Below are positions 1 through 64,000 of a stretch of DNA of 64,000 bases, one piece after another. A program made the position numbers and the translations under genes. Every line of letters starts with the position of its first letter. Position 1 is the stretch's first letter. The notes beneath the pieces were generated by a model, which saw only the letters and a list, made by a program, of their open reading frames with translations, ran no database searches and was not told the origin of the DNA. The stretch spans positions 22,623,001-22,687,000 of the forward strand of contig NC_079875.1 of the NCBI RefSeq assembly GCF_029227915.1, written 5' to 3'. This DNA is from Hydractinia symbiolongicarpus (lineage: Eukaryota > Cnidaria > Hydrozoa > Anthoathecata > Hydractiniidae).

Positions 1-1316
1 AGTGTTTGAAATAGCTGTGAACATTTTTCAAAACAACAATAAGAAAGGTGCTATAGAAAACTTAATTATGTAAAAATACAACAAGAGAAAATAGTTTTTT
101 TAGAGGAAAGTATCTTTTCTAAGTTTGATGAGTAGTTTAAAAAACTAAAGTGTATGTCTGTTGTATATTTCAATATATTTTACGAAATGTGTTTTTAGAC
201 AGCTTTGAATATGTGGTGTGTGTAGACATAGCTTTGAATATGTGTGCAATAAGAGATTAGTTTTTGAAGTTTTTTTTGTGCATTACTATTCTTTTTTTCT
301 AAACATAACAAAACTTTGATTCTCAATTATAATGGTATATATAATCAAGTTCAGAAGTTAAATCAGCAAGATAAAGGAAGTATAATAGTTATCAATGTAT
401 ATTGTATATCAGATCTTATGTTATGGAATAAAGAGCTTTGGAAAGCAAAGAAGTGCAGTAGTGGTAGAGATCACCATCTCTCTTTCTACCTTTACTGCTT
501 CTTTTTATCTTTTCGGCACTCCATCTTGTTTAGGTGTAAATGCAATAAATGAGTGACCCTCAAAAGAGCAGAAATAAGTTACATTGCTCCTGTTGATAAT
601 TATTATTAGAAATTTATTATTATTAAAAGCATGTTACAAATGCAAGGTTTAATAAATCAAAAGTGGTGGTGCAAGTGAGCGAGTTAATGCATATATTTGG
701 ACAGAACATGAACACATTTGCGTAACTAAGGCAAGATGTTCAATTTGTACAAATAATTTGAAAATTTTATGACTGATATAAGTTTGATTAAAATATAAAT
801 TAAAAATTATTAAACAAGTTTTGAATTTGCTGCAACTTGATAATAAAAGTTTAAATCAATAGACTTTAATTGGAACGCATTTTAACTAGGTGGAACAAAT
901 TATTTTTTTACCTCAAATATTCCCAACTATCCTGATTTGATGGTAAACCTCCCAATACAGTTCTCTTACCCACTCGATCCCTCAATAATTCTCCCAAGTT
1001 TAGAAACTTTTATAAAATGCTTGTTGTTTGTTCAAAAAGTATTCGATAAACAACTATCAAACTGAGCATGGTGTTCTTGCTATATGTATCCAATAATATC
1101 TTTTTATCACAACAAAGTCTGTCAGCATGCTTAAACATCTGTTTCTGTGGCTTTTGTAGCTGTTAAAAAACCAAGCTCTCTAGGGCTTGGGCAAAAAATA
1201 CCTAATACCAATTTAAGTGGGATTAAAAAACACTTTTCATTCCTGAGTGTAAGCAAATAGATTCAAAATGCTATGTTGTTTATAGATAAATTGATAAGTA
1301 TGACTTAACAAATTAC
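1..1316. other. 5' flank of UNC13; no gene seen
   Basis: AT-rich sequence upstream of the first UNC13 coding exon. Open frames here are short and low in complexity. A (GTT)n microsatellite lies just downstream at about 1380-1408, in the first intron. Untranslated exons or the long-form promoter probably lie here, but I see no motif that places them. Confidence 0.5.
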
Positions 1317-1379
1317 ATGCTGGGAATGGACCAGACACTACACATTGTTGGTAGGAGATTTTTACTATTTTTGCTGTTT

Positions 1380-1411
<32 letters not shown>

Positions 1412-2212
1412 CATAACATGGGAACTTTTCTTTTTTAGTGAAAAAGGCAAAAACTGATTTTGAAAATCCTGGTAAGTTTTATTGCAAACCCTTTTTATCA
1501 CACAAAAATTTTGATATTTATTTTAAAAACTAGAGTTGACTATAACCATGTGCCAGGTAACGGAAAATATTATATTTTTTATTTAAATGTTCATAGGTTG
1601 ATACTGCCTTGCGTGTTTTGGGTTGGTGAATAGTCTGTACTTAAAGGAATATATGTTGATAGTATACTAATGCAAAAAATATTTTTGTTTTTAGCAAAGT
1701 TTAAAACCTACATTTCAGTACAAATAGAAGATCAGATTATAAAGACCCCAATTGTTCGTGGAAAAGATCCAGTATGGCACCAAAGTTTTGTGTTGTATGT
1801 TATTTCCTTGTTTTTAAGCACCTGAAGTATAAATAAATTGAAATTGAGTGTTTCAACATGATTATTTTTTAGCAATGTGAAAAATATAAACAACACCGCT
1901 TGCATCAAATTAATGCAAGATGGTTTCATATTTGACACTGTTGTTGGGTTAATCAATATTCCATTGGTAGAAGTTTGCTTTTCAAACAAGGTATGACAAG
2001 TACAGTGGCAACATTCAACAGGAAATAATTTTTGCATCTTTTGTGTCCTATGGGGAAAAAAATTAAATTAACTGACTGGTTATTCACACTAATTTAATAA
2101 TTTTTGTTATTATAGCCTGGAAAAGGAAGATGGTGTCCGTTTTGTGTAGAAAATACATCTACTCCCACTGGACATGAGTTACTTTTTGATGCAAGATTCG
2201 AATTACCGAATG
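1317..2212 (+). CDS. UNC13: UNC13 long-form exons: start and C2A domain
   Basis: Exons 1317-1350, 1439-1471, 1695-1794, 1873-1990 and 2116-2212 join in phase. The tiny first exon (ATG at 1317 or 1326) ends in phase 1 and meets the next exon to read TLHIVVKKAK, which aligns with the SLLCVGVKKAK start of mammalian Munc13-1. That choice of start is therefore plausible but rests on one short alignment. The rest is the C2A beta-sandwich, with DPVWHQSF matching the Munc13 QPSWEQDF strand and [11 protein letters not shown] its final strand. In the family this C2A does not bind Ca2+; it homodimerises or binds RIM zinc fingers. It marks the long, active-zone-tethered isoform. Confidence 0.85.
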
Positions 2213-5200
2213 GTACGTTACACAGTGTTCTCCGGGATCTTTTGTGCATATGAAGAAGTCATAAAAATATGCTACACAGTCAACAGTCAATACACCAATT
2301 AACCTAGTTTAGTCATAATGCAAAAACATTGAAAAGATGTAAAATTCTGGAGTATCCCCTCTAAAAAAATTAGTTTTGACATTTGACTAAAAAGAAATAA
2401 AAATATTATCTGCATTTAAAATTTAAAAATTTTTTATTTGTATTTGATAAAATGGCATAAGCTCTGTAGTGTTGATCTGAATGCAAAAGGTTTATGGCAG
2501 TGTGTGTGTAATGGGCAGTTGGTAATGTTGATCTTTTTATCCTTTTGTTTGGGGCTACAGAGACTAGTTGCTTTAAGAGAAAAAATAATGTTAAATGATG
2601 AAAAACTTATTCAATAGCAGGTTTAGTGAAAAAGCATCTAGCGGAACTCATTGAGTAGCATGCAAGACTTTGGCATAGGCACAAAAAGTGTGGCCTATTT
2701 TAATATTAACTGCTACTTACTTTGTGGCCCTCAACTTACAATCCCAGATATAAAGTTAGTGGAAAGGACGGTGGAATATCAAAGTTTGTAACTACAAGCA
2801 ATAAAGAAGTGACACATACTCCAAACTGGTCAAAGTTTGCTTGTCACTGTTTACAACAGAGGATTTTTTGTTAGATCCAAAATCTTAGAAGTGGTACTAA
2901 TTTTTGTTAATGTCAACATGCCCATGTTCCCTAATTTTTCTGTCAAATATAAACAAATAGATAAATCAATAGGTAAACAACTGCGGGCAAAACATAAGTA
3001 AACAATTAGATAAATCTATATAATGGTACCCGCAGTATGTATGTCTGTGAGCCTATAAGTATATCAAATTTCTTCTTTAAAAAACTAGGTTTTCTTACAG
3101 CTTTAGTTATATAAAAATTAAAAGCATGGAATCGCATTTTGGATTATGGCGAGCCTATAGCAAGCAGCGAGGCACAAATGAGTGATTGTAATGCTTTATA
3201 CTAAATGTAGAGTGTATTGACGTAACTAGCAGAAATTTCTTTGCTAAAAAAATGTACTTATTTCTTTGTTATTCTTTCAATCCATTATTTTCTTCAAACG
3301 TTTTGTCATCTCTTTCTTAATATGCCTAAATTCTGATACTTGGGCAGTATAGTTATTACACTATTTTTTATGCTAATCCCTTTACATTGGTCCAAAAGCA
3401 CCTAATAACAACTTTTGGGCCAATAATCTCTTTGTACACAAGTGTGCCCATGGATGCTTAATCATGACAATATATATATGTTAGCTACTTGTCTATGTGT
3501 GGGAGAAATTGTTTCATTGAAGAGGAAATAACAAACCAAAATGGTGGAAACACATTCATTTTGTAGTCTAACATCTGGAATGCAACGCCAGGTCTCAGCT
3601 AGTAAATAAATAGAAGGTTATATAAATAAATAATTCCACTAATTTATTTTGAATTTGTGTAGAGCTTTCACAGGCAGAAGAGGATGAGCTAGCAAGAAAA
3701 TTATCCATGTTGAACAAAATACTTGAAACCGAAGTTGAAACATTAACACTTCAGCAGAACAAGATTCGAAATGAAGGATTTCAGATACAAACGGAGTCTT
3801 CCGCAATATCAGAAATAGAAGAAAAAGACTCACCTGATTATAGGCAAGATATCTCTTTGTTGACTGATGCTTCAGTGGGTGATGATGACCTTTTTCTTTC
3901 ACCAGCTAAAAAGCAACAAAGTAAGTAGAATCCAGACTATCCAGACTATACATTTAAATTTTTCGGCTGTCAAGTTTTTTATATTTCATTTGCAATAAAA
4001 TTGCTCATAAAAGAGCTTTATGTTTTTCAATTATGTGATTTAGATGTTTTTTCAAACTTCTTCTTCTTCAGAAAACTTTGGGGATAATAGTCCACATGAC
4101 TCTCCTCTCATGAGACGTGAGATAACAGATGACAATCGGCAATCTATAATAAATGAACTAGAAAGAAATAGAAATGTTGATGAGGGTGATAACGACTCAG
4201 AGGTAACTCATTAGAATTAAAATTAGTTTTATAAATTTATCTGCACACTAAATGGCTTGGCATTCTCAGAGTAGTAACTACTCCTTTATTTTTTTATACT
4301 TTGTGGGTGATCTCTTTTTTACCATAATTAAAATGATTGTAATAAAAAGTGGTTAAAATGTATTATTTAAAATCAAAACTGTTCATAAGTATACTCACAT
4401 CAGTTACGTTCACTTTGTGAGCTTATAATAATAGGTGAATATAAGGTTGGTAGATTGTAGGATCCTGAATATTTGTCGCTGAAACACTCGAAAAAATGTA
4501 TAAAGTAATGCACAAATAATATAATACAAAACAGGTCTTATTCCTAGTATTATGATGAATTTTATGAAAAGGGGTAACAATCTATTCCCTGAAATTTGAT
4601 GCCTATTGTTACCCCCTCCCCCCCTCTTCTTTCACTGTTTTTTTTAAATAAAAAATTTCCCTTCTAATAAAGCCCTCCTTCTTTTAAATATTAGGAACAT
4701 AATGCAAAATGTTGAGTTTCACTGATGAGGACCATCATAAATACACATATAAAATATAAGAAGAAGATATAGCCAACACTACACTAGCTCTTAACATAAT
4801 TGATAATGACAATATTGATGATGATTTAAATATTATGTAGAACAAACGCCTATCTCAAACAGTCACCTCTAAAAATCAGAAAATTTTAATAAACGCCCTG
4901 GCAATTTATTTGAAGAATTAAATTATTTTTCATTCTGAATCTAGCCTTATGTGAGAATGAAATACTTTCACTACTTATGGACTTCGCTTACAAATGCAAA
5001 AGAACTGCATTGTATGCATTTTTAGTTCAATGCTCAAACAAGTGATCCTGAAGCTGATAAAGATATGAAACAAGAAGGTCAAACTATTGGTAACCATGTC
5101 AGAATTCGAACACGTAAAGGTCAGGCTAGCATAACAGCTCGTAGGAATTGGAGAAGGGCGCTTGATGACATCAAAACGGCTCGTAAAAGTGGTGCATGGA

Positions 5201-8200
5201 GTATTGTAAGTGATGAGAGTGAGGAACATACCGCAAGAGAGCGAGTTAAAAGTATTCTGCAGTCTGATTTACCACCGAATAAGAAAACAAGACCAAAATC
5301 AGCGGGTGATGCTGTAAGTACTTATCATTGGTATGAAGCAGTATTGGACCGCACTGCTGTAAAATCATTTTTTGAGATTTATTTTTAAGCTAATGTCTGT
5401 ACATATGGAGGAAGAATGTGAAGATGAAGTCAGCAAAATTCGTGCAAATTCAACAGATGAACTGACTAATGGAGCAGAAAAAGCAGGCGAGTCACGCTTT
5501 CAACGAAGATATGGTTTTCGGCATTCACCAAGACAAAGTAGAAGAAGAGTGTCGTAAGTTAGTTTTTCAATTTTTGTCTATAAAAAGCTTAATAAATTTT
5601 TAATTGAAAACATATTGCAGATAGTTTAAAACATCTGTACTTAGGTGATATGTGTTGGTTAGTGAAGGGGGTGTTGGAAGAAGTATTATTTGCAGTATGG
5701 GTTCTGGTTTGAAAAAGTTTAGAGAGTTCGTCCTTTTTTGACTAGCAGAGTCTTGTCAATTGAGGTGAAAGGTAGGTTGTATGAAGTGTTATGTTGTACA
5801 GTAGTGAGACATGAGCAGTGAAGCAGAAAGACCTTGATTGTTTAAAAAGAAATGATATGAAAATGGTTAGGTGGGTGTGAACCGCTAGTCTGAGAGACAG
5901 AAATAGTTAATTAAAACTGTAATATTCTAACCTTCGTTTTCAGCCTCCTTTAGCTGTGCCAAAATATGGATAGCTGAATTAATTAAAGATACCACCCACA
6001 TAAGAAGATTGAGTTAGTTGAGGTACTTTGAAAGAATGGAGGGAGGTAATTGAGTAAGAAAGTGTAGAAACTTGATAGTTCGTTTGGCAAAGACCAGAGG
6101 TAGACTGAGAAAGACAGTCTAAATCAGATTGAAAGAGGGTTATTAATATATCTCTTCCAATCTATGCTAGCATGGAAAATAGATGTTAAGCTGCGAATGA
6201 TGATGGTGATAATGTATCTGCATAGACAATTTGTCTCTTGCATAGTTTAATATTTCTTTGTGCAAAAGAAAATTAAAAAAAATAAGATTAAACTGTTTAA
6301 ATTTTAAAATTAAACAATTCTTATAAAAATATTTTTTTTTACTTATTTTTGATTTTATTGTGAACAGGTTTTGTCCAAATATAAATAAAAAAAAAATGAA
6401 AATATAATATGTATATATGTATAAATTGAAGTTTTGATCTTTCATTTAAGATTGTGTATGCAAAACTATGTGAAAAGCTTTTGCGATAAATTGATTAATA
6501 ATTTAAACACTTGTATGACTCGGTTTCTTTCTTAGTTGTCTTGGTGTTTTCTTTAAATCATTTTGAACAGCAATTCAACACTAACTTTTATCATAAAAGT
6601 ATTAAATCTTGTATCTTTAGGATAAAAAAATTTTCAGGCTCAACAGAAGTATTCAGTGTTATATTTTTTGTTCTCTTATTCATTTTGTCATCTGTTGTTG
6701 TTGTTTTTTTTGTTTTTTTTATTGTTGTTTTTGTTATTGTTTTTGTTTTTGTTATTATTTTTGTTGTTTTTATTGTTGTGGTGGTGTCCTCAATATAATT
6801 ATATCAATCACCCACTTTTATTCGTGGAACTTATGGTTGTATTTTTTTTTCATGGCATTGTAATTAAACATTCCTTCCTCAGAGTAATACTTACTGTGTG
6901 TCATTCTTCGCCATTTGAAAGTAAAATGCTTAATGATTACAGTGTTATGTTAGAACTTAATTAATATAGTTGCTGTGAATACTCAGTTTTGATTGAATCT
7001 GTATACTCTATTTAACTCTACATGCAAATAAGATTATTCCTTTCTTTTATTTTTTCACAAATTTATATTTTTTCAGAGCTTGATCATTCGCCATTATATG
7101 TAACAGCTCTGTAGTTTATTTATTTATTTATTTATTTAAGGAGAAAGCTTTTTTTTAAGAGTGAGAGTAAATTATAACTTTTGTCTGAGATTGCTAAAAA
7201 AAAGTGCAAAATAATAATATTTATTTTTGCACCTTTATGTATTTGTGCTTGTTGTCTGTTTTTCTTCTTGTTTGCAATGGGTGTGTAAATTCTTATTTTC
7301 ATCTTTTAAATAATATTTGTCCTGATTGCTAAGTAAATACTTAAGACAGCTTTGGAGTTTAATTTTCTTATGGGTTATACCATGCAGCTGCAAGTTGTCT
7401 TCTTAATAACAGGAATAACAATTTCTCAATATTTGATCAAATTGTATTCAAATTGCTGAACAGAAATAATTAATTATAACTTATAGGAATATGTGTGAAC
7501 ACCCCTGAGATCTATGTGTAATATAACTTATTCTTTGACATATGCTTTTCTTAAGGATTGCTATTACATATAGTCCACAATTAACTATATTGTAATTTTT
7601 TTTAAAAGTCTGAAATGAGTTCCTGTGTAACGAAATATGTATTTGTTGGGGTAAAACTTATTTATAAAAACCTTTGAGTACTGAGTAGAAAACACTAAAA
7701 ATGATAAAAAATTTATCTTTGTGGCTTGGTTTTGGTAGCAAGCAAAAGCTAAATAACATAAGAAGTCTTTGTGATGAGGTGATATATGAAGATGAGGAGG
7801 ATGAAGTAAAAGAAGACAAATTTGAAACTTCTGGCTTAAATATAGATAAAAGTCTTGACAGAGACGAAATAAACTGTGAAAAATATATTTCAAAGGATGT
7901 TGAGAATGAGACGGGAACAGATGGGAACATATTTTTGACGGGGGTAATGAACGTGATGGGAGTGAAACGGAGGAGCAGATATGGTAGCTCAGAGCAGTTA
8001 AACAACAACAAGATGGAACAAAATGGTGTATCTTTACAAAGAGACAGCTGGATTTTCGACACCAAAATGGGTGGTTATGATGATGTTATTTTGAGAGAGG
8101 AAAAAAGAGAACGAAGGCTAACACGAGATGACACTTCTTTGCAGATGATATTCACTCGAAACAGAAAATTTTCTGAGGTCAATTGCAGGAAAGTGTCTCT

Positions 8201-11200
8201 CTCAAATGGTAGAAAAGTTTCAACATGCAGGCATGTCATAATATATAATTGAGGGCTTGAAATCCAACCTTATTTCGGGCGAGTCTTTTTAGACTCGCGT
8301 CAAATACATTGCGCGAGTCCACCGAGTCCTTTCACATAAAAATAAGTAACGCAAGTCTATTTTTTTTATTGTTTTATTTCATGCTTAAACAAATGACATA
8401 ATTAAAACATATTTAAAAAAATATATTTTCTATGAAGTTTTTTAAATATAAACCCAATAGTTTTTACACATGGAAATTTAAGCTAAATAAGTTTAAAGAA
8501 ATAAGTACAACATTTAGTAAATTAAATCTCATTACTTTTGTATTTTCTAAAATTTCATTCTCATATTCGATTATTTTTATTGTATCGAAAATCCGGTGTT
8601 CTAATCAGTCAAAAATAATATCTGAACGAAGTTACTCTAGTACTGAGAGAATTGAGACTGTTTTAGAGATGTGTTTTCCAGCCCGTTTATTTAGAATTGT
8701 TGTAGCAAAATATTTTGTGACAAGTTTATCGCATCAAAAGGTATTATTTTTTACCGGCTATTAAAAAAAGGTTTTAACACAAACGGTCATGTGCTTGACA
8801 GGCAACATACAACGGTCATGTGCTTGACAGGCAACATACAACGGTCATGTGCTTGACAGGCAACATACAACGGTCATGTGCTTGACAGGCAACATACAGG
8901 TGGTTAATAACAAAAAGGAAGAAATTTTTATTATTCTTTTTTTAGCAGAAAAAGATAAATATATTTCTTTACATTTTAAATTTGTTACATAGTCTTTAGG
9001 GTTCTTTGGCGTTGGTTAATTATTTCGTGTGAAAAGCGCTTTTTCTAATTTTTCCTCTAGAATAAAAATGAAACTATATTGTTCAAAAGATAAAACAAAT
9101 CGTTTTTAACATAGCAACAAGAAATATATTTTACTTTCGAAAGCACGTTATGTTTTTCCCCTGACCGTTAAAAATACTATCCTCATGATCACATAAGCTC
9201 GGGGTAACAAGCCAATCCCATCACAGGATTTAACTTGGTAAAACTGACCGTTGTTCTAGCAATGTTAGCATGTTGTAAATAATGGAGGATGAACATTCTA
9301 TATGGTTATTAAGTTTAAATAAATAGTCTTTATAGCTTAAAATATCGAACGAAATAAAGTAAATAAATAAAAAATGCACAATAAAATATCCTTGAAAAAA
9401 TCTAATTAACTAAGCTTTATTCTAAACTTTTTGCGCGAGTCCCTTTGGACTTGCGTGAGCCTGACTTACGCGAGTATCAGCGCGAGTCGGACTCGCGTCG
9501 GATTTTAAGCCCTATTCGTTTCTTTATAGAGAAATAGAAATAGTGAAACCAAGTCGTATTTTATGCTTACTCTTTCTTTGTTTATTTTATTATAAACAAA
9601 TTGATATTCCAAGCCAGTGAGAAGCAACAGTGAGAAATTTGTAATAAATAAACGAAATAAGAAAGTTTATACAAGGAAGTAGAAATTGTAATCATTGCAT
9701 ACCTGCATTTTTTAAATAGCTAACTGTTACATAAATTTTAACCCTTTTTAAACTTAGTCAGATACCACATAAACTACTAGGAAGGTTATATATGAAAGTA
9801 AGGATTTTAATCATTGTATGGATGCCTTCTTGAAATAGCTAATAGTTATTATGTGAAGTTTGTGAGTAAAACATGGAGCTGACAGTTTTATGTGCCTATT
9901 TGGTAACAATTCTGGCACCTTTTTTCATCAGGATTTATTTCAGAGGCATCCCTGCTATCCTCGGTTACTCTTACTGCTAAGGATCAATGATCTTGCCGTA
10001 AGCTTTGTCGTCATCTTTGGGACAGCCCCACTGGGAATTTTATATATTCTAGTGTTATGCCTAGATGACTGAGTGAAGTATAGAACAAAGAGAATAAAGA
10101 ACACAACATTCTAAAATTTCTGACGGAAATATTTTGATGACGTTTTAAACTTTTTAGGTGGTTTCTCCATTATTATGTGTCAATTCATGCTCTAAATTTT
10201 CTTCTAATATCATTTTTTGTTGATTTAACAATGAAGTTACCTTGTTTTTAGTGAGCAGTTCTTCAACATTGATTTCTCTTCAGAAATTAAAACGAGAAGA
10301 AATTCCATATTTGGTGTAAGTAACACATCTGTTTTATTTTCTAGTACTCACTTTTGACTGCATCCTGTACAATCGATGTTTTTTGCAAACATATGATGTA
10401 AAAGAATTTTAAGATATAAAAATAATTGAAAACCGGAATCATTTTACTTGGAACAAGTTCTCTTTTCATTCTTGACATGTTGAATTTGTCCTTGTATATA
10501 TCAGGCTTCCATTATTGTGGATAATATGGAGATTTTTAATGTTCATCTTAATGACACTACACCAGTAATTGAAACAAGCTTGTATAACGTTACTATAGAG
10601 TTGCAGCAAAGACAAAGTTAAAAAACGGGGGATGTGTGTTTATGAATATTATATTATTTACGTTATTTAGGGTAATGATATTCAACGAAAAATATCAGTC
10701 TTCAAAGATGGGTTTCTAAACAACATCAACAATAAAAATAATGTAAATATTAAACTAGTAGTAAATAAAATGAAGGCTGGATTTCCACGCTCAATGAGTA
10801 CTCATTTCTCGACTTAAATCTTTGACGTGGAAATCCAGTTTTTAATATTTAACAAGTTAATAAAATTCTAATTTGAATAGAGTATAATTTAATGACCCTT
10901 TTAAGCTAATCTTGTGGCTTCATTTTAATGGATAAGGGAACCAGTTACTCTTTCCACATGTTCTAACTATCTTTTAAACGGTAAGAGAAAATAACAGTGT
11001 AAGAAAAGAAAACGAAACCAATAAATGAAAGAAGAATTTTTCAGAAGAAGATTTCCTGTTATTTTTAGAACGTAAAAAAAATTAAAGTTTGGTTTTCTTC
11101 GTTACAAGTAGCATGTTATTTTTGAGCTGCACAAATATTATTTTAACACTTGTCTGCACTTCAGCTTTTATGTCGAGCTCTTGTTCGGATCAAAAGTGAA

Positions 11201-14200
11201 GCTTTTTATAAACATGAAGATATGTCATGAAGAGGTTACATGTTGTTATTTTGTAGATTTTTCCTTCTTTTTTAAAATATTGTGTGCTTTTAATATGTTT
11301 TTTTTGAATTCTAGGCTGCAATTGCAAACATACAGCAGCAACGTCAGTCAAGAGCCAATTTTGCACGAGCCTCAGTGAATGATAATGATTTGGTATGTGT
11401 ACATCCTTTCTCCATTGAAGTAATTTTTTCTCTGGTATTGTGCTTTACGTTACTTTAACTATATTTAGAAAATGCATGTATACAGAAAGACGTTGCAAGC
11501 ATTGATCTACCCAATATCTAGTAAGATCTTTTCTTATTGTTAAAACTGTCTAAATGAAAAAAAAGAATTGTTTTCGTATACTATGAATTTAGCAGCTGAT
11601 TCTCCATCTTCTTTCATACTCATCAATAACTTTAAGTACTGTAGGCATTTAATTGTTTACCTTTAGTAATGTGACTAAACTGCAATATTTTTAATATTCG
11701 ACAACCAGAAAACGAAACTGAACTTGGTTGGGTTACACTGCTGATGTCTATATGGTGGGGTTTGACATCGTGTTATGTAGTTATTAGTTATTCACAAATG
11801 ACGTGTATATTTCCAAGAAATACAAGCACGTTCAACATAATTTCCATTTTCACTTTTTTGAATCATAGTATTTGTTTCTGTAATTAGACTTCGTTAAAGT
11901 ATGCTTTTGTTGCAGGTACGACTCCGCACACATTTGAAAAGTTCTCAGCACAACATCCAGTGTATTGTTATGAATGTGAAAACTTATTGTGGGGGTTAGC
12001 AAGGCAAGGATTAAAGTGTTCTGGTAAGTAGTACATGTTGTGTTATAAGTGAAAAAACCTGGATATACTAAATATTAAATGCAATGACCTTTTTTAGAAT
12101 GTGGTGTAAAATGCCACGAAAAGTGCAAGGACCTGTTAAACGCTGACTGCTTGCAAAGTATGTAACTTTATAGTCAATTCTTTGTAGCAATTTTAATTGT
12201 TATTGTTTTTTATTTTTGTTGTTTTTTTACATCACTTTTTATATATTTAGCTGCTTTGGAAAAATCCATGAAGATTAAAAATAAAATACAAACGCAAACA
12301 ATATGGCGGCGTAACAGTAAAACTAACATCTTTAACAATAACTTTTAATATTAACAAATTTTAGTAGATTCTTTAATGACGATTAAATTTAAACCATCTG
12401 TACACGAATTTTAAATTGAGTTAACTTAAAACTATAGCTTAAACGAATCCACGAAAACATACTCTTTTACTTTTTGTTCTTGTTTTAGGAGCTGTTGAAA
12501 AGTCATCGAAACAAGGAGCCGACCACATTGCAAAGGCTAAGTTATCTCACATACGTGACAAAATGGAACAGCGTTGCATTGAAAAACATGAAATATTCGA
12601 TATGATTAGGTATTTAAAAAAGTACTTTATGACCCCCCCCCCCCCTCCCAGTTTTTGAATTTGGTGTTGTACGGTTTCGATGTCATTAAGTTGACCATAA
12701 CTGTCAGTCTAAAAAGTCATTCCTTCACAGAACCAACAATATTACCATTTAGTCCTACCGTTTTTCATCAGTATCATCTTTGTTATATATTTCAGAGACA
12801 TGTTCTCTATACAAGACAGTGACGATCGCAACCTTGTTGATGCAGTCAAGCAGAATATATTAGATGGTTCATCAAAATGGTTTGCAAAGATTGCTATCAC
12901 TGGTAAAAAAACTTGTTGTTATGAGGGCTCAAAATATCTTTTTAATAATAGCCGTATTCCGTCTGTCTGTCTCTGCGTATGTCATGGAAACACGAATATC
13001 AAATGCGATATATTTTTATCCACTTTGTTGCGATGGGTAAATTTAGAGGACGGGCGAACCCGTGGATTTTTCAACGTGCAACTACTAGTCTCTATAATAA
13101 TACCCGTCGTCTGTTGTTTGTCTTTCTGTTACGGAAATACAAATTGCGATAAATAAAGGACGGGCGAACACGTGGATTTATCGACGGGCTACTGACTAGC
13201 CTATATAATATTCTACGTATACGTAAAATGGTACCGCAAGTAGCGAGACACATGCAATGCGGTATAAAAAGGACGGTCGAACTCGTGTATTCTTCTTGCA
13301 ACATCTTGTAGCGTTTTTCAAAAAAGAAAGTATTATTTTGATGTTATTTATTTACAGTTTTTTATTTAATATTTTGAATTTTTTTATTATTATTTTTTGC
13401 TACTATTAGCACTTTGGTTACGATAATTCGGTAAACGTAATTTTTATTTTATTTTAGTGTTAAGTGCTCAGAATTTAATTGCTAAAGATAAAGCAGGTGC
13501 GTGCTTTTGATTCTATGGTTTAAATAAAAATGTAAATACATAATAAAATAAAACGTTATGATATATGCTTTGTTTTGTTTCAAGGCACGAGTGATCCGTA
13601 TGTTACTGTACAAGTTGGTCGCGTAAAGAAACGCACGAAAACTATCCCGCATAATTTGAATCCTATGTGGAACGAAGTGTTCAATTTGTGAGTTTTTATT
13701 TCGAAATCATTTTCATTTTTAAATACAGCATTTGTTGGTCTGGTCTTAATTTTTATGTTCAATTTTAGTGGAAAAGAAGTACAAACTGGATTATATTTCG
13801 TTTTCCTTAGTTTAAAAGCACAAAATTAAATGAAATTCGAACAAAAAGTTAAATAGAATTCGAACAAAAAAATGAATGAAATTCGAACAAAAAATTAAAT
13901 GTAATTCGAACAAAAAATTAAATGGAATTAGAACACAAAATTAAATAGAGTTCGAACACAAAATTAAATGGAGTTCGAACACATTAGATGGAATTGGAAC
14001 ACAAAATTAATAGAATATAATAAGTTAAAGACTTGTCTGAGCTAGCTAAAAATATACGACACTTTGTGTGCGCAAAAGGTATATAAATTACTTAAACTAT
14101 ATTTTACATATGTTGTATTTTCCCGTGAACTTTTTAAATTTCAGCAAAGCTGCTGATAAACTGCATAAAAAAAATGTTTAACCCATCTCAAATCCTGAGC

Positions 14201-17200
14201 TTATGTATACGCTTGTTATGTTTACTTTAGTGAGTGTCATAACTCGTCAGACAGAATAAAAGTTCGGGTGTGGGATGAAGACTACGATTTAAAAGCCCGT
14301 GTTCGACAGAAGTTCACCAGAGAACCGGACGAATTTCTTGGTCAAACTATAATCGAAGTGCGAACACTTAGCGGCGAAATGGATGTATGGTATAATCTGG
14401 GTAGGTTAGCTTAGTATCCTCGAGCCATATCGAAAAGCCTACAAGGTCTTCTCCAATTAAGAAAATGTAATAAAGAACAGTACCCAAAGTGTTTTTTAAG
14501 ATCTAATACCACTCTCCAAATTCATTAAGCAAAAAATAATGTTATTTAAGAAATATATATGTTTATCTGTATTACCGTATACGTCTGTCTGCCACGCAAA
14601 ATGGTAATCGAAGTACCGAGACACACGAAATGCGGTAAATAAAATACGGGCAAACACGTGGATTTATCCACGGGCCACCGTCTAGTTATTTTAAATTATG
14701 TCATTTTTTTACCAAAGATGCTTTTTGTATGCCAAGTTTGTCAAGACTAACAGAAATAATATCATGTGTTTGTTATCTAAAATAGTCAAGTCTTAGTGCT
14801 TTGGTTGACCTGATTAAGTCTGTTTCGCAGTGACACATCTGATGTGAGGTTAAAGTGGCATATTTTTTTACTGTAAATTTAATTTTGATTTTCGCTGCGT
14901 TTAGAGAAACGAACTGACAAATCTGCTGTGTCTGGTGCAATTCGACTTCATATAAGCATCGAGATTGAAGGCGAGGAAAAACTTGTTCCTTATCATACGC
15001 AGTATACGTGTCTCCATGAGGTATGGTAAATCTTATAAATGCTTTCTTGTTTGTGAAACACATTTTTGTTCTATACATTCCTTTTTTTTGTTGTTGCAGA
15101 TCTTATTTCAGTATCTATATGAGAAGAATAACGACGAGGTTGTCATACCCAAAACGTATGGTGTGAGTAGATTAATAGTTCTGATACTATCTATCTACTT
15201 TGCTTTGTTGCGATGGTATAGTTTTGATACTATCTATCTACTTTGCTTTGTTGCGATGATATAGCTCTGAGACTATCTATCCACTTTGCTTTTTTGCGAT
15301 GATATAGCTCTGAGACTATCTACTTTGCTTTGTTGCGTTGGTATATTTCTGATACTATCTATCTACTTTGCTTTGTTGCGATGATATAGCTCTGAGACTA
15401 TCTATCTACTTTGCTTTTTTGCGATGATATAGCTCTGGGACTATCTACTTCGCTTTGTTGCAGTGGTATATTTCTGATACTATCTATCTACTTTGCTTTG
15501 TTGCGGTGATATAGCTCTGAGACTATCTATCTACTTTGCTTTTTTACAGGGTATAGTTTTGATATTATCTATCTACTTTGCTTTGTTGCAGTGGTATGTT
15601 TCTGATACTAATTATCTACTTTGCTTTGTTGCGGTGGTATAGTTCTGACACTAGCTATCTTTTTTGCTTCGCTGCAGTGGTATATTTCTGATACTTTCTA
15701 TCTATCTATCTACTTTGTTTTGTTGCGGTGGTAAAACAGAACAATTTCTTTCTTTTTTTTCAGGACGATTCGTGGAAAGTTTACTTCAACGAGCCGGCGT
15801 TGGAAATTGTTAACGAGTTTGCTATTCGCTATGGCGTAGAAACTATATACCAAGCTATGACGTATGTTTTTAAAACATTTATATATTTGTGGATGTATAC
15901 TTACAATTTTGTTGCTTAGCGAGAAAGAATACTTTAGTTTATTCAAACACATTTTTACTTTAAAATTTGGATTATATATTACATGTAGACTCTGTATTTT
16001 TTTTTTACTTTTGGTTTCAGTCATTTTTCGTGTCTTGCGGCACACTACAACGAACAATATGTACCAGCATTGATGAGCACCTTGTTAGCAAATATCAACG
16101 CCTTTTACGCCCACACCACCGCCACTTCAGCATCTTCTGCCAAAACCAGGTTTTCAGCTTCCAATTTTGGGGTATAATTTTGTAAATTTTTCTTTATTTT
16201 TTATTTTTTTTCTCTCTCTTATTAGTTATCTATTTTTAGAAAGCAAGATTCGAAAAGATATTAAATCAATTGCACAATCAACTACGCATCGATTTATGTC
16301 AGTACAGGGTAAGTGAATTATAAGGTTGACGCCGTCGTGTTTATCGTTGCTGTCGTCGTTGTTGTCTTCGATGTTATCGTCGTCGTTGTTGTCGACGTTG
16401 TTGTCGTCGTGGTTTTTGTTATCGTCGTCGTTGTTGTCGACGTTGTTGTCGTCGTGGTTTTTGTTATCGTCGTCGTTGTTGTCGACGTTGTTGTCGTCGT
16501 CGTTGTTGTCGACGTTGTTGTCGTCGTGGTTTTTGTTATTGTCGCCGGTGGTTGTATGCTGTAAACATTTTTTTCTCTTTTAGGCATTATTTCCAGTCTC
16601 GAACGAAGTAAGATTATCAGATTTAAAATCGACAGTTGACTTGCTAACCAGTATCACGTTCTTTCGTATGAAGGTAGGAGACATTATTTGTACAATTTAC
16701 TATATATAGCACGTGCGTTCTTTATGTTCTTGAGTTTAAAATAATATAATATAATTTTTCTTTTTCTTCATTTCGCTGAATTTTTTTCTCAAAATGCACT
16801 GGTATACTAATATCACTCAGCGGTCAACGAGAAGAACGAGTATATATAAAAATATATTTAAAAGAGGGTTATTAAAAGTTTCTAAGAAAAATTGAAAAAG
16901 ATATACGAATCACAATGTCAACCTTGTTAAATTCACCATGCTGTTATTCTTTTTTTAGGTCCAAGAATTCAATGCCCCTCCAAGAGCCGCTCACGTTGTA
17001 ATGGAATGTGTCAAGGTAAGAATTTTTTTTTTCTTTTTTTTCTTGATTACAATCTACTTGTATGTGCTATGATCAGAATTTTATCTTATAGAACTGTATT
17101 GAATCGAATTTTCATTTTTTGTATTCCAATTGTCTTATGTTGAGTGACGAGGGTGACAAATTGGAACTAGAAGACGCCGCTAGCACAAACGCTTCTCATA

Positions 17201-20200
17201 CTTTAGAATTCTGGGTGAAACTCATTCGTTTGATTGTGAGTGTGGTTGAGGAAGATCGAGATGTTTACACGAATATTTTAAACCAGTATGTTGATGTGTT
17301 GATTGAGTAAAAAGCTGCGTAATTTTTTGTCCATTCGTTCTTATTTCTATGGGTTTTTTTAGATTTCCGTCTGATTTAAACGTAGGCGAGCTTAGTGCGT
17401 ATTGTATGTGGAAGTTATTTGGGAACAGTCTAAAAGACTTTTTATCTGGTAAATATTTTTTTTGCAGCACTCGTGATTTTGTTTTTTGGTAGTTATGGGA
17501 AAGCTCAGTAAAACCCGGGGATTGTACGATAAGGGTCTATCGCAACGTGAATAAGTTGTTTTGTTTGTAAGGCTTATCTTAGCCTTTGTGATTAATATTT
17601 GTACACTAGTAAAAATTTATGGAGATGTACAAACATTTATATATATATTTATTTTACTGTTTAACTAATTTTCTACATAATCAACTTTTTACTTTGCCTT
17701 TTTAGAACAACAGAAGCTACCAACATGGACGAATACGGATTATATGAATCTTTATTTCAAGGTAAAGAAGCACTTAATATGTATTGTTTTTATGTTAGAG
17801 AAATTGTTTTGTAGTGTGAATTTAACCTAAAAAATCTAATCCACAGTATTTTCTGCTAACTATCGCGTGTGTATTGATGTTGCAGGTGAAAGGGTTGTTT
17901 AGCCAGCATGTAGAAAACGTTCCAGAATATGAAAAGAAAACTCCAGAATACATATTGTAAGTCGTATGATTTTTGAATTTTTGTTTTTAAACCTTTTTGT
18001 AAGTTATCCCGAAAGCTATAATGAGGTTTTTACAAGTCAGTAATATTGCAGAAATGGCATTTTTAACGTAACGAATGCAAAAGATTCGCAAATTTATTTA
18101 CTTTTGATTTTGTTAAAAGACAGATTCGCGAAAATCAAAAATTCGGTGAGTAACTATCGAAATTAGACTTTCGAATGTTTATAACGAATTATAAAAAAAC
18201 CCGACATTTTAACAATGTTTATTTATCTCATCTGCTTAGGTGGTTTGAACCATTTATTATGATGTGGTTGGACGAAAATGATGACCTGTCGATGGAATAT
18301 TTGTACAATGCAATCGAGAAAGACAAAAAAGATGGCGTATGCTATTCTGTTTTTTCTACTCTCACTTTCTTTAAAATATTTTACCTTTTTGTGTGGTTCG
18401 TCATGTTTTTTAAAACTAAAGTTTTCTAAAACAACATTACTTGACATTCATTTAGGATAAGATTTCATGAACGTGATTGTACTTTTATATTTCCAGTTTG
18501 AAAAAAGTTCGGATGAAGCGAGGTACTCCTCCTCCGTTGTGGACATTTTTTCTTCGCTTGTTCAGGTACACAATATTATTTTGTTATTGAACATGATCTT
18601 TACCTTCGATGTCTTTTCGCTTCTTTTTTCGAAATACTGAAGCTTTTCTTTCATTTTGCGCTTTTTAGGAGATAAGTTCGCTTGCGTGAATAGATTTCGC
18701 TTTTTTTTCGATAACGATTGTTAAATAAAGTCAATTTTTGTAGAAAGTTGTTGTTCTTCTGCTATAGAGCTTGGATATCATCAAGAAATTAGATTGTCCA
18801 GCAGCGGATATCGAAATGCGGTTAATGGATCGTTTCTCACTGGTAACAAGCTGTTTTACAAATAGATTATATAACAAACACCCCTTTTGACAATAGACAA
18901 CCCTAGTTGTGTATAGATACTTCTGTATATTTACACATTTCTCTTTTGGTTCTATTTTTTAGACTGTCACCAAAGTGTTGCTGCAATATTGCGAACTTAT
19001 CTCGCAGATTTTCGAAAAAATCTGTCATTGCAGTATCGTTGTGAGTACACGTCTTTACACGCCTCTTTTGCAAGCTCGTGCGTGCGTGTGTCGTGTAATT
19101 GTCACGTGAATTGTGGGGTTTAAACTAACAACTAACTACATCCTAAATATTTAGAGTTATCTTTACATATTATAAAGGTTTGTACTCACTATGATACAAT
19201 TTTTTAAAAAAACTTGACCATGGTGCATATTTGATCGAGTGTTTGCAATGACTTTGTTTTTCGTGCCTCCGTGTTGATGTTGCGTCGTTCTTGTAGGTAC
19301 ATCAAAAAAGATTGGATGATACAACTAATGCAAACAAGACTGTAAGAATAAACAATAAATAAAACAATAAAACATTAGTATTAATAAATAAAGTAAGGAG
19401 TAAAAAAATAAAGACATTAGCAAGCTTTTTACTGGAAAAAATTAAAAAAAATTTACTGATACAAATTTTTGGAGTATTCTTGAGATGTCTTTGTTTTTTA
19501 AAAAAATTTAATTCATATAACACTTTAAACGCACTAACCAATTTTTTTGTTTATAAAATTTTAATCCGTAATTTATATCCACAATGTTTATATTATTATG
19601 TGATTGAATGTCGTAAAATCTCTGTATCGTCTCGCCTCTATGCCATACGAAATAAAAAAATAAAATTTGTTAATGAAATATATTTTAATAATTTAAAAAA
19701 ATTTCGTTGATAAGTTTTGGGATCTATGTGATGCTTATGAAAATCAGAAAAAAATTACAAACTTTAAAAACTGTCAACTGTCTTTTTGTGTTCATGTTTA
19801 TTTCCATAAGCCAAATAATTTTAATACCAAGAGACTAAAAAAAGTTTAGTCAGGAGATTTAGCCTCAATTTTTTCTAGTTTGTGTACCCAGTTTTAACAA
19901 AACATTCCTTGGTACATATTTAGCACAGTTAATATGTTGTGTGTGACTAAGTAATATGTTTGATGTCTGTGTTCACGCTATTTGCAGGCTTGTATCTTGA
20001 TGAACAACATACAGCAAGTGAGAGTGCAATTGCAAAAGGTTTACGAATCAATCGGACCTGAAAAAGTAAGTTTGTTATCCTGATTATTTTCTGGTACATG
20101 AATCATCTTTTTTTAAATAATTTTTAAAGTCAGCATGTTATTCGTTTTTTACGATTGTAAAGTACTCAGTGTCGCATGTCAAAATATATTTTTGTTTATA

Positions 20201-23200
20201 AAGGCGACCGTACGTTAAATTGCGCCACTTAAATAAGTTGTTGTTGCTGGTAATCGTTCAGTGAATCTTCTCTTCTTTCGTATAATGTTTAGATGAATGA
20301 AGAAACGCAGGTTCGTTTCAAAGATGTCCAGCAAAACCTTTCGCAATGCTTGGACGATCTGAGTGTTATGTACGCTACGAGGTAAAGTTCAATGACCAGT
20401 TCTGCGTCAACCTGGATTACGTTTTCCTAGGTGAAAGATGACTAGTTCGGAATAGAGTGGAACGTTAAAGCTCACCTCCCACTCCCAAATAAGTTAATCT
20501 TAAAACGTTCGTAACAAATTAGTGTTAAACAAAAAAAATTCGTTTCGAATATGCATATCGTAAAAACCGCAAATTTAACTTCGGTCACTTTTTTCCGCCC
20601 TATTATAATCGTTTTTTTTATAAACGTATTTCGGTTTTATTCCGATTTTGACGTTTTAACGTTGCTTATGGTGCGCTACTTATATGAAAGGGTCGACTAT
20701 TGCTATTCCCCCGGTTAGGCATTTAAAGAGCTTAACTTGGATGGCGCAATAAAAATTTTACAGTTTTACAATTTCGATCAGCGAAAGGTGAGCTTTAACC
20801 ATAACAAACGAATAGACTGTTTCGAAGAGAAAGTTGATTTGACGAATGATCTGTGTAGTTGATTTTGAATGCATTTAAGTGCTTGCAGTTAGCCTGTTTT
20901 ACCTTTTAGTGTCGCTGATAAAATTCAAGAATGTTGCAAGCTGTTGAACGTACAGCTCTCAAGGTAAGTGTGAACGTGGAAATGTTTTGAACAAATGTTC
21001 TTTTATAATGTTCATCGAAAGTATTGAAGTAAAAGGGGTGAATGATGCCACCATTACAGTCTTCGCTTATCTTTTTGTTTGTTAGTTTGCTAGATTGATT
21101 GTTAAGCAGTTACATTTTATTTATTTTTTTGTTTGTGGTTTCTAGTGTTTTGCAGAAAATGCAGTTAATATGTGATTATTGTTTTTTTGTTTTTAAGGGT
21201 TAAGGGCGGGGCGAACGTGGTATCAGCCAACGAAAGACAACAGATGGATAAAGAAGCTGAAGACGTCATGCATTCATTATTTATTTTCATGGAAGACAAG
21301 TAAGTTAACTGGCGCTTTGTTAACTCGAAAAAAATATTTGTCCAGTCGTAGCATTTGACGAATCTAATCGAAGTGTGGATGGCTTAACTGCAAAGAAATG
21401 CTACTAAGGATGCGCTGTAGTGGTCGCAGTCAAATCTGTACGGGTTAATTATTAATATCTTCACCTTTGATGTTTAGCTTTCCAACATACGCTAAATACT
21501 GCGAAAAACCTGTGCTTAAAAGACTTCTCAAGGTCAGTAAATTGTTTTTAATAAATTTGCTTTGCTCTTTGAGTTCTGCTTACGTTAAATCTAACGCAGC
21601 TGCAAAGTGTTTTGTCATTTTAGAAGATGGAGATTACCGTGTATTTCATTCGTTATTTTAGTTTAAACCTTTAACTTTAACTCCGGATCTGTTTTAGGAA
21701 TTATGGAAGATGGTTTTGAATAGCATTGAGAAGGTTGTCGTGCTTCCACCTCTGCCAGTGGTAAGTTTCTTTTATTTTATCATGACAAAACTCGATTTTT
21801 TTTCGAATTAAAAAACTATGTTTGATAATTCTAACTTACGCGTAATGTTGATATTATTTTAAAAATCGAGTGATGTTTTTTTTCAATCTGAACTTATAAT
21901 TAATGTTATTGATAACTAAAGAATTAATCACATTTTTTGTAATTCGGATAGGCACGAAAAACAACGATATTTTGACTATCTGACTATAGGTTTTATTAAT
22001 ATAAAATCGTTTCAAAAAAGGTAGTTTAAGCAATTTTTTAATCATCAAATGTTATTTCAAAGTGGGTACATTTTTTATCCATAAAAATCATGAGAATGAA
22101 GTTTAAAAAATTTGCTTTTTAAAAAAAAAATCAATAAGCGCTCTGCTGAATTAACCGCCCCTGCCTAATAAGCGCCCCTGTCAAATAAGCACCCCTGTCA
22201 AAGAAGCTCCTCTGCCAAAAAAACGTCCCTGTCAAAGATGAGTCTAAAGTAATAAACGTTCTAAACAATTTACCGGTGCAGGTGCATATGTGCTTGTAGA
22301 TAGCTAGTTGTCACGTATAGATTATTTTTTCAGAAAGATTTTTCTTTAGGATATCGGTTCACAATCGGATTCACACAACTTGAACCCTAGACAGTGTTTC
22401 GTGCTAGAGATTGTCTTGGATATTGTCAAGGTAAATTTGCTTTGTCCCCTTTTTTGGTTGAAGCGACATTTGGGGTGGTTGAATTATTATGGAGATGTGG
22501 TGGGATTACTATGGAGACGTAGTTGATTTATTATGAAGATGTGATTGAATTATTATGGAGATTTTGTTAAATTATTATGGAGATGTGGTTGGATTATTAT
22601 GGAGATCTAGTTGAATTATTATAAAGATGTGATTAAATTATTGTGGAGATGTGGTTGAATTATTTTTTTTTACTGTGTAGAGTTTCTTCCACGCGAACGG
22701 TGATGGTTTAAAGAAGGCTTTTCTTGATAAAAGTCCAGACATCAAATCTCTGCTTTATGCTTTATCTTTATACTCGCAAACAACTGATTCTTTGATCAAA
22801 ACATTTATTGAAACGCAAAACCAACAAAGTGAGTCATGTTTTTTTTATTTTTACTTTGAATCTTCAATATTAATTCTTATCGTAAATTTGTAATACGGTG
22901 AGGATTAGTTGAAATGTGAAGTCAAGAAAGTCGAAAAACAAAAGATCGGGAAAAATAAACCACCAAACAATCTGATTTTGTCAGGAAAATTTCAAGAATG
23001 CGGATAATCCGTGTGTCTTTGTTGTTAGTGGCATATAATAAATTCTCTTTTAACTTTTGATGATAGGTTCGTATTCAAGTGATGACGCCGTTGGGGAGGT
23101 TTACATCCAAATCGATCTGTTCACATACGCCGCATCAGGTGAACATAAAGTCACAGTCAAAGGTACGAAACAATTTTAATAAGGCGGTGGGGAGGGAGTA

Positions 23201-26200
23201 GTGACAGATTGTTGCAATTTCAGATATCTGTAAGTCAGTTGCTTAATGAACTATTTCAAAAGTCATTGGCGAATGTCTTGATTTTATTTGAATTTTAAAC
23301 CGTTTAAACTGTTGCTTGTCATAAATTTGTTCGATAGATTTCATGTTTTAAATGTTTTCTTCATCTCTTGTTTAGTTGTCGAAGCAAGAAACTTAATATG
23401 GCAAACAGCTAGTAAGTTCCACCTTGTTTTAAATAATGATTTGTTCAATGCGAAATTGCAATTCTGTACTTATCTTTTTTAATTCACCATGTTATGTGCA
23501 GGTGTTTTCAGACCATTTATTGAGGTTGACATACTCGGACCACATCTCAGTGACAAGCGAAGACGACACAACACAAAGTCTAAGAGCAATAATTGGTCGC
23601 CTAAATTTAATGAAACCATGTATTTGTAAGTAGCAACTTTAAGACGTTCGTAAGAAGTTATATTCTGCGCCGGGTATACGCCTTTCTAAAAATAGTGTTT
23701 AATGAACCTAAAAAAAAATACACAGTTGATGTTGTTCACATGTTTTCGTCGAAGATTACTCGTCCAAAATAACTCGTCCAACATAACTCGTCAACATAAC
23801 TCGCGCAGGATGTGAATTTGCCGTTGAAATGATATGTCATACCTAAACACGGTTACATGTGCGTCTCAAAATGCATTTTCATTTTTGTTTAACTTCCCTT
23901 CCTTCATGCATTGCTTTAGTTTGAGTAGTTAAAGCAAAGAACATATTTTTGTGGATGTTCTTCATTCGTGTAATCTCGAACATGCGCAAAAACAAGCTTT
24001 TATATTTGTGTTTCCATTTTTGATGAGCTCTGTCTAATAAACTTGATCTGTTTGTTGTTTGCATAACCTCTGATTTGTAGTTACTGTTCTCATCGAAGTT
24101 TCAACAAGAAAGTGCGAGCGTGTTATTTGTTTATCACCTCTTCTTCTTTCGATTTGCTATGCAACACCCTTGTTGAGAACTGCCAGTATTTTTTTCTTAC
24201 CAACAATAAACAACTCGATCTTCTGCTATATCGAAAGAAGTTCTTGTCAGCTTGTTAAATTTTTTGGTTAACTACTGCCTGATAAGTGTCGTTGGAACAT
24301 ACTTTTCCGATAACAACTTATTCCTTATTCCTCCAATTGCTCAATTTTCCTTTTACAAAAATGGTTTGTCACATGTTTTTATTTTTAAAATACATAGAAA
24401 TGTTAACCTCGATCCCACAACCTGTTATCTCTTTTTGCATATCGACAGCGAAGCGCAGCGCTGATGAGAGACAAAAAGCCCTGGGGACGAGGTATTATAA
24501 ATGCTACATGAGTATAGAAATAATTTATTCTTCACTCATGGCGTTGCCTTTAAAATTTTCTTAAATATTCTCATAAAATATTTCATTAAATATTCTTTAA
24601 TTTTTTAAACAATATTAGATTTCATCGTGATACTGTCCACGTCCAAGTTTCTCAAAATACACAGGGACTCAGTAAAGTTGTAATTTAGCGGTTGTTTTAT
24701 TGTCGGGGAAGTATTACGATAGCGCGCGATTAAAACATTTTCCCCACAAAAATCCAATCTGAAGTGATCTCGATTAAAAATTATTATTCATAAGGTAATT
24801 AGCATTGATAAGTTGTCGTAGGTGAATTAAAGAAGCTTCTTTTTAACGGTCAAACGTGTTGTCTGCTTTATTTGGCGTTGTGACGTCAATGAGGGTCAAA
24901 AGTTTTGTGTCATTTATTTGCTTGCGCATAAAAGGCTGCGCGCAAATACTGTGTATAATTGTCCATATACGAAAACGAAAGTCTTCCAGTATATTAACGG
25001 GAGTTTCCAGTTGTCCGTTTTTCCATGTGAATGGGAATGAAAAAGAACAATTGTCGCTTAAAGTGCAGGAAAATACGAATTGAAACTAAACTGAATCGGG
25101 ACTTTGCAACATCTGAGCATCCATATTTGATTGGCTCGTTGTTTTCCTATATCATTCGCACACAGAAAAACGTTGGACTCGTTTCAACCTTTTTCCATAA
25201 ACAAAAGGAACAACAAAAATTCCTTGTGGGACAGGAAAAATCGAAGTGCGCATGCTCACGTGATCAGTTCCTGTTCTCGATAACAACTCCCCTTTAGTTT
25301 CCGTTCCGCCTGCGTTGGAGCGAGTGTTTATTTTATATATTTTGTTGTTTACTGTGTTGAGAGGTCCTGGCATAAAAAACCCTCGAAACTATTGGAAGAC
25401 AAACAGATGAGGCATAATCTCGGGGAGAGAAGAAACAAATCAAGAAAGATTGATCGTTGACTTGTACCAAGAAACCCAGCAAACACATCCACTGAAGCAA
25501 TATTTTTTTTTTACTTCATGCCTTTTAAAAAAATGGTAGCTATTCGAAAATCTTTAACCGGTTTACACAATAAGATTCGATCAAAATCTCGCTCTTTAAG
25601 CGACGAGAAACACATCTTGCGAGAATCATCGTTTGTGAAACGAGTAAAAGACTCTGCTTCAATAGGCAGTACATTTAGTATGTGCGTAGAATACCCGACA
25701 GAACGACAGTATTGTCGGAGGCGTCGTTTTACTGTTGCTGGCATACTCGACGAACAAATCTCAACATTTGAGTTATTTAACGATTCGACTGAAACGACAT
25801 TGGACAGACAAGGTGTTAAGACGACATCTTTTTGCAGCACGAATTTATGATAAAAGTGTAAACAGGCCATATGTGCCGGTGAAATAGGGCTCCAGTCAGA
25901 TTGGTGCATTAAAGTAACGAGGTTAATTAAAGGCGCGTAATCACCCTGTAGGCAACTTTTTTTGAGGTGCCTATTTTATTGTAAAAATTGAAAGATATAC
26001 ATGAGACACTGACAACCAGAACATGTTCAAATGTTTCATGGAAATAACAAACTCACCCCAATTTCCCTTCGTCTAGAGAACCGCCATTGCATTTCATTGC
26101 ACGAATCATGCGATAATAAACGCACGGCAAAATCGATTACAAGGTTGCTGGATTCACTTCATTACAGAAAAAATAATGAATGAGGGAGAGTATCCGTAGC

Positions 26201-28132
26201 TGTGTTTCCATCGTAATGCTTTTACAAATGTATCAACAAAGTTCCAAACATGATAAATCAGATAAATCAATCGCAGTCTTTCTTTGCAACACTGACCACT
26301 TTTTGTTGTTTCTGAAGACAGCTTCGCCTCGCTAGCTGTCTTACTTTTTGATTATTTTTCTTTGTTCAAACAGTTAGTCGTTTCCTTATGAAGACAGTAT
26401 CAAATCTACACAATTAGAATACCTAAATATTCAGAATTTCCCCTTTCATGCTCTAAATTTAATTATCTTCATAGTGCTTCAACTATCTTCAACTATCACA
26501 ATAAGCATTCTCCCCCGTTGGTTTTTTTTGCCTATAATATACAATATCCCGGTCAGCTAATAAAAAAAGAAAGAGCGTGATAAGCATTAATTATCATAAT
26601 TAATAGCCACGAGACAATGCTGTGATTTCTTCTTTTTGTTTTGTTTTGTTTGGTCTCCAAAAACAATGGCGAATAGAATAGAAGAAAATTAAATCTAAGT
26701 GGAGAAAGTGACACGGATGTTTTTTACGCTCAGCCTCTTTTTTAAACAGAACCAACATTTCTTTCCACTTATTGATGCTATGTTTTACAAAGAAAAACAA
26801 CCAAAAAGAACAGCGTGAACGGAGCCCAACCATAATGGCGATTTTATCGAACTTCATCTCAGTGCTCATTTCACACGAACATTTTGCGACGGCCCGGTTA
26901 TTAGACGAGAATAAGAGATCAACAAGACCGTTAAATATGGCGGCTGGAAAGAAAAACCCAATAAATTCAAGATATTGAAGTACCATTATTTCCATTTCTA
27001 GTAGGTTTTATATCCTCAAATTTTCAGGAAAGTCATAACTCCGTCGGGTGATTACGCGCCTTTAAGGTTATACCATCTAGATTTTATTTATTGAGTACAT
27101 GAGTAATTTAACGAATCAACTTGTAAATTGAACAGTGGAAAGTATATCATGTCTATGTTAAACTTGTATTAAGATGTAAATATATTTCGTAATTTAATTT
27201 TTGGACGTTTGACCATTGAAATTTGAAATTAATTTAAAGAATGTATGATAAAAATTTTCTGACGTGTTAAGCCTGGTAAAGGTTTTTTAACACTACCGAA
27301 GATGTTCGAGAAACATCAGCGAGAGGAATTTGGTCAGTGATTTTTTCGTCCCAATTTGCTTAATAGGTGTATCATTATAATGCATTTAGAACGAGGCTCT
27401 TCGGTGTCCTGTGTATGTAATACCAAGCATTATAAGGATTCAAATCGAGGCTCTGGTCGTTAAAGCGTAACAGTCTAGGCTTGATGGTCTATAGAATTGT
27501 GGGAAGAATATTTACCATGCTATCAGACACTATCGCAAACAGAAATTGGCCTTTTCATAACAGTTTACTGCGCTAAAAATTGATTTTGACTTAGTCCCAA
27601 AAGTTTATGACCGCAAAAGTTTTTTTGGACCATGAAAATTTATGACAAAAATTTTGCGAATTTTCGCTCTTGCCCCTTTCTGGTCATCTAAAAAAAAAAT
27701 TTGCGTTTTCCTTCCCAGCATAACAATGCGATTTTTTGCTGACTTGTTACGGCTGCACATGCAGAATTTGGAATAAAAATAAACAATCGAATGAATGGAC
27801 GATTCCTGTGTGTTGTAGTAAATATTCTTTATATTTCTAGTCAATTGGGCAACGAAGACTCGTTAACGTGTTACGAACTTCAAGTATCAGCAAAAGATTA
27901 TTGTTTTGGTCGTAAAAATCATCTTATCGGGGTTACCGTTTTACCACTTCGTGACATCACCAACACAGGTTCATTATCATCGTGGTGCGTGTTAGGACAT
28001 TCGCTATTCATGAACGAAACAGGTTGGACGATACTTAGGATATTGTCGCAACGTGGTAACGATGAGCTTGCGCGTGATTTCGTCATGTTAAAGTTCGATC
28101 GACGTATCGATGCTGATGTTTCGGCAAAGTAA
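1317..28132 (+). CDS. UNC13: UNC13/Munc13 synaptic vesicle priming protein (whole gene)
   Basis: UNC13 proteins prime vesicles for exocytosis at the presynaptic membrane: the MUN domain opens syntaxin for SNARE assembly, C1 binds diacylglycerol, and the C2 domains bind RIM, Ca2+/phospholipid and membrane. The coding exons can be followed through GT-AG introns in the order C2A, linker, C1, C2B, MUN, C2C, the full Munc13 order. Neighbouring exon phases agree throughout, except between 5553 and 10252. The frame ends at TAA 28130-28132. From the alternative start at 7701 to that stop, the exons listed in the other entries sum to 4,041 nt (1,346 codons plus stop). The long form adds about 407 codons upstream plus at least one exon I could not find. 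Introns hold many mobile elements; the last one is 4.2 kb. Identity is very secure; individual splice sites were read by eye. Confidence 0.95.
2213..3662 (+). other. UNC13 intron after C2A; nothing recognised
   Basis: A 1.45-kb intron with GT at 2213 and AG at 3661-3662. AT-rich. I see no coding exon or clear mobile element, only weak similarity near 3024-3065 to the dispersed repeat described at 12944-13300. Confidence 0.5.
3663..5553 (+). CDS. UNC13: UNC13 long-form linker exons with calmodulin-binding-like helix
   Basis: Exons 3663-3920, 4072-4202, 5026-5313 and 5390-5553 join in phase with the C2A block. The first begins [14 protein letters not shown], matching the helix that follows C2A in Munc13-1 (EEEARYWAKKLEQL). 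The rest is acidic, Ser-rich and low in conservation, as in other long UNC13 forms. Exon 5026-5313 encodes [17 protein letters not shown], which aligns with the Munc13-1 calmodulin-binding helix (KANWLRAFNKVRMQLQEAR) and keeps hydrophobic anchors at positions 1, 5 and 8. The last exon ends in phase 2 at a good GTAAGT donor, whereas the next recognised exon at 10252 needs one carried base. At least one further exon, or a different donor, is therefore missing from this reading. Confidence 0.8.
5690..6215 (+). mobile_element. RTE-type non-LTR retrotransposon 3' remnant
   Basis: In the UNC13 intron, broken frames read [18 protein letters not shown], then [12 protein letters not shown] and SLRDRNS, then [11 protein letters not shown] and [10 protein letters not shown]. 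These are decayed versions of the C-terminal tail common to RTE-like reverse transcriptases (RNDMRMVRWMC, SLRDR, RWFGHVERM, RGRPRKTW). Stops and frameshifts are frequent, and an unrelated stretch of about 100 bp near 5908-5990 splits the match. The copy ends in a GATGATGATGG-rich tail near 6200, typical of RTE 3' ends. It is 5'-truncated and dead. Confidence 0.75.
6216..7700 (+). other. UNC13 intron / upstream of short-form exon
   Basis: AT-rich. Holds a T-rich low-complexity tract at about 6665-6790 that produces meaningless Val/Leu/Phe-rich open frames, and a TTTA microsatellite at about 7117-7138. A promoter for the short UNC13 form would be expected just upstream of 7701, but no diagnostic motif is visible. 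Confidence 0.4.
7701..8208 (+). CDS. UNC13: UNC13 alternative first exon (short isoform N-terminus)
   Basis: An ATG-initiated frame of 169 codons plus one base. An in-frame TGA lies 19 bases upstream of the ATG and no good acceptor precedes it, so it reads as a first exon. It encodes a charged, non-globular N-terminus: [17 protein letters not shown], an acidic stretch [11 protein letters not shown], then Arg-rich segments such as [12 protein letters not shown] recognise no domain. A GTAGAA donor at 8209 leaves phase 1, exactly what the exon at 10252 needs (its first two bases complete a Val codon). The joined frame then runs open to the UNC13 stop. Established precedent: worm UNC-13S, fly Unc13B and Munc13-2 isoforms replace C2A with unrelated N-termini from internal promoters. 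It could instead be a chance intronic ORF, but its length in such AT-rich DNA and the phase match argue against that. Confidence 0.7.
8252..9513. mobile_element. hAT-like non-autonomous DNA transposon
   Basis: Terminal inverted repeats: AGGGCTTGAAATCC at 8252 and its near-complement GGATTTTAAGCCCT ending at 9513. Both ends carry clustered GCGAGTCC/GGACTCGC subterminal motifs that form small hairpins (for example 8280-8300 and 9480-9498), a hAT-style arrangement. I could not see a matching 8-bp target duplication, so the superfamily is tentative. The interior has no transposase; it contains four 29-bp direct repeats. Confidence 0.7.
8782..8897. repeat. Four perfect 29-bp tandem repeats
   Basis: The unit beginning AACGGTCATGTGCTTGAC occurs four times with no spacers (8782-8810, 8811-8839, 8840-8868, 8869-8897), inside the hAT-like element. 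Perfect identity suggests recent expansion. Confidence 0.95.
9514..10251 (+). other. UNC13 intron segment; nothing recognised
   Basis: AT-rich intron sequence between the transposon and the pre-C1 exons. The open frame at 9890-10072 shows no known domain and no matching splice phase. Confidence 0.4.
10252..11520 (+). CDS. UNC13: UNC13 pre-C1 exons shared by both isoforms
   Basis: Exons 10252-10313, 11315-11392 and 11469-11520. The first reads [19 protein letters not shown] and the second [20 protein letters not shown], corresponding to the Munc13-1 segment [20 protein letters not shown]. The third encodes [17 protein letters not shown], nearly identical to the Munc13-1 helix [16 protein letters not shown] that leads directly into C1. 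The last exon ends in phase 1 and is completed by GT at 11916 to give Ser. This is the point where the long and short N-termini converge. Confidence 0.9.
10743..10853. repeat. Hairpin-forming miniature inverted repeat
   Basis: CTGGATTTCCACG at about 10776 is complemented by CGTGGAAATCCAG at about 10830, with further pairing of TAAATATTAAA and TTTAATATTTA outside. A foldback of about 110 bp in an UNC13 intron, probably a miniature transposon. No protein coding. Confidence 0.7.
11916..12157 (+). CDS. UNC13: UNC13 C1 domain exons
   Basis: Exons 11916-12023 and 12098-12157. They encode a complete C1 zinc finger with canonical spacing H-X12-C-X2-C-X13-C-X2-C-X4-H-X2-C-X7-C (about residues 238-287 of the short form). 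The Trp-containing loop LLWGLARQG is present; in Munc13-1 the equivalent Trp tunes diacylglycerol affinity. All zinc ligands are retained, so diacylglycerol/phorbol ester binding is expected. Strongest match is to Munc13 rather than to protein kinase C, as shown by [14 protein letters not shown]. Confidence 0.97.
12251..12316 (+). CDS. UNC13: Possible 66-nt cassette exon after C1
   Basis: Bounded by AG at 12249-12250 and GTAAAA at 12317. It enters and leaves in phase 1 and has no stop, so inclusion would add 22 residues without a frameshift. It encodes [14 protein letters not shown] and so on; TALEKSMK resembles RAVEKSSK, the start of the constitutive exon at 12489. It may therefore be a tandem exon duplication used as a cassette or as an alternative. 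No transcript evidence is available to me. Confidence 0.45.
12489..14400 (+). CDS. UNC13: UNC13 linker and C2B domain exons
   Basis: Exons 12489-12609, 12796-12902, 13458-13496, 13585-13687 and 14231-14400. The first two give the C1-C2B linker ([10 protein letters not shown] and [13 protein letters not shown]). The C2B domain retains the Ca2+-loop aspartates: AKDKAGTSDPYV in loop 1 and WDEDYD in loop 3. It ends [20 protein letters not shown], almost identical to vertebrate Munc13. Ca2+-dependent phosphoinositide binding and short-term plasticity functions are therefore likely conserved. Introns between these exons carry the dispersed repeat and a minisatellite. Confidence 0.95.
12944..13300. 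repeat. Cluster of a dispersed ~110-bp repeat
   Basis: Three adjacent degenerate copies of a unit that begins AATAATAGCCG, passes through GTCTGTCTGT and a GAAACACG-AATGCGATA block, and ends GACGGGCGAACCCGTGGATT followed by an ACTAG end. Other copies lie at 14571-14692, 29307-29370 and 32921-33044, and partly reversed at 62124-62155. No coding; a SINE- or MITE-like family with a short internal palindrome (CACGTGGATTTATCCACG type). Confidence 0.8.
13826..14010. repeat. Minisatellite, ~22-bp unit
   Basis: About eight imperfect copies of a unit like AAATTAAATGGAATTCGAAC in the intron that splits C2B. Copies diverge by substitutions and small deletions. Confidence 0.9.
14571..14692 (+). repeat. 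Dispersed ~110-bp repeat copy
   Basis: Same family as 12944-13300: CGTCTGTCTGCC, GAGACACACGAAATGCGGTA, then CACGTGGATTTATCCACGGG, ending CCGTCTAGTTA. Lies within the intron 14401-14904. Confidence 0.8.
14905..22828 (+). CDS. UNC13: UNC13 MUN domain exons
   Basis: Exons 14905-15020, 15100-15162, 15764-15861, 16021-16171, 16240-16308, 16584-16673, 16959-17015, 17092-17285, 17363-17448, 17706-17761, 17886-17956, 18240-18336, 18497-18565, 18768-18842, 18963-19040, 19297-19341, 19988-20065, 20293-20381, 20910-20963, 21198-21299, 21478-21532, 21698-21760, 22350-22430 and 22681-22828 join in phase. This is the helical-rod MUN domain that catalyses syntaxin opening; landmarks include [55 protein letters not shown] and [13 protein letters not shown], all closely matching Munc13-1. 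Between VVVLPPLPV and [17 protein letters not shown] the loop is only about ten residues, far shorter than the vertebrate segment; either the loop is truly short or an exon in 21761-22349 was missed. Confidence 0.95.
15163..15735. repeat. Minisatellite, ~43-bp unit
   Basis: Fills most of the intron 15163-15763. The unit is like GATACTATCTATCTACTTTG followed by CTTTGTTGCGATGGTATAGTTCT, repeated about 12 times with substitutions. Parts resemble the dispersed repeat's CTTTGTTGCGATGG segment at about 13023. Confidence 0.95.
16322..16555. repeat. GTC/GTT minisatellite, 45-bp higher-order unit
   Basis: Trinucleotide-rich tract (GTCGTCGTTGTTGTCGACG) with GACGTTG recurring at 16394, 16439 and 16484 (period 45), then at 16511 (period 27). 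Open in several frames on both strands, giving spurious Val-, Ser/Leu- and Thr-rich ORFs. It lies between two well-defined MUN exons. Confidence 0.95.
20469..20794. mobile_element. TTAA-flanked miniature element, family A
   Basis: TTAA at 20465-20468 and 20795-20798 flank termini AGCTCACCT and AGGTGAGCT (perfect inverted repeat over nine bases, then diverging). 326 bp, no coding, in an UNC13 intron. TTAA duplication is characteristic of piggyBac and Kolobok transposons. The termini match those of the larger element at 49116-50804. Confidence 0.75.
21761..22349 (+). repeat. UNC13 intron with AATAAGCGCCCCTGTC tandem repeats
   Basis: At about 22128-22225 a unit of about 20 bp (AATAAGCGCCCCTGTCAA) recurs some five times with drift. 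The same AATAAGCGC core occurs at 53750-53800. The remainder is AT-rich with no exon found, although a MUN loop exon could be hidden here. Confidence 0.6.
22485..22668. repeat. Minisatellite, ~22-30-bp unit
   Basis: About seven copies of a unit like GGTTGAATTATTATGGAGATGT in the intron 22431-22680, with length variation between copies. Confidence 0.9.
23067..28132 (+). CDS. UNC13: UNC13 C2C domain and C-terminus
   Basis: Exons 23067-23162, 23376-23411, 23502-23625 and 27841-28132. They encode the C-terminal C2C domain: [77 protein letters not shown] and [20 protein letters not shown], all close to Munc13-1. C2C binds the vesicle membrane during bridging and lacks the Ca2+ aspartates in the family. 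The frame ends at 28132. The last intron (23626-27840) is 4.2 kb and hosts an ORF and a TTAA-flanked element. Confidence 0.95.
23626..25517 (+). other. Last UNC13 intron, 5' part; no exon found
   Basis: A short ACTCGTCCAAAATA-type repeat lies at 23757-23806. From about 24830 the sequence becomes less AT-rich and has several overlapping short frames (24856-25083, 25031-25297) without recognisable domains. This may be the 5' region of the small ORF at 25518. Confidence 0.4.
25518..25850 (+). CDS. Intronic 110-codon ORF, function unknown
   Basis: A frame in the last UNC13 intron with more balanced base use than its surroundings. The first ATG (25518) is in poor context; the ATG five codons on (AAAAAAATGG) is better. 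It encodes a basic, Ser-rich protein: [51 protein letters not shown], then an acidic and Thr-rich tail. No transmembrane helix, signal peptide or known domain is visible. No donor in suitable phase connects it to the last UNC13 exon (which needs two carried bases), so a separate nested gene is more likely than an alternative exon. It could also be chance. Confidence 0.35.
   Translation: MPFKKMVAIRKSLTGLHNKIRSKSRSLSDEKHILRESSFVKRVKDSASIGSTFSMCVEYPTERQYCRRRRFTVAGILDEQISTFELFNDSTETTLDRQGVKTTSFCSTNL
25931..27061. mobile_element. TTAA-flanked element, family B
   Basis: TTAA at 25927-25930 and 27062-27065 flank perfect 15-bp inverted termini AGGCGCGTAATCACC and GGTGATTACGCGCCT. 1,131 bp. Open frames inside (for example 26600-26995 minus) show no transposase motif, so it is non-autonomous. 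TTAA target duplication points to piggyBac or Kolobok. Located in the last UNC13 intron, about 80 bp after the intronic ORF. Confidence 0.85.
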
Positions 28133-28475
28133 CACTCACTTAAGTTTATTTTTAGATTTATGCTAGTTTTTGCTGTTTTTTTGTAAGGGCGATATTTATC
28201 AGTATCAATATTAAGCGCGTTATCTTTGGCTATAATAGAAATCGTGAGCTGACAAAGAAAGTTCGAAACTGCACAGGACTGAAATTATATACTCTTTATT
28301 AAAAGCCTTATCAGTTCTAACGTGTTCACTTTTGCGTTCCGAGTGTATCATCTATATAAAGATTTTGTTGTGGGTATATAAATGAGAATGTTTGCCCGCC
28401 CTAAACAGTACTAAGCAGTCTAAATGTTAAACCTTTTTTTCCGTTTGGTGATTTGTTTTCTACTACCTTAACGTA

Positions 28476-28487
28476 AATAAATAAATA
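28476..28487 (+). promoter_or_regulatory. Candidate poly(A) signal of UNC13
   Basis: AATAAATAAATA about 345 bases after the UNC13 stop; the nearest strong hexamer in the expected place. Confidence 0.4.
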
Positions 28488-30380
28488 TGCGAAATTACCA
28501 GAAATAAACTTCGCGGAACTTCCTTTTTAGTAGTGGATCAAGGTAATGGCTAGCTTCTATGATACAAGCAAGTTCAATTAAAGGTCTAAAAGACATTAAA
28601 ATTGCAAAAAAAAAAAATCTTGGCGAAATATCTCAAAAATTAATCTTCGCAAAATGCATTATTTTGAACCTCGTGGAAATTAATCAAATGGGAATATATG
28701 TATAGCTTAATTTATTTGTTTTCACTAATTTAAACGGGGCGTAAAAATGACACTCATTGTTAAAAACAGCTCGTAGTTTGGCATGTAATTTCTTGTGAAA
28801 TTATAAGATTGTATATTTTTGTAACACATTCGATTTTTTGAGGTGGGAGTCTTTTTGTACACGTCATGTAAATAATTATACAAATTTAGTAATAAATTTC
28901 CATATCTTTTTAAATTATATTTTTGTTTTCGCACCCGCAAACTGGCCTGTGTTAGTGTTGTTTAGACAATACTTGTCACCCGTTCTTGACGTATTATTTA
29001 GACAACCTTATTTCGCGGACGAATTAGTGTTCAATAAAAAAAATTAAGAATAATTCGCAGAATTGTGTACCCGCGAAATATTCTTCAAAATACCATTCTT
29101 GAAAATTAACAGCCGCAAAAAAACTGAAGAAATGACAGTACTTTGCGAGGTTTTTATTTAGAGTGAAAAAGAGTGCAATTTCAATCACACGGTGATGTCA
29201 TTAGAGAAGTACTTGTGTAAATGTTTATAGAATTTTTTTTAAAGCTTACAAGAAGGTAAAGGAAGAACCCCTCTAAGCCACCCCTGACTCTACAATTTTT
29301 CTTCATAATAATAGCCGTCTGTTGCAGAAACACGGAATGCGATATATAAAAGACAGACGACCCCGTGCGACAAGTTTGTTAATATTTTCAAAAAATTTAT
29401 ATATAGAACCTTAGCCTGTTTGTATTATCTGTATCCCTTATTTTTTTTCGAACAAGCGGGTTTAGATCAGCGTCCAGCCATTTTCTAACAAACATCTATT
29501 CCAGTTTCAGTCCAAACAACTTGAGCATATGAAAACTTAGCACGGCGTTCACGCAACAGTCACTCCTAATTTTTCCTGCTATTTCGGTCCAAAAATCCAT
29601 TGAAATCGTGGATACTCAAAAATTGTAAAAAGTCAATGTTCATTTTTTTAAACCAATCTGACATTCAATCTATACAAACGTATTAAAAAATGGGAATAGT
29701 TTTTTGGTGTTTAGAAAATTGCTGACAATCCCAACAGAATGGATACACGTAAGGTGTATTAGGATCAAGATATTTTTCTGTTATGGCCCGCAATTTTGAA
29801 AATTCATTCTTTAATAACCAAGGAAAACACACATGAAATTCGTACAAACTTTTTAGAGGGGGGATCTCACAGGGGCGAATTAGTAGCATATTCACGTATC
29901 TGAGCACGTGCAGTTTTATTTGTTTCCATTTTACACCGAAAAATTCGCTTTGCTGAAAAGTAGAAACAGTTTCTATCTTTTAGCGGTGAAATATTTCGGT
30001 GTACACTTTTAACCACTTCAGACGCAATCTTCAGTCTTTATTATCAGGAAAACTCGTTACTGGAAGAATTCAAAATAAGTGCCTGGTTTTCAAAACCAAA
30101 AAAATTGCTTCGATTCGCCACTTACAATTCGCTTCGTGAAAATACCCCTGTACGTTCACAAATTGCGCGATATATTAATAGCAGTATTTTGTTCAAAATG
30201 GTAGCCGGATTGTTACTTCGTGTTAAAAATGCACGACAACAGGCGAATTTCCGAGGACACAAAATAACGATTACTTTCTAATAATTTTCATAGTTTCGTT
30301 AAAAAATCGAAAAGAATACTACGAATGAGAAAAATTCGTATTTGATATCATCGCAAAAGCTTTTTTATTGCTTTGTTTTA
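28488..30380. other. Intergenic, UNC13 to DDX46 (convergent)
   Basis: No gene seen. Contains one copy of the dispersed repeat (29307-29370: AATAATAGCCGTCTGTTGC through GACGACCCCGTG). Short frames at 28725-28940 and 29683-29907 have no recognisable features. Confidence 0.5.
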
Positions 30381-30386
30381 TTTATT
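30381..30386 (-). promoter_or_regulatory. Candidate poly(A) signal of DDX46
   Basis: AATAAA on the minus strand about 28 bases after the DDX46 stop codon, with a second overlapping copy. Implies a very short 3' UTR. Confidence 0.5.
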
Positions 30387-30413
30387 GAAAAGAAAATATT
30401 AAAAGAGTAAAAG

Positions 30414-33400
30414 TTAAACCACTTTATACCGTCCTGTCTGTGCAGGTCGATACGTGTGCGATTCTGCTCTAATCAACTCTTCCTTCAACAACCGTTTAAT
30501 TTCCGCCTTGGCGATCTGAATGCTTCTCTCGGATAACGACTCGATGTACAAGTGTAGCCTCTTTTCACCTTCAGCTTCATCAGGTTTTTTGTTGGGTGGA
30601 ATATAAAGACCACGAACGGTCACGCCTGCTTCAGATAGTTCTCGCACTTGTTCAATAATTTCTTTCGATGTAATCCTCCATCGCGCTTGTTGCGGAAAAT
30701 CGTTAATATCGATTTCGTCTTCGTACCGTACGGCAGCAGGCTTTTCAACTTCTTGTACCTCCTGTTCAATAGGTTTATAATTCAACTTCGCGTTGACTTT
30801 GTCCGCCAATTGCTTGGCCAACCCGACCCCCTTCAATGATTCCAACGCTCCACCGGAGAGAATATGAGCGGTAGCTGCGGCATTTCTGTCGATGACTTGG
30901 CCAGATGTTAATTTCTTGTTTATCAGGGCGGCGATGTTGGAAGCCTGTTGGAGCTTTCCCTTATCGACGTTCTGTTCGGCCGCTCTCACCTTCTGCATTT
31001 CAACAACTTCAGGAGCAATCGCCACTTTCGGCTTGTTAGAAAACGCTTTCTCGAGGTCCGCATCGATTTTCTCCATCGCGTTTTCAGCTGCTTCTGCTTC
31101 ATCATCTGAATCTTGCAAACCCAAGGCGAATTTTCGCATTTTTTTCGATTCGTTGACACGGGCTGCTTCTTCGTCGTTAAACTTAAAGCCCTTGCCAGTG
31201 AAACCGCTGTTTAATTTCACAGACTTTCCTTCCTTTGCCATCTCTTCTTTGAACTCGTTCCACAGAGCTTGCACGTCGACGGGCGTTTCACATTTTGAAA
31301 GTTCGAACGCTTTTATGACATCGCCTGCATTGCGCCCCTGTTCAGGCGTTAAGAATGTAAAAGCTGTACCTTTATTGCCAGCCCGCCCAGTCCGCCCGAC
31401 ACGATGTACGTAATCCTCGTAGTGATTTGGACAATCGTAATTAACCACTAAAATAAGATTCTTTACATCCAAACCCCGTGCGGCTACGGACGTTGAAACC
31501 ATAAGCCTTGTCACACCGTTTTTAAAATCAGCTATGGTACTATCTCGGTCAAACTGGTCCATGCCCCCGTGTAAAGACAAGCACGGGTAACCGTTTTTTA
31601 GTAAGTCTTTAAATAAAGAATCCGCAGTATCTTGTTTTTCGACGAATGCGAGGACACTCCCCTTTTCCTGATAAACACCCAACAGTTCGAGTAGTTTAAA
31701 AAATTTGTTGTCAGCTTCAAGAACTAACGCACGCTGCTCCACGTCCGAACACACGACACTGCGACCACCGACTTGTATTTCCACAGGCTTTGTCAACACC
31801 TTACGCGCCACTGCTTCCATTTGACGAGGAAAGGTAGCGGAGAATAACACCGTCTGTCTGTCAGGGCGAATGTTACCAATAATTCGCATTACCTAAAAGA
31901 CAATGTGAACACATATTTTACGGAAAGAGAAATTTTTGCGGTGAGAAATGTTCGCGGTACTTCGTGGATCTTTGAAATAAGTCTGCGAGAATTTTTTAAT
32001 GAATATTCATGTCTATAAAAACATTTTTTGTTTCATATTCATATTTTGCGAGAGTACACTTATTTTATAGACAATTGATTTTTTTTCACTTCGCCCCAAA
32101 CATTATTTAGCTTCTTAGGGAAAACGTCACAAAAATTGTTTAGTCATTGTTTACATGCTAAGATTAAACGGGACGTGTATTTTAAAATGAGTTAAAAACA
32201 AAATTTTTATTTCTCTACTTTCTTTTCTTTCTTTATAAATAACTACGATATTTCATCGACAGTATTAACATTATAGTTATGTATTTTATTAAAGACAACT
32301 TTTATTTTTATTGAAGAAAAAAGACTTTTTCGTTATTTTTAGGATAAAACTTTGTTAGGATGTATATTTGACTGAAAAAAACAACTTGATTGTGTTTTGA
32401 AATAATGGTGATTTAGTAGCTGTAAATGCAAATATCAAGGTCTATAAAAATTGTATCTTAACACGCTGGTGATTTTCTTAAATTTTTGTTTAAGATTTTA
32501 AGGTTCTTTAGGCTCATCTTCTTATAAAAAAATCGTGTATTAGACCTTCGCACCATGGAAATTGTTTGATATTTGACCAATTATTTGGCAAGCAAATTGT
32601 TTTATATTTTCAACTATTAATTTGTCCCATCCAAACTGTTTAGCAATTGGTTAAAATTCTAGCAATTTTAGAGCAATTGTTTTGTTTAGATTTTAAAAAA
32701 AAATGTAAATCTTCTCTTTATGGCCGAAAGAAAAGAAAGCAGTTATCAAAAAGAACTACTTTATTTGTGACCACAATTGATAAGCTGTGTTTCTAAGATC
32801 GTAGATTGCAATGTTTTTTTGGTAGGTTCTTTACTGAACTTAAATCATGCTTATAAATAACAACCATTGTAAACTTTCTTAACCACTCAAAGCTCAGAAA
32901 CACTGTTACTTTTTCTCCACAATAATAGCCATGTTTTATCTGTCTGTCCGCAAGAAAAATGTAGTGCAACGGGCACACGAAATAGCGTGTAATCTAAAGA
33001 CGGGCGACCCCATGGATTTTTTTCACGGGGTTAACGACTAGTTTTTTAATATTACCTGAGGTTCGAAACCCATATCGAACATACGATCAGCTTCATCCAG
33101 TACTAAATACGTACATCGTCGACAGTTCGTCACTTTCCCGTTGTTAGCTGCCAACATATCGATCATACGACCCGGCGTGCAAACGATCACTTCCGCCCCT
33201 CTTTTCAATTCTGATATCTGTTCACTAATCCCACTTCCACCATATATACACGCCACAGTCAAATTCATCGGTTTGCAAAATTTTTTACTTTCGCGGTAAA
33301 TTTGCAACGCTAATTCTCTTGTCGGCGTCATAATGATGGCTATAGGTCCGTCGTCTTCATCTAGCTCCGGCTGGTCGATCACATGTCGGAGCATCGGCAA

Positions 33401-35929
33401 AAGAAACGCCAGTGTTTTGCCAGAACCTGTTTTAGCGATGCCAATCATATCACGACCTGACATAATCGCTGGCACAGCTTGAGCTTGAATGGGCGTCGGT
33501 TTCTCGTATCCGCACCGCTTTAGAACGTTCATCACCTTCGTGCTTAGACCACACTGTGCCCACGTTTTGATAGGCTTAGGTACGTGTTTGCCGCGGACCT
33601 GAATGTCTCCTAATGAGTCTCTATATAGTTTAACTTCATCATCCGACATACGAGCAATGTCCGGCACCTCTACATAGAAGTTCCGTCGAAATGACGCGTA
33701 GTATATCTTGCTGTGGTCGGCAATCGTAAGTTCCTTTTTTTTCTTTGTTACGTCTAAAAAATCGCTCGCTTTCACGTCTTCTGGAGCGTCCTCTTCAGAG
33801 GAATATTCCAGTGCGTCCTGGTTTTGTTCAATAACTTCAGGTTTCGCTACAGCTTGAACAGACTTCTTTACGACCGTTTTTACTACAGTAATAGTCTTGG
33901 TTTTACTGCGGCCGACTGATGAAGGTTTGCTGCTTTTTCCTGAAGCGTTCTTATTGATTTCTTTATCGATACCTTTCATAAACGCATCAAGTGGATCTAA
34001 ATCTTCGTCTTCAGACTCGCTCATATTTTTCTCCTCCGCAGGTTCAGCTTTCTTCATTGGTTTACCATTAACAGTAACGCTCTCTTCTGTTTTATTTTCG
34101 CTTGCGGTGGTTGACGCAGCAGCATCAGCAGCATCGTCGTCATCTTCATCATCGTCTTCTAAACTCCATTTCTTTTGAGCTTCATCCTTTTCTTCGTCCG
34201 TTTTTTCCGATTCGGATTTCGCGGAGTCTTTCTTTCGGGCATTTCTCCACGCTTCAATGCGTTCCTTTCGTTTCCTCATCTCCTCCTCAGGATTCAATAC
34301 TTCTTTTTTTACAAGCGCAGGCTTCTCACTCTTCGCCTCCTCCCTTTTTAAGTTCTTCTTGGTTTCGTTTTTTTCCTCTTTCCGTTTTGACTCTTTTCGT
34401 CTTCTATCCTCGTCTCGTTTCAATTTATCTCTTTCCTTTTCCTTTATCCTCTCTCTCTCTTCCTCTCGCGATTTTTCTTTTGCTAGTTCTTTCTCCTTAG
34501 CTCTCTCTTTTTCTTTTTGTAGTTCTTTTGCCCTTCGTTTCTCCTTCTCTTCCATCTGCTTCTTTTTTAATTTCTCCTCCAACTCTTTTAGTTTCTTTTT
34601 TTCTTCGATTTCCTTTTGCTTTTTCTCCTCCGCAAGCAGTTTTTGCTTCTCTTTCTCCATTTCTTCTTTTTCTCTTTCTTTTATTTTTTTAATAGTTTCC
34701 TGCCTAAAAGCGTCTTCATTTAGTTTTTCGGTCTCGACAATATTTTTAGTACCCTTTTCATCGTCAGGCGTTTCACTTTTCTCATTCTTCTCATTTTGGG
34801 CAGGGGACGTGCTCCTACTTTTACGACGCCTTCTCTCTTTCACTGGAGTCTCGCTCCTTCCTATATCAGCTTTATCTTTCACAGCTTCGCTTTTCTCTGT
34901 TTTCTTACTACGAATGGGAGAAGAACTATGACTTTTACGCTTTCTTCTGCTTTTCACTGGACTCTCGCTTCTTTCTCGGGCATTTTTCTTTTTGACAGGA
35001 CTCCGGCTTCGCTTGCGTTCTTTACTCCGTTTTCGTCGACGGCTAGGGCTTCTACTCTGACTGCGTTTGCGTCGCCGTGACGGACTTCTACTTTTTGAAC
35101 GGCGAGATTTTTTTTCCGGACTACTAGACTCGCTTCGCCTGTGTTTTTTTCTGTCCTTTTTTATTTTGCGCTCGTGTTCACTATCTGAAGATGAAGAACT
35201 CCGTTTGTTTTTTTTCTTGTTCTTTTTGCGCTTTTCAACGACAGGACTGCGAGAAGAACTGCTAGCAGATGAATTGTCTGCTTGCCTATGCTTAGTTTCT
35301 TTTCTTCTCTTATGCCTATTAATATTAAGCATGAATAAACAAATAAACTTTTTCAAGAAAACCCAAACTGTAAACAGAAAAAAACATCAAAACTTGCGTA
35401 CCTTTTTGTGTCACGTGATTTTCTAAAAAATAGAATATTACAATTGGCTTATAAATGTGGTTTATGAGCTGTCGAAGTTTCCCACCCTACTAAAAAGTCC
35501 AGAATCCAAACAAAAAACTTTTTTAAAGGCCAGTCATTCCCACCCCCTGGCTATTCATCTTTAAGATCATTACCACCCATTATAAAAACCCATCATTATG
35601 ACTACAGTATGAGCCACTTCGACAATTTTAAAACAGCACCTATTGCTAAGAAAAGTTTAAAAGCTTTCAAAAATGTAGTTAGAGCAGCGTACTGCATACT
35701 CCACTAATGCGGCATACTTCACTATGCCACATAAGCATTTTTAATCTCACCTTTTTTCACCACTAGAGGAATATTCATCAGAGCTTAACATTTCTTCTTC
35801 GCTTGAAGAATCCGCTGAGTCTTGTTTCCACTTTTTGGATCGATCATTTCTATATCTTCGCTTTTGTTTCTTTTTTAATTTTGGACTTTCACTATGGTCT
35901 CTTTTTCTACCTTTATTTTCAGATCCCAT
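30414..35929 (-). CDS. DDX46: DDX46/Prp5 spliceosomal DEAD-box RNA helicase
   Basis: Three exons: 35929-35751, 35315-33056 and 31892-30414, joined by GT-AG introns in matching phase (AG|G Arg; CAG|GTA Gln-Val), total 1,305 codons. DDX46/Prp5 is the U2 snRNP-linked ATPase that proofreads branch-site pairing during prespliceosome assembly. The N-terminus is RS-rich and then a long Lys/Glu coiled-coil. The core has AKTGSGKT (687-694), PTRELA (724-729), TPGR (773-776), DEAD (800-803), SAT (831-833), ARGLD (951-955) and HRVGRTGR (976-983). The match to vertebrate DDX46 is strong at YGGSGISEQISELKRGAEVI and SGFTGKGFKF, and the protein ends TGRYKVV like DDX46 (GRYKVL). The RS tract explains the long antisense Ser/Phe-rich frames on the plus strand. 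Complete and intact. Confidence 0.97.
32921..33044 (+). repeat. Dispersed ~110-bp repeat copy in DDX46 intron 2
   Basis: AATAATAGCC, GTCTGTCCGC, then GACGGGCGACCCCATGGATT and GACTAGTT: the family described at 12944-13300. It ends only about 10 bases downstream of the donor of DDX46 exon 2 (minus strand), so it sits at the very start of that 1.16-kb intron. Confidence 0.75.
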
Positions 35930-36155
35930 CTAAAAAAAATCATTGATGAAAAAATGTATATAAACCTTCAAAATCAAACAGCAATCAAAGAAATCACCAG
36001 TGATATAACTACGCTTCGCTTAAATAAAATTCTCTCTCTCTAAAAAAATGGTAACAATGACTGTAAAATTATCTATTCTTTGTATATATAAATATTTTCA
36101 GATTATTTTATCGTCTTGTTCCCAATCCAATAATAGTCTAGTCAAAATAGAAATC
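35930..36155. other. DDX46 upstream flank
   Basis: Short AT-rich stretch between the DDX46 start codon and the inverted repeat of the next element. The DDX46 promoter and 5' UTR must lie here or inside the neighbouring transposon. Confidence 0.4.
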
Positions 36156-36409
36156 AAATTGTTATATTTACATATTTGGTATCATTAGAAGCGCAATTTT
36201 ATAAAGAATAATACGAGAGTATGCCTCAATTCGGAATCAGGGGCCACTAACAGTTGTAAATCAAAACGCAAGAGGGGGTATTTTCAAGGATTTTAAGCAT
36301 TTTATTAGCTAAGAACATCTATTTGAGTTTGTTTCTAGTTTATTTGAAGCTATTGCATTGCTAAAAATTCGAATTTTCTTTCAGGATAAAAAATAAAGAA
36401 AAATAACAT

Positions 36410-36523
36410 TTTATATATAATTTGCTGGCTGTATGGACCAATCTTGATTTATATATGATTTGCTGGTTGTATGGACCAATCTTGATTTATATATGATTTG
36501 CTGGCTGTATGGACCAATCTTGA
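36410..36523. repeat. Three 38-bp tandem repeats
   Basis: Unit TTTATATATGATTTGCTGGC then TGTATGGACCAATCTTGA at 36410-36447, 36448-36485 and 36486-36523, with one or two substitutions. About 210 bp inside the left inverted repeat, where subterminal transposase-binding repeats often occur. Confidence 0.9.
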
Positions 36524-36799
36524 TTAAAAGTAACGGATAATGAGCCAGGAAGATAGGTCATTGCATACTTATCAAAAAAGTTTCTTGTTATAAAGAGTAA
36601 CATTAAGTAAGGGCCATAGTTTTTATTAGTTAATTAGATAATTACTGTCTTTACTGATTTTTTAGAAAAAGCATATTTATAGTTTACAGTGTTCTCTCAG
36701 GATAATGTTAAAGGTCAGAAGTGATAAATTGTCGAAAGATTTAAGTTACCTCACCTTATAGCAAAGAATCCCTTTCAATTTGAAAATATATTTTTCTCT

Positions 36800-37890
36800 G
36801 AGCTCTCAAGCAACAAACGGGTTCCGTGTGTAATATGCAAGGGATCTTAATCCTCTCAAAAAAACCTTGCAGGATGGCAGAAAAGGAGTTCACACACTAC
36901 TAAACTATGCAAAAAAAAACGCACAAGCACACAAACGACAAACTATGCAAAAAAAAAACGCACACGCACACAAACGCATTGATCTTGTAAAACCAATCGA
37001 AGAACAGCTCTCGCTAAAAGAACCCAACATTAAAGTACATAGAAGCTGTCAACGTTTAGCTTATTATCACCATTGAAAGAAGCAGAAAAGAAACGTAAAA
37101 TATTGCGATCTGCATTTGATTGGAAAAGCCATTGTTTATTTTGTGGTGAAGCCTACTACAAAAATACAAAAAAACATTAGAAAAATGATTGTCACGAAGT
37201 GACCCAGTTAAGGTTTAAAGACAAAGTGTTGCTGAAATGTCAGAAAAGAGGAAAAGAAGGAGAAGAGGTGGAAGTATGTGTTAGAGGTGGCCATGATCTT
37301 GTTGCTACAGATGCACGTTACCACAAGTCATGCTTATCATTATTTTACAACTTGGCAAAACCAAGGACTCTTGGAAAATATGGAGAAAAAAAAACATGAA
37401 AAATGTGAAAGTAGGAAGACCAGAAGAAGAAGAAAAAAGATGTCATTTCGACCAGCTTTGTGACTGGATGGAGTATGAAGCTGAGCTATACACTGCCACT
37501 GAATTACGCAGCATAATGATCAGAATGGTAAATTCAGAAACTGTCTACACCACCAAGTGGCTGAAGACGAAGGTGAAAGATAAATATAATCATCACATCT
37601 TTTTTGCTGAATTAAATGGGAAGTCTGACGTTGTGTGTTTGAAAGATACGGCAAGTCTTATCATTAACAATGCATGATATGAAGCAAGAAAAAAAGAAGC
37701 TGAAAAAGACTCCAAAAGAATAATAAAAAGAGCTGCAAAACTGATTCTTGCGGATATACGATCAACGCAAATTGACAAAGAGTACTATCCAACAGAGGAG
37801 GAAATAGTTGACATCAATATTTGTGAGAACGTGCAGCCTACAACTTAAAGAAAATTTCTAGAAATAATCTTAAAAGACAGACTCAAAAGG
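36800..37890 (+). pseudogene. Decayed N-terminal half of uncharacterised transposon-borne protein
   Basis: Broken frames encode PCVICKGS (36820s), then PNIKVHRSCQRLAYYHH, FDWKSHCLFCGEAYYKN, GHDLVATDARYHKSCLSLF, FDQLCDWMEYEAELYTATEL, KYNHHIFFAELNGKSDVVC and IRSTQIDKEYYPTEEEIVDI. From memory this series (CxxC, VHxxC, CxxC, YHxxC, then LCDW...ELYT and FAE..G..DVVC) matches a large, repetitive, uncharacterised protein family seen in cnidarians and other marine invertebrates. Stops and at least two frame changes (near 37100-37200 and 37330) make this copy dead. The Cys/His pairs suggest zinc-binding modules. After about 37890 the homology stops and the central part of the family is absent, replaced by the reversed endonuclease fragment. 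Confidence 0.65.
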
Positions 37891-38090
37891 GCATCATTGT
37901 GTCATTGTTTAATGATGAGTTTATTAAGTTTTAGTGAACTAATTATTTTTTCGACACTTTTGGTCTCAATACGAGCCCACCGAAAATCGTGTCCGCTAAC
38001 AGGTGGATTAACATTAGTAGTGTCAGAAGAAAATTTAGAGGCTAGTTTGGCACCAACACTGACAAAAAATGAATTGAATGTGTTGGAAAT

Positions 38091-39165
38091 TTATTTTGGG
38101 TGAGAAGTTTCTGTACCATCGTTTTGGACTACTCGTTTTATCGAGGTAGTATTGCCTGACTTATCAGGAACCAGTTTTTTTAGGGTTTTCCAAAGTTGTT
38201 TTGGCTGTTTTTGAAAGTCCTGCAAAACGTCATTATAGTACTCGTTTTTAAGTCGATTTTTGAGACCTATTACCTGGTTCCTTTTTTGTTTGAAAGCTTC
38301 CCAGTCTATGATGGATTTTGTTTTTGATGCTTTCCGTTTCAAGAAGTCTCTTTCTTTGATGGCTATTATTAATTCATCAGTGACCCATGCCTCAACACGG
38401 CCAGAAAATCTATGTGTTTTGAAAGGGGCATGTTTGTCAGCCACTGTTTTAACATTTTTATTCAGTTTCTCACATGCTTCATCAAGGTCATCATAATTAT
38501 TAAAATATGACCAGTCTAAATTCCTGAGGTCCTTCAGAAAAGCCTCTTCACTGAAGTTCTTGTAGCTACGAACCTTGCATGTTTTAGGTTCAAATTTTGG
38601 CCTTTTGAATTTTCTGATAACATAAACTAAATTGTGATCACTGATGCCTAAATCCATGACACCAGTTTTAGTAATACAAGAACTGTTAGAAAGTATCAAG
38701 TCTATAAGAGTGCTACTATTTTCAGTAACACGAGTTGGCTCCGTAATATGTTGTTTTAGGAAAAGAGTGGAGCATAATTCCTTTATTTTGGAGGAAAGAG
38801 CATATTTTGAAAGCATGTTACAGTTAAAATCTCCCAAGATAAAAACTTCTTTTTCTTTTGGGAGCTTGTTAAAACACTGTTTAAAATGAGTACACAGGTT
38901 TTCGGTACTCTGCAAATCACTACCTCCAGGTGGCCTGTAAACCCCACACATGTAAATAGGTTTAGTTTTTTTCAGGCACACTTTCACCCATAGTGATTCA
39001 ACATTTTTGAAGTAAAGGTATTTCAAAAGGTGGCTATCCAAGTTTTCATTAACAAAAATTAGAACACCCCCACCTCGTCTATTCCGATCATTCCTATAAC
39101 ATAGCCATCAATTTTAACGTCATTGTCAGTGATGGTGTCAAAAGGATGCTGAATTTGTTTGCAGC
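38091..39165 (-). mobile_element. Non-LTR retrotransposon endonuclease fragment
   Basis: A 316-codon frame (38091-39041) encodes the C-terminal part of an APE-type endonuclease: CGVYRPPGGSD, FILGDFNCNM, LIDLILSNSS, then the diagnostic GISDHNLVYV, followed by the endonuclease-RT linker (KPKQLWKTLKKLVPD-like, here KQPKQLWKTLKKLVPDKSG). Upstream, in shifted frames, are NDRNRRGGGVLIFV and HPFDTITDNDVKIDG, so similarity reaches about 39165. The N-terminal catalytic half and the entire reverse transcriptase are absent. Loss of the 3' end is unusual for a target-primed insertion; a later deletion or capture of an internal piece is more likely. Confidence 0.85.
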
Positions 39166-39169
39166 CTCG

Positions 39170-39938
39170 GACGAGTTAATTATGCAAAAAGTACCCGGCT
39201 ATATTTGCAAAGCATGAATGATCTTCCCCAAAAGCATCCATGGTTATACCACTGCTTCCACGAGAAGGGCTATCACACTATCAGAAGAAGTGATCAATAT
39301 TGGGCTGGCTTGTGGTCTGATCTGATAATCGAACAGGTCTTGATGAGTGCTGTAAAAAGTCGCGGAGGATTAAGTAGAGGAAGAGGTGTAATATCAACCT
39401 GGTGTCTCATGATGCAATGATTAGCATCTATTCAACAATCCATGTCTAAACTTACAGATCATCAATCTCAATCAAGTGAGCAACACGTTGGGACGAGAAG
39501 TAGTCGTATGGAACGAGACTCTAAAGATCAATTAATAAAATCAAGAAATCACATCATACTGTCAGTGATTATCGTTTATTTTTCATATAAATTATTATTC
39601 TCACATTATGTTCGGGTAAACGAAAAACCTATATACACAAGGCTAGTTTGGATCCAGAGGACTGGGGTTGGATTACTCAAAATGACAAATACTTGCCTGT
39701 ATACTCTAAAGAGCCTGTTGCACCGGAAAGATTGCTTAAGTTCATAAGGTGTAATTGCAAACTCGAGACAAAAAAACCGTGTTCCACAAATTGTTTGTGC
39801 AGAAAGAACTGCACTGTCTCACTGGCTGCGGGAACTACAGAGGAGATAGCTGCACCAATAAAGACCCAAGGCTCGAAAAAGACAATACAGAAGATGAAAA
39901 CGACTGCAAAAGAAACATTTTCGACGACTTGTAGTTAA
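39170..39938 (+). pseudogene. Decayed C-terminal part of the same uncharacterised protein
   Basis: Frame 39205-39420 reads EKGYHTIRRSDQYWAGLWSD then LIIEQVLMSAVKSRGGLSRG; a shifted frame (39648-39938) reads DPEDWGWITQNDKYLPVYSK, then RCNCKLETKKPCSTNCLC and RKNCTVSLAAG. From memory both blocks belong to the same uncharacterised invertebrate family as 36800-37890: the W.GLW.D..IEQ.LM...K..GGL.RGRG motif, and a terminal Cys-rich CxCK...C...CxCRKN...C motif that probably binds zinc. Intervening stops and a frame change show it is non-functional. Confidence 0.65.
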
Positions 39939-39966
39939 TTTTTTTCAACTAGTAATAAATTGTTAA

Positions 39967-40768
39967 GGTTACTGTAAAGGAAACAATTTTTTTTTTAGGT
40001 TTTTTGCAAAAAATTCAAGACATATAGAAAAAAAAATTCTCTTTCGAATGACATATTTTATACTCCATGAAAAATTTGAAACATCTCTTTTTTCTGAAAA
40101 AAGCCTTTTCACGCATATTCAGCATAAAGAAAAAGTTCTCACTTCTGTCCTCTTTCTGCATACTCAGTTCGCACATTTTCATAACACCTACGAAAATCTT
40201 TAAAAACAAATATCTTGTTAGTAAATTTTCGCATACATGCCTTTACGTTTGTGGTCTCTTTTTCTGAAAGCTTCCTATTGGCTCATTGAAATTTTCCGTA
40301 ATGGAAAGCGGAAAGCTGAATAAATTATGCACAAAAGGTTCCCGGATTTTTTTGTATAAATTACTGATTAGCAAGTTATGACAACAGAAAGAAAAAAATA
40401 TGCATTTTTTTAAATGATTACATATAATTACAAATAATTTCATAACAACGTTATTATAAAGAAAAATCCGGGAACCTTTGTGAATTTAATTTATGCTGAA
40501 TATAATGGTGCAAAAACGAGAAGTCTCCGACCACACGTTCGGAAAAAGAAGCCATTTTAAAACGTACAGTGAAAAAAAATTGTGTGTGTTTATTTCATTA
40601 TATTTTCTTTTTTGAAAATCAACATCTCACGAAAATATCACTATTAAAAAGTCTTTCATCAAACATTCAAAAACAAAAAACAAATAAAAAAAAATATGAA
40701 AGTATTGATAAATTGTAAGGGTTTTTCTGAGACTACTCATCAAGTGAGTTTTTTCCTTTACAGTAATC
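39967..40768. mobile_element. Nested TTAA-flanked element, family C
   Basis: TTAA at 39963-39966 and 40769-40772 flank termini GGTTACTGTAAAGGAAA and TTTCCTTTACAGTAATC (one mismatch). 802 bp with no coding potential. It sits just after the last Cys-rich frame and about 100 bp inside the right inverted repeat of the larger element, so it is a later nested insertion. TTAA duplication suggests piggyBac or Kolobok. Confidence 0.85.
40316..40495. repeat. Large imperfect palindrome inside the nested element
   Basis: AAAAGGTTCCCGGATTTTT (about 40331-40350) pairs with AAAAATCCGGGAACCTTT (about 40462-40480), with looser pairing outward (ATAAATTATGCAC against TTTAATTTATGC). Arms of about 35 bp around a loop of about 105 bp; a cruciform or transcript hairpin is possible. 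Confidence 0.8.
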
Positions 40769-40916
40769 TTAAGGTTTTCATCAAAGAATTTCAGTTAAAT
40801 TTCATTCAAATACCCACTATTGCATTTTGCTTTATACTTTTTATGCTTTTTAGTGAATTTTAATGTACATAAAAATTGCGCTTCTAATGATACCAAATAT
40901 GTTAATATAACAATTT

Positions 40917-42600
40917 ATTCTAGGTTGACCTATATTTCAGGCTAATTAGACTAAACTATAAGTACAAAAAATAGAGAAAGACGCATCTAGTGATTTAAAG
41001 TACAGTTCCATCATGACCTTGTGACAGATTTTGCAACAGAGGAAACAAATATGTATGGGACGTAATCAAGTCTAAAGCCACATATCCAGGCGAATACAAT
41101 GTGACAATTGGTAATGGCTGAAAAACACAACCATTTTTTAAGTCGCTGACAAAAATGAAGAAAATGCCTATCAGTTTTAAGGATACTTGAAAATAAGACA
41201 CATTTTTTGAACTTTTATTTTCCAACAATCATTTTTTCTTTTTACAGTAATAACTTATAACCCGCTTAGCCTGGTGCTATGCAAAAATAGCAACAAGGGT
41301 TGCAACATCATGTCATTTAGTACCTGGTAGCTTGATAAGAACATAGGAGATGAAGTAATTTATAGCCAAATAGATCTAAGTCACAAAAACATTGGCATTT
41401 AAAAAAAATAAAAAAAAAATTACAATATGTTCATGGACGTAGAAATTATGTTTTCTAACAATATAAACGTTCGAACAACTTAAGAAAATTTTTTCAAACA
41501 CATTGAAACCATTCTTATAGTTCTGTTCTAAAAGTTCTAAAATTGTACATTTTAGCTGGTCACTACAGAAAAATAGTGCCTGCTAATGTGACCAATATAA
41601 GCTAATAAAATCCTCAGATATAAGGGAGACATTACAGTGCCAGTTACTAAATTGTATTACCTACTTTAATATAGTGACATTGTCAAATCGAAACAAAATT
41701 ATGATGGAAGTGCCTGATCATTTGAAACACGGTCATTTAAACTTGACTGTTTAGACAGGCGATCTATCCAACTATCTATCCAAAATGAACAAAAATTTCA
41801 TTCAAAGATTTATCAAAGATTTGGGAAATCCCACTATTCACCACGTTTTATATTCCTGTTTAAAGTTATGACACTGACCATTACCATATTTCAAAGATAA
41901 ATAGACTAGAGCAATGCTTGCACGATTTAACTAGTTAAAAAAAACTTGAGCTTGCTGCAAATCTTTGTATGAAAATGCTGCTCTAGTTATATATAAGGCA
42001 TTACGGGCATGTTAATAAAATTAATTGGAAATAACAATAAAAATGGGTTGAATTAGCAGGGACTATAATTTAGAAACCGCCCGAACTAAGAGCATGTTTC
42101 CTTTCCCTTACACTGTCTGCAGTGTTTCCATAAACGACAGAAACTAAAAAATAATTTCAAATATTGCTATTTTACAATTGTAAAAAGGAAGTTGGACATC
42201 CAATCAAGTAAATAGAAGTTCCTAAATAGGAGGCCTGACTGTTCTTTGCCAAAGTTTGCAGCGCTTATCAGTCTGTTCTTGGAAATAAAAACTGGCTTTA
42301 CTTTGAAATCAATGCGTTAAATATCTCATTCAGTTTTTATGATGGTGCGGGGGGCCACCTAGAATTTTAAAAATTATGTGCAACCAATCAAAATCCTTGC
42401 TTGTTTATTTGTTCTGACGTCATATTAGGGCCCAAGCTTTGATTTCGCTAGAGATGCAAAAAATAATTATATAGCAAATATGGAGGCAGCATAAATAACA
42501 AACGCAAAACAGATGACACAGCATCACAAAATTATGCCTTAAAAAGAGAAATAAAGGGTGAAAACACCATCAGGTTGATCTATTACATAATACACATACG
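40917..42600. other. Upstream region of ARIH1; no gene seen
   Basis: AT-rich. A minus-strand frame at 40995-41228 has no recognisable feature. The ARIH1 promoter and 5' UTR should lie close to 42600; no TATA-like element is convincing. Confidence 0.4.
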
Positions 42601-45600
42601 ATGGATTCAGATACAGATGACTTTATGTATGATGAAGATGAGCTCTCAGACCCAGAAGACGATCAAAACGATGATTTTGATATTTCGTGCGATGTCGAAG
42701 CAGCTGGAAGAGGGGAGTCGTCGTCTAAACGGTTTATGAAAGACGAGGATGACTTTTCATTTGTTTGTCTTACTCCAGAGTCTATTGTTACAACTATGAG
42801 AAAGTGTATAGATGAAGTTAACTCTGTTTTTGAGGTAATAAAGCATATAGCTAGCTAGCTAGTTAGTTAAATGACTTGCCAATGTTTAACTACTGGCTAC
42901 AAAAAAATTAAAACGTAGCTATGTAGATTTCTTTTGGACCACAAGATCCAAAAGATCCTGGGTTGTAAACACAATCCTGAGTTAAACCACTTTACTCAAA
43001 CCTTATATATGAGTGGGAGCATTGTTAACCAGGTCAGTTAAGGACTACCTGACAAGTGTGCCAATAAGCTGTATACGCTGTTAAAAGTGCGGCCGTTTTC
43101 AGGCAAGTTTGACGTTTTGAAAAAAAATTTAAGTATTCTCATAAAAAACTCTGCATAGATCAAACAAAAACACTTAAAGTGCACCACAAATGATTCGAGA
43201 AACTATGAAAATAAAATAAAATTATTATGTGGTAGAGAAGTTCTTAAAACAAATGTTTTTGATGGTTTTTGATAAGATTTATTAAATTAAACTTTATCAA
43301 CTCCTTTCTCTTCATGGGCCTCCTAACTGTAGTCCACATGGTATATTACAAGGAATTTCCCTTCTGAAATGCTTCGGGCGAGTTCAGGAAAATGCGGGTG
43401 GTTTGGAGGACAATCGCCAATTTAATTCGAAAAGTTGCCCAAACTTGCCCTTATATATGCAGTATATATATATATATATGCAGTCACTTATCGGCACCTT
43501 CTTACTACCCATTTGTAAGCTGAATGTTTCGTTTATAGACATGACACTCCCCCATTTAAAATTTTAGGCATAAATGACATTTAAAGTTATGCAAAAAATT
43601 GCAAAGCTATTTAGCTTTGGTTATAAATATTGTTCATAGTTTTTGTTACAAAAAAAATTATAGTTTTCTTGCTATTTCAGAGGAAATACCGTAATTTTAA
43701 AATTACACATTTTCTTGTTATTTCATAATGAAATACCAGATTTAAAACTCAAATAAAATATGACTATTTGTGTGGGAAACAGGCTAGCCTTGTGATATAA
43801 ATTTTATTTCATTGAGGCAATAACACTATAATAATTAAGTGTAACAATGAGTTTTGGACGTTAACAATGCCAACATATTTTCTGACTCTACCAAAAGCTT
43901 GTGCGAAGGTAATAACTATTGTGTACATGAAGTGTGTCGGGTAAGTTTTCAAAAGAGTATGGCTGTTAAAGCTTCTAAACTTTCTTATTTTCCTTATTTG
44001 AGTTTTAAAAAAAACATTTTATTTACAAGGATTTGCGAGATATATGTTTAAAAAAAGTTCTTAACATTGCATTAACTGGTTCTAATTTATTGGCTAGAGG
44101 AGCATACATTTTAAAACTGATGACACAACTTTAAAAAATTTTGAAACAAACATTCACAATCTCCTTCTCTCTCTCTGGAATGAGGCGTTCTAAATCTGTT
44201 TAAACTCAGCATGTCCTGTTTGCAAACATGTTTTTAACTAGGCTAGAACAGAATTTTGCAGTTGTCTGAACAAGCTTTATAATGCTTGTCATATAGTTCC
44301 ACAAAAGTAGAACTGTACAAGAGACTTAACAATAGAGTCTTGATTATAAACTTTTCTCAACTGATTAAGGGCAAATTTTAGTTATTGCCTCCTGTATCGC
44401 TAAGGAGAGAGACCTTAAGGAGTATATCGCCCTGGAACTCTTTTGATGTTATTTATTTATTTTTACTTAATGTTGGTGGCCCAATATAGACAAACCTAGT
44501 GAAAGCATTTGATTTGATAACATACATTGCAGGATACTCAGTAAATTTTGGTAACATTTTTTGTAACTTCTCCAAATTTATACTAACACCCAGCAAGGAA
44601 GTTTACAGTCTGTCATTTAATATGGCTTTCCTTTGTCAAATTTATGCAAGAAACCTTCATCATATTTTTTGTTTGAATATTTAATAATTGCATCAATTGC
44701 AATTTCTTTTCTCATGTCAGCATTTTTTTGATGTCACTGTTAATAGCAGACAACATTGTGGAATGCTACTGTTGATTCCTGACACTGCAAAGTAGTAGTA
44801 GTATTTATTTGCTGGTATATAGATTGTACAGTATATAATATATAAATATATAAATGTATATAAAGTTGTATGTTAAAGAATTAAAATACAATCTATAGCA
44901 GTCAGGAGACCGACCACTAGCAAAAACTAATCTAACCTTTAGGTATAGTTTCAAAACTATTTTTGTTTATGTGCATTATGCAAAAAAAAAATAATAATTT
45001 TAATATTTGTGATTTTTTTTGGAGAAATGTACAGGTAAATAATTCAAGTCTAGAAGATCAATAGAATTGAAATGCTTTTGGATAGAGTTCAGTCTTCCTG
45101 TTCAAATTCGAAACTCACAATCTTTTAATGTATTTAAAATTAATCTTAAGAACTATTTTCTTGAACAATACATTTAAACTAGTACGGGTATATCAACTCC
45201 AGCTATTTGTCTGCTTTTTCTTCTTTCCACTCTTCTTCTTCTTCTTTTTTGAAGTTTGTACATTTTTTTTTTTTTTATTTATTTTAAATTTTTTTTTTTA
45301 ATTTTTTTTTTAATTTTTTTTTTAATTTTTTTTTTTTGCATGCAACCCAGAACTAGTTCAGAGATTTTACAAGGTCCTACTCGCATCTTTTAACTGGCCT
45401 CCGGGCTGTTTTGAGAGGTCCCCTGCCAGTTGTAACAGTTTATTAATACTTCCTTGTATTTATTCAGTTTAATTTTTGTAAACTTTCATTCGCAGAAAAG
45501 ATTATCTGTATCTGTATTGCTTGATAGTGAATAGAGTCCGTACTATATGTTTAAAGTCCTAATAGATGGTATAGAAAGAAGTTTGTAGGAGCATCCTCTA

Positions 45601-48600
45601 GTTACATGAGTATTTGGCAGATAAGTCAGATTGAAAGAATTTTTATGTAGGAGATAAGTTGTTAAGAGTTTTATACACTAAGAAAACGTTTAATGTGAAA
45701 ATTATATTAGCAAGGGGAGGTATATTTAGAGTATCAAAGAGTGGTTGAGAGTGGGCATAGTATTCAGAAAAAGTTATGAGGCGAACTGCAGATTTTTGTA
45801 GTTTAAAAATATGAGAGTTGAGTGCGTAGGGTTTTCTGAGATAAGTAAAGGTAATTGTGAGAGAATACCATTGGCTCCACAAAGTTTAGGAGCAAGAGTG
45901 TTATAATGATAGAACCAGCTTAAATTTTCATTCAAGTAAACCCCAAGGTATTTGACTGATGATGAGAGTGAGAGACGTTTACCACCTAGTTTCAACTTGA
46001 TGTCATAGTTAATTTTTTTTTTATTTCTGAAAAGGATAACTTCTGTTTTGGTCACGTTAAGAGCTATCTTATTAGCATTCAGCCATTGTAGTAAGAGTTT
46101 TAGATCAAGGTTGACTTTCTTTTTGATAATGCTGAGATCTTTATGAGAAAATAGGAGACAGGTGTCATCAGCAAATAGGAAAGTTTCCGAGTTAATTACT
46201 GCATCAGAGATGTCATTGATATAGAGTAAGAAAAGGAGGGGTCCTAGAACAGAACCTTGTGGTACGCCATTTGGAATATAGATTTGAGATTAGAACTGTG
46301 GCCATTGATAGACACATACTGGTTACGATTGAGAAGGTATGATTTAAACCATTGGTTAGGCAAATCCCACAATGATTTAATTTGGATAAAAAAATTTCAT
46401 GGTCGACAGTATCAAACGCCTTTTGCAGATCAATAAAGACCCCAAAGTGGGGTTAGTCTCTTTTTTAAAGATTTGTATCCTGATCCCAGACAACACTGTA
46501 CTTCTATTTACCTAAAAATAGTGAAGGTTAGAGGAATTTCTTACATTCTAGCCAACTAGGGACTTTGAAAAAAATTGGCCCCTGTAATAGGATTTTGTGT
46601 GTTTATTTAAAGGGAACCTGGAATTTGGAAATATATCCAACTTTTGAAACATGTTTGTACTGAGAATGTACAAATTGTGTTTTTGCATTCACTTTGTACC
46701 CGTCTATTTTACATTTCATGTTTTTTTGTAAACATGTTCAAGGTCAGATAGAATAATATAATATTTTCATACATATCCACTGCACACCAGTTCTCTTGTT
46801 TTAGGATGTTCCACATTTTAGGTGTGCTATTTTTTAATTGATATCACACCTCGATTATTCTTTAGCATACGTTCTATGTTTTCTATTCAAGATAAATTCT
46901 TATATTTTGGCAGTTCCGTATTATTTAAATGAAAACTGTAATGGTTAAAACATTTTGCACATTGTTTGTGTTTATTGCACATAATAAATGCACATGTAGC
47001 ATTATAATAGAGGATGGTTGTTTTGGTACTAAATGTTTCTTTTTTGCTTAATTGAACAATGGATCTTTTACTTCGTGCAAACATTTTTTGTAGGTAAAAA
47101 TATCTTTTGTTTCAAGTGTAAATTATTGCTTTCTAGATACCTTGTGCAACTGCCCGTATATTACTGACACACTTTAAATGGGATAAAGAAAAATTACTTG
47201 AAAGGTATTATATATATCTGTCATAATTTTCTTTTCTGTATTTGAGGGACCTATAATGTACTATTAATGACTGCTTTCTCTCTTTTGCATAGATACTATA
47301 GCAGTGACCAGGATACATTGTTTAAAGAAGCACATGTGATTAGTCCACACAAAAATCAACAGTCATCAGCAAGAGTACATTTTTTTGTTTTTTTTTTATA
47401 TCCTTGTTAGGCTATTACCTTATCAGAAAAAAAAGTTTATTATTGACAAAATTTTGACTCAGTGACTATAGTATGTTTTACAAGTCAAGCATTTTTAGTG
47501 ACAAACTATTTTTACTATTTTTTTTTTTTTTTTTTTTTTTGCCATTTAAGTCTTTTGTTCATTTTAGTTTTTCCGTTTTTATTGATCTAATAACCTAAAT
47601 GCCCTGAAAACGAAGATAAAAATATTAGATATTGTTATTTTCCATTCAAAGATTTAGTTTATAAAGTGACTAGATTTTGCACGACTAATATTTTTACTGA
47701 CTAAAAATTTTTTAGGGCAATATTCAAACAAGGCTAATTTTTTTTAGACATCACGCTCTGGTATTCGTATCCATCCGAAATTAGAATGTGAAATATGTTT
47801 ATGTCCAGTCCCAGCAAAGGTGAATAATGTTTGTATATAATGTTGCAATGTAAATAATAATAGATTGAGTATAAGTGCAAGACATGCTTTTGAAAAGATT
47901 GCTCTGGAATAACATGAACAAGGGAAAAGCTGGATATAAATGTGGTAACTTTCTAGTTTAATGATGGCTAGTTTTGTAAAGCTTCATCGTCTGTTTTGTT
48001 TTTAGATGCTGACGGGGCTTGAATGTGGACATGTGTTTTGTCAGTTTTGTTGGAACGAATATTTAATGATGAAAATTTTGTCAGAAAACACTGGTCAACA
48101 CATATTTTGTCCAGCAAGCAAATGTGACATATTAGTGGATGAAAATTTTGTTCTGTATGTTATAGTTTAAACCTGCTTTCTTGTTTTGTGTGTCCTTACA
48201 TAAAAGTTTCATCTTCTATTGGGTTGGCTCTTTATTATGTTTTTTTAATTTTAAAATAGATTTTAAATAAAACAACATTTTGAAGTTTTTGTTTTAATTC
48301 CAAACAAAGTATTTTTTACAAAAAGTGTCGACAATTATTTCTTATATTTTTTCTATATTAAAGTGCAATAGGTGTCACAAAAAAGTGAAAAGAGTATGTT
48401 GCATTTGTTATATTTTGTTTGCTCAAAGAATACCTATGAAATTGCACAGAGACAGGCGAAAAACTATTGTTATAGAGAGGTTATTTGTGTTCATTGCGTT
48501 CTTATTTAGAAAAGTTTTACAAGATGCAAATATACGCTCCCGTTATCATAAATTAATTGCAGATAGTTTTGTGCAAGTAAGTGGGTTAGTTTAATAAAAT

Positions 48601-51600
48601 GGGATCCTCTTTGTGGCCTTTTTGAATCATGTCAGCACTATGTGTTAATAAAAATTCTTGATTCACGTGGGCAGATATTTGCTGGTGTTAGTTCTTTGTT
48701 TTTGGAAATAACTTGAACATACAAAAGTTTTTCTCCCATGTTCTTTCTTAATGTTATTTGTATATGGGGGCATGTGAACGCAACACAAAGTATAATTTAA
48801 GGGGCATGAAACACAGTGACGTGAAGCAGGAAAGCAGTATTTCACGTCATCAATTTTTCTAGAATGAGAATCTGTGTTATTTTCTCTATGTTAAGCTTGT
48901 TAACACTTCTCCTTTAATTTATTTTTTTACTGATAATTCTTTAGAGCAATCGTCTCATGAGATGGTGTCCTGCACCAGATTGCAGTAACGCCATTAAGGC
49001 TATATATAATGATGCCAAACCAGTGACTTGTTTGTGTGGGTTTGTGTTTTGGTAAGTAAAATGCTTTTATTGTTTATTGTAATGTCTTTAGGCTTGATAC
49101 TCCAAATTTGTTTAAAAGCTTACCTCCCATTTCAAAAAAAGTTCATCTTATTCCGTTTATATTATGTTGAGAATTTGTAATTTAACATTTATTAAGTAAA
49201 ATTTGAAATAATAAAGCTAATATAAAGCCACATTTTCTTGTGTTTACAGCATGCTTCCTTCTCGAAAGCCGCCATTTTGTGATAAATTTTTTTTCGGATT
49301 AAACCCAGTTTGACGTCATCTCCCGGATGGCAAAAAAGGCCCCCTGAACATGTTGCCGTAAAACGATAACTCAGAGAAAAAGAAAAAGAGTAAATTGTTG
49401 CAACTAAGATTAATTTTGTTAATAATTATAATATGTGTTTTTGTGCTATGGCTTTTTGTAATAAGAATAATAGAAGTAGCGCTGGAAAGCATTCCTTTTC
49501 CAGTCTTGCAACAGGCAAGAAACAACGAGCTGCGTGTACTCATTAACAGAGTCGATACCCTTTCAAAGTCGAGTTTTAATCACTAGAATGTTTTGATCAA
49601 CATTGGCAAAAAAGGCTTTGGCAATTCTAAATCTCTGTCTACTTGTCTTTGCATTAGGCCATATAAAAATTCTGGTATAGGTGCTCGCTCTTCTTCGTTG
49701 CCTCTAAGACTTTTCTATTATATTGTGGTTTGTCCTGCGCGCGTTGTCGATTCTTCTTTCTTTTTTTTTCTTTTTTCCTTTCTTATATTAATCTATTTTA
49801 ATTTATTTTTCGTTTCGTTTCGTTTCATTCTCATATCAAAGAACGCTATAGGCCCTGGGATCGAGGTTGTTTGAATTGTCATTATAATAAGTCCAGGGTT
49901 GTGTTTTTGCACCCGTTCTTTCTATGTTTACTTCCGCATGGTCGTGATTATTAACGCTGCCAATAGCCTAGTCATAAAATGAAGTTTTCTGCAAATCTCC
50001 TAAATTAAGAACGCTTTCAGAGTCTAACTCTTCTAACCAACACAAACTCTTAGGGATCACAGCGCGGCATTTTTCGAAAGAGTAAAATAAAATGTCGTCT
50101 GCCATGGTTTGCTCTGATAGCCCTAAATAGCTTCTTTTTCACTTTAAAAAATACTTTCCTGCGCCACGACCCGTCTCCTGTGGGCATTGAAGTCTCTACA
50201 CAAGTCAGAAAGAGCCAATCTCGTTCTGAGAGCATCGGAATAGCAAAAAAGGCCACGGTTCACTACTAAGCTATTGCTTCAACTTCCATTCTCATCCTCA
50301 TAACAGCTTTCCCAGCTAGAGTCTGATTCACTGTCAGGTTTTGTAGACTTTTTACTGGCCGACACTTCAAAACTAAGAAAGCCTACAACTTTTTCACGGG
50401 AACTCAGTTTTAAAAAGGGAAGTAAAAAACAAGTGTTTACTTATCTTCAGTATATACCTGTTACAAAGTCATCTTTAGTTACCGTTACAAATGTTGAAAA
50501 AATAACAACCGCTTTGTCATATATAAAACCGCTTTGTATATATAAAAACATGGGCCAACGGCAGAGTCAGCGAAATTATCATCCGGGAGTTGACGTCACA
50601 AGCCCTCCCGCGAAGGAATTTATTTACAATCGGGACACAAGATGGCGACTGGCACGAAGCTTCTTCTTCAGCTAATATTTTACAACTTCAACAACGAATA
50701 TCTTGCGAACAAATCAAAATAAGTACAAAAGAAATATTTTTTCGTTATTAGTACAATATTTTGAGTTGATTTTCGAATACTTTTTTGAAAGTGGGAGGTA
50801 AGCTTTAAGTACGTTTATATAGAAGGTAGTACTTGAACCTTTTAAAGCTGTAAAAATTTAACACAGAATTTTATGAGCCTAAAAATTCTGGTAAGTATAT
50901 AAGTTTAACACTTTTCAAAAATTTTTTCGTTCTTTGTGTGCCATACCAACTTTTTATTAGAAAAGTCTATACTAAAATTGTGTTCGGGTTAGAGCAACCG
51001 CAATGTTTCCATTGCATGTTTCGTTTGCAAGTTGTCTAGCATCAAGTTGCTTATTTATTAAAAAGTCGTATCAGTTTTAATCTGTTTGATGCATAATGTT
51101 TGTTTCACTGTAATAACTCCTAATTTCTTAATGTTGTCGTTTGCGTTTGTTTTTGTAGTTTTGGATGTGTTCAGCCTTCACATGACCCCGTAAAATGTCA
51201 AGTAAGTAGTTTCTAACACAGCATGTGTTGATATGTTGTACAATAGCCTACCAGCTTACTTCCTCCTGCTTCTCCTCCCTACATCTTACCCACATTTTTA
51301 TTTCTTCAACAACACCTTCTCTTACGCCGATTCTGGTCTCTTTTGATATTCCTATAGCAGACTCAAACTTACTTTTTAGTGGTTAAAAAAATGGTTAAAG
51401 AAATGTGATGATGACAGCGAGACATCAAATTGGATATCAGCAAACACTAAGGTAACATATTTTTCACCTTCTCCAGTCAACAATCTTGAACAAAATATTT
51501 GTAAACAAAGGAGAAAGTCGAAGTCTCACAAGTAGCACATTTTAAACTTATTAATCTTAGTAGACATGGATCCTAGGGTGGTATTCGTGTTCAATATTCA

Positions 51601-54600
51601 TTTTCCCTGCCGTCAGCCAGACTCTGTTTTCTATATTTTGAAACGCTCACATCCCATGATGTCGTTTGTACCGTATTGCGTGCATAATAAAAAGCTAGAC
51701 TGGTGTGTTTTAAACAGTGCTGCTTGTGGCCTGTTGGCAGGTGATGGAGTTTAAGTCAAGTAACGCTGTATGTCATGTTTGAGAAAAAGCGAAAGAAATT
51801 TCGAACTGTCCATATATCTATAAGGGTGCGTGGAAGACTTTAATGATTATAAACCTGTTGTTTTATGAAGTAATATCTGGCATCACAATGGTGTTTGTCA
51901 TAAAAATTGATGTTAATGAAATCTTGTCGGTGTTATACCAATATGAAACAGGCTCGACAATTTTTAAATTACGCTTCGTGCATTTGGATTCTTGTACTTG
52001 TAGACTATTGTTTTCAATAACAAAATGTTTCCACACCCTCTATTTTAGGAATGTCCGAAATGTCACGTGACTATAGAGAAAAATGGCGGGTGTAATCACA
52101 TGGTCTGTAGGAACACTTCTTGTAAGGTATACAACTGCAACTTTTGCTTGCATGTTAAAAACAAAGAATTGTTAAACTTCTTTTATTTTTTTTATTTTTT
52201 ATCTAGGCTGATTTTTGTTGGGTTTGTTTGGGACCATGGCAATCACATGGCTCCAGTTGGTATGTAATTTGACGTCATGTTGTTTACCAAGTACAGTCGG
52301 TTCTCTCTAATTTCGAATCTCCGTAATTCGATACTGTCTCTAATTCAATCAAATTCAAAGTCAACGTCAAATTTCGCTAAGAAACTCTCATCAATGAATT
52401 CAATAAACTCTCTAATTCGTTCTAGATTTTAGGTCCATACGGAGAAATTCTTTTTCTGATTCAATTCTTGAGTGTAAAAAGGCTTTAACCACAGTCTCGA
52501 ACCATATTTCGAATTTAAAAGATATAAATAGGGCCGTTGATTTACGAAATGTGTTGAATAAAAACAGTCAAAATTGACAACTACTTCCAGAGATCTTAAA
52601 AGGTCCTTGAAAAAAGTCTTTAATATTAGTACTGCACTGTTCATATTAAAAATGTATGTATTATTCATTTTTGCGAGTTAACAAATATTTCCCTCTGTAA
52701 TTCGACTTTTTCTACTTTGCTGCCTAAAAATGTAAATTAGAGAGACATTTCCTAATTCGATTTTCTCTTTGATTCGATAAAAAATCATCTCCCTGAAAAA
52801 AATCGAATTAAGGAGAGTCGACTGTAAATACTTTGCAGACCCGAGTTATTTTTATGTGAGTGTTTGCGTTTTTTTATGTAGGTATAATTGTAACCGTTAC
52901 GACGAAAAAGACGCACAAGCCGCGCGTGACGCACAGGCTGTGTCGCGCGCTGCTTTGGAACGGTATTTATTTTACTGCAACCGTTATATGAATCATCTAC
53001 TGAGTGCAAAATTCGAACAGAAACTAAATAATCAAGTAAAAGAAAAGATGGAGAATTTACAACAAATGAATATGTCATGGATAGAAGTAAGATGGATTTT
53101 TTTTTCCTTCTGTAATGTTAATTGTAATCAAATATTCAAAAACGGATGAACTTTGATGAATTATTTGGAAGCTATCTGAAATTTTGAAATAGATTTTGAA
53201 AAACACCTGTCAAAAATAAAAGTTTTTCTGCATAGATTTTTAAAACCAAAATTGTCTTTATTAAATATCTCATCAAATCTCCTCAATTCTAGTTTCACAA
53301 AACTATATGGTTTTTTAACATTTTGTTTGAATATTAATGCATTGCTCACCAAGAGTGGTAGCTTTAATAAAGCTATTTTAAAATTTCAAATATTCTCAAT
53401 TTTTTTTTGTTGAAAATATGTCCTCGGATTTTCTCTTTTTTAATATAAGGATCCTGTTATTTTCTCAAAAATATTGTCATCAAAAACAACCGTATTTCCT
53501 TAACCGCGCGGGCGCCTATTGATTTTTTTCGAACTTTAGTGTGGGTGCAGTTATAAGAGGGGCGTTGTAAGTAAGGATGGGTTATAAATTTATTTTAAGA
53601 ATCACTACAAATTGTGAAAATACTCGTTTTATACTTTTATGTTGCGACTTTTACTTAAATAACTAAATACAATATTATTAAATACGGTATTATTTGATAA
53701 CATTTTCCAATAACCCCCCCGTTTAATGAATATCGCCCCAGGCGCTTATTAGAGAAGGCGCTTATAAATTTAATTTCAATAAGCGCTTAAAGAGAGGAAA
53801 GGGGCTAAAAAAGAGCAAATACGGTACGTTGTTTTCAAATAAACTGTATTGCCAAATCTTCTAGTTCTTATGCGTGCATTTGTTGTTGTGCAGGTACAAT
53901 TCCTGAAGAAGGCTGTTGATGTTCTATGCATGTGTCGGAATACGTTGAAGTACACATACGTGTTCGCCTTTTACTTGACCAAAAATAACCATTCTATTAT
54001 CTTCGAGGTGAGCGACTTAATTTCTTTTGTTGTACGTGACTTTATTTAAAAGAAGCTTAACGAGAAATTTGTCACACTTTGCTCTTCAACAAACTCGAAG
54101 ATAAATTTGTTATTAAAGATTCGACATTTTGCGATAATCGTAGGCGCAAAATCAGTCTAAAAAATCTATTGAACAATTAAGCCAAACTGAGACCATGGAA
54201 AAAATTTGTTAGCGGAAACAGCCCCCTGGAAGTGCCAAAAGTACCAATGATCTAATATTGCTTGTAAAATAAACACACATCATAGAAACCATTTTGATGT
54301 TTTGTTGTCTTAAAACCATTGTACAACCCCGTAATAGTATACTTCATTACATCAAAACTTCGCGGTATGAAAATTTTGCAATAAAGTAGCTTAGGAAAGT
54401 CCCATTTTGGCGGTTGTGTCCATTAAAATCTTTTTTTTAAATATATTTATAGGATAACCAAAGAGATTTGGAATTAGCTACCGAACAATTATCTGAATAC
54501 TTAGAACGTGATATAAATACAAGCGAACTAAAGGCGATTCAAGAGATCAAACAAAAGGTTCAGGATAAGTACAGGTGTGCGAAGGTTACAATTTTAACTT

Positions 54601-55057
54601 GGTTACAAATAGACTCGCCCTGAAAACCCTTAGCGTGCCCAGATACATATTTAGCTTCATTTTTTGTAATTTTTAATTTTTGTTTGGATTTTATATTTCC
54701 TTTGTTTTCAAAAAACCTTAATGGAAATCAGCTTTGCAAGAAGCTGTTACTTAAGAGGCCAGCATATGCACTGGCAATCATTTGGGTGTAGTTAATCCAC
54801 TTTAGCCTGAACTTCTAGTCACTTGAACTCTTTCAATTCTTAAATGGGCTTAAATGTTCAACATTCAATAACTCGAAGTATTTTCCAGTTTTTTGGAAAG
54901 ATGATTTGAACTGTTTTCTTGAACTATTAAGTTATCGAGATAGTAATTTCATCGGCTTTTTTTGTTTAGATATTGTGAGCAGAGACGAAATGTTCTTCTA
55001 GATCATGTGCACGAAGGGTACGAAAAAGATTTCTGGGAGTATCAGGAGTCTCTTTGA
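42601..55057 (+). CDS. ARIH1: ARIH1 (Ariadne-1) RBR E3 ubiquitin ligase
   Basis: ARIH1 pairs with UBE2L3-type E2 enzymes and neddylated cullin-RING ligases and transfers ubiquitin through a cysteine thioester. Fifteen exons in phase: 42601-42834, 47137-47204, 47293-47374, 47748-47819, 48006-48154, 48510-48576, 48945-49051, 51159-51201, 51380-51451, 52049-52126, 52207-52259, 52882-53086, 53894-54007, 54453-54574 and 54970-55057; 517 codons. An acidic N-terminus ([20 protein letters not shown]) is followed by the UBA-like region, RING1 ([20 protein letters not shown]), IBR ([29 protein letters not shown]) and RING2 ([20 protein letters not shown]), with predicted catalytic Cys313 in NGGC. The C-terminal Ariadne domain ends DFWEYQESL. 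Complete and near-identical to vertebrate ARIH1 in RING2. Introns 1, 7 and 11 carry mobile elements. Confidence 0.97.
42835..45039 (+). other. ARIH1 intron 1, 5' part
   Basis: AT-rich. Contains CTAG-rich and (TA)n microsatellites at about 42847-42870 and 43463-43480. No exon or element recognised. Confidence 0.4.
45040..45525 (+). mobile_element. 5'-truncated non-LTR retrotransposon tail (+)
   Basis: In ARIH1 intron 1. A short frame reads [20 protein letters not shown] then NYFLEQYI and a stop, the usual C-terminal end of CR1/L2/Jockey-like reverse transcriptase proteins. It is followed by a T-rich UTR (45261-45340) and an ATCTGTATCTGTATT tail near 45505-45520. Confidence 0.65.
45640..46447 (-). 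mobile_element. Non-LTR reverse transcriptase fragment (-)
   Basis: In ARIH1 intron 1, opposite in strand to the copy at 45040-45525. Read on the minus strand, broken frames give [20 protein letters not shown], then [20 protein letters not shown], then [13 protein letters not shown] (the FADD form of the YADD catalytic box), then [28 protein letters not shown] and the connection domain [12 protein letters not shown], ending [12 protein letters not shown]. Two or three frame changes and stops mark it as dead. It lacks the endonuclease. Confidence 0.9.
46448..47136 (+). other. ARIH1 intron 1, 3' part
   Basis: AT-rich intron sequence; the minus-strand frame at 46887-47084 has no recognisable feature. 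A 23-base T run lies further on, in intron 3 (about 47518-47540). Confidence 0.4.
49116..50804. mobile_element. TTAA-flanked element, family A (large copy)
   Basis: In ARIH1 intron 7. TTAA at 49112-49115 and 50805-50808 flank termini AAGCTTACCTCCCATTTC and GAAAGTGGGAGGTAAGCT (similar after a one-base indel, including the TTTTTGAA/TTTCAAAAA run). A second inner inverted pair is GACGTCATCTCCCGG (about 49313) and CCGGGAGTTGACGTCA (about 50582), with GCCGCCATTTTGTG against CACAAGATGGCGAC just outside it. Several short frames on both strands (for example a minus-strand acidic [14 protein letters not shown] stretch near 50300) may be transposase or accessory remnants; none is recognisable. Confidence 0.75.
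52294..52824. mobile_element. pogo/Tigger-like miniature element (TA-flanked)
   Basis: In ARIH1 intron 11. Flanking TA at 52292-52293 and 52825-52826; termini CAGTCGGTTCTCTCTAATTT and GAATTAAGGAGAGTCGACTG, each followed inward by TTCGA/AATTCG motifs. The CAGT..G start, the TA duplication and the internal AATTCGAT repeats are typical of pogo/Tigger (Tc1/mariner superfamily) MITEs. No coding. Confidence 0.85.
53505..53828. repeat. AATAAGCGC-type repeat in ARIH1 intron 12
   Basis: Contains CCGCGCGGGCGCCTATTGAT, GGCGCTTATTAGAGAAGGCG, AATAAGCGCTTAAAGAG and GAGCAAATACGGTA, bounded by a CCGTATTTCC near 53492. Resembles the AATAAGCGCCCCTGTC array in the UNC13 intron at 22128. Probably a dispersed inverted-repeat element. 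Confidence 0.6.
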
Positions 55058-56611
55058 TAGATATTTGCCTTGTATTTTATTTCTTCGGATTTATTCTGAG
55101 TACAATTTTTTTCTAGCATGCAGTATAAATACTGTTTTTTTAATGGTCTGAGTAAAAGTGATAATCGCTCAAAGTTGCTCCCTGTAATTACTAGAATTTC
55201 GTTTTTTAAAATTTTCTTAAGATGCAGGCTTTAAAAGGGTTGTGTGAGAGTTTTAAGGCTCGTTTTCGTTTGTCTGTATTGTCCGCTCTGGCGCAAAATA
55301 CAGCCGAATGAAAACAAGCAAGGAGATGCCCGTCTCGCAATGATTCCTAGGATTAATTATTCTTATTTTTTTCCAAACGAGGCGACTCATTCGTTTCAAA
55401 CTTAGTTTACAACCATAGAGTAAAATTATTTTTATTCTCCAATGTTTGTGGTTGTTTCTTTTTGTTTATATTTTGTCGTTTTGTAAAACAAGTTTAAATA
55501 ACAATAAGATATACTTTATGTTTTTATCCTTAAACATTAAAATCTGCTGTCGATACATCGACAAAAATGTCTATCATTTGTGAAAGAACTTGCGTAATTG
55601 AGAATTTGTGGAGCCTGGAAACGAGGGTCAATATTTGCATGTTTCAATTTTTGCTGACGCTAGCACGCTGCAATAATTTGTGCGGAAATAATTAGTGCGA
55701 TTTCGCCTAAATTCGCACGCCTTGATTCCGGACCTTTTACGGGTTAGAAATTTTTACTTTTTACAGAATAATAATTTTCACCAACAGTTTTTAGTCCACT
55801 GATACGCATTAAAAATACACTCGATATATTTTGTGCTTAATGTTACGTCAAAGGTTTATTGAAGGTGCATTAGACTGTGTTTTCTGATACTTTAAACATT
55901 ACACATCAGGAGTTAAAGTTTAAGAATATTTAAAAAAATCTGTAATATCTTTTTACATGGCTGTTTTTGAAACTTAACAAAACAAAGCCTAATGTTTTCC
56001 TCGTTTGTATCCAAAGTTCGAATATTTTGGGTAAATTTTTGTTCTATTTGTTGTGTAAATAAACACTAGATACAAAAAAGTTTGGGATGTGAGTTGCAAG
56101 AGAGACCATTATTTTTGTTTGAGATAGAGAAAAATTCATAATAGAGAATTTCAAAGAGCAGACAATTGGCCGGTTATTTACAATAACAGTTTTCACCCTT
56201 CCCTTCCAGATTACCAAGTAGATTCGTAATTAAACTTTTGCAAGAGGATTCCGTAGTCGCGAGCCTCGCTCTCATGCATATTGCGTAAACACAGAAGGTT
56301 AGGAAAAGTTCGAAATAGAGAGGGTCCACTGTAGTGAATTTTTTGCGGAGTTACGCTTTTAAGGATAGCGAAAATTCATCTAGAGCAAATGTAAATATTT
56401 CGTAGCTACAGGCTGCAAAGTATTCACCAAACGATGTTCTTCATTCATGCAAAAATACGAACATTTCCACAATATTTCTAGGCTAATTGTTGTAGGCTAA
56501 TTCTTCTCAGGATATGCTTAACATAGCATCGCTTCTAGTCTTCATGTTTACAAACATATGTAACGTATGTAATTAGTAATTTGTTGTTAAAAAATCGTCA
56601 TTATTTTTTTC
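55058..56611. other. Intergenic, ARIH1 to FAM221B (convergent)
   Basis: No gene seen. At about 56302-56333 the sequence TTCGAAATAGAGAGGGTCCA then CTGTA looks like a lone right end of a pogo-like element. At about 55612 CCTGGAAACGAGGGTCAA resembles CCTGGCAACGAGGTTG at 60770, a shared motif of another repeat family. Confidence 0.45.
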
Positions 56612-57649
56612 TCAATTCTTTGTGAAATGGTTATACTTCATACGTAAGGATCTTAGTTGATCATTTTCTTGATTTATATCAGGCACAGCATAAGGTCCAC
56701 TTGCTATGCTGTTAAATACATCACAGTCATCTTCCTTACCTGTTAAGCATATATTTCGAAGATCTGGCAATTCATGAAATGGTAAATATGCTTGTCCATA
56801 AGGCAATTTTTTGTGTTTTCGGGAATCTAAATCGTCAAAAAATGTTTCATGGTTTTCCCAATGTTTGTCACAAGCGGCACATAAAAAATCGGATTCAAAT
56901 ATAAAACAACCACAAAAACGGACCGTGCATTTTCTTGTGTTTGGGTTGTGCTGATCGTGTGTATGCTTGCATCTGCACTTTGCCCTCCACAAGCCTGGAT
57001 TAAATCCAGGTCTTTTTGGTAACCACCATTCACCAATGTCCTCAGGCCTTTCCGGTATAAATGCGAATGCCTTGCAGTTACAATTTGCAGCGAGACATTT
57101 CACTTTAATACTGCTTTTGTTGTACGACGCATGTTCACTTAAATTGTGATCGCAAAAACAACGCGAATGTTTACTTAGTCGGATGCAATCCCAGTCATAT
57201 TCTGGACACCTCCAACCAATGTATACCCCACTTTTAATGGCTTCTAGTGCTGCATTAGTTTCGCCACTGAATAAATTTTGAACTCTGGGTGCAAATTCTT
57301 CTCTGTGCATTGCTCTGGCAACAGAAACTACTTCTTTCTTTTTGGCAGGCACAATAGGCCTTACAGTGTAATTTTTAGGGGAAAGAATAGTAGCTAACTG
57401 AGTCGGTCGATTTCTATTGCTATTAGTTTTAGCACTGACGATACTATCAACCGGAGCTACCCGACTTCTTGGCATTGTTGGACCACTTCGTCCATAGCGA
57501 TTTTGCCGTTGGCCAGGTGCTGCATCGTCTGAAGTGGTCTTACTTAAGTTTTTTATGCTAGATATTTTAACGTTCTTCTTTTTTTCTTCTTTTGGTAGAG
57601 AAACTTGAATGAGTTTCTTGCGTGTTTGTTTTTTCTTTACAGGATCCAT
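56612..57649 (-). CDS. FAM221B: FAM221B-like Cys-rich protein, intronless
   Basis: A single uninterrupted frame of 345 codons. The first about 110 residues are basic and low in complexity. The rest is the FAM221 domain, with Cys/His clusters RCFCDHNLSEH, CLAANCNCKAFAFIPERPED, GEWWLPKRPGFNPGLWRAKC, RCKHTHDQHNP, CTVRFCGCFIFESDFLCAAC and DKHWENHETFF, then LPYGQAYLPFHELPDLRN. Order and spacing match vertebrate FAM221B better than FAM221A. The pattern suggests zinc binding; the family's biochemical role is not established. Vertebrate homologues have introns, so this copy may be a retained retrogene, or the lineage may have lost introns. It is divergent from the gene at 57897 across a 247-bp gap. 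Confidence 0.85.
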   Translation of the reverse strand: MDPVKKKQTRKKLIQVSLPKEEKKKNVKISSIKNLSKTTSDDAAPGQRQNRYGRSGPTMPRSRVAPVDSIVSAKTNSNRNRPTQLATILSPKNYTVRPIVPAKKKEVVSVARAMHREEFAPRVQNLFSGETNAALEAIKSGVYIGWRCPEYDWDCIRLSKHSRCFCDHNLSEHASYNKSSIKVKCLAANCNCKAFAFIPERPEDIGEWWLPKRPGFNPGLWRAKCRCKHTHDQHNPNTRKCTVRFCGCFIFESDFLCAACDKHWENHETFFDDLDSRKHKKLPYGQAYLPFHELPDLRNICLTGKEDDCDVFNSIASGPYAVPDINQENDQLRSLRMKYNHFTKN

Positions 57650-57896
57650 AACATCAGACCAACAAAAACTAAATTCACGTATATAGTTCAGTTAAAACTT
57701 CTACACCTTTTCTTTCCTCTACCCTACCATCTTTGTTTACCTTCTGTTAGACATAAACTGAAACTACACTGGTGTTGAAGCTAGCAACAATCCAAAATGG
57801 CAGTCAGGTAGCGATAAAAGTAAACAAAACAAATAGCAGGATGGCTATGCTCTATTTTTTCCCCAGGATATTCCCTGTTGATTTTTTAAGCATGCA
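57650..57896. promoter_or_regulatory. Putative bidirectional promoter
   Basis: A 247-bp gap between the start codons of the FAM221B-like gene (-) and the unrecognised gene (+). Any 5' UTRs and promoters of both must share this interval. No TATA motif is clear; AAAATGGCAGTC at 57792 resembles a YY1-type site, but this is weak. Confidence 0.35.
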
Positions 57897-58998
57897 ATGG
57901 TTTCACCTACTTTGAAAAACATGGCTATTAAGTGTTTACTTGAATGCAGTGAAAGGATAGAGACACATCATGATATGCATAATGCTGCTGTGTGTGTGGT
58001 GTACCCTCCTGTTGAAATGAACTGGGCAACAGGACAGTCAATTGAATTAGCACTACATAAAAAAGAATTAGTTTGCAAGAACATGAAAAATTTAGAAAGA
58101 CAACTTTGCCAAAGTATGCTAAAAAGCCACCTTTTAAGATTACCAAAGCTGATCAGCAAAAGTTATCACGAAAACCTGGTAAATTTCGGAACCAACAAGC
58201 TCTTTTTCCACCCATAAAAAATAATATTACCAGAAACATGAGTGTCTTATCCATTTCCTTCATGGAGATTTATTGTAAGTCTCAACACTTATGAATATGT
58301 TCGAAGCCACCCAAAGGATATTTGCTATGCCATATATTGTCAACAAACAGTTTTTTATCGTTTCAAGCAAAATTTTATGATGAACAGCTAACTGATATGT
58401 ACAAGGCATTGCAATGTTATAAACCAGATAAAAAGAATGCAGAAGTCATTAAAAAACTCAAAAATATTTCACTGAAAATTTTTGATATGCCAAACAAACT
58501 ACACTTAAAAGCAATTTTAAAGATACCTTTGATCAAGAAAGCCATGAACATTGTGAGAAGAAGGACTCTTGTATCTTGAAAATCGAGAAAACGAAAAAAT
58601 TAACTCAAAGTAGGCACAAGGGCAAATCGAAAAAACTTACCCACAAGAGAAAGGAAAAAATCAAGGGTACACGAACAAAATTTTATCACCAAAGTAACAA
58701 AAACTTTCCTCTTCAAAGTATTAAGAAAACCAAATCTGGCAAATCTAATAACACAACAATGCAAGAATTTCAAAATAAACTCCCAAAACTTAACTGTGAA
58801 AAACACCTAAAGGAAGCTTTATCGCAATACCCAACCAGTTTTTTGGCAGCAGCATGCAATTACTCTTATCTACAAACCTTGAATTACCAAAATTACAGCA
58901 ATTTCTGCAAATCTGAACAAAAGCGCATCTATAAATCAACTGTTAAACTACCTCCAGTTTTTGGGATGAAAGTTGACATAAAGCACTGTAAAACTTAA
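57897..58998 (+). pseudogene. Unrecognised Lys-rich gene with two apparent frameshifts
   Basis: I do not recognise it. Coding-like segments occupy three frames: 57897 to about 58060 (IKCLLECSERIETHHDMHNA), about 58075-58274 (KKPPFKITKADQQKLSRKPG), a second exon from about 58353 (KFYDEQLTDMYKALQCYKPD), then about 58508-58998 (HEHCEKKDSCILKIEKTKKL to VFGMKVDIKHCKT). A clean GTAAGT donor at 58275 and an acceptor TTTCAAG at about 58352 agree in phase. The other two changes, near 58060 and 58505, lie in or beside A-runs and both need the same one-base correction. They may be assembly undercalls in an intact gene of about 350 codons, or true lesions. Lys-rich throughout; no domain, signal or membrane segment seen. 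Confidence 0.45.
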
Positions 58999-61900
58999 TT
59001 TTCAATGATTTATTTTCATAATTATTAACTTTATTATTTTTTGTGTGTGCAATATATTATGTTACAATGAACATTGTCAAGAAAAATTGTTAATGGGACA
59101 ATTTTTCACAATTCAGAATTTGGCTAACAATATAAGTGAAGACAAAAAAATTATGTGGACGATTCAATCATATATAAAATCTGTGACAGTCTTTCCCTTT
59201 AGTTCTGTTTTGTGTTTAATGTTATTTGAAATATCGAAGGTAGTTCATTGAGACTAAAAGTTTGAGTCCTGTGAATCACAGCTAGTAGTAGATAAGAACA
59301 AACCACAAAAAATCAAAATAAATGAAACATGGTTAAAAGTAGAATTCGTGAAAATAAATCCTCGCAAATAATCCACCAGTAGCCACATCCGAAAATAAAT
59401 ACACTCAAAAATTTAGTTAGTGTGGATTTGTTGTGACTACTGAATTTTATAAACTTATTTTTACAAGTGAAAAATTTTTAACTTTTTTTTTTGTTTGTTT
59501 TTTTGTTTTTGAACATGACCAAAATGAAAATAATGCAAGTATTTTGTCATCTTGTCTTTTCTGTGTTGTTGTAAAACATACATTCAGAAAAATTTTGCAT
59601 TCTCTCGTTTTTCTGAATAATACTTTAAAAAATCGTAGCTATTATATATAGTTATTTTTGCTAACTTTGCTAAAACTCACTAACCAATAACAAGCCATGT
59701 ATTTTAAGATCTATTAGTCTTTCTACTGTTTTTTGTTGTTGTTGTTTATTTTATTTTAACTTGCCAGTAATTTTTTGAAGTTTAAATAGGCATCCAGCAA
59801 ATAAAAATTATTTTATAAGTTGTAAAGATTGCCAACAACAATTTTTAAATAAATTACGTAAAGCGAAAAAGAAATGTACCCAGGTAGACAATAACCAAGC
59901 AATGTTTCCCTAGCTAAATAATGTTTGGGAGAAGTGCAAATTAATAAAAACGTGTTGTTATTATTTATCATTTTGTTACGCCACCGCCAACCAGTATAAA
60001 TCTATCATGAATTAGCAGCCAAGATCCAAGCCAAAATTTCCGTTTTATTGAAAAAACATTCTAGGTTGTTTTAAAAGAATTTCGGTTTCTTAAAAGATTT
60101 TTTATTTTTATTCTAAAAGATTTTTGGATAGGCGAAAGTAATCGTATGCTTAAATACGAAAATAAATGTTAAACGTACTAAAAGAAGTAAAGTATTAGTT
60201 TAATAAGCCTTCTTTTATTAAGAATATTTATTGCGTGCATTGCCATTATTTTAGATACATGCTTTAATAAACTACACATAATTTTACAACAACAACTAGA
60301 ACATTATAGGACTACACTGGACTAAAGGCATAACACATATTCCTAACTAACGATTTAACAGTTTAACTTTGAATTTTCATGATCAACCACAATATCATCT
60401 CCAACATCAAATTTTTTTATACGAACTTCTCGAACCTCTTAAACGTATTAAACCGGATCTGAACAGAGTGCAACAAACTTGTGTGTGTATGTGTGACTGC
60501 AGTTGAAATGGGTATATTCTTATCCGCTATCATTTCCGAGAACCGACTGTAAAAAGTGGTGCATTTGCGACTCATGCTTTCGTAAATTGAAAATTTAAGC
60601 GGTGTGAAACTGCTATTATCAACTCTCAAAATTCTACGATTGCCATTATTTTCACGTTTTTTTGACTTCTCATTTTAAGATCTCAGATTTACCAATCTCA
60701 TCTCCAAGGAAATTTATCGCTTTTTTAACTTATCTACAATATGACGTTAAAAAAATTAAATAAGGGGCCTGGCAACGAGGTTGCTTATTGAGCATTTCCA
60801 TATTACACACCTTTCCATAAGAATCCTATTTTTTGGTTTGAGCATCTTAATTCTTAACAAAATGAAATATTTAGCGTTATAAAAATAATTTATAATAAAA
60901 GTGATTATTCAATAATTACTGAAAAAATCGAAAAAATGCTGTTAACAAAGATGCGATGGTATTTAAAACATGGTTAAACAAATACTGCTAAATAAAAACC
61001 AGTGTATAACAAATTTTTGAAATATAGACGACTGGTTACACTACAATGATAAATCTTCTGCTCCATAAATTTCTTTAAGAGCAACCTCATTCCCCACGCC
61101 TGTCCCAAAAACTTAGTTCCTGTGAAATTAACTTCTGTTCGTCACAAATTTTCTGACAATAAACTTTAAATGGGTGTATGAATGATTGTGAAACGATATT
61201 ACAGTTGTAATCGATACTTTGTGAATGTAAAACATGTTTGAAAAGGTTGAATAGCAGTTATGCTCGCACAAAACCACAATCTAGCCTTTAATAACATTTA
61301 CTTCTAGTTGTGTATTTTCAGTAAAACGTAATACTCTGTCGGTATTGTATTCATATCAATGACGGTATTTTGATAAAAAGGGTTATTCATTTTCAAATAA
61401 CCTAAGATATTCGTTAAAATTTGTGGTCGTATACATGGCCATTATACATTAGTTTACGTTTTAATTTTATTAACACTAACCCACTGCAGTCAGCCGATCT
61501 TGGAAGAACATCACATATATCTGTATTTTCTACAGGTACATTGCATAGTGCCCCTTTAGTTTTGGAGATTGTCCTTTTGGCATTTTTGCAACTTTTTTAA
61601 ACAATAACTTTTGTGCAATCAAAATTTGTTGAAGTTAATAGTGGATACCCAGAGGGAAAGTCAAAAATCTCAAAAAAAGACATGGTAAATGGGGATTCTT
61701 AGCTTTTAATTTTTTATGACAAGTTTGACAGACATAACAGTTATCATTATTGCTTGAAACTACGGAAAATTGGAAACATTTTAGATCTGTGAGTTTTGCT
61801 TCATTAAACTTCAAAACAGATTGTTGTCCAAGCACGTATTGCATACAATACAAATATAATATGGTCCTTCTTTAATCATTTTCTTGAAATTAAGTATCCG

Positions 61901-62123
61901 CCTTCCCTGAACCTCACTTTTTTATGATCAAATGCTTTACGGGATCGTTCTTAAAATTTCTAACTATTTATTGCATAACTTTCTTTCCTTTTTGGCAATG
62001 CATTGTCACGCTCACTCTCGTAAAACCACTTTTGTTTTAATTACTCAAAACAAGCACACCACTCGCATATTATTAAATGGTGATAGAAGAGATTAGCTAA
62101 AATAAACCGTTTGTATTAATTCC
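58999..62123. other. No gene recognised
   Basis: AT-rich. Short frames (59045-59251, 59433-59651, 60417-60629 minus, 61635-61853 minus) show no domain. A short motif CCTGGCAACGAGGTTGC at 60770 recurs in degenerate form near 55612, suggesting a dispersed repeat. Confidence 0.45.
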
Positions 62124-63540
62124 TAACTAGTCGGTAAAGCCCGTGGAAAAATCCGCTCAGGCAGGAGAAAAATAAAAAAGAAGCCTTATTTGAATTTTGA
62201 TGACGTCAGCAACCCATGCCCCCCAATAATTCAGAAGCTTGTTTTCACGTTGCCTCCATTGTGTAGAGCTTACAGCGCTGATCAAGAAATTGTATATGAT
62301 CCTGTGCTTTTTGATAAGCGGTTAATGAAATATAAGGGTTTAAAAATTTTGCTGACGTCAGCAATGGCCCGTCAAAACCTGAAAAAATTTTTTTTCGGAA
62401 ATTTGTGTACATGTTGCCTTCATCGCATAGATCTTGAAACACTGATCAAGAAAATGTATAGGTTACTGTGGAAAGTTTATCATTTCTTGAACATAATAGT
62501 ATAATAGTTTAGTAGGCGACGTTTCGGGAGATCATGTACTTTTGACAAACGGGTACGGACGGAGATATGGTGCTTTAAGTGATTTTTGATGATGTCATCA
62601 ACAAGTGCATTCCGAAACGGATTTCGGGATCCAGGTTTCGGAAATTTACCCAAATTGGTCCTAGGTGGTCCCTAGTTAGCCACGCGGTGAAAAAATCATA
62701 GATGTCAATATCTCGTTTCGAAGATATTTGACCTGAAAGTTCTGGGTACACTGTATTGGCTTCTAATTTAATATAGAATATTGACGTTAAGTAGTGTTAT
62801 TGACGTCGCTGCGTAACGTCAGAAAATTTAACATACAGTAGACTCCCGGTTATTCGAAGCCTCAAGGGGGATAAGAATTTACTTCGAATAACCGGGAGTT
62901 CGAATAACTGAAAAATTCGTTTTCCCGCCAGATTTTCAACTTAACCTTAATGGGATGGACTTTTCTTAAGTAATTGAGGCATTGTGGTTCAGTTGAGCGT
63001 GTAAACACAAAGAATTTTTACTTTTTGAAGAAAGAATAAATTTGAACAAATTGTTAACAGGTTTTAAAATATGAAAGTTATAAAGAAAATGTATCTAGTA
63101 AATACAAGGAGTTCAACTCTTAAAAAAATCTTTAATGCTACAGAGTGTAAATAGCCATGAATATTGAAACCTGATTTTTTGAAGAAAAAAAGTGTTTTAA
63201 TCGCAGAAAATCAATGTTCTCACTCGACGATCTCCCAATAAAAAAAATTCGAATAACTGAGGGTGAGTTGGCCTATAATTGGCCCCAAGGGGAATAAAAA
63301 TCACTTCGAATAACCGAATTATTCGAATAACTGAAGTTCGAATAACCGAGAGTGTTTTTGCCTGAGTTGGGTAAGCAGATCCAAGGGGAACGCCATCTCA
63401 CTTCGAATAACCGAATTATTCGAATAAGTACAGGTTCGAATAACCGGGAGTCTACTGTATTAGACACGCTTTTTCGGCAACATCAAAGGAAAATGAGCAC
63501 ATCCACTTTGCCTGTTACAGAGACACGGAGCTGACGAATC
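62124..63540. repeat. Repeat block bounded by dispersed-repeat ends
   Basis: Begins with AACTAGTCGGTAAAGCCCGT then GGAAAAATCCG, the reversed end of the 12944-13300 family, and ends near 63510-63540 with CTGTTACAGAGACACGGAG and ATCTATATATTAG, the opposite end of such a unit. Contains diverged direct repeats (62188-62340, 62341-62470 and a third near 62580) sharing TGACGTCAGCAA/TGATGTCATCAA, TGTTGCCT and CTGATCAAGAAA. The ORF at 62190-62504 is only an open stretch across these repeats. Confidence 0.6.
62836..63457. mobile_element. pogo/Tigger-like miniature element (TA-flanked)
   Basis: TA at 62834-62835 and 63458-63459; perfect termini CAGTAGACTCCCGGTTATTC and GAATAACCGGGAGTCTACTG. Interior holds repeated TTCGAATAACCGGGAGTTCG-type subterminal motifs on both sides, and no transposase. 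Near-perfect ends suggest a recent insertion within the older repeat block. Confidence 0.92.
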
Positions 63541-64000
63541 TATATATTAGTTTTTTCGTTACGCTAAAATTTAACTTCAACATTTTGAAAACAAGAATTT
63601 GTGGATTCGCGAAATGAATTTTTGAATCTTGCAAAAACAAGTATTCGCGCATGAGCTCACAGCAGATGTCTTGAGTCAAAACTTATTGTTAAAAACATAT
63701 ATTTTCAGCAAAAAAAGTTACAAAATACAATTACTTTTTACAATTGACCCATATAAATGATAAAATCAGGGTTCACTGTTCCGAGAGTGTTAATTGCATG
63801 TCGTTCATAAATATATCTACAATGTTTTTTTGTCAGTTACCAGCATAATGCTTGATTAATGGACCTTTAAGTTCTGGTAGTCTACTTATTTTTAAAAATT
63901 TTGTGGCGGAATATTTCGTTTTTACTGCTTGATATCTGGACGTGTCAACAGTGAGAACTAAGGCAGCCATTTCTGTGACTGTTGGCAAAATCTGTTCTTC
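63541..64000. other. Window end; no gene recognised
   Basis: AT-rich sequence without an identifiable coding segment. An exon of a gene beyond the window cannot be excluded. Confidence 0.4.

Follow-up and report, generated by a model that had tools for sequence, protein, structure and literature searches.

An inactive copy of a DNA transposon, probably of AcademX type, in the genome of Hydractinia symbiolongicarpus

We analyzed a stretch of 64,000 nucleotides from the genome of Hydractinia symbiolongicarpus (the window) and found at 36134–40958 an inactive copy of a DNA transposon that moves by cut and paste and belongs, very probably, to the AcademX type of the Academ superfamily, with Academ compared by description. 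The initial annotation had proposed a DNA transposon with terminal inverted repeats (TIRs), and this is borne out by the TIRs, the termini, the 3-bp target site duplications (TSDs) and the occurrence of multiple copies. The copy in the window is itself an ordinary dead one, judging from its letters. Its wider interest is that proteins of approximately 1300 aa, called hypothetical in marine invertebrates and metagenomes, are transposases of TIR DNA transposons, very probably Academ. This identity means that a large protein family can be masked as transposon genes.

Ends of the element, related copies and target site duplications

The ends of the window copy, which is 4.8 kb long including inserts, were set by comparing copies in the same genome. 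Homology between copies extends outward to TAGTCTAG at 36134 on the left and to TAGTTTAG, ending at 40958, on the right (minus strand). Both termini begin with TAGTYTAG, and a TAA/TAA target duplication (36131–36133 and 40959–40961) starts just beyond them. The left TIR (36134–36200, plus strand) starts with TAGTCTAGTC and the right TIR (40872–40958) starts with TAGTTTAGTC on the minus strand. They include the arms at 36156–36200 and 40872–40916 that had been noted before, and these are, as claimed, 45 nt long with 44 of 45 positions (98%) complementary. The repeats are thus real but they are not the termini of the element; ends at 36156 and 40916 were ruled out because homology runs farther outward. 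Approximately 10 bp found at the left end of L009 and L010 are missing from the window copy, and this gap made the ungapped inverted match stop at 36156. The window contains just three sites with exact inverted 20-mers whose starts are no more than 6 kb apart, and the longest of these is the pair of this element (31 nt exact). The 38-bp subterminal repeats of the initial annotation were also found, as three tandem copies (family D1) at 36410–36525 on the plus strand, on the left side only.

We searched a genome of 480.9 Mb in 76 contigs and read 16 copies, namely the window copy, L009–L013 chosen by the TIR of the window copy, and L032–L041 chosen by protein. TIRs flank the protein in eight of the 16: five of the ten chosen by protein (L032, L034, L038, L039, L040) and three of the six others (the window copy or those chosen by TIR). 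A terminus of the class TAGTYYAG is common to six of these eight copies, and apart from the window copy the class occurs in L009, L010, L032, L034, and L039.

TSDs were counted in the seven copies with both termini identified. Left out of this count were L035 (repeats of another type), L033, L036, L037, and L041 (no clear TIR), L011, L012, and L013 (one end only), and L038 (left end unclear). Exact 3-bp duplications occur in six of the seven (TAA in the window copy, TGT in L009, GTA in L032, ATT in L034, TAT in L039, and TAA in L040), and the flanks of L010 agree at two of three positions. As a control, flanks paired across different copies agreed in 2 of 42 cases. Alternative registers from –8 to +8 were rejected since they gave 0/7, and there was no agreement over 4–8 bp in the seven copies. 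The binomial estimate for this set is 1e-9, a value that is too good, as five of the seven copies had several candidate TAGT ends; we took the outermost candidate except at the right end of L034.

A cleaner result came from a second set. It comprised 12 pairs of arms, two of which had already been used, and the other 10 were chosen before their flanks were seen. Six of the eight scorable pairs agree exactly (ATG, CAT, GTT, ATA, TAA, CAC), and the pairs that disagree are L050/L051 (TCA/TAA) and L060/L061. Two pairs with mutated termini were left unscored; by eye, L056/L057 reads TTA/TTA and L058/L059 reads TCA/TTA. The initial annotation had suggested looking across copies for a consistent TSD and a conserved catalytic set, and the first of these is a duplication of 3 bp, present in 6/7 and 6/8.

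A sister family gave 40 TIR-arm matches (both arms counted). Six of these, one being the query itself, are 100% identical, and in the best matches homology ends no more than 3 bp from the terminus. The sister family was mobile recently. The subfamily of the window copy gave nine matches to the left end, two of which are its own arms, and the best other copy is 95% identical. The description of the family as high-copy therefore suits the sister family and applies less to the subfamily in the window. With the 95-aa middle piece of the protein we obtained at least 18 matches in the genome, two of them overlapping.

Remains of the protein and inserts in the window copy

A large, broken protein has both its ends within the element, as had been noted, with N-terminal pieces from 36782 and a C-terminal piece at 39621–39904. 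The N-terminal part of the transposase (36782–37920, plus strand; LCDW...ELYT, FAELNGKSDVVC) contains stops and frameshifts, and its right edge is approximate; at the DNA level, homology to L010 extends to about 37920. In tblastn this part matched P0182 (56 and 79% identity), P0189, and P0226, and it aligns to residues 21–186 of P0072. The place expected for the DDE core is occupied by a fragment of a non-LTR retrotransposon with an EEP endonuclease (37921–39135, minus strand, edges approximate; PF14529 at E = 6.8e-9 and PF03372 at E = 2.6e-6 for 38091–39107). Apart from this LINE endonuclease, nothing above the cut-off was found by Pfam in eight pieces from the window. The middle piece (39136–39534, plus strand; WAGLWSDLIIEQVLM...GGLSRGRG) covers the last part of the DDE domain, including the helix on which the presumed catalytic Glu lies (this Glu is invariant in alignment A3); 39169–39531 is 83% identical to residues 787–911 of P0182 (tblastn). 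The C-terminal piece (39535–39938, plus strand) ends in a Cys cluster (CNCK...CLCRKN) and corresponds to residues 901–986 of P0029 and 744–830 of P0059, with the matches at 39621–39904. The nuclease domain is missing before the C-terminal piece, where none of seven protein queries matched the window in the XPG region. A nested insert of approximately 0.8 kb (39963–40772) has imperfect 24-nt inverted repeats (I3) and TTAA at both edges, and is missing from L010 and L013, both of which are continuous across the site.

Relative to P0072, the window copy retains residues 21–186 and 608–735, and the gap between them (187–607) includes both Asp motifs (positions 259 and 422). Relative to P0182, which is closer (piecewise identities of 56, 79, and 83%), it retains residues 6 to approximately 370 and 787–911. 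Because the first two catalytic Asp residues and the nuclease domain are missing, with the LINE fragment in one of the gaps, this copy is dead and unable to move itself. L009, L010, and L013 carry different internal deletions, and each copy therefore decayed independently.

The protein family and its classification

A 595-aa open frame in L016 gave 378 relatives (E ≤ 0.001) out of 7984 scored, and P0086 gave 500 out of 7995. For each query we read the names of the 120 best. Most of the relatives listed have neither a name nor a Pfam domain, and those that are named include Clytia, Patella, and Nymphon, which represent three marine animal phyla; this agrees with the initial annotation, which described a usually unannotated family of marine invertebrates. 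Relatives from Patella, Clytia, and a Sedimenticola MAG are named "hypothetical" or "uncharacterized", and others bear transcript ids. The Sedimenticola relative may be contamination, and one Nymphon gene model, named as a sulfotransferase, appears to be a fusion.

No Pfam family rose above the cut-off in the relatives scanned, with weak PIN-like matches in three of nine. Matches to DUF6589 (PF20231) were also weak, the best being 24.7 bits against a cut-off of 27 in P0200 (for which the database lists PF20231.4), followed by 19.4 bits in P0098 and 17.9 bits in P0077; at E ≤ 0.01, one of the 30 sequences in A3 matched. Considered as a possible link to Academ, DUF6589 was not found by name in the literature searched.

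Full-length relatives are approximately 1300 aa long and carry a C-terminal Cys cluster. Modeling predicts in them a DDE domain of the RNase H fold, into which a large helical segment is inserted, and a nuclease of the XPG/FEN1/EXO1 family. The alignment of the family shows a conserved D, D, and E, the second feature that had been sought, and the full set of DDE and XPG motifs looked for occurs on one chain in 46 of 227 proteins. The DDE model has its best structural matches in Transib, Hermes, and RAG1, with middling scores, and in the predicted fold the helical insertion precedes the last catalytic Glu; Foldseek gave no significant match for this model. The EXO1/FEN1/XPG nuclease was found in relatives both by alignment profile and by predicted fold, and residues 741–1024 of P0001 combine this predicted fold with acidic active-site residues. 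In searches of PDB sequences one piece from the window had a best E of 0.24 and P0001 alone had no match; EXO1 was found only with alignment profiles and not with single sequences. C..C/H..C motifs near the N-terminus were read by eye in the A3 consensus. The initial annotation had offered transposase or cargo as alternatives, and the conserved D, D, and E together with the recurrence of the protein inside TIRs decide for a transposase.

The X of AcademX stands for XPG, and the lineage reportedly goes back to Kojima in 2020. Nothing on point about Academ with XPG was found in the literature searched. TSDs are 9–10 bp for AcademH and 3 or 4 bp for AcademX, and this difference is tied to the encoded helicase and nuclease (PMC10045372). 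A DDE transposase, an encoded nuclease and a 3-bp TSD therefore fit AcademX. All of these were found in a TIR-bounded element, the transposase being of the DDD/E type and the nuclease being present in relatives and absent from the window copy. The features of AcademH were not found, as the TSD is 3 bp and the Pfam matches of the relatives scanned include no helicase domain family. The earlier suggestion that the family had not been described as a transposon is probably wrong (PMC10045372). It was to be given up if the protein already belonged to a named superfamily, and by the AcademX feature set, with Academ compared by description, this is probably the case. Academ was described in 2010, in Repbase Reports (PMC4455052).

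It is improbable that the element represents a separate superfamily, as yet without a name, whose DDE and XPG architecture and 3-bp TSD match those of AcademX through convergence or a remote common origin. The lack of a Pfam family above the cut-off in the relatives scanned would suit such a group, as would the names of the listed relatives ("hypothetical" or "uncharacterized", bare transcript ids, or the Nymphon sulfotransferase model), but three independent features of AcademX coincide here, and Academ-1 has already been found with existing libraries at 1,886 to 4,662 copies per genome in three corals (PMC12005156). The superfamily is therefore known in cnidarians.

PIF/Harbinger, CACTA/EnSpm, and Zator are groups with 3-bp TSDs, and the length of the TSD seen here would by itself allow membership in one of these or another such group. 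We consider this very unlikely: the termini are TAGTYYAG rather than CACTA/G, the duplications (TAA, TGT, GTA, ATT, TAT, ATG, CAT, GTT, ATA, CAC) do not conform to a single TWA pattern, and no EnSpm or Harbinger family is among the Pfam matches of the relatives scanned. We know of no XPG domain in PIF/Harbinger, CACTA/EnSpm, or Zator. The idea that the TIRs belong to some other transposon and enclose this protein as cargo or as a domesticated host gene draws on the broken state of the window protein and its missing catalytic core, and deserves almost no credence given the family's own D, D, and E, the 46 proteins with DDE and XPG motifs on one chain, and the eight copies with the protein inside TIRs, six with the TAGTYYAG class.

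Proposed mechanism and comparison with known systems

The TIRs, termini, TSDs, multiple copies, and conserved acidic residues of this AcademX-like element are observed and its two folds are predicted; we infer the order of the reactions and the substrate of the nuclease. Full-length relatives encode one polypeptide of approximately 1300 aa. Cys/His-rich regions at both ends of this protein, along with helical parts, may hold the TIRs, with DNA binding falling to the C..C/H..C motifs near the N-terminus and to the Cys-rich part at the C-terminus. The RNase-H-fold DDE center would cut both ends at TAGTYYAG and join them to target DNA 3 bp apart, leaving 3-bp duplications. The XPG/EXO1-type nuclease may then trim or open the branches or flaps that cutting leaves on the DNA ends. 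Hairpin or flap intermediates occur in RAG1, Transib, and hAT, and by analogy could occur here. A tentative and rather unlikely extension is a transposase with its own end-processing enzyme, in which a RAG1/Transib-like DDE core acts with a FEN1/EXO1-family nuclease in cis that opens hairpins or trims 5' flaps at donor or target ends, comparable to RAG with Artemis, and sets the 3-bp duplication. The predicted combination of a RAG1/Transib/hAT-type inserted DDE domain with an XPG-family nuclease makes end processing a testable model.

By description, the element resembles AcademX as a TIR DNA transposon with a DDD/E transposase, an encoded nuclease, and a 3-bp TSD, and the window copy would be a deletion derivative of such an element. 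The sizes are similar, 4.8 kb with inserts in the window and a mean of 5565 bp for bivalve Academ in a curated library (PMC10294476). If the element is Academ, AcademH belongs to the same superfamily by definition, but AcademH encodes a helicase and has a TSD of 9–10 bp (PMC10045372), whereas here there is an XPG-type nuclease and 3 bp. The RNase H fold predicted here, with its large helical insertion ahead of the last catalytic Glu, may be shared with Transib/RAG1 and hAT (Hermes). A PDB profile search found no sequence match to the transposases of these groups. Transib/RAG elements have a 5-bp TSD and hAT elements an 8-bp TSD; the 3-bp TSD here, with no agreement at 4 bp or more, does not fit the former. 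To our knowledge, Transib/RAG1 and hAT have no XPG domain. KolobokE, KolobokD, and KolobokP are likewise eukaryotic DDE transposons with an accessory nuclease, but their nucleases are of other folds (lambda-exonuclease-like, DnaQ, His-Me; PMC9587614). EXO1, FEN1, and XPG resemble residues 741–1024 of P0001 in predicted fold and in acidic active-site residues, and differ in that the nuclease here is fused to a transposase, with 12–14% identity in the structural alignments quoted.

Insertions within the transposon and its relatives

Within the probable Academ-type transposon, the region of the lost DDE core, the transposase catalytic centre with both Asp residues, is occupied by a fragment of a non-LTR retrotransposon (37921-39135, minus strand). 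This fragment encodes an EEP endonuclease, and a reverse transcriptase domain was not found in it. Outside the transposon, a reverse transcriptase fragment (PF00078, E=1.6e-14) lies at 45777-46289 on the minus strand.

Imperfect inverted repeats of 24 nt, GRTTACTGTAAAGGAAA, bound a second, nested insert of approximately 0.8 kb at 39963-40772 that has TTAA at each edge and is absent from the corresponding position in L010 and L013, two copies selected by the terminal inverted repeat of the window copy. This insert looks like a TTAA-type MITE of the Kolobok or piggyBac class. This reading is weakened by the empty sites, which are TCAA in L010 and TCAC in L013 rather than TTAA. L010, on contig C11, has an insert of its own of about 2.5 kb (approximately 3040-5570). 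Judged by eye, the reading frames of this insert resemble a reverse transcriptase of the Penelope type and a GIY-YIG-like end.

Copies on contig C6

L011 (31.47 Mb) and L012 (17.75 Mb), also selected by the terminal repeat, lie in opposite orientations and share their flanking sequence. The pair would thus seem to stem from a segmental duplication and not from separate insertion events.

Host genes and other repeats in the window

Approximately 0.75 kb to the left of the transposon lies a gene for a DEAD-box helicase that also carries a KH-like domain (30417-35386, minus strand; PF00270, PF00271, PF23469) and that we take to be DDX46/Prp5-like. A FAM221 family gene (PF14753, E=1.4e-18) is at 56615-57691 on the minus strand. 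Farther right, perfect 26-nt inverted repeats, ATACAGTAGACTCCCGGTTATTCGAA, occur at 62833-63460 with a spacing of 576 nt. A similar pair flanks the element in L032, a copy selected by transposase protein match, at 1854-1886 and 7692-7724. The repeats at 62833-63460 resemble the ends of pogo-type MITEs.
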